Assembly: GCF_000003815.2 (NCBI RefSeq) | Contig: NC_049984.1 | Span: forward strand, 24,251,016 to 24,315,015 | Direction of reading: 5' to 3' | Length of the DNA stretch: 64,000 nucleotides | Source of the DNA: Branchiostoma floridae | Taxonomy: Eukaryota; Chordata; Leptocardii; Amphioxiformes; Branchiostomatidae | Shown: positions 1 through 64,000 of the stretch, in pieces | Numbering within the stretch: position 1 is the first letter of the stretch | Layout: the number at the start of each line of letters is the position of its first letter | Made by a program: the position numbers and the translations under genes | Notes under the pieces: model-generated | Databases searched by the model: none | What the model was told of the DNA's origin: nothing | What the model saw: the letters and a program-made list of their open reading frames with translations, nothing else

Positions 1-165
<165 letters not shown>

Positions 166-778
166 AGAAGATAACTCGCGAAGACCTGGATGGATTGTCC
201 TCATTTGGTATGTCAGTAGCTCTTAATGAGACCTCGAAATCATTAGATTTCGGGCTCATAGAGGCTTGTTACAGTACTGCAATGTAATTTCCGGTTTTCG
301 TATTTTGATTCTGAAGATACTACAGTCATTATGTTGAAGTGGTAGTTGTGCACGGGAAGAAGTGATAAAGGGGTAAGCCCACTAGCAACTTGTTCTGTAA
401 CTGCACCGGCGATTTTGTTAAGATCTTTGAAAGACAAGTAAGGACAGGGTTGATTTTCGTGATTTGGTATGTAGGTAGTCGTGATGCATTATGATGGCAT
501 AATTAGATATTATTATGCAAGCCAGGACCTAATTTGCATAAATAATAGTAAAAGTTTTAAACACAATGCCTTCCATGATGGGACAATTCAAACATGTGAC
601 AATATAACTCAGAAAGAGAGGACTATTAACCTTTGAAAAATGATGCAAACGAAGGCCTGATTTCTCTATAAATGGTGAATAACGGGAATATTTGTAGCAT
701 CAATTATGCCTCATTTGCATATCTGATGAAAAAACAACTCATGGGCCGTCTACGGGTAACAGTTCAAGGCCACCTCAC
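166..778. other. Probable intron sequence, nothing recognised
   Basis: This lies directly 3' (on the - strand) of the left oxidase exon, so it is probably intron 1 of that gene. It is AT-rich, and I see no second oxidase exon in it. Confidence 0.4.
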
Positions 779-1154
779 CGATAGCGTTGATGTAGTTATC
801 CCTGAACCCAGCCTCGTCCCACGGTGTTAAACCTAGACTCTCCTGACTCTCCATGTAGACACGAACATCGTTGTGTTCTGCCAGGGACAGGTCGTCGTAC
901 AATCCCGGATCGTCTTCGTTCACTGGCTCGACTGGAAATCCAGCGGGGCAAGGTGCCGAGTGTTGACTTTCCCCCAATTCACCAGAGTTTACACTAGTCA
1001 CAAACGCCCCCAGAGCGACAGCCAACGCGATACAAGCGAAGAACAGCACCAGAGAGATCGCCTGCCAAAAGGAAACAGTTTTCCAAGCAGGCCTCTCTGC
1101 ATTTTTCTCCGGGACGGCGCTGTAAGTGTACGCCTTGCTGTCAGACGACTCCAT
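779..1154 (-). CDS. Copper amine oxidase, first coding exon (partial gene)
   Basis: This is the first exon of a second membrane-bound copper amine oxidase; the remaining exons must lie off the left edge. The start is placed at 1154 (MESSDSKAYTYSAV), because that Met aligns with the start of the paralogue at 30785; a Met four codons upstream (1166) is also in frame. A hydrophobic stretch of about 25 residues near residues 27-52 looks like a type II signal anchor. It is followed by the N-terminal domain with PCPAGFPVEPVNEDDPGLY. The exon ends at a clean GTGAGG donor after an incomplete ATC G codon, in the same phase as the paralogue. The last ~115 coding bases are almost identical to the paralogue, while the N-terminal third has diverged. 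The catalytic domain is not in the window, so activity cannot be judged. Confidence 0.85.
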
Positions 1155-2110
1155 ATTCGCGAGCAACCACTTTAAGTCAATCAGACAGTGTATACACCGA
1201 TAGCAGCCACGTCGCTACCTCGTCAGGTGAAAGTTGGTAGGATTCCAAGCTTGGTTAATGATTTTCCCAGTTCAGCGGCTGCAGCACAATTTGCAACGGG
1301 GCAATAGCAGTGTAGAAAGTTATCTATACAAGAGTGATTACAAGATATATAACGCAAGGCCTCATCGAATAGTATATACACGTACTATTGTTTTCACCAT
1401 AGGTTCGCATAGGTTTGTAGGATGATAAAAAAAATGGCGGGACTTGCTGGTCCACCCCTGTTTGTCTTTAAAATGTGGAATCGTCCGATGGCGTCATCTC
1501 TAGCTTTGATTGGCTGAAGGATAGGTGTAACGCTGGGTTAACAAACTTGTTTTCGTCTTATGTAACTGGCTTACGTAACCATGGACTTTGTACCTACCTT
1601 CAGTACCCAACAAGATCACAAGGGGTTCGACTGTAGCTTAGCACAGTTTTTCGCCTGTGAACCTTAAAGTGAGAAGCTTTGACGCCTCAAAGTGTACAGA
1701 AGGGCGCACAAGCAAAACAACAATTGACTATGTTGAAGGTCAGATTATAATCTATAGAATATGTGAAAATGAGCTACAGTTTGACTGCTCGTTCTCTTTT
1801 AAAAGCCACTTTTATGTTACCCCTAGCGGAGGTCATCATACTGCAGCTGACGTTCAACAGTTGGATGTAACAGGATTCATGCGCGATATTCTACCCGACC
1901 ATCATCATACAGTCTCAAAACTGACTTATTCCTTTAAGAGTCACCATGGTTTTCGCCTCTCCGACTTTCACAGAAGAATTTCTACTGCTCTTTCAAGTGA
2001 TGAGACGCACTACTGTAACATTTGATAAACACTGTGTTCTGCTACCTTAAACACAACCCAAGAAACTACATTAATATGATAAGAGTGCCAATGTGAATGT
2101 GCTTAACAGT
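1155..2110. other. Upstream region of the left oxidase, no feature recognised
   Basis: This is the presumed promoter side of the left oxidase. An open frame at 1657-2025 (+) has no recognisable domain and composition like its surroundings, so I do not call it a gene. Confidence 0.35.
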
Positions 2111-2344
2111 TGTAAAACTAGAGTTCCACGACCTCATAGCTTTTCCAAGTAAGTATGTTCCATTACAATGCAAAACTTACAAACATACAAACATAGATAC
2201 ATACAAACGCTACCAAAAAACATAGCCTTCTTGGCGAGGGTAATTATATACAAAGCAGATTCGTATTAGCATAATTATGTGGGCGAAGCCACACATATAG
2301 TTTTCTTACGAGTATTTCCCCGGAAATCAGAAACAAAGGGAAGC

Positions 2345-2625
2345 CTCCATGTACTCCATGTTTCAAGCTTTTTGATTGGCCTAAAGTCGCAGTTCTCGGG
2401 TTGTACGTCAGAGGTGAACCTATCAACGCGCAGGACACAATCGGCATCCATTTTGATAATAGCCAATCAAAACTCAGAAAAATGGAAGCTGTTAGCAAAT
2501 ACTCCGCGTTCTCAGCTTTTTGATTGGCCTAAATTCAGACTGTCTCGGGTGTACGTCAGAGCTGGACCTATCAACGCAGAGAACACAAAATGTCATTCGG
2601 CATCCAGTTTTATAATAGCAGCTGA
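2345..2625. repeat. Two-copy tandem duplication, ~148-bp period
   Basis: The segment with AGCTTTTTGATTGGCCTAAA near 2365 recurs near 2513. In both copies it is followed by a 'cgggt(t)gtacgtcagag' block and a 'cctatcaacgc' block. The copies have diverged and are non-coding. Confidence 0.75.
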
Positions 2626-2834
2626 GACGCGGCAGTAAATCGGCCATGCATTCGACCAAACAGGCGCTCAAGGAAGAAGTTGGAATGAACAAGATTGATA
2701 AATTTGCACAGAAAAACATTATCTTCAGAAAATGGGACCTTGGAATCTTGCAAATTAAACAGTGAACGGACGTGTTCAAGCTACGCATTGCATTTGTATA
2801 CATGTACCTGTTAAAATGCCGGCATTAACGTTAC

Positions 2835-2920
2835 GGCAAGCTTGGCCGAATGGCTAAAGCACCAGCTACGTTTGCGCTTTTTTCGCTAGGTCAACCCTGG
2901 TTCGATTCCGGGCGGGAACA
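2835..2920 (+). repeat. tRNA-like sequence (SINE head or tRNA pseudogene)
   Basis: It has an A-box-like TGGCCGAATGGC and a B-box-like GGTTCGATTCC at tRNA spacing, followed by a T-rich tract that could act as a pol III stop. The acceptor ends do not pair and no clean anticodon arm forms, so I do not call a functional tRNA. Confidence 0.5.
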
Positions 2921-3823
2921 ACTTTCTTTTAGTTGTCCTTTTTTTTTTCTTTTTTGATATTTACAACAATTTTATCTTGCAAACAGAGCATCGTTCAGTT
3001 TACACGCCTTTTTATCTATTTTTTAATTGCCCTCAAAAGACGGCGTTTAAACGGTCGGACGGTCCATGTGGGGAGGGGGGCTCGTCAACGCCTCGGACCA
3101 TACCGGCAGCCATCGTCGATGTCTGTCGCCTGCGGCGTTAAGTCAACTTTGGAATGGAGGCTACGGTACGGTACCGGACCTGAACCTGATCATGAATTTC
3201 AGCTTTATAATTGCTACACAGCACAACCCGTGACGTCAGGTAAAGGCCGAGAATAGGGGTGAACCGAGAATACGGGGCACCTATTAAATGGCAATTACTA
3301 TTGTGTGTAAGATAGTTTGACTTAAACTTCAAAAAAGGCCACGGGAAAGACTTGCTGCATTTTCGCGAAAATGTTGTCATTCTAGTTGTTTCTTTTCTTG
3401 CGATTTTTCCTTTCTTTTCCCTTCGCCCACATCCTGCATTTTTTCAAAAATGTTGCCTTTCTAGTTCATATAAATTTTTCTTTTCCAAAACGTATATGTT
3501 GTTACTATCATCGTATATGTTGTTAACATTTTCCATTCGGAATACGCTGTATCATTTTCTCATTGATTATACTGTAATTTACATAACCTTTGTCAGTCTC
3601 CTTCATATAACCGATTTGTGCCACTAGAAGTAATAGGCTCTTCATTTTTGTTTTCATTTCACATCTTCTTTGACCTTGGAATATTCTGTGAATGGGCAAT
3701 ATTCAAAACAATGGTCCATTTCGCTACAAAGGAATCTGTTTGTTGGAGTATCCTATATCCACAACTTGTTAGAATAACTATCAACTCTTCTCTACTTCTC
3801 TACTTGCTATTTTCTTGGACCAA

Positions 3824-3931
3824 CTAATCTCCAAGCAGACTTGCTGAGGCATAAGGGAGTATCATAAGCTTGGGAAGGAGTTTAGCCGGCAGAGGAGTTT
3901 CATTGGCCACCGCGTCTGCTTGGAGATTAGT
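3824..3931. mobile_element. 108-bp inverted-repeat miniature element
   Basis: ACTAATCTCCAAGCAGAC at the left end is matched exactly by its reverse complement at the right end. The interior is short and non-coding. It sits in the left flank of the CCGG-bordered element at 3956. Confidence 0.75.
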
Positions 3932-3955
3932 GAACCCCTGCCGCAGTAGTGCCGG

Positions 3956-5097
3956 TGTGACAGCGATCTCGCCCCCCCGGGATTTCGCCCCCCCGGGGGG
4001 GAAATCCCTAGGGATTTCGCCCCCCCCCCCCCCGGGGCGAAATCACTAGCGATCTCGCCCTCCCCGGCTAGTGATCTCGCCCCCCTACCTCGCCCCCCTT
4101 TAGCGATTTCGCCCCCCCCCCCCAAAAAAAACGGGTTTACATGACATTTTAGAAGTTGATTGGTATAAATCACAAAATGCAGTTTCAGAATGATATAAGT
4201 ACACGAGTTTGATACATAACTCCATTCATAGTATCAATATTAACGTAATTACATGGTAATAAGATAGTTGAACTTGTTTCAGACAAGGAGGGTTGGGTCC
4301 CTTATATTCCCATTAGTGCATATACCTGAGTCTTGACATAAGATGTATTTCATTGTATTCACCTGTCCTCAAGCAACCTATATATCTCCAATATGAAGTC
4401 TCTACCATGAAGTGACCACAAAAGAACTATGTAATGTCTTTATTAATTATGCAAATATTAGGTATTAATTAGAATAACGCACATTTTGGTATATGCACTT
4501 GGCCAAGGGATATCTTCACCTCCAACATGACTGTTTTTTCTAGTATTTAGGAACTGATGCATTTCATTACCCGTGTTTCTTAAGACTGGTACTTTACCAG
4601 TGTTTGTGTAGCATTTAGCAATAGCTATATCAACTTGCGCGTAGATAGTGTTTATAATAAGAAACTATTATTCACGTGTGTTTTTGTTAGTGCTTTGGAA
4701 ATGTTTCCAGCACAAGAAAGAAAACACTGTGACAAATTGAAAACATATAGCTGGTGTTGATTAATACGTTCGCAGTAGCACTGTTTTTATGCCACCTCAG
4801 CTGCAAAAAGTGTCTTTTTCATTTCAATGTCATGTTTGCACCGAACAATATAGTATCGACTTTCGAGGTATGAAATCTTACGGTACGGTAATAAGGTGCC
4901 ATATAGGTACCAGGTAACACACCATATACGTTACTCCCAAGGTGCAGTATAGTACCAGGTAGTGCACCTGTAATATGTAGTAACCAGCTGCTCTGGGGGG
5001 GGGGGGGGCGAAAACGCTAAAGGGGGGCGAAAACGCTAGTGATCTCGCCCCCCGGGGGGGGGGGCAAAATCCCTGGGGGGGCGAAATCCCTGTCACA
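3956..5097. mobile_element. CCGG-bordered inverted-repeat element, copy 1
   Basis: The ends are TGTGACAG and CTGTCACA, each next to a CCGG tetranucleotide (3952-3955 and 5098-5101). Inside each end is an array of poly-C/poly-G blocks separated by 'gcgaaatc(g/a)ctag(c/t)gat(c/t)tcg'. The ~0.9 kb AT-rich middle has no coding capacity. The same ends, arrays and middle recur at 33480-34625 and, in longer form, at 50419-52778. The right flank matches a dispersed repeat also seen near 56790, so the element sits inside an older repeat. No transposase is present. Confidence 0.85.
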
Positions 5098-5101
5098 CCG
5101 G

Positions 5102-6495
5102 TATAATCTGTTCATTTTCTAAACGGTCCAACATCCTGTCTACTAAATTTTTTCAGGTCCGTTTTTTACCTGACCAATCCAACAAAAAAAGCTGGTTTTG
5201 TACTGGCACACCACACCCTAGCGTAAATCGTTGTCATAACCCCCATGCAGACCCTCTCTTATAAAAAGACTTACCGGAGGATCAAGTGGCGGCAGTTGTT
5301 TGTTCTCATCGCGGCATCTTACGTTCCTCGGATCATGAGAAGGAAAGTTGTCGTCTCTACACTTTCCGCGTTTCTGGTCTGTTCTTCACCAACGTACCGC
5401 ACTCCCCTCAGTCCCCTATGTCTGTAGCCATGGCAACTCCCGTAGTCATGGCAACCGTTTCCAGGCGTGACAGCCCTACGGTGTGCTATGTCGCTAATGT
5501 GGCCTCGGAAAAAGTAATCATTTTGAATGAAATTCTTTGCAACATTAGCAGCCGCATACGAAGCGGTTAGTCAAATTAGATGGCTCTGTATCCACTTTGC
5601 TGTAGTAAGGGCAGGCAAAAAAAGTTGTGTTTTTATAGATTTTTAGTCTTAATAGTTAAGTCCTAATTTGCTTGATGCATCTCATTGTGTATATCTTTGT
5701 GGAAGGCATGAGAACACCAAATACCATTATCTGCCGCAAATGTAATCCAATGGGAGAGTTGAGGAAACAAATATGCAATCATCTCAAGAATCAAAAGTTC
5801 AAGCCATACAAACTTACACTCAAATGATAGCCTACTATGTCCAGCCTCATCAACTTCCTTTGTATTTAGTCTTTAGATACACCCCCTAATCAGAGCCCTT
5901 ATATTAGCCCAATGGCTCAAAACAGCTATCTGTCGACGATACCACTTTCTCAGGGGGGTGCGAAACCCCGAGATGGAGAAAGGTCATTTTTTTACAACTA
6001 ATTCAACAAGTTAAGTATGTGGTCCGCAGTCACTCAAAAAATGCGAAGATTTCACATAAAATCCCACCAAGAAGGCTTTTCAATGGTGTGAAGCTTTTTC
6101 TTAAATTTACTCTCTCACCAAGGGTCCTAGTTGCAGGCACCAGTTCTTGTGTGAGGGGGGGGGGGGGGGTCATCATATTCTTCCCTCCCTCTGAAGCTCG
6201 GCTGGGAAAAAGTTTCCGAGTGACGTTATGTCCATTTCCTTCTTCAGTTTCACAGATGTTTTATTTTTTGCCAAGCTCGAGACGGCGATCGCGATGCGCT
6301 CTCACTGCGACCTAAATAGGATATGTGTAACCTTTGACTTCATACTGTGTATATATCATACACCATGTAAAAGTGTGACTGAGAGGACAGCAAAACACAC
6401 AAATTGTAAATAAGTTCGTTTCTGTTCTATACAATTCATTGAGCGATCTGTCAAATTATATGTCGAAGAGAGAGCGCGGCGAAAGCGCCGTCCTA
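5102..6495. other. Intergenic, repeat remnants only
   Basis: The first 120 bp match the 'ggtccaacatcc' repeat also found near 56820. The rest holds no recognisable gene. A G homopolymer of ~15 lies at 6155-6169. Confidence 0.4.
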
Positions 6496-6623
6496 TTACC
6501 CCCATCACATTAGGCGAAAATCGATTGGACGACGAGTCTGCGAGCTCTAAATTACGAGGAGGCATGACCTTGACGGGAAGGGGGAACTCGCAAATTTCTT
6601 CGTCGGCATCAGGGTCATGCCTC

Positions 6624-6786
6624 TGTAACGATGGGCCATGCGTGTGTCCAGTTAGCCCATGACATCTGCTATGAATTAGAACCAATAAAGGAGGGCACCC
6701 AGATGTCCCCACATCAGTCTCACGCAGGACATGACTCAGAGTGGACCTTCTTCATAGAGCTAGACGTTCCTTTATATACTCTAACA
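6624..6786 (+). repeat. 5' LTR of the miniature retroelement
   Basis: Runs from TGTAACGATGGG to CTCTAACA and is repeated directly at 8108-8268. Confidence 0.88.
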
Positions 6787-8107
6787 CTGGTGGCAGCTTC
6801 TTGGTTGCCGCTTTCGAGCGGCCGGACCCCGTCCTAACGCCATCTCTCGGCCCGCTACCATGCCGCCCGACTCGCCCGGTAACGAGACCACTAGCCACCC
6901 GAGCGAGTGCCGCCTGTGCTGCGATGGACGACCCGCCATCATGCCACGTCGCCGAACGACCTCGTCCCGACGTGCTACCACGCCGTCCGTTTAGCCAGCC
7001 TGCCTGCTACCGCCATACCGACAACAGACCCAGCTCGTCCGATGTGTCTCCATGCCGTTCTCTTACCCAGCCTGCCGCCAGACCTCACCTTCCAATGTGC
7101 CCAGCCGCCTCCGCGAGATGTCGCCCTGAAGCCGTCCGCAGCCAGCCACATGTCCGTGCCGCCCTGCAGACCACACCGCCGTCTACCCGACCCGACGCGC
7201 CTGCCTCACACCAAGGACTCGTCGCTGCCCATTTCGACCACAGCTGCCCCGCGACACAGCCTTGAACTTCCAAGTATGACCGCCGGCGTGAAGTGAACTC
7301 AGCTGTGACTCGAACGATCGAACTGTATAAAGTATTTCTACTTGCCCCTGGAATGCCACTGAACTACGTACAAAGATCAACGAACTCTTGTTGTGGTTTA
7401 ATTCTAGTGAGGTATTGTCGCACAAATTATGTATTTTTGTCTGATGTTCTAAGTTAGCTAGTAGCGTTCTCTTTGCCTTCACCGTGAGCCTGCGGGCAGC
7501 GTTGATGTCTTTTGAACCTATGTTGTGCTGTATTTTGTGTGTTGACTGTGATGCTTGCCTATGGAGAGCTAATGCCTGCGGGACGTCTCTCCTAGGAAGA
7601 TCCATGTGTTGTATGATGCTTGCCTTAGTAAATAGTTAAGCCTACGGGACGACTATTCTCATGTCTGTATGCCCGGCCACGTGCGCACTGTAGCTGTGTG
7701 ACTGCCCGGAAGACTGAGTACTGCTAGGGAGTAATTTTGTTTCTTGGCCGCTGTGCCAGTATGAAGCCTATTGTTTTTGCTTGTTTGTTGTTTCTATGTT
7801 CGTGCGATTGAAGTACAGGCGCCTGTAACAGCCAAGGCCCATTATGAGTCCATTATCACAGCAGCAGTCCGTCTGTGAAACATCATTGCCAGGAAGAAGC
7901 TAATTACTTGTCACACCCGTACCAGATTATGATCTATATGCTACCTCATTTGTTTACATTTGACCTCTATATTTTAAACTTGTAATAATTGTATTGTAAT
8001 AATTAGGAGTAACATATAAGTAGCCCAGACTTAGTTTTTAGTTCTGTTGAAGATTTCACATTTTGTATGAGACGACGTGGGCGCTCGTCTACCATGGGGG
8101 GAAGGAG

Positions 8108-8268
8108 TGTAACGATGGGCCATGTGTGTCCAGTTAGCCCATGACATCTGCTATGAATTAGAACCAATAAAGGAGGGCACCCAGATGTCCCCACATCAGT
8201 CTCACGCAGGACATGACTCAGAGTGGACCTTCTTCATAGAGCTAGACGTTCCTTTATATACTCTAACA
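8108..8268 (+). repeat. 3' LTR of the miniature retroelement
   Basis: Nearly identical to 6624-6786, lacking two bases. Preceded by a polypurine tract at 8092-8107. Confidence 0.88.
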
Positions 8269-8333
8269 CCTCCTTGTAATTTAGAGCTCGCAGACTCGTC
8301 GTCCGATCGATTTTCGCCTAATGTGAGGGGGTT

Positions 8334-8898
8334 ATAACTGACTTTTTACCACCTGCGGTTTCTGAAGCGACGTCATACAGCCTTCGTAACAAACAAAATA
8401 CTCATAATACCAGTTTGTACTACTAATCTTTTTCTAAGATTTTTATACCATACTGAGTACTGAAGTGGAACTGCCTTGATCTAAGTATTCGCTCGCTGTG
8501 CCCACATTTATAAAAAAATATCTGATTAAGTCTGTACGTCTTATTGCTCCAACGTATCTTAGCTCTAGTCCAAAGTACACCTGTGCCCTTTGCACGCGCT
8601 TTCGTGCGATAATCCTTCCTGTAGCTGCGGGTGCCAATTTGAAAGCATTTGCCACTACTTATATAACTTTTACTGCATAGAGGAGAGGCTGGCGGTTTGC
8701 GCCCGTAGAAAAAATCAGATACCGTGTTTGTGTGTGTGTGGGGGGGGGGGGGGGTCATTTTCATTCTTGTCAACTAACATTGCGTTCGTGTCTCTTTTAT
8801 ATCTGCCTACCTTTCTTACACACACTCAGACGTAATTGTCTGTAGTAAAGAGTACTGGTGTAAACACATGAATTCAACGTAGCAGAATACAGTATCAA
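8334..8898. other. Intergenic, nothing recognised
   Basis: Open frames on both strands are short and lack a domain. A TG run followed by ~15 G lies at 8730-8754. Confidence 0.35.
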
Positions 8899-9427
8899 GG
8901 CCACAGCAAGTAAATTTTATGGATGACATCCGCGCGCTCATTAATTTTCGACTGATTTCAGAAAAAAAAAACAAGAATTTTTTCTTCTTTGGAGATGGTC
9001 AACATGACGATAAAGTGCCAAAATGGGAAAGTATGCTGTGTTTTAGCCTAATGATTTGTACTGTACTTGTCTAAGTGACATTAACGAGGTACCCATGACT
9101 ATGGTTATAGAAATGAAACCAGCTGGCTAGTTGTAAAAGTGGCACCACTATGGAAGTCATGAGTGTAGTTGTCATGTTGGTGATACCAGTGTATTACACT
9201 AGTGTCACTTTTGCTACACTAGTTCACTTCTTGAATACAGGAATGAATTGTTTGTTGTCAGTGCTACCTGTTTTGTCACTTCAACTCTTGTTTCAACGTT
9301 TATGGTGTCTATTTTGAAAATTTCTCCATCTTGTTTTTTTTTACCCATCTTGTTTTTTTTTCCGCCCTATCTCATTATTTTTGCAGTCTTCAGAGGATGT
9401 CATCCATAAAATTTACTTGCTGTGGCC
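8899..9427. mobile_element. 0.53 kb inverted-repeat element, copy 1
   Basis: The perfect ends begin GGCCACAGCAAGTAAATTTT and extend ~32 bp through 'ggatgacatc'. The second copy is 59664-60197. The non-coding interior contains, on the - strand, a segment (9129-9173) closely matching the 38-bp minisatellite unit at 29.5-30.5 kb. Confidence 0.9.
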
Positions 9428-10415
9428 TAATGGGCGAACCTCGGGGTCCATGACGCGGGTAAATAAAGTAGTACAGATAAACTTGTTGAATGAGAGGTAA
9501 AAAGCCTTATTTTAGGGGCAGCCAGATATAACCTGTGCTGCGTGGTCAGGGAAGGTGTCGACTCTGAGACTGTATGGTTTGGATTGTGAAAGTTTTCTAT
9601 TTCGTGTATAAATACGCCCCATTACACAAGTGCCCTTCTAGTGTTAGCCGACTGCAGTTATGTGACCTCCGCAGAGCGGCGTTTCAAAGTGGGCGTGAGA
9701 GGGTGATGCGCCGACAAGATTTTGTTGTTTTTCAATATTTTGTGGCGTATACCCTGAACTCGAACATATCCGTTTTTGGTATTCCTAAAGTGCACCCTAA
9801 TATATTTTTTTCGCGTCGAAGCCAGTCACTTAAAGGCCCTTAACCATAGAAATCCCCATAGACCGAAATTAAAACTGTGTTCTGCTATCTGAATATGCAC
9901 GTCTAAGAATAATGTCTCATTGATGTATTACTCCGAGTATGTACTAAAAGAGATCCGAGAAAAAAAAACGGCTGCATGGGCGCGTGCTTTTAGCGGTGAG
10001 AAATTCCCTTTTAGCCAGCCGAACTGATCTCAAAAGTTAGATTGGTGAAAGCTTGTTTGTAACTGAAGAAATTAGCAGGTAAAGTTTAGCATCCGTGTGC
10101 TAGGTCGGAGGTACACAGTACTGGGTTCTGAGTGGTGCGGTTGTACACTAACAGCGATAAAGTGCCTTTTGCGGGGATAGACTAATCGTCGTTTGTAATT
10201 GCTATAAACAACAAGCGTACGGACTATGATCATTGGCAATTTTTCCAATTTTATATATTAAATATGCTCAACATAATATGAAAAATCTGTTGACATTTCA
10301 ACGCGACCATGTAAAACACACATTGTATACATGTGTTTAATCAAAGAAAATCATATACCTTCGACGTTTTTTTAGAGAAAGTTGACATAATTTCCATTCG
10401 TTAGATTGATTGATA
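9428..10415. other. Intergenic, nothing recognised
   Basis: AT-rich sequence without a recognisable gene or repeat structure. Confidence 0.35.
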
Positions 10416-11815
10416 ACTAGAGTTCCACGAACACATCCCTTCGCCAAATAATCATGCCTTTATTCAAGACTTTATGGTCAAAGAGTACCTATAGCTACCC
10501 TAATAGCAAATGACTGCATTAACGTGTGTTCCCCACAAACCCATAAACGCTACCAAAAACATAAACTCCTTGGCAATGGTGACAATGAAATTATGTACAC
10601 TGCTGTGATACTTTCCAGCGCAACTTTCATAGTGCTTTGTCAAAATCATGTAGTCTCTACCAGACTCCGGCCTGGCCGAATAGTAAATTATGATAGGGGG
10701 CTTTGGTCTATTGACATTTTTCTTTTTCTCAGTTACATATGTGACAAGTTTGAAAGTCCTATCATGCACTGCAAAGGATTTATAAACTTTCCTCATTAAT
10801 TTTGAAAAAAAAAACACCTTTGATTTGCATTATGTATGGCATCACTTAAACTATCTACATGAACACGAGATGTCAAAAAGTTTTGCTGCAGTACCGCAGG
10901 AAGCGCTAAGGGGCCCATTATCGAACTCGACCTTCGTTTTCCTTACCCATACCCACCTACCAAATATTATCAGGATCCGTTCAAGGCTTCTTGAGTTATG
11001 CATTCCACAAACAAACGGACGCACACACTCTGCCCGCTACAGTCTCGGCAAAAAATGCCATGCCAACCATCTTCAAACACGACCTTCCTTACCACATGCA
11101 CAGCCGCTACTCAAATACCAAATATCATGAAAATCCATATACAGCTTCTTGAGTTATATGCTGTTGGCGTGGATTTATGAACTTTCCTAATTAATTATGC
11201 AAATTAGCTGTTGATTTGCATAATTAGTATTACATTATGTAAGTCATCACTCATTCCATTCTATCTTCATACCAAAAATCATTATGATCCGTCAACATGT
11301 TCTCGAGTTATTCTCGTCCAAAGTTTGAATGGAAATTGGTGCCTGCAGTTCCAAAAAAGCCGCTAGGGGGTCCAAACTTACAGCACTTACTCTTTGCCTC
11401 AAGGGCTATCTACCACTTAAAAATCATGACCACAGCATGTCCAGAACACGAGATGTCAAAATTAAGTTTTGCTGCAGTACCTTAGGGAGCCGCTAGGGGG
11501 CCCATTATCGAACTTGACCTTCGTTTTCGTGACCCCTACCCACCTGTCAAATATTATTAGGATCCATTCAAGGGTTCTTGAGTTATACTGTTTACAAGAA
11601 AGCGGACGCACACGTTCGGCCCGATACCGTCCTGACGAAAAAAGGCTTCGCCAACCATTTGCGAACACGACCTTCCTTTCCGCAACCGCTACGCAAATAC
11701 CAAATATCATTAAAATCCATACACAGCTTCTCAAGTTATATGCTGTTGACCTACATATAGGGACACAACATGACGCCTTAACCGAAAATATAGCCTTCTC
11801 GGCGAAGGTAATAAT
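10416..11815. repeat. Cluster of degenerate dispersed repeats
   Basis: Diverged segments repeat the pattern 'gccgctagggggcccattatcgaac ... accttcgtttt ... ttgagttat' at about 10900, 11360, 11490 and 11650. The cluster ends in 'catagccttctcggcgaaggtaat'-type sequence also seen near 2225, 51775 and 52020. A starting motif 'actagagttccacga' is shared with 2120. This is probably an old element family with rearranged copies; no coding capacity is seen. Confidence 0.6.
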
Positions 11816-11839
11816 CGATAACGTTCCCTCCATACATTC

Positions 11840-12075
11840 TTCGGCTAGGGCCGTCCTTTGGATAGGACGTTAAATGAAGGTCCCGTGTTCGGGGAGAGCA
11901 ACACCTCAAGCACGTTAAAGAACCCGCCACATGTGCGAACATGAGCGGATCAAACCATTCCGGCCAAAAAGGGGTAGGGAATCTTCCGAGCAGCCCTCGT
12001 AACCCCTGCTTCGCCTATTGGGTCAGTTAGTTCTCACTCATAGTGAGCAACTGGGCTGGTCTCAATCATGATATT
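11840..12075 (+). repeat. SINE 3' body fragment
   Basis: The block starting 'ggctagggccgtcc(t)tggatagg' and running through 'gaaggtcccgtgttc' and 'cgtaaccccttcgcctatt' matches the 3' part of the full SINE at 45241-45800. The tRNA-like head is missing. Confidence 0.7.
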
Positions 12076-12680
12076 TTGCCGTGTGGCAAAATTCTTTTCT
12101 CGTTACCAGAGTAAGGCTTCCAAGTACTAGTATTACTTGGAATTAAAAGACCACCAGGACACTAGAACGTGTTTGGAGGGAACACAAATGTGCTTTTAAT
12201 TACTCGCAAATATCAGCCAATGCAAACACAACCGTGAACGATACAACATAGTAAGGAATCGCTTAGGAACGTACGTAAACTTATGTAAACAAACACTAGA
12301 ACAGTTCGTGGCATTTCTAATTCTAACAATGGCGATTGTCGTTTAACTAGAGGAAGACATAATGTATATCATTTTTTTGAATGACAATTTCACGTAATTT
12401 CAACTGCCAAAAAGCCCGTCACGTCGGGTAAGAAACAGTCGCCAAAACACCCGTCAAGCGGCGCGCTGCGGGCAGGACATACCCCAAAGGGCCAAAACAA
12501 GACCGAAATGCGACAAGCCAGCAACAAGAATGCATTGCGCCGCACGCCGGACCTCATCAATTTGTCCTGACTGAATTGCGGCAAAGGAAGATCAGAGAAA
12601 CAAATTTAATGGAAGAAAGAGTGAAAAATTAGAATGCGTTGTATTTCAATCAACATGTCAACCTGTTGAAACGAATATAG
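12076..12680. other. Intergenic, nothing recognised
   Basis: Short open frames only. Confidence 0.35.
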
Positions 12681-13265
12681 TGTACAGTAAGCTATATCGG
12701 CATCTCGCTTGTCACGTGGAGTTCTGTGGCAGGTTGATCTTGAAAACAAATTTCAACATTATGAAACCATATAGATAGAAATATACATTTGTAGGGCGCC
12801 ACAAGGGCAACCCTTTTTTTGGTGAAACAAACGTTATTAGAAATCCGACGGTGTTGGACATCGTACTTGCAAATGTAGTGTAAAGTAAACTATAGCGGCA
12901 AATCGCCTGTCACGTGGAGTTACATGTATGGCAGTGTGATCTTGAAAACAGTTTATAACGTTATAAAACCATATAGATAGAAATATGCATTTATAGGGCG
13001 CCACAAGGGCAACCCTGTTTTGGGTGAAACAAACGTTATTAGAAATCCGACGGTGTTTGACATCGTACTTGCAAATGCAGTGTAAAGTAAACTATAGCGG
13101 CAAATCGCCTGTCACGTGGAGTTGTATGGCAGTGTGATCTTGAAAACAAATTTCAACGTTATGAAACCATATAGATAGAAATATACATTTATAGGGCGCC
13201 ACAAGGGCAACCCTTTTTTTGGTGAAACAAACGTTATTAGAAATCCGACGGTGTTTGACATCGTA
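12681..13265. repeat. Three-copy tandem repeat, ~200-bp unit
   Basis: The landmark 'ggtgaaacaaacgttattag' occurs at 12821, 13023 and 13221. All copies share 'cgcctgtcacgtggagtt', 'aaccatatagatagaaatat' and 'agggcgccacaagggcaac'. Spacings are 202 and 198 bp and identity is high. Confidence 0.92.
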
Positions 13266-13301
13266 CCCGGGGTTGATTCTCTGGCACCATGTCGAGGAGG
13301 A

Positions 13302-13576
13302 AGCTATTATCGGCCGCCTTTTGGGCTTATGTGAATCAAAAGTTATTAAGAACCCGTAGGTGTTGTATATCATACTAGATGAAACTGGAAATGTTACAGA
13401 ATAAACGCCGCGACGCCAGGATTGGTTCCAATCAATCCAATTTCAAATAGAAGTATTAATATAAATGGTAAATAAAATAGTCCCGAGACGACAATAAAAA
13501 AAAAAACGGTGAGCACAATGAAGGCTTCCAACGCCGAAGCCGTCATGGAAAGGACTTACCGGGAACAATGGGGAGC
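13302..13576 (+). repeat. Direct repeat copy A (~275 bp)
   Basis: It runs from 'agctattatcggccgcctt' to 'caatggggagc' and recurs 1.08 kb downstream at 14378-14653. The 3' end contains an open stretch, KASNAEAVMERTYREQ, kept open in both copies. I recognise no gene family. Confidence 0.88.
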
Positions 13577-14377
13577 AGGCGGAATAAAAACAACTTTTGT
13601 ACATAGTTGTACTAAACGGAGATATAGTTTCAATTTATTGTTGTTGTTTTTCAGGCACCAAACCTGCCCAAGCGTCCACCTCTTCTTAGCGACCATCTGG
13701 ACATTGCGACCGCTTTTTTTGCCTTCAGGCAAAAAGCGTTTTACACTTTGTGGAATCCTAGCTTAATAATAGGACACCAAATAAGACGTGGAAAAGGATT
13801 TTATACACTTTGTGGAATCCTAACTGAATAGTAGGACGCAAAATACGACGTGAGAGAGGTGTCATATTTGGCGGAACACAGCTGTTTAATTACGTAACAA
13901 TTAAATGCATAAACGTGAACTTGGTCATAATGTCATAAACATGACAAGTACAGCTTTGTAGCCAATTGTACACGCAGATCCACTTGTGCACGCAGTAAAT
14001 CCCCAGGGATTTACTAATATTTATTAAGCAGTACACATTGATCTTACACGTATTCGTGACATTGGACATTGGTAAGTATGCAAAACTTTTATCAAATTAC
14101 AACTAACTTGTCAACCAAAGCACCATAAGCTCACTAAACTGTGAGCCAACACGCCCAACATAGAGCGAGATGCGAAAGGAGACTCGGGGAAAAAAGAAGC
14201 ACCTTTTATTAGTAAACCTCACAAAAGTAGATTGTTTTGCATTTATTGGTTTAAAAGTACCTTGAGTACATTATTGAAAGGTTGTTGGAAATGAAAGAAA
14301 AAATATAAGCGCATCAGGGTGTTATTGCACCCCTCACGATTTTAGATTCATATAAATAGAGGTATGTAACGAGAGCC

Positions 14378-14653
14378 AGCTATTATCGGCCGCCTTTGGG
14401 GCTTATGTGAATCAGAAGTTATTAAGAACCCGTAGGTGGTGTATACCGTACTACATGAAACTGGAAATGTTACAGAATAAACGCCGTGACGCCAGGATTG
14501 GTTCCAATCAATCCAATTTCAAATAGAAGTATTAATATAAATGGTGAATAAAATAGTCCCGAGACGACAATCAAAAAACAAACCGGTGAGCACAAAGAAG
14601 GCTTCCAACGCCGAAGCCTTCATGGAAAGGACTTACCGGAAACAACAGGGAGC
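14378..14653 (+). repeat. Direct repeat copy B (~275 bp)
   Basis: Second copy of 13302-13576. The corresponding open stretch reads KASNAEAFMERTYRKQ. Confidence 0.88.
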
Positions 14654-14679
14654 GCACAAAGATTTGCCTGCACGAAAAG

Positions 14680-14865
14680 TTATACGGCATGTCTGTGTGC
14701 TCCAAAATCCGTCGGATTCCCTACGAGTTCGTACGGAGGCGGTACTTTCCACTTACGGATCGCAAAAGATTGCCCAGGTTTTGGCACTTAGACGGACGTA
14801 TTTGCACGTACGGCGGGTTGTGCCTTTAGCTTTAAGCTATGGGCACAACCCGCCGTATGTGCAAA
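14680..14865. mobile_element. Fragment of GGGCACAACCCGCCG inverted-repeat element
   Basis: It contains 'ccaaaatccgtcggattccc' as in the intact copy at 20850-21159. Two terminal sequences lie almost head to head around 14810-14860, so the copy is rearranged or two copies abut. Confidence 0.65.
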
Positions 14866-14944
14866 TTCTCCCCAACCCCCACCCCGCGTATCATCTCTTA
14901 ATGAATTATTCAAGGCCAAGAAGGCGGGCGATGTAGACCGCACA

Positions 14945-15323
14945 CACCCCAGTGGAACGAAAGCTTTTCGGGCGTCCGGGTTTGAGTGCACATTTCTCAT
15001 AATCTGCTGCGAAATGACACTAAATACTAACATGGCTGAAAAGCACAGGATGTGAAGTATTTTTGGTGAAAATTGTGTTTTGGTCCGACCCTTACTTCCG
15101 GATATCCATACGCATTGAATGTAGGCCGATTCACACCAAAGTGGGACGAAAGCTTTTCGGGGGTCTGGGTTTGAGTTCAAATTTTGTCTGAACATGCTGC
15201 GAAATGACATTCCATACTAACACTGCTGAAAAGCAAAGGATGTGAAGTGTTTTGTTGAAAATTGTATTTGCGCCCAAACCGTACTTCCGGATATCCATAC
15301 GCGTTGAATGTAAGCCGATTCTG
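14945..15323. repeat. Two-copy tandem duplication, ~189-bp unit
   Basis: 'ggaacgaaagcttttcggg' near 14953 and 'gggacgaaagcttttcggg' near 15142 each lead through 'gctgcgaaatgaca' and 'cttccggatatccatacgc'. Confidence 0.88.
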
Positions 15324-15804
15324 TGACCCGGATGAACCTCTATGTTTGTTATGGATGTAAGCGAAGTTGCAATACCGCGCACCGTTAATGTATAAAAAAA
15401 ACTGCAATACTAGAATTTTCTTTGTATTTGGCTTGTTTATAGAAAAGGTTTTCTCTTTTTGACAACCTCAGTCGTTTTCGTCGGAAAAAATGCGTTTTAT
15501 CCAATGCGAGATTGCGCAATTTGTCCGCATTATCTTTGATATAAAAATCAGGTTCTTCCCTCCAATTTACCAACATTACGTAAGGTGAAGAAACAAAACT
15601 CAGTTGGTCTTGTATCTGTATAAGAGACGGTAGCTAGACTTGAGGGTGTGCAACCTCCAATTGAAACTTGAAATATACTAGGATGTGCCCCCTAAAGGGG
15701 GGTTGAGATAAAAGTCGGTGGAAATAGAGACAGCACCCTGGCATGGACACAGTGGGTAACCCACTGCCCCTACAGCCTTAAAAAGCCATTGAACTACTTT
15801 TAAC

Positions 15805-16623
15805 TAGAGTCCATTCCAAGATTAAGACACCGTGTGGATGTTTGTGGCCATTGTTTAGAATTGATTTTAAAGTTTTCTAATTATATGTCTAGGACATTTG
15901 ATACTTCAGAAATATTTGTAACACTGTTTCAACTTAATAAATATTTCCCTGGTCTTGTAAAACTTTGGAAATATTCATCGTGTGGAATTGGATACTCCTA
16001 ATGGTTTCTAAATAATGATAACAGCATTCTACCATTATTTACCATTTTCTACCATTTTTGTAAATGGTTCAGTGGGCTGGGAAGATAGCAATTCACACAT
16101 CCTTGCAAAGTATGGTTGGGTGCCATGCAACAATGGCCCACCACAAAGGATCCACCAGTGCCCAGCAGTGAAATCTAAAAATATACAGATACAACAATAG
16201 TAGCCTGACTAAAATCAAGCCCCTAGCGGCCGGCCCTACAATTGCCGCCTCGGGGGGAGGGGGTCATTAAGCCCAGCCGGCGAGAGCTTGTGTAAACACA
16301 GGCTACAACAATAGGGCTTACTTTTATGGGGGCAATAAACTAATTAAACCATTTGGCCAGGTTTACCATTTTTTGTAAATATTTGTAAATGTGAAATAAT
16401 CACACAGAGGTTTCACAATTATTCTAAATAAAGATATTTTATACAGTTACTTTCAAAATGTTTCTAAAATATTCAAAGGAATTCAAATATATCAGTACTT
16501 TCTCAGTCAATTTTTTAAAAAATGATTTAATTATTGTGGCTCAGATATTCTTTTATTAAAAATAATTCAGACTGATTATAAATATCGCCTAAAAACCCTC
16601 ATGGTGTCTTGGAATGGACTCTA
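15805..16623. mobile_element. 0.82 kb inverted-repeat element, TA-flanked
   Basis: The terminal TAGAGTCCATTCCAAGA is mirrored at the right end (TCTTGGAATGGACTCTA). Both ends carry TA, compatible with Tc1/mariner-type insertion. The interior is AT-rich and non-coding and is itself interrupted at 16201-16305. Confidence 0.82.
16201..16305. mobile_element. 105-bp TAGCCTG miniature element with 9-bp target duplication
   Basis: Ends TAGCCTG and CAGGCTA. Flanked on both sides by an exact CAACAATAG (16192-16200, 16306-16314). It sits inside the 15805-16623 element. A related copy is at 50287-50389. Confidence 0.9.
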
Positions 16624-17534
16624 ACGTTGAATGAATAACCAATTGAACAACATGTTATTGACCACACTTGGATTTATTGTGCAACACTGTGAAAAGCTTA
16701 CACATAAACCACTGATAATAATATACGCCAGTTAGGCTGTGGAATGCAGGAAATTATTACAAAAGTGAGAAATTCTTCAATATCTCATAAGTATTTCTAT
16801 TTCTAATGATTTGCCTGTGTTGCATATTGATTTAGTGCGTTTATTTTATTGTACTATCACAACTTCAATTCAGGGCTCGGGCTTCGAATATATACGTGCT
16901 GATATGAATAAACCATAACTGCCTCAAAACATTTCTGGATTGTCCATATTTAGAGGCAGACCCATAGCATACTGGTTTACCCCTTACAAGTTCAATAGTG
17001 TACAAAACTTTCAACAGACTTTAGCAACTACAAAATCCCGCCCGTACTTGGGCGTTTCGTCGACAAATGGGCTATGTTAGGCCAAATAGTGAATAAAGCA
17101 AATACTAGCTATCTACAACAATAGGCATCTAAAGATTGGAGACAAAAGGGGTAAAGTAATAATTGATAGTTACAGGCTACAATCTATATTATAGCTATAT
17201 GCTCAACGCTGATCATGAATGAAGGGTAACTCTTACATTATAAACCACTGATGATACAAGACCATTGGGGCGAACCAGTTTAGTTTCTGTGGGATGCGGT
17301 GCTTCACAGAGTCCAGAGTTGCATGTATTTGGCCTTGGCATCTTGTGTTGATTGTTTTAAACGTCTATTTGGCCGCTACATCTTGAATATATTTTCATAG
17401 TATTGGGATTTTTACTGCCTTTGAAGTATTTTTTTATTTATTACTGTCCATCTATAGCCGAATCCCGTAGTAACCATTCTGGTTAACCCATTACAAGTTG
17501 AATATTGTTACATTACCAGATCTCAACAATTTTT
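16624..17534. other. Intergenic, nothing recognised
   Basis: AT-rich. It may belong partly to the LINE remnant that follows, but no frame is readable here. Confidence 0.35.
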
Positions 17535-17945
17535 AAGAAACAGCCATGCCTGCGCACTACGTCTACAACTGGCCTAAAGTTAGGATACCTGTGTTGTAAC
17601 AAATAAACATTACTAAGTCTAAAAAAATATTGAGAATGATCAAACGTAATTTGTGGACATGCCCAACAAGACTAAAATCACTTGCATACACTTCACTAGT
17701 AAGACCAAACCCAGAATATGTTAGTATGGGACCCATGTACAAAGAAAGACAAAGATAAACTGGCACGGGTACAGAAACAAGATACTAGATTCTGTACTAA
17801 CAATTATGACATGTGTGCTCTATATATAGTATCACCAATGCATTGAAAACAGATCTACAGTGGATGTCACCCAAAGAAGGAAGTAAAATAGCCATACTAT
17901 GCATGGTATACAAAATTACCATACAGTACCTAATACCAGGTCAAA
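17535..17945 (+). pseudogene. CR1-like LINE reverse transcriptase remnant
   Basis: Translating across several frames gives the thumb/C-terminal signature of CR1/jockey-type reverse transcriptases. RNLWTCPTRLKSLAYTSLVRP and a degenerate EYVSMGPMY come first, then KLARVQKQDTRFCTNNY, then LQWMSPKEGSKIAILCMVYKI in another frame. Known elements of this group have a similar order (NLW, AY..LVRP..EYA, VQRRAARF, LQWE.L..RR...L). There are stops and at least two frameshifts, so it is a dead fragment. Confidence 0.75.
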
Positions 17946-18601
17946 AAAGAACTAGACATATTATGTAGTGTGTAAGTACAAGAGTTATCCAGTCAAGATG
18001 TATGTGCTTAAAAACACCACCAGGGCTATTCTTTTTTTTAAACGAGTTTGTTCAGTGCAAGGCCATTGACCACTTCTAGGCACTGAACTACGCTCACTGT
18101 GGCAGCATCTCTTCTCACTAAGTCAGAAACATCGAGCTTCAGCAAGTTTGACTAAGACCCCGTTCACACTCAAAAAAATGAAGCGGCTTCAACGTCGAAG
18201 CCGCTTGATCCGGATCGTTTTCTTGAGTGTGAACGCTCCAAGCGGCTTAGATTTTCACCGATCCGGCTCGTTTGCAATCCATCCCTGGGAGGTAGTTTGA
18301 GACACTTGTGAACAAGCCGCTTGGCTGAAATCGCGAGTGTGAACGCAATGTGGCTAGATTCTATGTAAATTTCCGATTTGCCCCCTGTTGGAGGCTATAT
18401 ATCCATGTATCGGCGGGAGCAGGAACACACGCCACATTGACAGGTTTGCTCACATTACTAATTTTTGTGCCCAATGATAATGTCTGGATAGAAAGAAACA
18501 AACGCTGTAGGGTCAAGGCAAGTGGAATGGGAAGCAAACAAAGCTTTTTTTTATCACACGAAGAGAGAGGAACCACAGCAAGCTAAAAAAATCACAAAAA
18601 A

Positions 18602-18916
18602 CAAGCATATCTTTGAACAGATCTCTCTCTGGATCATGATATAAGACTATTAAGAGTGGGTTTGAGAACACCTACAAACAATCGAAAATAGTTTCATCAG
18701 GTTGGTAGAATATAGGATAAGGGAGAAATTCTTTGTACACAACCAGTGGGTACTTACTATGTAAGTACTAACTGGCTGTGTACAAAGAATTTCTCCCTTA
18801 TCCTATATTCAACCAACGGGATGAAGACTATTTTCGATTGGTTGTGGGTGTTCTCAAACCCACACTTAAGAGTCGTGAATTAAGATCCAGAGAGAGATCA
18901 GTTACAAGATATGCTT
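18602..18916. repeat. Long palindrome (~150-bp arms)
   Basis: The left arm includes 'ctctctctggatc', 'gggtttgagaacacc' and 'aggataagggagaaattc'. Each block recurs as its reverse complement in the opposite order in the right arm. The centre lies near 18757 with a short spacer. Mismatches are few. Confidence 0.9.
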
Positions 18917-18930
18917 GGTTTTGGAATTTT

Positions 18931-19030
18931 NNNNNNNNNNNNNNNNNNNNNNNNNNNNNNNNNNNNNNNNNNNNNNNNNNNNNNNNNNNNNNNNNNNNNN
19001 NNNNNNNNNNNNNNNNNNNNNNNNNNNNNN
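18931..19030. other. Assembly gap (100 N)
   Basis: Run of N directly after the palindrome. Exactly 100 N suggests an unknown-length placeholder. Confidence 0.99.
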
Positions 19031-19452
19031 TGTGCTAGGATGTGCGGAAGGCTAGTATGACAGTAATCTTTATCACTTAATTCAGCTTGAGACAAGAACA
19101 ATATATTGTGGACACTAGGCAGCAGGCTGACATCGTGGCCACATGCATATACATATACATTATACAATACTCCCTGGCACCTGTGCGTTTGTTTATCAAG
19201 GTTAGCTTGTTTCTGACTATTTGCTGATTCATTCTGGTTGGAGGCGTTCAGAGAGAATTTCTCCCTTAACCTACAAACAATGTTGTACAAAAAGTACCTG
19301 AAGTCCAGGTACGGAATCACAATCAGCTTGGATTGTGTGCGATTAATCTGATTGTCTGTAATGAGTGTGAACGTAATTTTTTTGAAGCGGCTTGCACGTT
19401 GAAGCGGCTTCGACGTTGAAGCCGCTTCATTTTTTTGAGTGTGAACGGGGTC

Positions 19453-20121
19453 CAACTGACTCAGTAGAATGAACATTTGGAAATGAAATGTGTTTCGTCT
19501 CCCACTGCTTAAATAATATAATAAGTAATGGTTACGTCGAAGAAGATTAGACATCAAGGTAATTAGATATGCCCAAAAAGCAGTTACTCAAGACAAGCAC
19601 AAACTGCGTTTCAGATGGCATCCACCATCTTTCTTCAGTGACACTGTTGCGTACTAGTATTCCCAAATGATGAAAATGAACTACAATACAAGCCGCTTAA
19701 TTGCACAGCCTATTTGCCAGTGACTTTCGTGCAATTATCCGGCTGGTGCAGTAATGCGAAGTTATCTAGTTGGATTGCACCGGTTTGGGATTTGGGAATT
19801 CCGTGCAGTTAAAAAAAGTGTGCGTTAATCCGTTGTGCAATTAACTGGCTTCTACTGTGAAATGGCCCCACCAAAAACGGATTTTCCACATATTGACTAC
19901 CCATGCAACGATGAACTTTTCCAAAAATACCCCTCCAAGTTACCCCCTCCCCCATGTCTAGTGAGTAAGCTACCTCCATATTGCATGGCTAATGACACAA
20001 GAATCTGCGATATACATTTTTTTCTTCTAAAAAAAGCAAAAAAAAAAGAATCCCTAAAGAAATCCTTTTGAGCAGGTGCACTCCGGAATCATTAAAATGG
20101 CGCATCCGAAAATGCCAAAGT
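19453..20121. other. Intergenic, nothing recognised
   Basis: No gene recognised; the open frame at 19835-20071 is low-complexity. Confidence 0.35.
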
Positions 20122-20230
20122 TAGCCTGGATACCATCCTCCGTGGTTATCGCTTATTCTCCCTTTTCGCTAACCACAGTATAGGTAAAAACAGAATGTCG
20201 GTAGTGCTGTGGAGGATAGCACCCAGGCTA
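20122..20230. mobile_element. 109-bp TAGCCTGG inverted-repeat miniature element
   Basis: TAGCCTGGATACCATCCTCC at the left is mirrored by GGAGGATAGCACCCAGGCTA at the right, with a nested inner hairpin ('gtggttatcg', 'cgctaaccac'). Confidence 0.8.
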
Positions 20231-20267
20231 TGCCCAATGCACACCAAATGAAGGCATGCCAAATCTT

Positions 20268-20302
20268 AGTGTGTGTGTGTGTGCGCGCGCGTGTGTGTGT
20301 GT
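20268..20302. repeat. (GT)n microsatellite
   Basis: GT run interrupted by GCGCGCGC. Confidence 0.95.
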
Positions 20303-20849
20303 TAATCTGAGAATAGAATCCTAGCTTATTGGGTTTAATATCAGGGCACAGGAACCCAAAACATTTCGGGTCTGAAATAGAAAAAAAACTCCCCAATTAA
20401 ATAATAAAAGCTGTGTAAATAGGAAAAAAAGGATAAAATCCTTTGATCATTATGTGTCAGGCATTACATACAAAAATTTGAGGCAATTTACTTTTGATGC
20501 TAAGACACAGAAGGACAAAATATACATTTTTTTGTTTGACAAACGTCAATGAAACAATTCTCAAGGCACATATAAAAAAACAATAACAAAAATTCACTTC
20601 TAGGTACATGTACTCATGGTATAGAGTGAAATATAATACATTGTATATAGCCTTGTACTCACTGTAATATGTTGGAGATTACAATGTACCACTGTGAATC
20701 ATAGTACACTACAATACAGAAGGTTGATGTTCTACCGTGAAAGTCAATATAAAGGTATAGTATAATGCACTTACGTTAAGATGAACCCCTCTCCAAGCTG
20801 CGTGTCCATCTTTGCAGTCCTGTTATTACAGTTAGACTGTTCTATCCCA
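20303..20849. other. Intergenic, nothing recognised
   Basis: AT-rich. A short open frame from 20781 starts with a signal-peptide-like stretch but runs straight into the transposon at 20850, so I do not call it. Confidence 0.35.
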
Positions 20850-21159
20850 GTAAAAGTAAGGGCACAACCCGCCGTACGTGTACGTTTTTTTAGGCTACGT
20901 CCGCCACGTATTTCTGAAAACGTTCAGGCTGTACAGGGCAGGCGCTTCGCCCGCACTGGCATGTACGGGGGGCGAACCAACAGCCCGATGGCACGCAAAG
21001 TTTTGCCTGCACGTTAAGTTCTAAGGCGTGTCTGGGTGCTCCAAAATCCGTCGGATTCCCTACGAGTTCGTACGGAAATGGTACTTACCACTTACGGATC
21101 CCAAAAGATTTGGCACGCATTTGCACGTACGGCCGGCGGGTTGTGCCCTTAGCTTTACT
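20850..21159. mobile_element. 0.31 kb GGGCACAACCCGCCG inverted-repeat element
   Basis: The left end AGTAAAAGTAAGGGCACAAC is mirrored by the right end ending 'gttgtgcccttagctttact'. It lies ~75 bp beyond the stop codon of the GPCR on the - strand, so it is probably within or just past the 3' UTR. Confidence 0.88.
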
Positions 21160-21232
21160 GTGTTCAGAAAACGTGTGGACCACAGGCTGTTGTTGTACTT
21201 CACCACTTTGGATCTGGTTGTTCTTGCTGTCT

Positions 21233-22753
21233 TCAGAAGCGAAATTTGTTTTCTCCAGGATCCTGCCACGCCATCTTTGGAGGTGGTTTGTCCATCGCGA
21301 ACAGCTTCGATGCGTGTTGGTCAGGTGTGTTGTTGTCTTGGGTGTAGATTGTGTCCAGGTCTACGTAATCCTCCATGTCTTGTGTTGACTGGGGAGGGGT
21401 ACGCACGTTTTTCTCTCTGCACTGACTCGGACATGGTGCTAGTACAGAGGGGCTGTGGTGTTGTATGGAAGGAGCGTTTGTGGACATTTTCTGTCCATGA
21501 GCATTGAGAGGTGGGGTAAGGTCAATATGTACGTCTGCTCGTACGGTGAAGCTGTGTTTAGAAAGAGTGCCTGGTGCTGTCTTCACTCCTTGCTCTCTGT
21601 GTGGAGGTTCCTGCTCTAGTTGTATGTCTGGCAGATGGAGAGATGGCGTGGAAGGGCTACTTTCTGTTGTGTTTGAGATGTCTTCTTCCACCTGTGTCAG
21701 CCTTGAAGAAGGTGGTGCTTCAGCCACTTGTATTGTAGATCCCCCTTGTCCATGGACCGGCCCACTGAAGACGGCCATCTCCAAGTCCTGCCACTGTTGA
21801 CCACGAGGTGGTGGTGCCAGTGCCACGGGAGCACTGCTCGGCCAGCCAAATGTCTCCTTCAGTGCTCTGCGGAAGTCTGGCATCCTGAAGCTGTAGATAA
21901 TAGGGTTGACCATAGACGACAGAGTCGTGTAAAGCAGTATACCTATCCGTCTGACGAGTGCAACTTGTTTTGTGAGCGGACGGCTCAGAGCAACCAGAAG
22001 CACAACGGTTCCAACCCACACGGCTAGGCTTATGGCATGAAGTGCCAACTTTTTGAAGGCACTGGTCTGGCAGAGCCACAGGTCACGGTTTTCATTCCTC
22101 TCCTGCTGTTTTCTTGCCTCCTTGAAAATGAGGAGGTAGCAGATGAAGATAGCAAGGAGGGTCAGGACAACCAATCCTGTCATGACATCTTGAATGACAG
22201 CTGTCGACGTTGGGCCATTGCTGTCAACAGATTGCACGCCACACTGCGAGGCTGTGACAGGGCTTTCCAGTATTTCGACCGTTATGTAGACGACTCGCAA
22301 CAGCGTTGAAGTGACCAAGACCGCAACCATGCCAAACGCCACGCGCTTTGTGGTGACTTTCTGGTGGTAATGCAGGGGTTGGCAGATGAAGTAGTACAGT
22401 TCCATTGCCATCAGGAGGTATGTGCCACCCATGGATGCTCCAAACCATCCAAACATTTGTCCTCGCATCCAACATGCCGTCTGGCTGTTAAAGTCATCCT
22501 TCTGGAAAATCATGTAGATGTCCGTAGGAATCATACAGCACATGAACACGATGTCGTAGCTCGCTAGGCTGCATCGAAGATAGTTACAAGGCTTTTGGAG
22601 ATACTCCTTCTTGAAGACCAAGTAGATAACTAGCAGGCCACACCCCACAGCCACAACTAGGCTAAGAATGAGGTACGTAGTCTGGAGCCCAAGAGACGCT
22701 GAACCCAAAGATCGTGCAGCGTCCCATGCCGAAAACTGGTCTTCTGCTGCCAT
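21233..22753 (-). CDS. Olfactory-receptor-like GPCR, intronless
   Basis: A single-exon seven-helix receptor of 506 residues, expected in the plasma membrane. Helices lie at about 24-47, 58-80, 100-120, 137-158, 184-210, 233-256 and 266-288. Olfactory-receptor-like motifs are the CQPLHY block after helix 3, SAFKKLALHA at the start of helix 6 and NPIIYSFR (283-290) in helix 7. Cys94 and Cys171 could form the usual extracellular disulfide, and Asp67 fits the helix 2 acidic site. Two features are odd: the DRY motif is replaced by ELY (118-120), and helix 1 lacks the usual GN pair. The tail after helix 8 is ~200 residues, Pro/Ser/Gln-rich, and much longer than in vertebrate olfactory receptors. 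Lancelets are known to have intronless olfactory-type receptors. The ligand is unknown, and an orphan class A receptor is the alternative. Confidence 0.88.
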   Translation of the reverse strand: MAAEDQFSAWDAARSLGSASLGLQTTYLILSLVVAVGCGLLVIYLVFKKEYLQKPCNYLRCSLASYDIVFMCCMIPTDIYMIFQKDDFNSQTACWMRGQMFGWFGASMGGTYLLMAMELYYFICQPLHYHQKVTTKRVAFGMVAVLVTSTLLRVVYITVEILESPVTASQCGVQSVDSNGPTSTAVIQDVMTGLVVLTLLAIFICYLLIFKEARKQQERNENRDLWLCQTSAFKKLALHAISLAVWVGTVVLLVALSRPLTKQVALVRRIGILLYTTLSSMVNPIIYSFRMPDFRRALKETFGWPSSAPVALAPPPRGQQWQDLEMAVFSGPVHGQGGSTIQVAEAPPSSRLTQVEEDISNTTESSPSTPSLHLPDIQLEQEPPHREQGVKTAPGTLSKHSFTVRADVHIDLTPPLNAHGQKMSTNAPSIQHHSPSVLAPCPSQCREKNVRTPPQSTQDMEDYVDLDTIYTQDNNTPDQHASKLFAMDKPPPKMAWQDPGENKFRF

Positions 22754-22791
22754 TTTCTTCTACCGGCTACGACTACATCTTCTTTAAAACT

Positions 22792-22799
22792 CTATATAG
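22792..22799 (-). promoter_or_regulatory. Candidate TATA box of the olfactory-like GPCR
   Basis: CTATATAG on the - strand lies ~40 bp upstream of the start codon. If used at normal spacing, the 5' UTR would be only ~10-15 nt. Confidence 0.45.
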
Positions 22800-22884
22800 G
22801 GATGGAAAGAAATAGATGTGATGAAGAAAGCAGCGACTACCTTTCACCAGCAAGTGTTGCATGAGAATGACCGCGTTGCATGTG

Positions 22885-23085
22885 GGACCGCGTGGCGCAG
22901 TGGCAGCATGTCCGGATCTGCACCGAGAGGTTGCGGGTTCGAATCCCGCTGTCGCGCCACCGATCTTGTGCCCTTGGGAAAGGCACTTTACACGACTTTC
23001 CCCACTTTACTTACTAATAGGTGAAAATGAGTATATGGTGATTTACATCATTCACCATGCCCCGGAGAGGAGATAGGCGCCACCA
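22885..23085 (+). mobile_element. tRNA-derived SINE
   Basis: The tRNA-like head (A box TGGCGCAGTGG near 22893; B box GGGTTCGAATCCC near 22935) is followed by the body motif 'cccttgggaaaggcacttta' and 'tgaaaatgagta'. Acceptor-stem positions do not pair, so this is not a working tRNA. It lies ~130 bp upstream of the GPCR start, in opposite orientation. Confidence 0.85.
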
Positions 23086-23535
23086 GGGAACTAAAATGCC
23101 TATTGATACAGCATAACATGTTGTTGTGCTGCCCCTACGGCTAACTGATCAGCCTACGTCTGATTAAAAGGTTATGGGACGAACGAACGAAAACATCACG
23201 GGGACAAAAATGGCATCAATTACCCTCCTGTACATTTTGTATTCCCCGCAATTGAACACCATTCATGCCTTTGGTCTGATGATCAAAAGCACAAGCCATG
23301 CCAGTCTGCTGATGGAGATATTCAATGAAGATGCTTCTCGACACAAACTCGTTGCTTAGAACGATGTAAATACACCTTTTGTCAACATAATTACTGATTC
23401 ATAGAATTCATAAAGGACACGCGTATGTATATAACGTTAAATGCTCTTATACGCGATAAATGATTGGGAGTATTGTACATTGTAGGTAATATATGTATAG
23501 GGTGAGATAACTTTTGATTTATTTTTTTATCCGTG
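23086..23535. other. Intergenic, nothing recognised
   Basis: No gene or repeat structure recognised. Confidence 0.35.
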
Positions 23536-23767
23536 TAACGCTAGTTCACCTTTATTAAAGGGGAAACCTTTATTAGTTGTACCTAAAAACAGGATGATTA
23601 GGGATATCACGTGCGTGGGCGGTGGTTTAAGATTTTAAAATTACAATTTTTTCAACATAATGCAGTTTGAGACCACCGTCCGTCGTCTTGATATCCCTAA
23701 ATACCCTGGTGTTAAATACAACGGATCGGATAAAGGTTACCCCATGAATAAATGTGAACTAGTGTTA
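23536..23767. mobile_element. 0.23 kb TAACGCTAGTTCACC miniature element, copy 1
   Basis: TAACGCTAGTTCACCTTTAT is mirrored at the right end (GTGAACTAGTGTTA). Inner motifs are 'gacggtggt' and 'accaccgtccgtc'. Related copies are at 49577-49790 and 61626-62307. Confidence 0.85.
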
Positions 23768-26279
23768 CGTAGACAAAATACGGTTTTCAAAGTGCACAAA
23801 ACATAGTCCGATAAAACAATTAATGACGTAAAGTTTATTGCAAATTCTTGCCCGTGGACTAATTGCAGGTAACATAAGAGATTCAAACAGTGTAAAAACA
23901 ATATCACAGGTGTCTATTCTAGTCTAAAGCTAGTAAGCTAACTCTAGATTCTGGGTTAACGCAATAAAGCAATAACGCATAAAACAATGGTACAAACCAA
24001 CTTTCGTACATCAATGAAAAAAAACATTATCGCATTGCGTAACAATGCCAAAGGCACTTAGAAATGACACAAGAGACCAATGAAATACATAATAAAGTAC
24101 AATCAAATAAACATAAAAGATACATAAGCCAAACCTGGAAGGGCCAAACTCATTTCCACGTCAAAGTACTTTACTAGGCAATTTTCTTTTCTAGCCAAAT
24201 TCCCTTTCCCGGCATTACCGAACCTTAGCCAACTTTGAACTTAGCAAACCAGTACCGCCCACACCACAATGGCTAATCTTCATAAACATATGACTGTACA
24301 TTTTAAAGTGGCAATCCACTCCAAAAGGGAGTGTTATATTCCAATAGATAACTTATCAATAAATACATAATCAGCCTACCTTTTGTGGAATTCCACTTGT
24401 GATGAATCACATGATGTGTATTTTGAAAAACAGCATAGCACTCACTAAACCCATGCAAACCCCATTCTGACATTTTCAGAATGAATGAGGAGCGCTTACC
24501 ACACCAAGAATGACAATTGCGCACTGCACGAAAAACCAGATTTCCGGTATTTCCGAGCGTTTGCATACGTCCGTCAAAATTAGCTTGGCCAGGTCGTGGG
24601 AAGAGTTTTCCGGGTCCGCCGTATACCGCATTATAAACCATGCTGGGTGAACTAGGCGCAAATGATATAAGAATGATCTGAAACTTACAAATAGCAATTA
24701 GCAACTGGATATGATTTTCATATGCAGTTGCTTGATTAATTGCTATTTGGCATATCGTATTACCTCGATGTCTAACCTTTATCGGCGATCTTAGACTTCT
24801 ATGACGTTTTTTCTCACGTTAACAAAATCTCACTAATGGATTGCATTAGGCATAGTAGCTGTTTAGGGCTCGTTTGCAATTTCTTTCGGATCAAAGTATC
24901 TACTCTCGAATGAAGTAACCCATGTCCATAAGCTAACAACAGCTTGCAGATTATTATGGGACTGAGCAGAGCAATTTGGACTAATGCTTGTATCCATTGA
25001 ACGTTACAGCATGAATTCATCTACTAATATTTTGAGAAAAAAACTTCTCAGGTCCTTAACGGATCATATATTGACCCCCAGTGGGGACTAACAGTTAACA
25101 TCGCGGCAAGGAGATTTAACAATCTGAGGCAGCAGAAAACCTGTCCTGTACGTAGAGGCTAGGGGTGGGTACTGGTACAAGCCCTGTTCAGGTCCAGAGG
25201 TTCAGGTCCAGATCCTGAACTGATTCAGTATGTGAAAAACTGTGAATGGACGATACTCAAGACAAAGGTCCATTTCGCTACAATGAAATCTGTTTTGTGG
25301 CGTATTCGACTCCCACTGGCGTTTTGAAATCCTACAAGGCTAACTGCCTCTGTACGATTGACTGTAAAACACCCCTAGTAGAGGCCTTAGCAATGATATG
25401 GGTTCAAGGGTACACCATAAGCTGAATGGATAACCAAGAAGATTCTTGCAAAGTAGGTGGTTTACCAAGGAGACCAATGAGTTGCATCTGCATTTTTAAA
25501 ATATATTTAATGTTTACTCGTAAGATTTGAATTGTTCTCCATGAAAAGTAGAAGATTTCTAGATGTGTTCTGTGTCATTGTCTGCCTGGCGTTCAGTTGA
25601 TTTTCTTCATATTTCAGCTTGCTTTTGTTGATATTTTTCTTGAATAGGAAAAAAGAGGCTGCAGAAAAAGACAGGTATGTTGTGTTTCGTGGTACTTCAC
25701 AACTCAGGTGAGAAATTCAGTAGCAACATTTCAAGCATAAATATGCATGTCTTGTTAAAATATGGCGGCTCACCTGGTCAAAACAAAGGATTCTTTTAAA
25801 GACGTCGCATCTCTTACGTAACTACGTAACAGCCGAAATAAACAAAATTCGACCAAAGTAACTTTTCCCTAACTAAAAATGACTTATCAGTGAAAACCGA
25901 ATGTGTGCCCGACCAAGCAGGCACTAACATACTTGTAATGTACAGTTATCAAAGTAAACAATAATGAACGGGGGTTTGGTTGATCCATTGCCTAGATGAG
26001 AACGTCTCTAAATGTACTTATTGTATCAGTAATTGAAATGGATATATACGACTTTAACCGTTTGTTACGATTGAGAGTACGTTAGCTCTTTGCATACAGT
26101 GTATATATCATAAAATCATAAAGATCGATTGTTTCAGTGACGGCTTTTGCATATAGGTGTCATCTTGCAGAATATAACCAATGATCCTATAACTGAGGAT
26201 GTCCAATGAGAGTTGAGAGCCATTGTTTGAGAGGCCTTTTTGAATCGCAGTTCATCATAGCGTCCAAGCCTGCTTCCTA
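23768..26279. other. Intergenic, mostly unassigned
   Basis: No gene recognised. At 25160-25400, 'caggtccag', 'ctgattcagtatg' and 'ggtccatttcgctac' match the repeat family at 3680-3730 and 56550-56700. An imperfect hairpin lies at 24691-24748. Confidence 0.4.
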
Positions 26280-28546
26280 AAGCCCCGGTCACAAAGCGCG
26301 TACGATTTCTTGCGATGGTATATTCCGCATATCGTACGATGAGCGCAGTAAATCGCAGCAAAATCGTAAGCAAAATCAGCCATCTCAACGCATCGGATGA
26401 TGTTCAAAATCTTTCCAGCGTCGTACGATTTTTCACTTGTGTCTCTTTTGAATAGCCGTCTGCCCGCTTTTGTGCTTCTTTAAAGCCCCGGTCACAAGAA
26501 TCGTACGACGTCCTTGCGATGGCATATTACGCCTATCGCACGATGATCACAGTGGATCGCAGCTAAATCGTAAGCAAAATCAGCCATCGCAGAGCATCGC
26601 AGAGCATCGGATGATGTTCAAAATTTTTCCAGCGTCGTACGATTTTTCACTCGTGTTTCTTCTGTATAGCCGTCTGACCGTTTTTTGTGCTTCTTTAACC
26701 AACAAAATGTGGACATAGCTGTTGAATACCTTCCTATAATATCATTAACTGTAAAAATAAATTAAAAAAGACCATGACAACAAGAGTATTACAAGGAAAA
26801 GTTCAAATCAAGCGTGAGTACTGGTATGGTTATCTCGGCTTGCTTGCCGGCTCTGCGTGTCAGGCTCTTTCGAAGATTGTATCATGATATGCTATCAACA
26901 AAAAGATGCCATCATACAAAAATCATATCATAAGCATTATATCATATATATTTCCGACTCATAGAGCCTGCCTTTATGTTTGAGTTGTCCCCATGGTTAT
27001 TACGATTATGGTAAACTGACCCAAGACCGACGAGAGCTGAGATTTGATCTAATTATAAACTCACGTGCATGAAGCGATCAAACAATTGTCTGCATCACCT
27101 GTGCGTGGCGCGCTGTTCTCTGGTTGCGATTGTGACAGTTGCGACTGATATATTTTCCCTTTTCGTCAATATCGACAATATCAGGGAAAGCTGAAACCAT
27201 CACAACATGCTAAAAATTCATAAATGTAAAACCTCATCAGTGGACAAAAATTGCCGTAATGAAGTCTGCTTTGGGGGCAAATAAAATCTTACGACGATAG
27301 CGAAATTTTGAACATGTTCAAAATCCATTTCAGCTCTATTTTCGTCATAGGAGGCTCCCCGATATACTATGATTTACCTGCGATTGACGCAGGTACGCTC
27401 TAATGACCTCATCGTACGATGCACTACGATTCTTGTGACCACGGCTTCATATATTTAAACCATTGCTTCCGATTCTTCCCCGACTTACGACGTACTGCGC
27501 TTATGCCGCGCATGAAACCTCCATCGCAGTCAATCGTACGATTCTTGTGACCGGGGCTTTACCAACAAAGTGTGGACTTAGCTGTTGAATACCTTCCTGT
27601 AATATCTTTTACTGTACTGCATTTTCGCATTGGATAAAACAGATGAAGCAGATTTTTCCGGCAAGCACGACTGATACTGTCAGAAAGAGGAAAGTCTAAA
27701 GAGTAATCCAGCCAATTATGAAGAAAATTCTAGTACTACAGTTTTTTTAATCATCCAAGACGCGCGGCATTGCAACTTGGCTTAACACAGCGCTTCAGAG
27801 GTCAATCTAGGTCACGAGCCTAATCACATTCAGGCGTAGGGATATCCCGAAAGTAAGCCGCGGACCAAAACGCAATTTGCACCAAAAACACACCATTTCC
27901 TACGCTTTTCAGCCATGTAACCGTTTAATGTCATTTCGCAGGAAATAATGAGAAATCTCAACTCAAACATAGACCCTCGGAAGCCTTACGTCACTTTTTT
28001 GTCGCGCAGTACCACGGACCCGGTGGCAGAAGAACTGGGGTGTGCACCGTTAAATTTGATCTAATTATAAACTCACGTGCATGAAGCGATCAATTTTCTG
28101 CATCACCTGTGCGGGGCGCGCTGTTCTCTGGTTGCGACTGTGGCAGTTGCGACTGATATATTTTCCCTTTTCGTCAATATTCACAATATCAGGGAAAACT
28201 GAAACCATCACAACATGCTAACAATTCATAAATCTATAACCTCATCAGTAGACAAAAATCGCCGTAATGAAGTCTGCTATGGGGGCAAATAAAATCTTAC
28301 GACGATAGCGAAATTTTGAACATGTTCAAAATCCATTACAGCTCTATTTTTCGTCATAGGACGCTCCCCGATTTACTGCGATTGACGCAGGTACGCTCTT
28401 ATGACCTCATCGTACGATGCACTACGCGCTTTGTGACCACGGCTTCATATATTTAAACCATTGCTTCCGATTCTCCCCCGACTTACGACGCACTGCGCTC
28501 ATACTGCGCATCGCAAGGAATCGTACGCGCTTTGTGACCGGGGCTT
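26280..28546. mobile_element. TA-flanked AAGCCCCGGTCACAA element, outer copy
   Basis: The ends AAGCCCCGGTCACAAAGCGC and its mirror at 28546 carry the same diagnostic AAGCGCG variant and are bordered by TA on both sides (26278-26279, 28547-28548). Without the inner copy it would be ~1.2 kb. It has no transposase. TA duplication suggests mobilisation by a Tc1/mariner-type enzyme. Confidence 0.88.
26483..27559. mobile_element. TA-flanked AAGCCCCGGTCACAA element, inner copy
   Basis: Same family, but both ends carry the variant ACAAGAATCG. It is inserted at a TA (26481-26482, 27560-27561) inside the outer copy. Its right half (from ~27040) is a direct repeat of the outer right half (from ~28050). 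Confidence 0.88.
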
Positions 28547-28916
28547 TACAGCGTATTATATTGTTTTCACCTGTAATTTTGCGAGCCATATCACATTGTT
28601 TGCCTGGTGGAATATGACGTTACGGTAGTAGTTTCCGAAAAAGGGACAAGAAAAACTAGCTGAATGTGCAGAGACCACCACAGGCACAGCGGAGCAGTGC
28701 ATCTTTTCACTGGCGCGTTTGCTGAACATCTGAATGCGGAGATATTGTAGCAGGAACTATCACATGAAAACAACACGCCGTGGACAACATAACGTAGAAA
28801 AGGGGATCGTTATGAACCCCAATCACGTAAGATCTCACATAGGTCTAATGAGTAATAAAGGAAAATAAGTTCATTCAACCATTGTATACATCTTTGTATT
28901 GTGACATTGCCTTGCT

Positions 28917-29135
28917 TAGGCTTAGGTCCCATTTCCGTAACGGGGTCCGGCCTGGATGTTTGCGGAAACGAAAATTGAAACTGTTAACTAAGGAATCACG
29001 AAAATACACAAATTATACGCTTGAATATTTTTATTTTGAGTTCTGTATGTTTTGTTGCCATTTTTATCATATTTTTTCCGTTTCCTAAAGCTACCCGGTC
29101 GAGTTTCAGGTTGGGGATTGGGACCTAGGACTTAC
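28917..29135. mobile_element. Short inverted-repeat element of the 'cttaggtcccatttcc' family
   Basis: The left end 'aggcttaggtcccatttcc' pairs with the right end 'ggacctaggact', with inner arms containing 'ggaaacg'. Related copies lie at ~33444-34803 (interrupted), ~42950-43165 and from ~57826. Confidence 0.65.
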
Positions 29136-29471
29136 ACGGTATTTCCTTTGTGTACCCCCTGTCCTTGGTGCTGAATGACATTCAAAAAAGACGTATTTTG
29201 CTTCAGAAATGTTCATAATTGAACAGTTTCAGTTACTTATGGCCTCCTTCGATCAAAATTGAATGGTAAATAAAACCCTAATCTATATCAGCCCTACAGC
29301 GTCGGCTGTGGCTAAACAGTCCTATACGAGAATGACAGTCCCTGACACATTGGGCACCAGTTTCAGTGTAGACAAAGAAATGCTTGTGATGATTACAGTA
29401 TTGTTTTCAGTCTGTGTGTCCATAATTATTTGCATCTTGTAGAGTGACAGGACGTGAGGTGAAAGATGGTG

Positions 29472-30527
29472 TAACTAGTGTTACTTATACAACTACACTC
29501 ATGGCTACCTCACTAGTGTCACTTCTACAACTACACTCATGGCTACCTCACTAGTGTCACTTCTACAACTACACTCATGGCTACCTCACTAGTGTCACTT
29601 CTACAACTACACTCATGGCTACCTCACTAGTGTCACCTCTACAACTACACTCATGGCTACCTCACAAGTGTCACTTCTACAACTACACTCATGGCTACCA
29701 CACCAGTGTCACTTCTACAACTACACTCAAGGCTACCTCACTAGTGTCACTTCTACAACTACACTCATGACTACCTTCTGGTGTCACTTCTACAACACAC
29801 TGAATGCTACCTCTCTAGTGCCACTTGTACAACTACACGCATGGCTACCTCACTACTGTCACTTCTACAACTACACTCATAGCTACCTCACTAGTGTCAC
29901 TTCAACAACTACACTCAAGGCTACCTCACTAGTGTCACTTCTACAACTACGCTCAAGGCTACCTCACTAGTGTCACTTCTACAACTACACTCAACGCTAC
30001 CTCACTAGTGTCACTTCTACAACTACACTCAAGGCTACCTCACTAGTGTCACTTCTACAACTAGTTACACTCAAGGCTACCTCACTAGTGTCGCTTCTAC
30101 AACTACACTCAAGGCTACCTCACTAGTGTCACTTCTACAACTACACTCAAGGCTACCTCACTAGTGTCACTTCTACAAGTACCCTCATGGCTACCTCACT
30201 AGTGTCACTTCTACAACTACACTTGTGGCTACCTCACTACTGTCACTTCTACAACTACACTCAAGGTTACCTCACTAGTGTCAATTCTACAACTACACTC
30301 AAGGCTACCTCACTAGTGTCACTTCTACAACTGCACTCAAGGCTACCTCACTAGTGCCACTTCTACAACTACACTCATGGCTACCTCACTAGTGTCACTT
30401 CTACAACTACACTCAAGGCTACCTCACTAGTGTCACTTCTACAACTACACTCAAGGCTACCTCACTAGTGTCACTTGTACAAATACACTCATGGATCCCT
30501 AACTACCGTCACTTCTATAACTACACT
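29472..30527. repeat. 38-bp minisatellite, about 28 copies
   Basis: The unit is 'actagtgtcacttctacaac' plus 'tacactc(a/t)(a/t)ggctacctc', tandemly repeated with few mismatches. Early units mostly read ATGGCTAC and most later ones AAGGCTAC, so variants are locally homogenised. The array ends ~260 bp before the oxidase start codon. Long open frames across it are artefacts of a unit with few stops. Confidence 0.95.
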
Positions 30528-30784
30528 AGACACGTACACGCCGATGTCATTTAACGTTTTTGAATTTTACTTGCTATGGCAAAGCGTACTCTAGTTCGAT
30601 CCACTTCGGTTCGTTCTGCCTGTGCCTCTTGACATAACCGCAGGCTATAGCTATTCTATTTGCAACCTTCGCCTTTTTAAGGTCTTGCAACGGGGTTGAA
30701 TGAAGACAAAGCTTTGTCCTTATCAAAGCAGACCTGGTCCAACTAGTTTTCAGTGGCGAAGATTCGCCATTATAAATCAACAAC

Positions 30785-31172
30785 ATGGATACGTCTGATT
30801 CGAGATCGTTCACATATAGCGCTGTTTCCGTCGCAAATTCAGAAACGCCCTCGTGGAAAACCACGTCGTTTTGGCAGGCGATATCCGTGGTACTTTTCCT
30901 CGCTTGTGTGGTGTTGACTGTTGCACTTGGAGCTGTTGTAGCGAGCGTTAGCTCTGGAATACAATGTCAACAGGCCTTAGTGGGGTCAAATGTAGCACCG
31001 TGCCCTGCTGGATTTCCAGTCGAGCCTGTGAACGAAGACGACCCGGGACTGTACGATGACCTGTCCCTGGCAGAACACAACGATGTTCGTGTCTACATGG
31101 AGAGTCAGGAGAGTCTAGGTTTAACACCGTGGGACAAGGCTGGGTTCAGGGATAACTACATCAACGCTATCG
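30785..31172 (+). CDS. Copper amine oxidase exon 1
   Basis: Encodes the cytoplasmic start, signal anchor and first part of the N-terminal domain. Donor GTACGT after ATC G. Start chosen at the first Met, which matches the paralogue at 1154. Confidence 0.88.
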
Positions 31173-34100
31173 GTACGTGTGGTACTTTACCCCATTCCTG
31201 TAAACAGAGCATAAATCGGGTTTAGTATAGTATACTAGCATGGATGCCATAACCACAGCGCTGGACGTTATCCCCTTGGGTCGGGAAAGCCACATGCCCT
31301 GTTACCAAAGATGCTCCCCCCCCTTCCCCACAATATCGCAGCGGCCACCAGTTGAAGCATTTCCTTGGGGGCATGTTGTACCTAGAACTGTGGGGCTGTC
31401 CTTTGTAGCCTAGAAACAGTCTGGCATTTTGGCTAAGTAGGTACAAGAATATTTACCTTTAGATTCCAAAATGCTCATTTTAGAGGAGGTAAAACGAAAG
31501 TTTTTGTACAATGTCTTTGCCAGCTTTCTAAGCTAAGTACAGTGAAACGAAAATTTCTATACAATCTTTTTTTCATTGCCAGCCGTCTAAACCAATCACA
31601 GTCATCACAGGCAAAAGTTTTCAGTCAAAAGAAGCCTGCCGGTGTTTGCCCTTGTCTGAAAATAAGGACGTAATACCCCCCTCACATTAGGCGCGATTCG
31701 ATCGGACGATGAGTCTGNNNNNNNNNNNNNNNNNNNNNNNNNNNNNNNNNNNNNNNNNNNNNNNNNNNNNNNNNNNNNNNNNNNNNNNNNNNNNNNNNNN
31801 NNNNNNNNNNNNNNNNNGGGGGAACTCTGCCATTTCTTCGTCGGCATCAGGGTCATGCCTCCTCGTAATTTAGAGCTCGCAGACTCGTCGTCCGATCGAA
31901 TCGCGCCTAATGTGAGGGCGGTATAAGGACGCTCTATTCAGGGCTGTTTGGTCCCTGAGTTGAGTTTAAGAAAGAGCATTATGGAGTCTTCAGTCACATA
32001 AAAACATCCCCGTTAATTTTGCATAGCTAACATTAACCCCACCTCTGTCCTGAGCAACCTCTTGTTCTGAGTAGCAATTTTTTTCTCAGTCCCTTGAGTT
32101 GTTTAGTCTCTAGCTACCAGACTGACTACGCTGGCTTTTATGGGGAGAAAAATTGAAAGGGGAGTTTGGCCACCAGATCTAGAAGGTTTGGTCGGCCGGA
32201 GGGTAAATAGTAACCTTAGCGTGGACTGACTTCCCTGGTCAATTTGCCTTTTTTTGTCGAATGCTACGATCTCCTCACCCCCGTAGGAAGGCCTGATGGA
32301 GGCTATGCGGGGTTGCTGAATATAGCTTTGACAGTACATTCAGTTGTCCCGTATAAGAGAATACATAAAGTCATAGGTGCTGTGTAAAAGCTAACATTAA
32401 AAAAAAACATTTTATTCGTTGCAGTATATTATAAGCGTAACATTCTGTTTTGTGATATACGTTTCCACAGAACTGTACGTCCCCGCCAAGTCCGAGGCCT
32501 TGGCGTTCCTGGACGGAGGCGGAGCAAAACCGGAGAGACAGGCACTGGTGACCGTGCACGCTGGCGGGAAGACACCGCCGGTCGTGGAGGAGTACGTGGT
32601 CGGGCCACTGCCTAACCCTGCCCGCCACGAACCGTACTCCAACCCCGCTAGGAGGAGCCCCATCCCGTGGACCAGCCGGGCTATCGACCCAAAAGAATAC
32701 GCTTTGATTATGCCTATCATTGAAAATACCACAGCTAGGGTGTACGATATCCTAAAGGTCTGTATATCATTTGCCGATATAGAATCTATAATCTGTCCAT
32801 ATATTCAGACACTCAGACCTACGTCATATGACTTGAACGGAAGTGTGACGTCATCAATGGGTGAAAGGTGCCCGAAAGTTGATATCAGCCCCCGTCTCGG
32901 TTGAGGGATGGTCGACGGGCTCAAGTGTGGAGTGTCTCTTTAATTGTTATTCGGAAATAATCTATACGAATGTCAAATCTTTATAGGATACTCAAATATA
33001 AATATTTAAACATGTCAGATTAGCAACCAATCACTTGTCAAGAAACATTCTATAATCAACAACCTAAGCAGATATTGGGCTTGATATTTTCTCATGTGAA
33101 GTTTAATAATAGAAGTAGAACTATCAATAACATGTATTATTAGAAATTAGAAATCATGATGTGCAAAAGCGGTCAATTTGTTTGTTGCCAGACAAGAAAT
33201 GTCTTTTTTAAACAAAAATTTATATTTGTCTCTCAAAGGAAAGCTATGGCTACACTTACCGCAACTGCTCGGCGCGTTGTCTGGTTGCCTTGGATTCGGT
33301 TCCCAAGGGGTACAGAAGTGGGAAGAGGAGGTCGTGGATCTCGTTTCGCCGCGCAGGAGTAGGTGGCGTCACGTATTTTATAGGCTTCATGATGCAGGTG
33401 AGAATTAACACTAGTTTGCATATTTAGACTGGATGAAGCTTGCTTAGGCCTTGGTCACAATTTCCAACCCGGGGCCCGGTGTGACAGCGATCTCGCCCCC
33501 CCGTGATCTCGCCCCCCCGGGGGCGAAATCACTAGCGATCTCGCCCCCCCCGGGGCGAAATCACTAGCGATCTAGCCCTCCCCGGCTAGTGATCTCGCCC
33601 CCCTACCTCGCCCCCCTTTAGCGATTTCGCCCCCCCCCCCCATAATAAACGGGTTTACATGACATTTTAGAAGTTGGTTGGTATAAATCACAAAATGTAG
33701 TTTCAGAATGATATATAAGTACACGAGTTTGATACAAAACTCCATTCATAGTATCAATATTAACGTAATTACATGGTAATAAGATAGTTGAGAGACACAA
33801 TCGAGAGGCAACTCTCGATCTTCATGTAGGCGTCGNNNNNNNNNNNNNNNNNNNNNNNNNNNNNNNNNNNNNNNNNNNNNNNNNNNNNNNNNNNNNNNNN
33901 NNNNNNNNNNNNNNNNNNNNNNNNNNNNNNNNNNNNNNNNNNNNNNNNNNNNNNNNNNNNNNNNNNNNNNNNNNNNNNNNNNNNNNNNNNNNNNNNNNNN
34001 NNNNNNNNNNNNNNNNNNNNNNNNNNNNNNNNNNNNNNNNNNNNNNNNNNNNNNNNNNNNNNNNNNNNNNNNNNNNNNNNNNNNNNNNNNNNNNNNNNNN

Positions 34101-37100
34101 NNNNNNNNNNNNNNNNNNNNNNNNNNNNNNNNNNNNNNNNNNNNNNNNNNNNNNNNNNNNNNNNNNNNNNNNNNNNNNNNNNNNNNNNNNNNNNNNNNNN
34201 NNNNNNNNNNNNNNNNNNNNNNNNNNNNNNNNNNNNNNNNNNNNNNNNNNNNNNNNNNNNNNNNNNNNNNNNNNNNNNNNNNNNNNNNNNNNNNNNNNGT
34301 TCGCAGTAGCACTGGTTTTTATGCCACCTCAGCTGCAAAAATTGTCTTTTTCATTTCAATGTCATGTTTGCACCGAACAATATAGTATCGACTTTCGAGG
34401 TATGACATCTTACGGTACGGTAATAAGGTGCCATATAGGTACCAGGTAACACACCATATACGTTACTCCCCAGGTGCAGTATGGTACCAGGTAGCGCATC
34501 TGTAATATGTAATAGCCAGCTGCTCTGGGGGGGGGGGGGCGAAAACGCTAAAGGGGGGCGAAAACGTTAGTGATCTCGCCCCCCGGGGGGGGCGAGATCC
34601 CCGGGGGGGCGAAATTGCTGTCACACCGGCCGGGTAGCTTCCGAAAACGAAAAATGTGATAAAAGGCAACAGAACACAAAAACGCAAACAATATTAGTCA
34701 TTGGCATAATTTGTGTATATTCCTTGGTCAACGCTTTTACTTTTCGTTTCCGCAAACATCCCGGCCGGGGCCCGGTTTGGAAATGTGACCCAAGCCTTAT
34801 GAAAAGCAAACTTAGGGCTGTAGAACTTAGATTTTGTGACGCTTTTCTGCGAAATAAGTATTATAAGATGAGGTATGTGTAAATCTATTCCATTCCATAC
34901 CGACATATGTGGAGCAAAGACGCAATGCAACTGTGCCGTGAGAATGCCTGAATCAATTCCTAATTTTTTTTTTTTTGGGGGGGGGGGGTCCATTATTATC
35001 CTCATGCGGCTTGTTTCTGTGCCGTTTATAACCGCTCAAAGTTTGAAGTAATGATGTAAATGTGGGAATATACTGCAGTAGTTTTCAATATCATACGTAT
35101 TTCCTTATTCATAAATAATATTTCCATTTTTAACGCTCCAATGCTGCTTAGGTTGCCTTTAAAATCAAATTTCTCGTGGTCGATATCGTTGAAGAGGTTC
35201 ATCAGTCACGTATGCAAACAGTGACAACAATTTTCATCAATCAATGACTGTTTTTGAAAATGTACAGTACATACCTCCCAAATTTTCGATGTCTACCAGT
35301 ACATCATCTTCAGGGGAATGACCTAATCTCAGTTCTCGCGAGAGAACACGAGACTAGGTCAGGCTTGCGTGGATAATCTGCCCCCTCCCCCCGCCTCCTT
35401 GCGGAGAATGGTCGATGACTTCAATTACGAGTTTATGTTACAATGCGTTTCGCTATACGCCAGGTAGTCGTCATGAAATATGTTAAGACAAGTTGGATTC
35501 TCTCATGATTGTGAAATAAATGGTGGATATGTTTTTACGAAATCTGGTTAACTTGCAATTTTTCGAAGGCATTCGACAACACAATTTGCTTAAATGACCT
35601 CCGCCTTTACTGTTAGTCATATGAATTATGTAACTAGTTCTAATTTCTTGTTTCCTTTTCTAATATATACCAGGTCACTCACGAGAGTGCTGACCCCAAT
35701 GAGTGGCATGTCTCCAGAGTCTTCTATAACAACCAGTACTTTGACTCAGTAGAACAACTCATTACCGGGTACGCGGACGGTTCTGTTGAAAAGGACACGC
35801 CTGACGCCGATGTACAAGAGGACGACATTCTGTATCCTACCTTCATCCGGAGGGGAAAGCCGCAGCCAGCTTCTCCTAGCCGGGGCCCGACGCTGACCGA
35901 ACCGGGCGGCAGACGGTACGCTGTGCGGGGGAGACACGTGGAGTACATGGGCTGGAGTTTCGACTGGCGTTTGACTACAACACAAGCCATGCAGCTGTAT
36001 GACGTCAGGATGAACGGGGAGCGCATCGCGTACGAACTGAGCTCACAAGATGCGACGTCTTTTTACTCCGGAGGCAACCCCGCAATGCTCAACAACCTCT
36101 TTCTCGACTCCTATTGGGATTTTGCCAAAAGCTTTGAACTTGTACGTGGCATAGATTGTCCAGAAACGGCGACGTTTTTCAACACACTTCAGCAAAGAAG
36201 CACCAAGGAACCGAGACTGATCCAGAACTCCGTCTGTGTGTTCGAACTGAATGCTGGGATACCACTCCGTCGCCATTTTGATTCTGACTTTGCAGGTGGC
36301 TTCAACTTCTACGGCGGCATGGCTGATCACGTGTTGGTATTACGTCATATCAACACCGTCGACAACTATGACTACGTCTACGATTATATTTTCCACCAAA
36401 ATGGCGTCATCGAAGTCCGGGTCGGCTTGACTGGATATATTCTAACGTCACAAGACAGGACCCCGTACGGTTACCCGTTATATGGGGGTATCATTGGAAA
36501 TGTTCACCAGCACTCTTTCAACTACAAGGTGGACCTCGACATTCTTGGAACACAGAATAGGTGAGAGACACGTTTTGTAGAAACATCAATGGGTTGATCC
36601 TAGAAATAGAAATATATGTCCCTACCTGCGATATACTATAATGCAGAAATTTTCACGGTGGCTTCATGTTCGCGTTGCCAATTCACCGCGAACTTAAAAC
36701 CACCGCGAACATTTTTCCATGGGAGTAAGAAATTACAGTGCATGGTGCTACCGCGAACTTAAAACCAGTGCGGTCAGTCCTTTTCCCGCTACCGCGAAAT
36801 TATATCCCCGCGAACTTACATGCATTAATAGTATATGTAGTTATCATTACCTTCGACTAGGAACGCTGTAGGCACCCAGGACGAAGCATTGAACATGTCG
36901 TTTCAACCAAACTTTTCAAACAGGTTCGAAACCGTGGAAATCCTGTTGGAGAACATCACCAACCCTGTGCGGCCGGAACTGCGCCACATCCAGACCCGCA
37001 TCCAGCGGAACCTCAGAACTACCGAGAAGGAAGCCGCCGTGCAGTACGACTTCAACCGGCCCAAGTACTACAACTTCTACAGCGAAGAACAGAAAAACCG

Positions 37101-40100
37101 GTACGTGGTATTACTGTCATCTCCCTCTAACTCATCATACAAAATCTCGGTGATGCTTAGGTCACAAGTGGAAGAAAGGGCCATTCTCCTACGCAGAGAC
37201 ATCCAACGGCGCCAGCAAACCGCCTCTTGTCTGTACTCTGCTATCTCAACCGTCACCATCAGTTCCTGACCGCCCTGCTTATAAATATTAATGAGCTTAC
37301 CCTTATATGTGCGAGATCACTTTTGAAAACTGAAAGGCCTATTCTCTGATTGTCTGACAGCTGGTTTATGGTGGAACTGATGGTGACGGTTGAGAGAGCA
37401 GAGTACAGACAAATGGCGGTTTGCTTGCGCCGTTGGATGTCTCTGCGTAGGAGAATGTGTCGAGCAGTTCACGGGCTGTTCTGTGGCACTTTCGGACATG
37501 ACACCTACGTGGGCACCCTGTGGTTACCGAGTTATAATCAACCCGGGACCTGACCCCAAATAAACATCGTAACCTTCCCGTGAGAACACCGAAAGGTATC
37601 CACAGGGACAAATTTGTGTCTTTGGAGCCCGGCCAAGGCTATACCTTCGACGGGCCTGGTGCAATCGTGACCGAAGCCTAACATGCATCTAACGTAGGCA
37701 AGATGTGGTGCTATTGTGTACTTTCGATCAATGTGTAACGCGGCTAACGACTTTAAGATTTTGCAGTTAGATACCACATTTGCATGATGTGACATGTTCT
37801 TTCTGCGCCTAGGTTCGGCGTGAATCGTGGTTACCGTGTGTTAGATACATTTGCATGATGTGACCATGTTCATGTTGTGCCTAGGTTCGGCGTGAATCGT
37901 GGTTACCGTGTCCAGCTGAACGGCATCGCGAAGACACTGCTGCCCCGGCAGGACTGGGCAGCGATGCGGGGAGTGGCCTGGCAGGACTACCAGCTGGTCG
38001 TGACTCAGAGGAAAGACTCGGAACCCTCCAGCTCCTCCATCTACAACCAGAACGACCTGTACGACCCCGTAGTCGACTTCCAGTCCTTCATCGATGATGA
38101 TGAGAGCATCGTTGACGAGGACCTGGTTGCCTGGGTGACGCTCTCCACGCACCACATTCCTCACTCCGAGGACTTCCCGACCACGGCTACTGCGGGGACA
38201 CAGATGCAGTTCTTCCTGCGCCCCTTCAACTACTACGACGAGGATCCTTCGGTGGGATCGTCTAACGCCGTTCTCAAGGTGTTCGGAATTACCGGTCCGG
38301 TCCGGACCGCGGAATTACCGGTCCGGTCTGTTTGGGGGGCGGAAAAACCGGTCCGATCTGTTATGCGTATAGCTACGCCCCCAGGCAGGAAATAGCAGAA
38401 TTGCAATTTGTATGGTGTGTTCCCGTATATCACAACATGGAGCGCATTAACGCTAATGAGGTGATGATGAGCCGCGTGTCCTCACCGTAAGAACTGATTA
38501 GCGCCTTGATTTTACAACAGTATGAATAGTAAGAATGCCGGTATCCTTCCAGTGACAGTAGTAAATCAACTATGGCATCAACGTAAGACCGGCTCCGGTC
38601 GGTGCGGTCTTTCATGTTTCTAGCGGAGTGCGTTCTCATCCGTACAAAATTCTTCTCTTTTTTGGTGCGAAAATGTAATCCCTAACACTTGTTTCATAAT
38701 GAGAGAACTGTAGGTTGGAATGATTGGATTGTGTATTAATAATATCCATCAGAAGTTTTCTGCATTCAAAGCGGCGCACATTAGGTCGTTGACCCCGAAA
38801 TACGCAGCGTGCGTGGGTCGTTGATCCCGAAATACGCAGCGTGCATGGATATGTGTGCGATGTTTCTTGACATATCATATTCTCTGTATAAATGACAGAT
38901 TTTACCGAGATTGATATTGATTGCTGTCTTGCACTTGTCGCTAAAGACGAATATTTTGTTTTGATGACAACAATCCCTTGTAATCACCTGCGAAAACTCG
39001 GACGCCGACGGGAAAGACGCCCGTGTAGTTTTTAGAGCCGAAACAGTCATGGGTGACCCTAATATATTCGAACTTAACCAAGCCACAGCGCTAAATAGAC
39101 ATCGTAATTTGTATGTTGGAAATAGATTTGACAGGAATTGACCAAAGGTGGGCTTTCAATGTTTCGGCAGTCTCGTGTCGGCCAGCTGAACGCGTGGGAA
39201 AATGTTGAAACAAGAGTGACAGTCCGGGGGTGCCTGGCGTCTTACACGGAGCGCCGCGAGTCTGTGACTGTCGCAGACTCGTGCTGATTTCGTTACACAT
39301 CGAGTGCGTAGAATATAAAAATGATAATAATACTATAGAGAATCGTAAATACAGTGGTTCGTTCTTTGTTGATGTAACGTCCTTGGTTCTTTGGAGCTCT
39401 TGGCTTGATTCATTTCCAAAAGTAAATAGCACTTGTATTTTAATTCAAATCCCATCCACAGACCGACAATGCCACAGCCTGGCTGTTACTATGGTTGTGA
39501 TTGTGATTGGCAGTCGTGCGGTTTCCTCTGTAATGATATCCCTAACCTACTTAGCATATCGGTACCCTTTGATCAGGCCGACAGAACTCCACAAACTGCC
39601 GAGGGATAGCTTTTCAGGATCGTGTAGAACTTCCTACATTACGTTAGAAATCGGAGACTAATATACCCATTACAAATGTCTCACCGAGTATAACCTTTTT
39701 TCTTTGCAAGTGGAAATATAAGATTTGCCTGAGTTGGTTATTTATCATATACAAGGTGAAATTGTAAAACCATATTATGCCCGGTCATAACTTATATTTC
39801 TATAGATAAGCTGATGCTCCTTTGTTAGGAATTGATTGATATCATAGCTACTTTTCTAGAGGCGGACTTTTCGGATATTTTTTTCTTCTTTGAAATTTAA
39901 TATACATTGTATAATACACTATACAATTTACATTGTATAATGTAACCATATGCCCATGTATTTCTAGTTAAGATGATGGTCCTTGTTTAATTAGTTATTG
40001 ATATCACAACTACTTTACGAGACGATACAAAACTATGTTTTCATTCGACGACTTTGCTTGAAACGTCGTCGAGGGTGCCGAGGGGCCCAACAAGACCTAC

Positions 40101-42846
40101 CTGTTCCTGACGGAGCTCTTGGGACGGAACATCGCTGACGGCCGCTCCTGATCGTCGGATAGTCGACCGACGAAATCAATACAGGGCATTCATGTGTTTT
40201 TAATGTATTTTTTGATCGTATTTGTCTGTTCAATGTTGAGTTGGCGTACGTAACTAACTAACCGTACCTGTTCAAACTTGTGAAGTCGTAACTAACATTA
40301 CACTTACTTCTATGTATTAATTTAAGACATACTATTATTAGGTAGCTACATTTCTAAGTCAGAATAAAGGGATTCGGGGTTCCATCCCTTGCACACTGCT
40401 GATCGTCGGGGGTGCAGCTCCGCCAACAAGACCTAGCCTCTACCAGGCTCCGCGGATCGGTAGTTTAATTGTAGAAAATGGACAAATAGAGTCAATGGTA
40501 CGCTAGGGGAGTCAGCCGGCCAGAGGAATGGCCTGGAATACAGTTAACCTTGCAGCGATCCTAGATTCTGATGTCCTGGTTTAACAACTGACACCGACAT
40601 GAGGCAATAACTATCATGACCTCTTGATTTCAAAATCTTGATATAAAAAAAATAGCATTACAGAAGTTCATCGTCCAAATATTTCAAAAATTTTGTATTT
40701 CCGATTCATACTACAAGAAATGTCGAGAGGGGGTTGTATGAATGAGCCCCAAAACAACAACAAAAAACAGCATACAATCTTCCGATTGTAATAAATATCG
40801 CTGTTAACAGTCGTGGCGATCTACCCCCATTTTAAACATTGTTTATTGATTTTATAATCTACAACTACACTGCAGTTGCGAACTTTCCAAAATTATCGGT
40901 GAGAAACTTTTAAATCTCCTTTAATTTGGAGAATACACATGTACACTACAGGACATCTTAAAACGTTTAAAACCTGGAAGGTAAGTTCGTACGAGAGCTT
41001 TCCACCATCATTGTGCAGCTACCAGATCGACCATCATCTCTTCCAAATGTGGAAATACGGTAGGTACATCGCTAAATGTAAGAAGAAACTCCATGCCTTT
41101 GTCATCTTAAGTCGCGGTGGCACCATATATCAGTGTAAATCACAACTGAATATGTCTAACAATTTGTGCACGCCTGTTGAACTTAACGATGTGGGTTCAC
41201 GGTACATGTTATTCCAAAATATCTAAAAGATATTCATCGGTACTAAATATCGCTATGAAATAAAGTAAACCAAGAAACAAAATCAAACACTGTGGAAAAA
41301 CAAGCTCCGTGCTGATAGTTGTATTAATGTGCATGGCCGTTCTTTGAAAGTATGCCGTCAAAGCAATGCGATTAACCTCCTTGGTCAAACTCAAAGAAGC
41401 CGCGCCCGCCCGCATGTGTCAATCAAATTGGGCGGCGCGGCGGGAGGGCCCGGGTCAGACCCATTTTTGCTACAATTCTACCGGTATCTGAACATCTACT
41501 AAACATATTCACCCGCACAAAATATCTATTGGTTTCTATTTCAATAATGTAGGTCCCATATTTCCGCTCAAAACCACAAAGTTTGACAACATTCCTCACT
41601 TTCTGAACCCCACACAAAACCCGTATACAAGGCCGTGACGTCGTAGTATTTACGACGTGTACATGTCGACAGCTCGTGTCATACCATTGAGAAAAGTGCC
41701 TATAAACTCTATAGTGTATATAAGATCTTTGGTCATATCTAATAGAAAGCGTAGTACGTAGTAGTTCTAAAATACATGGTTGCACCATTCCAGATAGGTA
41801 TTTACCGTGCACAGATATTCCTATCAAAATTCGAAGGTGGCTTTCCGATCGCGCGCTGACCAGTGCATGTTCCCGATCTTGATCACGCCCAGCGGCAATA
41901 TCAATGTTGCCGGTGACTTGTGTTGTCCGGTAACGTTAGATTTTCTGCGAACATGTACAGGCGATTTATATTGACGTTGCAACGGTTGCATTTATCTCAG
42001 TATTGTTTAAATACACATATTTTTGTTTGAAGAAATATTTCCAAGAAAACATGGTGATGAGGATTGCCCTTTCGTGTTAGGAAAATAGCAAAACATCGGC
42101 TAGCGATTTTACTTTTAAAAAAAAACACAGTCTAGTTACGTTGCGCACGTGGTAGAACCCCGCCCTTCCGGCCAAACGCTGTTAAATTTCTGCCGTAAAT
42201 CAGGCTGTTTGATTGATAATTAATGGTGTTTCATGAATATTCCGTGTACACGGTATTCAAAGCATACATGAATATTCTGAATATTACCGACCGCTCTTCA
42301 CGTGATACCGTTCCGTAATACGGCCGTAATTACGATCGGATTTATGGCGTGTGCACGATTACGCTAAGCGTAATCTACGGTAACGTTAGTGTTCAAAAGT
42401 GTCGGTTTTACTGCTTTGAGTGTTGTTGGCAGTAGGTTCCGTTCAGCGTATCGGGCATGGCAAACTCTCCACCAGTGCAATGTTTATGTTAACCGTCGCC
42501 AATCGATCTGACGTAAACAGTGACATTAGCATGCGGACCCCATGCATCCAATCAATGCTCTTCATGTTGTGATATACGGGAACACAGCATACCAATTGCA
42601 ATTCTGCTATTTCCTGCCAGGGGGCGTTGATACACGCAGAACGGTTTTTCCGCCCCCCAAACAGACCGGACCGGTAATTCCGCGGTCCGGATCGGACCGG
42701 TAATTCCGAACACCCCCGTTCTCATCACCCCGGGAGAGAAGTCTGGGTCCGTGCGGGTGGAACGGTTCGGTACCCCGACAGGTCCTGCCTGTGTGTCCGA
42801 GCAGAGTCCGTTCCACTACAACGGGACGTGGCGAGGGGCCAATTGA
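30785..42846 (+). CDS. Membrane copper amine oxidase, last exon split by a 4.4 kb element
   Basis: Oxidative deamination of primary amines by a copper/topaquinone enzyme of the VAP-1/AOC type, predicted to be a type II plasma-membrane protein. Coding pieces: 30785-31172, 32471-32757, 33239-33397, 35674-36560, 36924-37100, 37885-38276 and 42725-42846. All junctions are GT-AG and phases match; the total is 2412 bases, 803 residues plus stop, near the family's ~760. Signal anchor ~29-54. The catalytic Asp is predicted at 423 (LFLDSYWD), the topaquinone precursor Tyr at 510 (NYDY), and copper ligands at His556 and His558 (HQH) and His723 (THHIPH). The last two pieces are one exon interrupted at 38277-42715. 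As it stands the frame reads into the element and stops at 38395, losing the last 40 residues but keeping the active-site residues. Confidence 0.9.
31673..31924. mobile_element. Inverted-repeat miniature element with gap
   Basis: Ends 'ataccccccctcacattagg' and its mirror 'cctaatgtgagggcggtat'. Same family as 6496-8333, but without the LTR insertion. Confidence 0.85.
31718..31817. other. Assembly gap (100 N)
   Basis: Run of N inside the intron 1 miniature element. Confidence 0.99.
32471..32757 (+). CDS. Copper amine oxidase exon 2
   Basis: Acceptor TTTCCACAG; begins (E)LYVPAKSEALAFLDGG and contains EEYVVGPLPNP, typical of the family's N-terminal domains. Ends DILK with donor GTCTGT. Confidence 0.88.
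33239..33397 (+). CDS. Copper amine oxidase exon 3
   Basis: 53 codons, phase 0 on both sides: ESYGYTYRNCSARCLVALDS, then VPKGYRSGKRRSW. This matches the family segment between the second N-terminal domain and the catalytic domain. It is easily missed because longer open frames overlap it. Confidence 0.88.
33480..34625. mobile_element. CCGG-bordered inverted-repeat element, copy 2
   Basis: TGTGACAG...CTGTCACA with CCGG on each side (33476-33479, 34626-34629). Terminal arrays and inner sequence are nearly identical to copy 1 at 3956. Its host repeat normally seems to have a single CCGG here, so CCGG behaves like a duplicated target site. The centre is missing in a 463-N gap. Confidence 0.88.
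33836..34298. other. Assembly gap (463 N)
   Basis: Run of N inside copy 2 of the CCGG-bordered element. The non-round length suggests an estimated gap size. Confidence 0.99.
35674..36560 (+). CDS. Copper amine oxidase exon 4 (catalytic core)
   Basis: Starts VTHESADPNEWHV after acceptor ACCAG. Contains the predicted catalytic Asp (LFLDSYWD), RGIDCP, the topaquinone site NYDYVYD and the two-His copper motif VHQHSFNYKVDLD. Donor GTGAGA. Confidence 0.92.
36632..36838. mobile_element. TTCGCGG palindromic miniature element, copy in intron 4
   Basis: Ends 'tactataatgcagaaa' and 'tgcattaatagta'; internal 'ccgcgaacttaaaaccaccg' arms. Family members are at 50015, 57280, 60934 and (diverged) 63664. 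Confidence 0.85.
36924..37100 (+). CDS. Copper amine oxidase exon 5
   Basis: Acceptor CAAACAG; encodes FETVEILLENITNPV through YSEEQKN. Donor GTACGT. Phases agree with exons 4 and 6. Confidence 0.85.
37182..37457. repeat. Intron 5 hairpin (86-bp arms, ~104-bp loop)
   Basis: 37182-37267 and 37372-37457 are reverse complements with about five mismatches. Blocks include 'attctcctacgcagagacat' and 'tcaaccgtcaccatcagttc'. It lies between exons 5 and 6 of the oxidase. Confidence 0.9.
37769..37912 (+). repeat. 72-bp tandem duplication of the exon 6 splice acceptor
   Basis: 'cctaggttcggcgtgaatcg' occurs at 37809 and 37881, each preceded by 'tttgcatgatgtga'. The duplication covers the branch region, the acceptor and the first ~28 exon bases. 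Confidence 0.93.
37885..38276 (+). CDS. Copper amine oxidase exon 6, left part
   Basis: Acceptor GCCTAG; encodes FGVNRGYRVQLNG, QRKDSEPSSSS, the third copper His in THHIPHSED and RPFNYYDEDPS, then NAVL, where the transposon begins. A near-identical acceptor lies 72 bp upstream. Confidence 0.9.
38277..42715. mobile_element. 4.44 kb element with long terminal inverted repeats and 9-bp target duplication
   Basis: The terminal inverted repeats are ~160 bp (38277-38438; mirrored 42563-42715). They begin (A/G)GGTGTTCGGAATTACCGG and contain repeats of 'ggaattaccggtccgg'. The element is flanked by CCGTTCTCA on both sides (38268-38276, 42716-42724). A 9-bp duplication with long inverted repeats is typical of Mutator-like elements; this assignment is inferred. 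No transposase is readable in 4.1 kb of interior, so it is non-autonomous. A short coding-like stretch is at 40065-40151. Confidence 0.9.
40065..40151 (+). other. Coding-like segment inside the 4.4 kb element
   Basis: A GC-richer island in AT-rich surroundings reads VVEGAEGPNKTYLFLTELLG, then RNIADGRS and a stop. Composition suggests a captured exon fragment, but I do not recognise the family and see no splice sites that settle it. Confidence 0.25.
42725..42846 (+). CDS. Copper amine oxidase exon 6, right part
   Basis: Resumes in frame directly after the second target-duplication copy (42716-42724) with ITPGEKSGSVRVERFGTP and GPACVSEQSPFHYNGTW, ending at TGA 42844-42846. This is the C-terminal tail of the oxidase, now separated from its exon by 4.4 kb. 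Confidence 0.85.
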
Positions 42847-45240
42847 GTAGGGGACAATTTCACGAACGGATTGTTAAGGGTTAACTTTATGGTGTGCTTT
42901 GCAAAAAAACACGAGTCTTTGCATTTTCCTACATAGGCACACTTCCACAAAAGGGCCCGGACGGGCAGCTTTCGGAAACGATAAGATATAGTATGTAAGT
43001 ATGATATAAAAGACAACAACAACAACACAAAACGGACCGAAAATAAGCCAACTGCATGCATTGTGCATAGTTGTTGGCATTAACTTAAATTTTATTTTTT
43101 CGCTTCCGCAAATAGCCCGGTCGGGCCCCGGGTAGGAAATCATGGTGACGTAAGCCTTTGCTACATTTTCCAAGCATATCATCGTCGGCAGACCGCAGAG
43201 CAAAAAAAAATCACATACACTACCAGTAAACCCCCTGCCATAGCCTCTGCTTGGAAAATGAAATGTAGTAATCTAGCTAATGATAAAGCGTAATGTTTTG
43301 TTCTCATTGTACGATCGTCTGCTTTACTTTTATCTCACTAGTTATGTTATAAAGTACAAATCACTTGTTTGTGAAACGTATTGGCAAAGGTACCTATTTT
43401 GTCTCTGCCCTTAAGCCCCTTAAGGTCACGCATTTAGGACCTTCCAACGATCCTTCCCCAACCAAGGTAGGCGTTAGCTTAAGATCATCCTGGAGACCAT
43501 TCTATGTAAAGGTCACTCTAGTCGCATCTAAGATATGACTTTTTTTATTCATTCATCTTGCAGGGTAGTCCCTTCAGTTTTCAAAAAAAATTCCAAGCAA
43601 TTGATCATGACTATACAATTAGTTTGATTGGCTAGCGCAGACGACTCCCAACCAACTCCCAACCACAGACGACCTTGCTCACTCCCAAACATGGTCTGAA
43701 TTAATGGACAAGGTCGGCAACAATGGTCGGCTATGTGTGACAGAGGGTCGGGCAGTCAACACATTTGTATGTTATTCACTAGTGACTCCTAGCGGTTTTA
43801 CAGATTTTTACAGAGAACAGAAAATGATATTCTCAACACAGCAAAATAAACCAAACCAATGACTGGTCCTTGAGGTAGTGGCCATGCAATATCGACTTAT
43901 TATAGGAACATATAGAGACATTCAGTCCTTGAATTTTGTTGAATAAGGTCAAAGGTCATCTATACCCGTTCCTTTAAAAATTTTCATGTAGTATGCTAAA
44001 ATTGAATTGTAGGCAAATACTACTTGTATACATAAAGAAGGTCCTCGCAACCGGTCGTATTTGTACAATATCTTTTCCGGATACATGTACAAACATATAT
44101 ATGTATATTTATATAAATAAACACGTGTTGTGACTAATTTTAGCTTATGTTGAATACTAGTATATAAGCGAGTACATTCTCGTTTTAGAAATACGAAGTC
44201 GTTCATAATAATAGTGTATAAAGGTGAAGTACGCGATTCTAAAATAGGTCACCCCCTTTTTTCTATAAGGTTGAGGTCGCATCTACAGTACGCAAGAATT
44301 TCTCATAGTAGGTCTTTCTATTTTTATCGTAGCTTGTATATCTGGTTGAATTTGTCCATTTTAGAGGGGAAAAAATAAAGGCATGAATTTTCATCTGTGT
44401 TGGTAGAATTAATTATAGAAAAATGCTAACACTTTACTTCCCACACTTAACACCATAGAGACTTATTCCTCTAAATTTTGGGACGACTTACAGAACAGGA
44501 TTTCTTTGCGAGAGATATAATTGTAAGATGCGAAAGCCGCTATGCAAAAGGAGCAAATATATGCAGTAAATTGTAAAAAATATAGCGAGAAACTGATACT
44601 TGTATATATAATACTAATATGCAGAATGCGAAACTAAATTTCAAAGTCAAAGAAAAAGAGGTGAAATGATAGAAAATGGAGATTCTGTTTTTAGTCACTT
44701 ATTCAGCCTTCTTTGTTATTTATTGATTACCATACATTATGTTTAGTATAGAGGAGGAGGCCGTAGTACAAGCTGTTTGCGGTTTTCCCCTCTTCCTGCA
44801 CCTGTTTTAATGCATTCTTCTCTGTATTGTTTTATTATTTTGTTGTGAGAATAAACAAACAAACAAATAAACCTTCCTGGCCACTAAGATTTCATAATCA
44901 AGGCAATCTTTTTTAATTTCTTTTAATTCGCACGCTCGCATTAGTTTTGGGGGTTCCCAATGATGTTTTCTATATAATGCAATCAACGTGGCCTAACTTG
45001 GAACTAAACATACTGCTGCTCCAAGAATATCGTGTAAACAAATAAGACAATTTTCGTTGGGAAAGTCAAATATCATTGAAACATGTTCCTGACAACCTGT
45101 CAAGGACGCTAAAATGAAATGTTGGAATCAAAGAGTTATGATAAAGAATCTAATATGTTTGCTGTATAATTGATAAACGTTTTATTTAGGTACGGCCTGT
45201 CTTGTGCTGTTTGTATTGCATTGCATACCCGGTAAATTGT
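42847..45240. other. Intergenic region, repeat remnants
   Basis: Contains a 'ggcccgg(a/t)cgggcagctttcgg' inverted-repeat copy (~42950-43165). At 44750-44880 is sequence ending in AACAAACAAACAAATAAA, resembling a retroelement 3' end. No gene recognised. Confidence 0.4.
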
Positions 45241-45805
45241 GAGATCGTGTGGCGTAATTGGCAGCGCTTTGGGCTCAGGCCCAAGAGGTTCCAAGTTCGA
45301 AACCTGCCATGTCCCCTTGCGGCCTTTCCTCACTTCACTCATACGAAAAATGAGTACCTAGCTTCGGCTACGGCCGTCCCTCGGATAGGGCGTTAACCCT
45401 TAAACTCCCAGAGTTTCAGCACTATAAAATGCTATCAGTGCCAGGGTTGGCTGCTGACCTCCAAAAAGAACCCCCCGAACAAGGCCGAAGTCCCCAACTT
45501 CCTGGTTCGTGCGCTACGCGCGCTCAAAGTTGCTACTTTGGGGGAATATGCTATCCCGGACATATCCGGGTGCGGCACACAGGACATGTATATGTGTGCC
45601 GGGTATATCCGGGTTTGGCAGTTTAAGGGTTTTAAAATAGGGCGTTAAAATGGAGGTCCCGTGTTCTTGGAAAGCCACAGCCCGCCGAGCACGTAAAAGA
45701 TCTCACCACACTTATCGAAAAGAGTAAGCGTCCTTGCCGGTGTGAGTGGTTCCCGAGCAGCCTTCGAAGCCTTCGTAACCCCTTCTTCGCCTATTAGGTT
45801 GATGT
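45241..45805 (+). mobile_element. tRNA-derived SINE interrupted by a small element
   Basis: Head with A box TGGCGTAATTGG and B box GTTCGAAACC, a pairable anticodon arm (CTTGGG-type stem, loop with CAG), then 'tgagtacctagcttcggcta' and the 3' body shared with 11840-12075. Split by an insertion at 45397-45636. Confidence 0.82.
45397..45636. mobile_element. 0.24 kb inverted-repeat element inside the SINE
   Basis: Ends CCCTTAAACTCCC and GGCAGTTTAAGGG. The flanking 12-mer ATAGGGCGTTAA occurs on both sides (45385-45396, 45637-45648). This points to a target duplication of up to 12 bp. Confidence 0.8.
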
Positions 45806-46244
45806 TTCTGACTTAGGGAGAAGAGATGCTGCTGCAGATATCGCTATGGGCCGCTCTTCATCACCATGATGGTAACATCAGGCCCTACGAACCCGATAAA
45901 AAAAAAAGCAATTGTGCTGATCTCAATCGTGATGTTTCTGACCTTGGGTAAAGGGTGTTGTTACATTGTCAATGTAACTCGTAACCTTGGAATGGCGGGT
46001 AACACCTTGAAATGGCTTGGTCTTGTTACGTGGTGGCCATTGATTAAAAAAAAAACGCCTTGTGGCGCAACGCACTGGACAGTACAAGCTGCATATCATA
46101 AGCTACAGATTTAATCCATTCACACCGGGAAGGATCGGTGCGGTGGGTTCTTAAACGTATGGCTCCCCTCAAACACGAGACCTCCATTCAGTGTGTTTTC
46201 TGAGAGACGGCCCTAGAAACTAGGTTCTCAATTTGTAGCAAGCA

Positions 46245-46370
46245 AAGTCGTGTTATATGCCTTTCCCAAGGGCACAACGTCGGTGGTATATCAGAAGATT
46301 CAAACTCAGGACCTCATGTTATGGGCCACAAACCCTAAACGTTACGCCATCGCGACGCCATCGTGACTCC
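46245..46370 (-). mobile_element. SINE fragment, reverse orientation
   Basis: Reverse complement of the SINE head and 'cccttgggaaaggca' motif ('tgcctttcccaagggcacaa' on the + strand), with 'gcgacgcc' at the head end. Diverged. Confidence 0.7.
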
Positions 46371-47440
46371 CCAAAATCTACCACGGAGACCAATTATGAT
46401 TCGAGAACGCTACTACTTTCATTAATGTTAAAGTAACCAAACTGAACACGCACAAAGGCCACTCTATGGCAATGTCATAGAGATTTTCTTTATTTCAAAT
46501 ATGAGTCCTTATGAAAATATGTACAATACGTTAATGGTTGCTGAGCACAAAGATCCGAACAAACACTTTATACAGTACATTAACCTCGGCGAAATATAAG
46601 CTACGACTCAACAAAGAGCTTCACAAATATAAAGCGTCGATGTCTAAAATCCAAGAAACAAAGTACCTTTTAATAGAAAACCTGCGTTTGGAATGTATAT
46701 GTTGATATAGAACGGTAAGAAAATATTAGCATTATGCCCACAGAGGTTAGGTGTGGCGTTGGTTTGCCAACATGGTCGGTAATTTTAGAAAATTGATAGA
46801 TATCTTGGAATACAAATGTTTGCAAAAGTATGTAAGAGGTTGTGCATGGTACGAACGTCCTTGAAAGGTGAAGAACACAACGCTGCTTATCATATACAGG
46901 AATGACTCGACAGAAAAGGTGTAATGCATACAATGTATTTTGTATAAACATATTATACTGTTCTTCGAAAAGAACATCGTACGCAATAAATAAAAGTACA
47001 ATCTCTATATACAATCTGTGCTTCATCAATTATGATATCATTTGAGCACAGTAACACAAACTTGTAACATATTGTATTTGTTCAACGGCCGTGGCGAATC
47101 TATATACAATCTGAATCATTAGGTTTGTGTGATGATAAATTGTTTGAAATAAAGTAGAGTAAAATTACAATTTTCGTACACGACTCATCTGTACAATGTG
47201 TTTGTACTTGGTCTGTATACAAGGAAATTCTTGCCACAATTCTTAAGCCAGAAGCAGTTATTTCAATTTCTAACCACCGTTCCTCGATCTGACATCCCTA
47301 GATACCCTGTTTAAAAAAACACCTGATATATGTTATTCCCAGATGAAGGTGCACAAACATTACTTTTGTTAAGTTTCAAACTGTCAGTACTAAAATAAGC
47401 GACTCTCGAAGTGCCATATAGTAGTAAAACTCTCTATATA
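46371..47440. other. Probable 3' flank of the rhodopsin-class GPCR
   Basis: AT-rich sequence downstream of the - strand stop at 47441. AATAAA-type signals occur on the - strand near 46490, but the transcript end cannot be fixed. Confidence 0.35.
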
Positions 47441-48709
47441 TTATACGGTTTCCACGTCGTTTTGTTTGGAATCACAGCAGTTAAGACGATCTATGGTATA
47501 AATTTCCCTTCGTCTCTTCTGCGGTGTGCCAGTCTGCCTTCTACATGTGAACAACTGTTTGCAATCTTTTCTGAAAGATTTGTTCACGAAGGCATAGATG
47601 AACGGATTCAGGATGAAGTTCAAAAGGTATAGTTTGCTTATCACCTCAAACGCGTTGATTGACAGTTGCGTGGTGGTCTTGAAAAAGAGGTATCCTAAGT
47701 TGAGGTTTAGGATACAGTACGGAAGCCAGGTGAAGAAGAAAACAAAAGTTACCAGAACGAAGAGTTTGACTGTTCTGTAGTTGTTTCCAGCGCCGAGAGG
47801 GGACAGGCTAGGTCTCTTCTTTCTCAAATCTTCTAGTTGTAAGCTATGTACTGGAGATGGTCTTCTTGAGGTGTTGACAACGGCCGCGCCTACCTTTGTT
47901 GACAGCCTCCGTCTAGTCCTGCGAATGTCCAGGTAAACAATCGTGTACAAAACAATCACGATGGCGACACAGAGAAGCTCGATAATCGGTTGGTACCAGG
48001 CCACGAAGTAGTTACAGACCCCGTCGTACTTCAGTTCACAGAAGTTGATCTGGGCGTTAATGTCGAAGAAGTCGTAGCACGGCAGCACCGGCAACGGGAG
48101 GACCACCCCCAGTGCGACCGAGACGCCCGCCGCTATCCTCGCCCTGTTCGCCGCCTTGATCTTCGAAGAAGCGTACTTGAAGGGCCGGCAGATAGCCAGA
48201 TACCTATCCACAGCGATGGCGACCGTTATGAACGTAGACGTAAGCATAGCAGCACATTCAAACCACTTGAACAGCCTGCAAGTCTCTACGTTCGGGAAGA
48301 GGTTGAACATCGTCAGCGAGGCTTTTACCTCTAGTGGAATCAAAATGGCGGACGCCACCCCGTCTATGATAGCCAGATTGAGAATGAAGTAAGACGGAGA
48401 CAGCTTCTGTTTCTTTCCAATCATCACAACTGTGACAAGAAGGTTACCAATAGTCCCACAGGCGCACAGTATTGAGAGGATGACGGCAATGGGGATATGG
48501 ATATCTGCGTGAGTGTCGTTCAAGTCCGAAGAAGTGAAGCTGTCCAAGTCCGAATTGTTGAGGTACAGTCCGGGAGTCAGCCACGGCCGAAGGACGTACG
48601 TGTAGTTTTCTTGTGATTGGTTCGTGTACCTGTCGCCCTGGAAATGTGGATAAAACGGTAGAAAAACCCTCTCCGATTCCCAGTCCGCCATGCTGGAAGA
48701 GTCTGACAA
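47441..48709 (-). CDS. Rhodopsin-class (class A) GPCR, intronless
   Basis: A 422-residue receptor in one exon, expected in the plasma membrane and to signal through G proteins. The N-terminal ~70 residues carry N-glycosylation sites (NQS, NYT, NNS, NDT). Helices: 72-97 (GN, Asn89), 107-129 (Asp116), 145-167 followed by DRY (168-170), 190-210, 238-260, 314-336 (FFFTWLP) and 352-373 with NPFIY (368-372). Cys144 and a second-loop Cys (224 or 232) fit the standard disulfide. The third loop is Arg/Ser-rich with SRRPS- and KKRPS-type possible phosphorylation sites, and CC at 411-412 could be palmitoylated. All class A landmarks are intact. Residues suggest the peptide/amine-receptor side of the family, but I cannot name the ligand. 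A CT microsatellite lies just upstream. It is not closely related to the receptor at 21233. Confidence 0.92.
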   Translation of the reverse strand: MSDSSSMADWESERVFLPFYPHFQGDRYTNQSQENYTYVLRPWLTPGLYLNNSDLDSFTSSDLNDTHADIHIPIAVILSILCACGTIGNLLVTVVMIGKKQKLSPSYFILNLAIIDGVASAILIPLEVKASLTMFNLFPNVETCRLFKWFECAAMLTSTFITVAIAVDRYLAICRPFKYASSKIKAANRARIAAGVSVALGVVLPLPVLPCYDFFDINAQINFCELKYDGVCNYFVAWYQPIIELLCVAIVIVLYTIVYLDIRRTRRRLSTKVGAAVVNTSRRPSPVHSLQLEDLRKKRPSLSPLGAGNNYRTVKLFVLVTFVFFFTWLPYCILNLNLGYLFFKTTTQLSINAFEVISKLYLLNFILNPFIYAFVNKSFRKDCKQLFTCRRQTGTPQKRRREIYTIDRLNCCDSKQNDVETV

Positions 48710-48722
48710 CGATTCGCGAATG

Positions 48723-48726
<4 letters not shown>

Positions 48727-48758
<32 letters not shown>
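48727..48758. repeat. (CT)n microsatellite in the GPCR 5' flank
   Basis: About 14 CT units ~20 bp upstream of the - strand start codon, i.e. (GA)n on the coding strand and probably in the 5' UTR. Confidence 0.95.
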
Positions 48759-49576
48759 ACGGACTGGCGGTGCTTTGCTATTGTCTAACATATGGTACTT
48801 GCATCATATTCGAGCAAACTGGTTGGAACTGGCTCCAACTATCTTTGGGGTGTCTCCAAATAGCACGTTTCCGTTCGCGCTATTTTCGTTGAACACACAT
48901 GCGAGCGGACGTCCTTAATTTAAATATACCTAACCTTGCGTACATGTATATACGCACGAGTTGCGTGGGAAAGACAACAGGTGCGAACTCATACCGCCAT
49001 GTTTATCTGAAAGATCTTAAATCTTGCCACATATGTCACCACGTAATTAGAAAGTTGTCACCAGGAAAAATTTACAAGGGGTATATATAGATCTATTGTC
49101 TGACAAATTGATTTCTATTTATAACACGGCTTTACAGTTCTTACATGCAATGGAAAACGTGTGTTGTAGGTATGTAAATATTGTTTAAAGCATCGGAAGT
49201 GATACCGAGTAAATAAGTCAACGTTTTGATACACAAAGTGTTTACATTGTCAGTAGTAACGTAGCCATAAAGGTAGTAAAAATAAGTTGTTGATGATTAC
49301 TATAATTAGGGAACCAACATGGGCGTTTGCCTATTTTCTTAAGATGTATCAAAGTGTGTTAAACCTACGAAATAAAAGTTTGTGTAACTGTGTATTTAGG
49401 CATAAGAACAATAGAATGAATGAATGAATGAATTTCGATGGATGAATGAATGACTGAACAAAGCACATTATAAACACATTGTACAGGTTTAGAAATACAC
49501 CAAAGACAAAGTTGTATACTTCGATGCAAATTTAATGTATGGGTTCCGACTATTCCGATAAAGATTGGTTTTAGAT
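48759..49576. other. Intergenic, nothing recognised
   Basis: Upstream of the GPCR. A (GAAT)n tract lies at 49414-49435. Confidence 0.4.
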
Positions 49577-49790
49577 AACGCTAGTTAACCTTTCTCCGCG
49601 GGGTAACCTGAAAGCGTTATTTTGAAACACATAGTATTGGGGGATTTCAAGTCGACGGACGGTGGTAATGCATTTTTATATTAAAAATATTGCAATTTGA
49701 AACTACTGTCCATCGACCTGATATACCTAAATGCACTGTTTTATATACAACGGATATAGGTTCCTTGCGGATAAAGGAGAACAAGCGTTA
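49577..49790. mobile_element. TAACGCTAGTT miniature element, copy 2
   Basis: TAACGCTAGTTAACCTT and the mirrored AAGCGTTA end, with central 'gacggacggtggt' and 'actactgtccatcg'. Confidence 0.82.
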
Positions 49791-50014
49791 ACGTTTGTCC
49801 ATCAACTGGGCGAGGAATACAACTTTTTTTCATCGTCAACCCTTTTCAAGACAGCATTAAGAAACGTTATGTTTTTAAACATTGATATGCAGGAATTTAC
49901 TGAAAGTGTCATACATCCACAACCTTCGTACGACTTCTTTAGACCAAGGTCGACATAAGGTTGGGCATAGCTTGCAATTGGTCTGTTCTGCCCTCAGATG
50001 ACCTTGCTCACGAC

Positions 50015-50252
50015 TACTGTAAATGCAGAAACATTCGTGGTGGTTCTATATATTCGCGGTTTTCGCGGTGCCCACTGAACCGCCAACTTAAAACCACCGC
50101 GAATATTCATAATTGAGTATGCGACTACAGTACAGTACTGTAAACAAGTTTGCGGGATGGCGGCGCTGCCGCGAATTCAAAACCACCGCGAACACTCCGT
50201 TTTCCCGCTGCCGCAAAATTAAATCCAGGCGAACTCAAATGCATTTACAGTT
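50015..50252. mobile_element. TTCGCGG palindromic miniature element
   Basis: TACTGTAAATGCAGAAAC and the mirrored 'gcatttacagtta', with 'ccgcgaa' arms. Confidence 0.85.
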
Positions 50253-50286
50253 AATTCTCAACCGACTAATAAAGGTTGAGGCCGAG

Positions 50287-50389
50287 TAGCCTGACTAAAA
50301 TCGCGCTCCTAGCGGTCGGCCTTACAGTTGCCACCACGATGAGGGAGGTCATTACCCCAGCTGACGAGAGATTGTGTAAACGTAGACTA
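50287..50389. mobile_element. TAGCCTG miniature element, diverged copy
   Basis: Shares TAGCCTGACTAAAATC, 'ctagcggtcggcc', 'aggtcatta' and 'ttgtgtaaac' with 16201-16305. The right end has decayed to TAGACTA. Confidence 0.78.
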
Positions 50390-50418
50390 AGGGCCGTGGT
50401 CCGGGCTTTGAGTGCCGG

Positions 50419-52500
50419 TGTGACAGCGTTCTCGCCCCCCCGTGATATCGCCCCCCCGGGGGCAAAATCACTAGTGTTTTCGCCCCCCCCGGGGCAGGAT
50501 CACTAGCGATTTCGCCCCCCCATCTCGCCCCCCTCGGGGGATTTCGCCCCCCCTCCCGGGGCGAAATCGCTAGTGATACCCCCCCCCCCCCCGGGGGGAA
50601 ATCGCTAGTGTTTTCGCCCCCCCCCCCCGGGGCGAAATCGCTAGTGTTTTCGCCCCCCCCCCTTACCCTCTTGGGGCGAAATCGCTAGGGATTTCCAGTG
50701 ATTTGCATCCTTCTAGTGATTTGCATCTCCAATAAACCTATAAGTTACATTACTTTTGCTTCGTACAAATCACATCATACCTCCATTAAATATTTTTTGC
50801 TCTTGCAGATTTATAGTGTCATCTAGTCTCATTCATTATGCAAATGAAGCTGTAATTGACACGTTTAAGTTAACACGTGTGCAGATACTTTCGTTTAGCT
50901 GCATTTTATGATGACATTTTGTCCTGAATTAAGAAAATGACTTGCGCATTTGCACAATCTATACATAGTGGTGCACAATTAATTTGCACGTTGCACTTTA
51001 GAATTTTTGTACTTTGACATTAATTATGCAAATCAGAATCTCATTTTCATAATCATTATCTGATATGTTTCACCTTCCATAACCTTTAAATTACATAGAT
51101 AACGTGTATTAAAGTCACAACATGGAAACACTAGAATTACATATTCGTCTCCTGAATCATGCACATTATGTGCTAATTTGCATTTTTGCATGTCATTTCG
51201 CAAAGCCCATGCCACTTATCCCTTATATCATGGTATGTGAAGGTAAAAAGAAAAAAGGGAAGTTCTGTTTCAGTGACCCAAGCAGATTACATACATGTAT
51301 CTGTAATTAGCACATGTTGTTATCTATGAAAAATAATTAGTTATGAAATATATTTGAAAATGAAATCATTTCGTCAGCCAACAATGACGTCCATTGACGT
51401 GATATAAGTATAGGATCCATTATGCTATTTTGGTCGACAGACTAACCAACAAACACAGGTACAGAACCATTGTGCAAAATATTCTGTATACCATACGTTC
51501 TATTCCGCATCATTTTTACAAGATGATAAGTATAAAAGTTACTGTACAAGTATTATATAAGGTTTACAACTACTCTTAAAGATAATGGATACAAACATTT
51601 AATACTAGGTTCGCTCCGAGAATGATGCAAATATCCTCAATTTGGGCTCAAAGAGGAAAGTGTTAACCCCCTATGCTACGTTCAATATCTTTACTTCATG
51701 TCTGAGACCCTAATCACCACACTGCACTGTGCAGTTTTGCTCGAATCTACGACTGCATTGTTCCTATTGTTACCTTCGCCAAGAAGTTTCACTTTATATT
51801 TTGGGTAGCGTTTCGAATTCTGTGTGTATTTGTGGAAAAGCGCCATCACTCAAGACCGCCTGCATTTTGTGCCTCCTAGCGGCTTGTTATTGCAGCGGAA
51901 CTTCCGATATGGATATCTCGAGTTATGGACATGCTGTTGTCATGCTTTTTAATTTTTAGCGTTAGATAGCACATGGGGCCGACAGCAAGTGGTGTATGTT
52001 TGGGTCCCCTAGCAGCTTGTTACCTTCGCACAGGAAGGCTATATTTTTTGAACTGCAGGGCAGGTTTAGTGTGAGACTGTAAAAACTGTTAGTTTTGAAC
52101 AGCACAATTTGTTTCAACTCATAGACAGGTGTGTATACCTCTGTGCTGATTGGAAAATATTTACCAGTTTTGTTACAACTCAGCAACAGGTGTGTTGATA
52201 TGCATATGTTAATATACGTTCGTGATGTTAATAAAAGTCACCACAAATTCACAACAAAAATGTATATGTTTTATTTCAATGCAAAGTGTGCTTGCACCCA
52301 ACCAGGTAGGATCGGCTTCACAGGTACTGTATCTCATCTTAACATACTAAGGTGTCACGTATATATAGATACCAGGTAACACACTATATACGTTACATCC
52401 AAGTACCATATTGTTCCAGGTAGCTCGATTAATATGCAGTAACAAGCTGCAAGTTAAGTATCTTAAGGCTATGTAAAAAAGTAGGTAAATATATACGAAA

Positions 52501-52561
<61 letters not shown>

Positions 52562-52778
52562 AAAGTATATATGTATATATATATATATATATATATACAA
52601 AAGTAGGTAACAAGACAGTGCTAATCATTATCACAGCAATAGGATTAGGATTCAACCGAACACTCTAGAAAACGGGAAGGATATCCCTAGGGGGGGGGGC
52701 GAAAACGCTGGGATTGGGGGGGGGGGCAAAAACACCAAAGGGGGGCGAGATCGCGGGGGGGGCGAGATCGCTGTCACA
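50419..52778. mobile_element. CCGG-bordered inverted-repeat element, copy 3 (expanded)
   Basis: TGTGACAGCG...CTGTCACA with CCGG on each side (50415-50418, 52779-52782). The left array (50430-50690) is the longest of the three copies. The interior shares 'ataccaggtaacacac' sequence with copy 1. It also contains a degenerate 'accttcgcc' repeat (51728-52080) and a TA microsatellite. No open frame of note. Confidence 0.85.
52503..52597. repeat. (TA)n microsatellite
   Basis: TA runs at 52505-52559 and 52567-52597, inside copy 3 of the CCGG-bordered element. Confidence 0.95.
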
Positions 52779-53075
52779 CCGGTGTCTTATGGGGTAATTT
52801 GGAAGGTTAGGGGTGGTGGTGGTTTATAAGCTAGCTCTTGGAGAGGGAAAACCTCCTATACTAGGACTCCGTTTGTCTATGTATTGTATAACACACCTCT
52901 CGTACTCGTGAACAGAAAGCACACGTTTGACTGTGAAGAACCGGACTTGAAAACATCCACTCACATCGGAGCAGGCCCCCATTGTTATCAAGAACTGTGT
53001 TGTTAAATGTGCTCGAGGCATGGCTTTCTACAAACTTCCATCAACAATTAGATAATCCATAGGATATCTGAGAAA

Positions 53076-53412
53076 NNNNNNNNNNNNNNNNNNNNNNNNN
53101 NNNNNNNNNNNNNNNNNNNNNNNNNNNNNNNNNNNNNNNNNNNNNNNNNNNNNNNNNNNNNNNNNNNNNNNNNNNNNNNNNNNNNNNNNNNNNNNNNNNN
53201 NNNNNNNNNNNNNNNNNNNNNNNNNNNNNNNNNNNNNNNNNNNNNNNNNNNNNNNNNNNNNNNNNNNNNNNNNNNNNNNNNNNNNNNNNNNNNNNNNNNN
53301 NNNNNNNNNNNNNNNNNNNNNNNNNNNNNNNNNNNNNNNNNNNNNNNNNNNNNNNNNNNNNNNNNNNNNNNNNNNNNNNNNNNNNNNNNNNNNNNNNNNN
53401 NNNNNNNNNNNN
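53076..53412. other. Assembly gap (337 N)
   Basis: Run of N. Confidence 0.99.
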
Positions 53413-53559
53413 CTAGAGGGAGAGGCAAACATACTCTCCAAGCACCCGTGTAATTTTTCCGACCACTACTATATCTGTGCGATTCAACCTCTGCTCGGGG
53501 AGTAAGGCAAACACACATGTACACACACGCAAACATACATGCCTTGAGAGAGAAACAGA

Positions 53560-53582
53560 GAGGGACACACACACACGCGCGT

Positions 53583-53630
<48 letters not shown>

Positions 53631-53702
53631 ACACACACACACACACACACACACGTGCACACACACACACACACACACGCACACACACACACACACACAC
53701 GT
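53560..53702. repeat. (CA)n microsatellite
   Basis: CA tract with sparse interruptions (GCGCGTG, TT, GTG). The open frames across it are artefacts. Confidence 0.97.
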
Positions 53703-54649
53703 ACATATGTTAGCAATAACTACGAGTGATAGTAACGCCCAACAGGCCAAAACTTAAACGGCGATTGCATCCAAACACGTTTGAAGACGTCGATGTTGTT
53801 CATTATACCGCAAGAGGTTATAAACTTTTGTTGCCAATCACTCCAACCGCGTTTGTTTCTAATACAATCCATATAGTTTATATTAACAGTCTTAACATGC
53901 CTTAAGTTAGTTCCAACCTTGTTTTAGAGTGGCACTTGTAAAAACATTACCAGCGTGTTATCTATACTAATGTCAACAATTAAAATGATAAATGGGGGAC
54001 AATGTACAATTATTCGTGGTGGACTCGGACTGCTACGTCCACAGCGAGCGCCTAATGGTTAATACTGTACCAAGCAACACCAGTATGTGTGTATAAGTGT
54101 AAGATATGATACAAAGATATACTAAGCGCCCCTCGACTACTCTCTGTTGTTAACCTTTTAGTGCCTGACTAGTGGCGCATAGGTCTGTGATAAGTTTCTT
54201 TGCTATTTCAATAGCAGGGCATATTCCACACAAGTACCTCTGCACCGTACTCATATGGTGGTGGGAAATTTGACAATGCGTACATTGTCGGACGTCTATA
54301 TTTCCTAGCCAATCTTCAGTAAAGAGTTTTTTATGTCAATGGCAATAAACCAGTTCTCTCTCTCTCTCTCTCTCTCTAAAATTATCGGGCCATTTTCTAG
54401 TTATCAAGGAGGCAGGTTATGTGATCAGTGATTGATTCATATGACAACCTAGATCTTCTGCGAGATCATAATAGAAACAGAAAAGTTATAATATCAACTT
54501 GTCTCTTTATTTGCGTAAATTAAAATATCACAAGGCTGTGTCATACAGTTTGGCGTATTTGTATGAGTCAACTACAGTTACTGTATTGGGATTTTAAGCT
54601 CGTGAATTATTTGTTCTTTTCCATTGAGACAGGTGCTACTTCGGTAATT
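53703..54649. other. Intergenic / 3' flank of the YHYH gene
   Basis: No gene recognised. A (TC)n tract lies at 54356-54378. On the - strand AATAAA occurs at about 54507-54512, ~140 bp past the YHYH stop codon, and is a plausible poly(A) signal. Confidence 0.45.
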
Positions 54650-55639
54650 TTACACGTGTACAGGTGCACGGGGACGGAATGGTTGCTTCTTGGTCTGCCC
54701 TGCCATCTGTTGCAGCAGCTGATCAGCTGCTGCATCTCCACCTGCCGCCGCCTGGTGGAGCGCATGCTGCTGCTGCTGGAACTGCAGGAACACCCGCTCG
54801 AACTGATGCCACTGCTGCTGCTGCCACTCGTCACAGGTAGGCTGGTGCTGCTGCCAGATCTGGTACAGCGTCAGCGGCTGGTCTGCTGCAGTTGCCGTGT
54901 TATCCGCTAGAGGCTGCTGCTGCACGGTCTGCTGGTGCTGGTGCTGCTGCTGCTGCCACTGCAGGAAGTCCTGGTAGGTGAGCTGGTTGTCGGGGACGGC
55001 GTTCCTGGGTGGTGGGTGGTGGTGGTTGCCACCAGGTGGCGGGTGATGAGGGCCTCCCGGGAACAACGGGTCCGGGTGCGGGTTGATGATCCCTCCCGTG
55101 TCGGTTCCGGTGTTTGTGCCGGTGCCAGTGCCCGCAAGATCCGTCTGAGTACCGGTAGAGACGACGGAGTCCACATTGCACTGACACCTGCCGGCATTGA
55201 TGCCGCTATCGGACCTAACCGTGCCCTTGAAGCACGCCATGAAGTAGGGGTACTCGTTGGTGACGTGGTAGCGGTACACCCCGTTCTTCATGCGGCCGTG
55301 GCACTCGTCCAGGTCGGCGTTGGTCAGCACCGTGCCGTCGTCGTCCACCGGGCCGTAGATCGGGAAGCCGTCGGCGGCGACACCGACGATCTGGGAGTGC
55401 GAGCTGGTGCCGTCGAAGACGCAGTCGGGGTGGATGTGGTAGTGGTACTGGCCATTAGGAGCCGGGTGTCCGTCGCACTCGTCGAAGACCTCGTTCTCCT
55501 TGGCGTCGAGACACTCGATGGTGAAGGGGTTGAAGATGGGAACGCCGTTAATGGCAACGCCCACCGGGCCCATCGGGAGACAGGACGTCTGGCTAGCCAC
55601 CTGGGGGGCCTTCGGGAGGGTGAACCGGAAGTTTTGAGC
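54650..55639 (-). CDS. YHYH-domain protein exon 2
   Basis: Acceptor TCTATAG; begins AQNFRFTLPKAPQVASQTSC. The frame stays open to the stop next to 54650. Confidence 0.88.
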   Translation of the reverse strand, partial: AQNFRFTLPKAPQVASQTSCLPMGPVGVAINGVPIFNPFTIECLDAKENEVFDECDGHPAPNGQYHYHIHPDCVFDGTSSHSQIVGVAADGFPIYGPVDDDGTVLTNADLDECHGRMKNGVYRYHVTNEYPYFMACFKGTVRSDSGINAGRCQCNVDSVVSTGTQTDLAGTGTGTNTGTDTGGIINPHPDPLFPGGPHHPPPGGNHHHPPPRNAVPDNQLTYQDFLQWQQQQHQHQQTVQQQPLADNTATAADQPLTLYQIWQQHQPTCDEWQQQQWHQFERVFLQFQQQQHALHQAAAGGDAAADQLLQQMAGQTKKQPFRPRAPVHV

Positions 55640-57332
55640 CTATAGAAAGAGGGAATATAAACTATGTTAACATTTGGGATTGGTCAAGCCAACCAGGACA
55701 CATTGCGCTAAAAATTGTACTCGTGCACATTCGAGCACTACTATTGAAGAAGCCACGCCGGCGAAACATGTCTGAGTGTGGGTTTGAGTAAAGTTTCTAA
55801 ACGGGAACCATGCGGCTCCTATCCTCAATAGCAGGCTCTCTGAGGCCTTTTCCCCCGTCTTTTGCCGGCCCATAGTACACTTAGTTGGCCATTTCTTCAA
55901 AAGACGAAAAAAAAGGCCTCAGAGAGCTTGCTATGGAGGTTAGCGGCTCCAGCGTTTTTTTCTGAAGATGTGGCGTAAGTGTATATGGTTGGGGTTGTCC
56001 AATACAATATGCCTGTGTTAAGGTTTCTAAAGATGCAAAAAATCATGACGATCCGTCAACCCCTAACTGAGAAACTCCCTAGACCTTTGACGTTTTCGCG
56101 CTCAAGTTAAGAGGGGACGGGTCTAACTACAACTATCGACCCGCACTATCTCGATTAAGTGCGGGCAACGACACAAACTCCTTGGGGAATATGTACTTTA
56201 GTTGCCCATAGCTTCAGATGCTTTCGTCGTGAGTCGCAGATTGAAAGACTTTGCCCGTAAGATTGCGACTTGCACCCAGCCCTAGCCAAGGACGTTGTTT
56301 TTATTCTGATTGTGTTATTTGTTCACTGTGTATACACGTAGCAACTGCGGGGTTGGTGGGGTTGTTGGCAGGCAACGCTTAAGCCTTAACCAATGTTTGG
56401 CATGGCTGTTGCCAGGCAACGCTTAACCAACATTTGGCGTGGCTGTTGCCAGACAACGGCTACTTGAATATTGATGTTTACATGGGGCAGAATTTTCTGG
56501 ATTTTAATATTCGTTATCCAAAATCAAGAACTTAGTACAAATGAATAGGATCAGGTCCAGGTCCGGACCTGAACCTGGACCTGATTCAGTATGACTCATA
56601 CCAATTGTCCATTTCACTACAAAGAAATCTGTTTGGTGGAGTATTAGACTTACACTGGCGTTTTAAAATCCTACAACACTAACTGCACCTGTACGATTGG
56701 CTGTAAACCTTGGTAGAAATTACTATAAACTCTACACTGCTTCACTCTTGTCATTTTCTTCCAACTGCAAGCGCCAAAACGTGTGAATGCCTGATAAAAT
56801 AATATGTTAATTTTGTAATCGGTCCAACATCCGGTCCACCTAATTTTTTCAGGTCCGGTTTTTCTGGACCGGTCCAATAAGAAAAAACGGTTTTGTACCG
56901 GTACGCTGTACCGATACCCAGCCCTAGTTGTGGACATTCTGACATTGTGTAACAGACGCACGCGCACGCGCACACGCACGCACACACACACATGAACGCA
57001 CACACACACACAAACACACACACACTCACACGAACACACACACACATCAAAACACACACCTCTCTCTATCGCTCTGCCTATCACTCTTTCACACACGCAC
57101 ACATCGAAACTCATACATACCTTTTTCTCTCGGTCACACACAGTGACACACACACACTCACTCACATACGCAAACATACACACACACTCTCAGAAACACG
57201 CACACACAAACACACACAACACAAACACGCACACACGCACAAGCACACACAGAAACACGCGCACACACACTTAGAAACATACTTTAGATGCAGAAACTTT
57301 CGCGGTGGATAATGTTCGGTGGTCGCTTCACC

Positions 57333-57372
<40 letters not shown>

Positions 57373-57796
57373 CCAAACATTTTCCATGGTAGTAAGAGAC
57401 TACAGTGCATGGTGCTACCGCGAACATAAAACCACCGCGATAAGTCCTTATTCCCGCTACCACGAAATTGAATCCCCGCGAACGTAAATGCATTAATTTT
57501 ACAGTACACACACTTTTTACCCCCAGTCTGGTAGACACTAACCACGGTCGGAGTGATAAACGTTTCCTTACCATGATGCTGTTGGGGTTGTGCCTGTTAG
57601 GATAGACAGCAGTGGCGTGGTCAGGGATCCCGTTACTGACGATGGTGATGGTGTCGGCGGCCGAGGTGACGGTGACGCTCCCCTTCAGGCCGGTGTTCTG
57701 CTCGGTCACGTCCCGAGCCTTGAACTGCTGGATCTCGTCGGGCGTCAGGGCCAGGGTGGCCGCCGCCAGGGCGCACAGGAGGAGGAGGGTCCGCAT
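54650..57796 (-). CDS. Secreted YHYH-domain protein with His/Gln/Pro-rich tail
   Basis: Two coding exons (57572-57796 and 54650-55639) joined by a GT-AG intron in phase 0 give 404 residues. The first ~17 residues are a signal peptide (LLLLCALAAATLAL), so it should be secreted. The YHYH domain spans ~95-215, with GVAINGVPIFNPF, the name-giving YHYH at 140-143, GFPIYGP near 166 and YRYH near 198. Several Cys (95, 118, 130, 148, 188, 211) suggest disulfides. The family's biochemical function is not established; clustered His could bind metal, which is only inference. The C-terminal ~180 residues are Gly/Thr-, then Pro/His-, then Gln-rich and probably disordered. Codons here are GC-rich compared with the flanks. 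Confidence 0.88.
55740..55775 (+). other. Degenerate hammerhead-like motif, possible Penelope-like remnant
   Basis: TTGAAGA-AGCC-acgcc-GGC-GAAAC resembles the hammerhead core order (CUGAUGA, stem II, GAAA) common near Penelope-like retroelement ends. The first core box is mutated, so it should not be active. Confidence 0.25.
55812..55949. mobile_element. Small inverted-repeat element in the YHYH intron
   Basis: 'ggctcctatcctcaatagca' plus GGCTCTCTGAGGCC is mirrored by GGCCTCAGAGAGCTTGC plus 'tatggaggttagcggctcc'. Confidence 0.75.
56540..56935. repeat. Dispersed repeat with 'caggtcc' ends
   Basis: 'caggtccaggtccggacctg' near 56555, 'ctgattcagtatg', 'tccatttcactacaaa', 'cggtccaacatccgg' and 'taccggtacgctgtaccg'. 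Parts recur at 3680-3730, 5115-5215 and 25160-25400. A family member of unknown class. Confidence 0.7.
56955..57270. repeat. CA-rich low-complexity tract
   Basis: Imperfect (CA)n with ACACGC, ACTC and CTCTCT variants. Cys/Val or His/Thr open frames here are artefacts. Confidence 0.93.
57280..57506. mobile_element. TTCGCGG miniature element with internal (CA)n
   Basis: TACTTTAGATGCAGAAAC and the mirrored 'tgcattaattttacagta'. A (CA)n run (57334-57368) has replaced part of one arm. It sits in the YHYH intron, ~65 bp past the exon 1 donor. Confidence 0.85.
57572..57796 (-). CDS. YHYH-domain protein exon 1
   Basis: 75 codons: signal peptide, then TPDEIQQFKARDVTEQ through NRHNPNSIM. Donor GTAAGG directly after ATG (Met75). 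Confidence 0.88.
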
Positions 57797-58142
57797 CTTC
57801 TCTTCATAAACGACAAAGGTTTAAGTTAGACCTATGTCACATTTCCAAACCGGGGCCCGACCGGGCAGCTTTCGTGAACAAAAAGCACGATATAAAAGAC
57901 AAGCTACACAAGATGTAAAGCGAAAAGTCGTGGGCACTCTTTGTGTATATTTTTGCGTATACATACTAGTATGCTGTATTTCCTATAGAGATCCACGACG
58001 GAATTTGCTTGAAATGCAAAAGTCCCTTCAAGACTCAAAGCCCTTTCAAAACGTATTGTTATCATTCAGATTGATAACAAACTAAGAGCGGAATAACATC
58101 ACTCAAACGTGAAGAACAGTGTCCGTGTGCTAGCAATGTTAC

Positions 58143-58620
58143 GGTTACAGGTTGTTTCGCAACAATGCCAGTTCGAAAACGTCAGTTCGCAACAAGGCAA
58201 GTCTTTTCACAACAAGGTACAAGTCTTTTCGCACAAAGGTACAAGTCGTTTTTTGCAACATTCCAATGTTATCAATCTTGATAGCCTAATAGTATTAGAA
58301 ATCTTATTCCTAACATAATTATACTCCTGCCTGTGCACGCCGCGTATGAAACTGTACCGCCCCGCGTATGAAAATCATCGGGCTGTCAGGTCCATGCGAC
58401 CCCATGTTCCTCTGCCGCTGGGGATGTCTTTCGCACCCGGTAAGATTTTTACGTGGAAGAAGTATAATCATGCTAGGAATACTCATTTCTAATACTATTA
58501 GGTTATCAAGATTAATTACATTCAAATGTTGCGAAACGACTTGTACCTTCTTGCGAAAAGACTTGCCTTGTTACGAACTGACGGTTGCGAACTGACATTG
58601 TTGCGAAACAACCTGTTACC
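58143..58620. mobile_element. 0.48 kb GTTGCGAA inverted-repeat element, copy 1
   Basis: The ends 'ggttacaggttgtttcgc' and the mirror 'gcgaaacaacctgttacc' are built from repeated GTTGCGAA-type units. The central 'ccccatgttcctctgccgc' is shared with 61725-62177. Confidence 0.88.
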
Positions 58621-58945
58621 CAATTTTACAGGCTGAAAGTCAGCCTATATCCAGTCGAGCTTGCTAATTAGTTACTGAGAAGAACCACCCGCCACACCTT
58701 GAGGAAACGAAATCAACTTTTATTGATATGAAAACGAATCGGAGATCCAACCAACATGTTGATTGTGAGTCTTTGAAGACATTAGCGTTTAAGAAAAGAA
58801 AATGTCGTGGGGGCAGTGGGTTCAATTTTTATCCACTGTGTCTAGGGAACGGCGTTGGAAGGCGGAGCCCAAACCCTCTCGTTCCAACGCATTTTGCCTC
58901 CCAAAACGAATTCAGGTATTTCTACATCCTAGGTGGGGATAGTGT
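58621..58945. other. Intergenic, nothing recognised
   Basis: A short open frame (58728-58952) has no domain. Confidence 0.3.
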
Positions 58946-59050
58946 TACTTAAGTGCTTTCCCAAGGGTCTAGCGTCGGCGGCATGTTAAGGGATTCAAAC
59001 CCAGGGCCTCTGGGCCAAGCATCCTAACCGTTACGACAATACGACGCCAA
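58946..59050 (-). mobile_element. SINE fragment, reverse orientation
   Basis: + strand 'tgctttcccaagggtctagc' through 'gggattcaaacccagggcct' (B box on the - strand) to 'acgacgcc'. Matches the SINE at 22885 in reverse. Confidence 0.72.
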
Positions 59051-59663
59051 TTATAGCGCCATCACCTTTACAGGTATACTACGGAGTTTTATCTAAGTGA
59101 CCCCCCGAGTTAGACCCTCCTGGCTATAAACAACAACTTCCAGGCCTTCAGTAGGCACCCTAGGGGATGGGGTAATCAGTTCATCACACTTCAGGGTGAA
59201 TGCAGGGGAGAACAATCAAGATCTTCTTCTATGAAAACACTCAATTTTTTTCACCTTAGAATAGGACATAACCATGCACTTAGTCTATTTTGTAGGGATG
59301 ATGCAAGTAATTGATAACTGGCGTACCTTTGTCAATCCGTTAGTCCTGTCTTCTTGTAGAGCGGGATCTGTGCCTTGCTGCTTTCTCCGAGCTCAAGAAT
59401 GTTGGTGTTTTCTACGCCGGGCCTTTTTATACTCGGCCTGGTCTGGGCAAAAGCGTCACGCCCTCAGTCGTATTTTGCTGACTAAAGGCGTGCTGTGTTT
59501 ACATTTCGATATTTTCGTCTGATCTTTGAACATAATACCGATCACGTGGGTACCTCATGTACCATCCCGTACCTAGTGATGACTATATTTACGTCACGTG
59601 AGCAGATGTTATGATCCAAAATCTGGTTCATCAGTCAAGCCATGTTTATTCGCTTTTATCATA
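59051..59663. other. Intergenic, nothing recognised
   Basis: No domain is recognisable in the open frame at 59274-59522. Confidence 0.3.
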
Positions 59664-60197
59664 GGCCACAGCAAGTAAATTTTATGGATGACATCAGCGC
59701 GCGCATTAATTTTCACCTAATTTCAGGGAAAAAAATTTTTTTTTCTTCTGCAGGGATGGTCAACATGACGATAAAGTACCAAAATGAGCAAATATGTTGT
59801 GTTGTAGTCTAATAATTGTACTTGTAGAAGTGACACTTGCGAGGTACTCGGGACTGTAGTTGTAGAAATGAAACTTATTGGATAGTTGTAAAACTGTGAC
59901 ACCAATATGGAAGCCATGAGTGTGGTTGCCAACTTTGTTGGTGGTGATGCCAGTCTACCACACTAGTGTCACTTTTACCACACCAGTACATGTCTTGAAT
60001 ACAGGAACGAAAGCCTTGTTGGCCCTGATACCATGCTTTGTCCCTCTAATTCTTGTTACAACAGTCATCACAACTTTATATTATGGTGCCTATTTCTTAA
60101 AATGTAGCCATCTGTTTTTTTTCACCCATCTTGTTTTTTTCGCCCTATTTTTTCAGTCTGCAGAAGATGTCATCCATAAAATTTACTTGCTGTGGCC
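59664..60197. mobile_element. 0.53 kb inverted-repeat element, copy 2
   Basis: Same ends as 8899-9427 (GGCCACAGCAAGTAAATTTT and mirror). The interior again carries minisatellite-like segments (e.g. 59820-59932 on the - strand). Confidence 0.9.
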
Positions 60198-60233
60198 ACA
60201 TATATACTACAAAGGTTTTGTCCATTTTCCCTA

Positions 60234-60485
60234 AATGAGATCGAAGATGAACGTCACTCTGTTATGGATTGTTCAAGATATAATGATAAACGCACAGAGC
60301 TGTTCACAATTCTTTCCCCTTGATCCAAAGAATTTGCTACTCTCTCTTCGATAGATAAATTCAACTACATTCTGGGAGGCGATAACCCTTACTGTGTTCA
60401 AGTAGGTAAATATATCTACGAATGCTCATACCGTATACGTAGAACCAATAGTGTAAATAACATGCTCGACCCAATACGTTGAGTT
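60234..60485 (+). pseudogene. LINE C-terminal remnant (frameshifted)
   Basis: EIEDERHSVMDCSRYNDKR, then in another frame LSSIDKFNYILGGDNPYC and VGKYIYECSYRIRR. The order VEDE.HF...C..Y..R followed by KF..IL and A.Y....Y.RR is the usual end of CR1/RTE-type reverse transcriptase proteins. At least one frameshift; no 5' part. Confidence 0.75.
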
Positions 60486-60933
60486 ATTCTTACCTATAGA
60501 TATCCATATATGCCTGTTTAGTTGTACTGTAAGTAGTTAACAGACCTTACGAAAGTCGCTGTACTTTTGTCGTGTCAATTAAGATTTCTCCACATGGATA
60601 ACATCCGCCTTCGCATCAGTTTTTGTCGGTTTCCAAAGAAAAGGGTTTTCGAGAAAACTGTAAATCGCGTCAAAATAGGTACAAATATATGCCGTAAATT
60701 GCACCAACAAAAGACCTACTAAAATAATATAATGCTTAAGACAATTCCAAAGCCAAAGAAGAAGATTTGACAGAACAAAATAAAGGCTCTATTGTTCGGT
60801 GTACCATACTTCGTGTGCTGAGTTCAACCTTCCTGACCACAATCAGATTTCATTATTTGCATTTTATTTGGCAAAACTTTTTTTTAGTCGCAAGCTCGCA
60901 TCAGATTTGGGATTCCGATGGACGCCATCCATA
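60486..60933. other. Intergenic, nothing recognised
   Basis: Shares 'atatgccgtaaattg' and 'tcaaagccaaagaagaag'-like words with 44560-44660, so it is probably a dispersed repeat of unknown type. Confidence 0.35.
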
Positions 60934-61145
60934 TACTGTAAATGCAGAAATGTTCGCGGTGGATTAATGTTCGCGGTTTTCGCGGCGGCCGCTTCACCGC
61001 GAATTTAAAACCACCGCGAACATTTTTCTATAACAGTAAGAGACTACAGTGCATGGTGCTACCGCGAAATTAAAACCACAGCGAAAAGTCCATTTTCCAG
61101 CTACCGCGCAATTAAACCCCCACGAACTTAAATGCATCCACAGTA
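60934..61145. mobile_element. TTCGCGG palindromic miniature element, best-preserved copy
   Basis: TACTGTAAATGCAGAAATG and the mirror 'aatgcatccacagta', with 'ttcgcggtggattaatgttc' and 'accgcgaatttaaaaccacc' arms. Confidence 0.88.
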
Positions 61146-61625
61146 ATTGAATCAAGATGACGTAATCATTGACCTACTATTACCGTAACCATTGCGTACT
61201 TTGTACAGTGATCACATACGGTAAACGGATTCAAAATAACAAGAAATTGAGCTTTTCGCGGTGTTTTCAAGTTTGCGGCTTTTGATACAATACGTTGGTG
61301 GACCGAAGAGAGTCAGAACCAAAAGAAAATTTCGCGGTTGTTTTAAGTTAGCAGTGAATAGGCTACATAACTAACCTATATTTAAATTAGTTAGTACCAC
61401 CGCTGAAATGTCATCATTTACATAATCTGTTTATTAGTGCCATGTTGTTATGGATACAAATCAGTCCGTACCTTGCTCCTCCGTTTTTCTTTGATAAGGA
61501 GGTTTGGACTCTTGCTCCTTTGGCGACGTTTGACCTATCATCCGACATATATACACTTCAGGGTACATTCCTAGATTGCCACCTTATTGCGTACAGTGTT
61601 AAATCCCACAACGTGGCCGATAAGT
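61146..61625. other. Intergenic, nothing recognised
   Basis: No gene recognised. Confidence 0.3.
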
Positions 61626-62307
61626 TAACGCTAGTTCACCTTTATCCACAGAGTAACCTATATTCGTTGTGTTTACCGACACGGTATTAAGGGGTATACA
61701 ACTGGACCGACGGTGGTTTCAAGGGTAACAGGTTGTTTCGCAACAATGTCAGTTCGCAACCGTCAGTTCGCAACAAGGCAAGTCTTTTCCCAACAAGGTA
61801 CAAGTCGTTTCGCATCATTTGAATGTTATTAATCTTGATAGCCTAATAGTATTAGAAATCGTATTCCTAACATAATTATACTCTTTTCGCGTAAAAATTT
61901 TACCGGGTGCAAAAGACAACCCAGGCGGCAGAGGAACATGGGGCCGCATGGACCTGACAGCCCGATGATTTTCGTGCGCCGGGCGGTACAGTTTCATATG
62001 TGCACAGGTAGGAGTATGATTATGTTAGGAATACGTAAACTATTTCTAATACCATAAGGCTATCAAAATTAATAACATTCAAATGTTGCAAAACGACTTG
62101 TACCTTGTTGCGAAAAGACTTGCCTTGTTGCGAACTGACGGTTGTGAACTGACATTGTTGCGAAACAACCCTGTAACCATTTCAATTTGTAAAAGGTTCA
62201 AAATATTGTAGTTTGAAACAACCGTCCGTCAACTTCATATCACTAAGTACCCATTTCTGAAAGCAACGGATTTAGGTTACTCCGCGGATAAAGGTGGACG
62301 AGCGTTA
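61626..62307. mobile_element. TAACGCTAGTTCACC miniature element, copy 3, interrupted
   Basis: TAACGCTAGTTCACCTTTAT at the left and AAGGTGGACGAGCGTTA at the right. The expected ~230-bp body is split by the GTTGCGAA element. Confidence 0.85.
61725..62177. mobile_element. GTTGCGAA inverted-repeat element, copy 2
   Basis: Ends 'taacaggttgtttcgcaac' and its mirror. Both arms contain runs of 'cagttcgcaac' and 'caaggcaagtcttttc'. It is in the opposite orientation to 58143-58620 and inserted into the element at 61626. Confidence 0.88.
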
Positions 62308-62308
62308 T

Positions 62309-62668
62309 ATAGGGCGGTGTAAGAAGTTACCTGCGTCCGAAAGAACTTGTATAAACTGCACGTCAAACATGGTGGAAGACGAAACACATTTTGTTTCAAA
62401 CTGTTCCTTCTACGATCGATATCACGAAAGAAAAGAGCTTTTAAAGAGGCTACTAAATTCCACCCAAATGTCCTCCTGTTTACAGACAAAAAGCAAAACT
62501 ACCTTCCACTGTCTCAGTAAAAGAAGTCGAACCCAAAATGTTACAGTTTACTAGAGTAGACACATTTCATACTGTTCTGTCTACACTATTTGTTTGTTTG
62601 TCTCCTTTCATGTCATCTGCAATTAGAAATTGCATGAAATTGCAATAAACTATTATTATAAAAAAGTT
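62309..62668 (+). pseudogene. 5'-truncated LINE 3' end
   Basis: One open frame reads IGRCKKLPASERTCINC, then MVEDETHFVSNCSFYDRYHE and RKELLKRLLN, ending at a stop near 62551. R.C..C....VEDE.HF...C..Y..R is the standard Cys/His end of CR1/RTE-type reverse transcriptases. A short 3' tail ends 'gcaataaactattattat', a typical LINE terminus. It is joined directly to the right end of the miniature element at 62307. The 5' truncation is usual for LINE copies; this C-terminal stub is intact but not functional alone. Confidence 0.82.
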
Positions 62669-63660
62669 AGCAAACCGCATGATTCTATGCATACAAGAAA
62701 AGCATTTATTTAATTTGTGCCTTTATTTAGACTCTATATGGCTGTACGTACCAAGGACAAATTATGTTATTCCTAATCCTAAATCTATTCAAAGCAGGCC
62801 TTCTTTTTGTCCTTCTAGTTTCCCACTAACCTCTGCTTGGAGAGTACTCCTAGCCTCGTTTAGCAATACTTACTGAAATATCAAGGTGATTTTGCTTGAT
62901 GCTGTACAGGTAGCCCATGTGTCATCCTAGTTAGTTTATCGGGGATCCCATACGCTAGTTGGTACAGGTAGAATATGCATGAAAGAAAAATACCCAACAT
63001 ACTGACAACGCTAAAATTTTAGGCGTTGTTTTAATAACATAAGCTATTAAATGTGGTGACACATTTTGCTTGTCTCTGTCAACATGGAATTTAAAAAATA
63101 CTCAGTATTGTCGTATCACAAACATTTTAATGGTAAGTACACTAAGTCGTAAGAAGATGTTCATCACAACAGTCAATTAACGATAGGAAGGTGACTATAG
63201 CTACGAGCTACTAAAATCGACATCTTGAAAACCCATAGTACTATTAAATCCACATTCAAAAATCGATAAGTTTTCTTGTTATCATTGTCAGTACTCCTAA
63301 CAATACAATGAGGTAGAATGTGTTTATGGAATGTGTCGGTTTTGATAATATATTACAACGATTTGCTCATATATGAACGAAAAACAGTCATATCAACATG
63401 GCGGACGGATGACGTCATCTGGTGATCACGTGACCTCAGGCTGCGCAGGCGCAGTGGTGACTTGAAGGACGACAGCTGCACCTGTCCTTAGGAAGAAGCC
63501 CTGATGGAAGTCATTCTGTCATCGCATCTGTACAGGAAAAAATAAACAAGACGGATAGAACTCAGTATTGAGAAACACGGATCTTGTAACCCAAATCCAG
63601 GTGCCATGTGCTACAAGGGATAACATAGATCTACTCGGCTAGAAACCTCCTGAAAGTGAT
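62669..63660. other. Intergenic, nothing recognised
   Basis: No gene recognised. 63400-63560 is GC-richer with 'gatgacgtcatctgg' and 'gatcacgtgacctc', which contain CRE- and E-box-like palindromes. It could be regulatory or a retroelement end. Confidence 0.3.
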
Positions 63661-63663
63661 ACT

Positions 63664-63856
63664 GAAAAAGGAGAAATATTCGCCGTTAGTTTATGTTCGC
63701 GTTTTTGATGGTGACGCTTCACCGCGAACATTTCTCCTTCTACAGTTTAACTCTACATGGAAGTTTCAAAGGCGAACTTAACCGCGAAAATTAGTTATTT
63801 TATTTACCAACAGAGAAATTTAATCCCCGCGAATATTTCGCATTTTACTGCATATA
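63664..63856. mobile_element. Diverged TTCGCGG palindromic miniature element
   Basis: 'atgttcgcgtttt', 'gcttcaccgcgaacatttct' and 'aatccccgcgaatatttcgc' follow the same order as the other family copies. Confidence 0.6.
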
Positions 63857-63953
63857 CTAGTAGTGTAAAATTCTCACAAAACAATTTTCCGAGAAAACCT
63901 GGAAACTACATAGTTGAAACCAAAATCAGTGAATTTTGTAATAGCATGCCAAT

Positions 63954-63977
63954 CCCCCCCCCCCCCCCCCCCCCCTC
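63954..63977. repeat. Poly-C homopolymer
   Basis: More than 20 C with one T near the right edge. Confidence 0.95.
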
Positions 63978-64000
63978 CTAACACACACAGTCTGAGTAGG

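Follow-up and report, generated by a model that had tools for sequence, protein, structure and literature searches.

A transposon within the final coding exon of an AOC1-like copper amine oxidase gene of Branchiostoma floridae, with a predicted exchange of the enzyme's C-terminal tail

In the Branchiostoma floridae assembly, a copper amine oxidase gene has its last coding exon interrupted by a 4439-bp transposon, which is flanked on both sides by the same 9 bp of exon sequence. We consider it very likely that a non-coding, non-autonomous cut-and-paste element, with a transposase that another element would have supplied, recently inserted into this one member of an AOC1-like gene cluster and duplicated 9 bp at its target. 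If transcribed, the resulting allele would be read 39 codons into the left end of the element before reaching a stop, giving a predicted 802-amino acid enzyme with its catalytic domain whole and its C-terminal tail replaced. The insertion appears to be young and probably still segregates, and near-identical, unbroken paralogs may buffer the loss of the interrupted gene. Throughout, the window is the whole analysed stretch of 64,000 nucleotides (C6:24251016-24315015), and the genome searched comprises 513 Mb in 431 contigs; positions are those of the window unless a contig is named.

Anatomy of the insertion

The element, a non-autonomous TIR transposon with full-length relatives elsewhere in the genome, occupies positions 38277-42715 on the plus strand. 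It is bracketed by two identical copies of the sequence CCGTTCTCA: a left target-site duplication at 38268-38276, which doubles as oxidase codons, and a right one at 42716-42724 (both plus strand). Across 59,543 window positions, this is the sole identical 9-mer pair at that spacing. The inverted ends total about 165 bp each and pair in two blocks, an outer block of 76 nt (38278-38353 against 42639-42714, 97% complementary) and an inner block of 89 nt (38360-38448 against 42554-42642, 90% complementary). The left inverted end (38277-38448, plus strand) contains three direct repeats of 24 nt in subterminal position, at spacings of 26 and 30, and the right inverted end (42554-42715, minus strand) carries in the window copy a 10-bp deletion that is absent from 12 other aligned copies. 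These dimensions agree with an earlier note on this DNA, which had described a 4.44 kb element with inverted ends of about 160 bp and exact 9-bp flanks. The same note had assigned the interrupted exon to a copper amine oxidase, as its last coding one, and this location holds: the joined flanks are in frame, and the paralogs are unbroken at the site. Overall, the anatomy and the unbroken paralogs identify an insertion with a 9-bp duplication.

The oxidase gene and its predicted product

The interrupted gene lies on the plus strand. Its start codon is at 30785, and its exons 1 to 5 span 30785-31172, 32471-32757, 33239-33397, 35674-36560 and 36924-37100, respectively. Exon 6 is split into a portion 5′ of the insertion (37885-38276) and a severed portion (42725-42846) that encodes the final 40 residues and the stop codon, and is still open. 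With the element and one copy of the duplication taken out, the coding pieces sum to 388+287+159+887+177+392+122 = 2412 nt, or 803 amino acids plus a stop, reproducing the sum and frame given in the earlier note for the seven joined pieces. A 2475-nt model, in which exon 5 starts 63 nt earlier, was ruled out by the proteins of relatives, which fix the acceptor.

Exon 4 aligns with the solved diamine oxidase 3hi7 (E = 2.3e-72, PDB alignment) and includes the motif NYDY, which we take to be the cofactor-tyrosine region. With the joined last exon as the query, 10 of 34 solved sequences, including all the mammalian ones, align beyond the insertion point. The AOC1 protein of Branchiostoma lanceolatum (P0001) is unbroken and 86% identical over its full length (query, the 2475-nt model). 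Among the best 120 of 276 and of 153 matches, we found no protein of the exact window locus.

As assembled, the reading frame would continue into the element and end at a stop codon at 38393-38395 (plus strand), for a predicted product of 802 amino acids in which residues 764-802 (39 residues) are element-encoded and 40 oxidase residues are lost. This is the exchange of C termini that the earlier note had drawn from the same frame, and its further statement that the active-site residues lie upstream of the insertion also stands. The Pfam domain Cu_amine_oxid (PF01179) is whole in the 802-amino acid product, covering residues 351-756 (profile positions 2-407 of 407, E = 2.7e-110), and the insertion falls after residue 763. 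Judged by its sequence, with the whole Cu_amine_oxid domain and the similarity to a solved diamine oxidase, the gene is a copper amine oxidase of the AOC1-like type. The lost 40 residues include a cysteine found in 11 of 12 aligned lancelet relatives, presumably that of the inter-subunit disulfide of human diamine oxidase.

The gene contains further repeats and a gap. A 463-bp assembly gap (33836-34298) lies inside intron 3, and a 72-bp tandem repeat (37776-37911) extends over the acceptor of intron 5 into the first part of exon 6, thereby doubling this acceptor; additional copies of the repeat occur in the paralog L030. Intron 5 also holds MITE-like sequence (37182-37467), to which the paralog locus L032 has matches in both orientations. 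Upstream, a 38-bp satellite of about 28 copies (29474-30527) ends about 260 bp short of the oxidase ATG.

Unbroken paralogs and the gene cluster

All six other oxidase loci found in the genome (L029, L030 and L032-L035) have an unbroken last exon, with the DNA across the insertion site displayed for five of them. Protein identity to the joined last exon is 99% for L029 and L030, and 63-70% for L032-L035. The two 99% paralogs lie on the same contig as the window gene, at C6:24241599-24242111 and C6:24228147-24228659, 47 and 60 kb away, and their DNA runs uninterrupted through the insertion site (...AACGCCGTTCTCATCACCCCGGGA...). By their sequence, these two loci are the empty site, in the form of recent paralogs and not of an allele. 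A search of the genome with the C-terminal protein, aimed at small contigs that might carry the empty site as an allele, found none. Moreover, all 12 aligned Branchiostoma oxidase proteins, which are 12 of the 14 among the matches listed, are continuous across the site.

The oxidase gene cluster comprises L029, L030, L032 and L033 at C6:24193294-24289320, plus the window gene at 30785-42846. Compared with its two nearest paralogs, the window gene shows identities of 85-89% (exon 2), 74-82% (exon 3), 90-94% (exon 4), 95-99% (exon 5, aligned portion), 98.7% (exon 6) and 97.5-98.3% (severed part). Exon 1 has no match to these paralogs in the stretches compared, and the homology stops at the stop codon. 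Because the 3′ exons are far more alike than exons 2 and 3, gene conversion of the 3′ exons within the cluster is likely. The insertion would then postdate the last exchange between paralogs, in agreement with its youth.

The element family

The element belongs to a family with the termini GGGTGTTCGGAATTACCGGTCCGG. At least 41 places in the genome match its left end, the window element's own two ends being among them; six of the matches listed, including the window's left end, show full identity over 160 bp. For the right end, too, there are at least 41 matches. Since the site is unbroken in close paralogs and the left end is repeated to this extent, the insertion is not a product of chance. 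The terminal 25-mer, allowing up to 2 mismatches, gives 101 matches versus none for a reversed control. Many of these matches are a variant sequence, and the two that were read (L043 and L044) belong to an element of about 1.05 kb that has only its first 54 bp or so in common with the family, at about 77% identity.

Duplicated flanks recur across the family. Fourteen copies, the window copy included, have two ends; seven are flanked by an exact 9-bp duplication and two by an exact 10-bp duplication, two match at 8 of 9 positions, and three show none (L016 and L018, with readable flanks, and one with an N flank). In L016-L018 the inverted ends extend to about 330 bp. The many copies and several identical ends suggest that the family may still be mobile. 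One relative, L014, harbors a nested element at its positions 4482-7802, with 753-bp inverted ends that are 98% alike and a TTAA site; L014 also contains 1114 N.

Transposase search and superfamily membership

No open reading frame (ORF) wholly inside the window element exceeds 170 amino acids, and a Pfam search of 10 ORFs recognized no transposase. The window element contributed five of these ORFs, and the loci of five relatives contributed one apiece (several relatives contain runs of N). Set against L017 and L025, the element's substitutions follow no consistent codon periodicity; in a few 300-bp stretches they are spread unevenly over the phases (e.g. 6/18/7), and these stretches differ in position between the two comparisons. 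L017 and L018 keep some of the element's frames of 50-150 amino acids open, and several of these frames have stops or gaps in L025. We see no consistent coding signal in these patterns. The longer inserts of L014 and L012, considered as possible carriers of a transposase, are nested insertions, with no N-free ORF above 150 amino acids among those listed. The ORFs of L022 and L028 resemble trypsins, and a 212-amino acid ORF in L015 has a sole match at E = 0.13.

We also asked where known transposase domains lie relative to 103 termini of the element's and related families (100 of the 101 25-mer matches, and three from end searches). The MULE domain PF10551 has 27 hits in the genome and the Merlin/IS1595-type domain PF12762 has 3, and none of either lies within 15 kb of these termini. 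Of the 27 PF10551 loci, ten were read, including two that contain more than 1.6 kb of N, and none of the ten has the window element's ends. Two of the loci, L039 and L040, are an element pair with inverted ends of about 350 bp that are unrelated to those of the window element, and with PF10551 in an open frame; L040 has an apparent 10-bp duplication.

With its long ends, 9-10-bp duplications and subterminal repeats, the element agrees with the account of Mutator-like elements (MULEs) in the available text of PMC6446971 and PMC5225508. Target-site duplications of 8-11 bp mark the superfamily; exact duplications of 9-10 bp in nine of the 14 two-ended copies fall in this class, and long inverted repeats, which are usual in MULEs though not universal, are present at 90-97% over 76 and 89 nt. 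No MULE-type DDE transposase was recognized in the scanned ORFs, as would be expected for a non-autonomous member, and membership is compatible with this result. The element therefore resembles non-autonomous MULEs, as far as those sources describe them, in its inverted ends (about 165-330 bp across the family), its 9-10-bp duplications, its subterminal direct repeats and its insertion in a gene; it differs in that the scanned ORFs gave no recognized transposase and the search for an autonomous partner sharing its ends found none. The label "Mutator-like" in the earlier note has structural support, from the long inverted ends and the 9-10-bp duplications, with no transposase recognized in the scanned ORFs and no PF10551 hit within 15 kb of the termini. 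On its sequence we call the element MULE-like by structure, with membership in the Mutator superfamily unproven.

The element could instead belong to another superfamily with 8-9-bp duplications, such as Merlin or Rehavkus, or to an undescribed one, and we give this alternative real, if tentative, weight. The distance of all 27 PF10551 hits from the family's termini favors it, as does the unrelated terminal sequence of the MULE pair L039/L040, whereas the long ends, the duplications and the subterminal repeats match MULEs as characterized in the portions cited, and the Merlin-type hits are only three, none near the termini. Rehavkus elements are given a 9-bp duplication, 26-400-bp ends and a PHD-finger transposase in the accessible part of PMC6446971; on structure alone, the ends and the duplication of the window element would fit them.

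An interior common to a second family

The non-coding interior of the element (38442-42388, plus strand; element positions 165-4111) is partly common to a second transposon family. The homology consists of five main blocks, 72-79% identical and about 2.9 kb in total; element positions 927-1789 (39203-40065) have no match in the second family. A genome search with window positions 38600-40400, the first half of the interior, returned the element's own family and a second set of matches, mostly at 71-80%; the second half was compared with three second-family copies (L051-L053), via L051. Members of this second family are 5.4 kb long, with the ends TACAGTACCAGC...GCTGGTACTGTA, and its 23 end matches resolve by position into eight exact pairs, one pair with mismatches and five singles. 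Over 5.4 kb, two of the three copies match the third at 98.6-98.7% identity, and none of the three has a listed ORF above 130 amino acids. The duplications of the second family are irregular: none of six viewed copies has a 9-bp duplication, and one has an exact 4-bp match.

The homology between the families ends close to both sets of ends, and the ends and flanks are unrelated. Since the interior is common and the ends are not, interior and ends have had different histories. The straightforward explanation for this arrangement is a nested insertion that later lost its inner ends. It is quite unlikely, in our estimate, that an interior of which about 2.9 kb is still 72-79% alike was taken up by two families because it plays a role in cis in mobility or survival, or because ends and interiors are readily exchanged. 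Pack-type and nested composite transposons are a known concept. The window element is like them in that its interior is partly common to another family and its ends and interior have separate histories, and unlike them in that the common part is non-coding transposon sequence and not a host gene; Pack-MULEs are named in the available text of PMC5225508.

Age of the insertion

Seven close copies (L009-L014 and L023) were used for dating, and differ from the window copy by 0.6-1.3%. The window copy has 8 private substitutions at 4046 sites (0.2%) and the seven close copies have 5 to 38, such private changes dating the split from the nearest sampled copy. Lancelet heterozygosity is put at 3.2-4.2% in the part of PMC12500494 available to us. 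Two random alleles should each show 1.6-2.1% change along their own lineage, about ten times the terminal branch of 0.2%, so the insertion would be far younger than a typical allele. Private change of this size, set against that heterozygosity, suggests that the insertion is probably still segregating and most likely unfixed.

Alternatively, the insertion could be fixed in the species and the gene simply a pseudogene, dispensable perhaps because two paralogs are nearly identical to it and keep their last exons intact. With 0.2% private change, an exact duplication, and seven coding pieces that are all open and in frame, we judge this unlikely.

Possible removal of the element, and assembly

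A further alternative is that the element is removed as an intron, from a donor at its first bases to an in-frame acceptor in or behind its right end, giving a near-normal protein of 798, 799 or 832 amino acids. A candidate cryptic donor, CAAG|GTGTTC, lies at 38279-38284, and a candidate in-frame cryptic acceptor, CACGCAG|AACGG, at 42637-42639 (both plus strand). Three in-frame acceptors are available to this donor, whose exon would end at 38278, with exon starts at 42640, 42739 and 42742, and the severed 40 codons remain open. The A at donor position -2 is the first base of the element, and is A in the window copy and G in all 11 other aligned copies that have the base. The donor is weak, however, scoring -0.44 on a matrix by which the five real donors of the gene reach 1.67 to 6.49, and the open codons need no selection after so short a time; we therefore doubt that the element is spliced out. 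We also rejected the idea that both splice sites were selected in the window copy, as CACGCAG is also present in L011, L013, L016 and others, and the donor is weak.

That a copy of the element from elsewhere was stitched into the oxidase exon during assembly is highly improbable: close copies do exist (0.6-1.3% different) and the window has four gaps, the nearest at 33836-34298 and 53076-53412, but none lies in or near the element, which has private substitutions, family ends on both sides and an exact 9-bp duplication of local exon sequence.

Discussion

Transposon polymorphism is known on a large scale in lancelets. In the Chinese lancelet, 36,859 large indels were recorded, with 65-77% ascribed to transposons in the text of PMC4284660 that was available, and the corresponding part of PMC12373286, a study that uses 41 resequencing samples, counts 2,309 B. 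floridae genes (7.9%) as dispensable. A single exon insertion is ordinary against this known background; what is set out here is a single, dated coding-exon case in one assembly. A literature search that extended to few subscription journals returned no paper on this element or insertion, and we do not claim that either is unpublished.

The value of the case lies in its being clean and datable: a transposon would swap the tail of an enzyme and spare its whole catalytic domain. Set in a cluster with near-identical unbroken copies, it offers a natural test of redundancy, of what the C-terminal tail does, and of the speed at which such alleles turn over in a group of animals that is highly polymorphic. 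The interior common to two families is the less expected part.

Two further open frames were seen in the window, both on the minus strand. A single open frame at 47441-48784 encodes a rhodopsin-type receptor (PF00001, E = 1.8e-30), and an ORF at 54650-55639 contains a YHYH domain (PF14240, E = 1.9e-26) and a glutamine- and histidine-rich tail.
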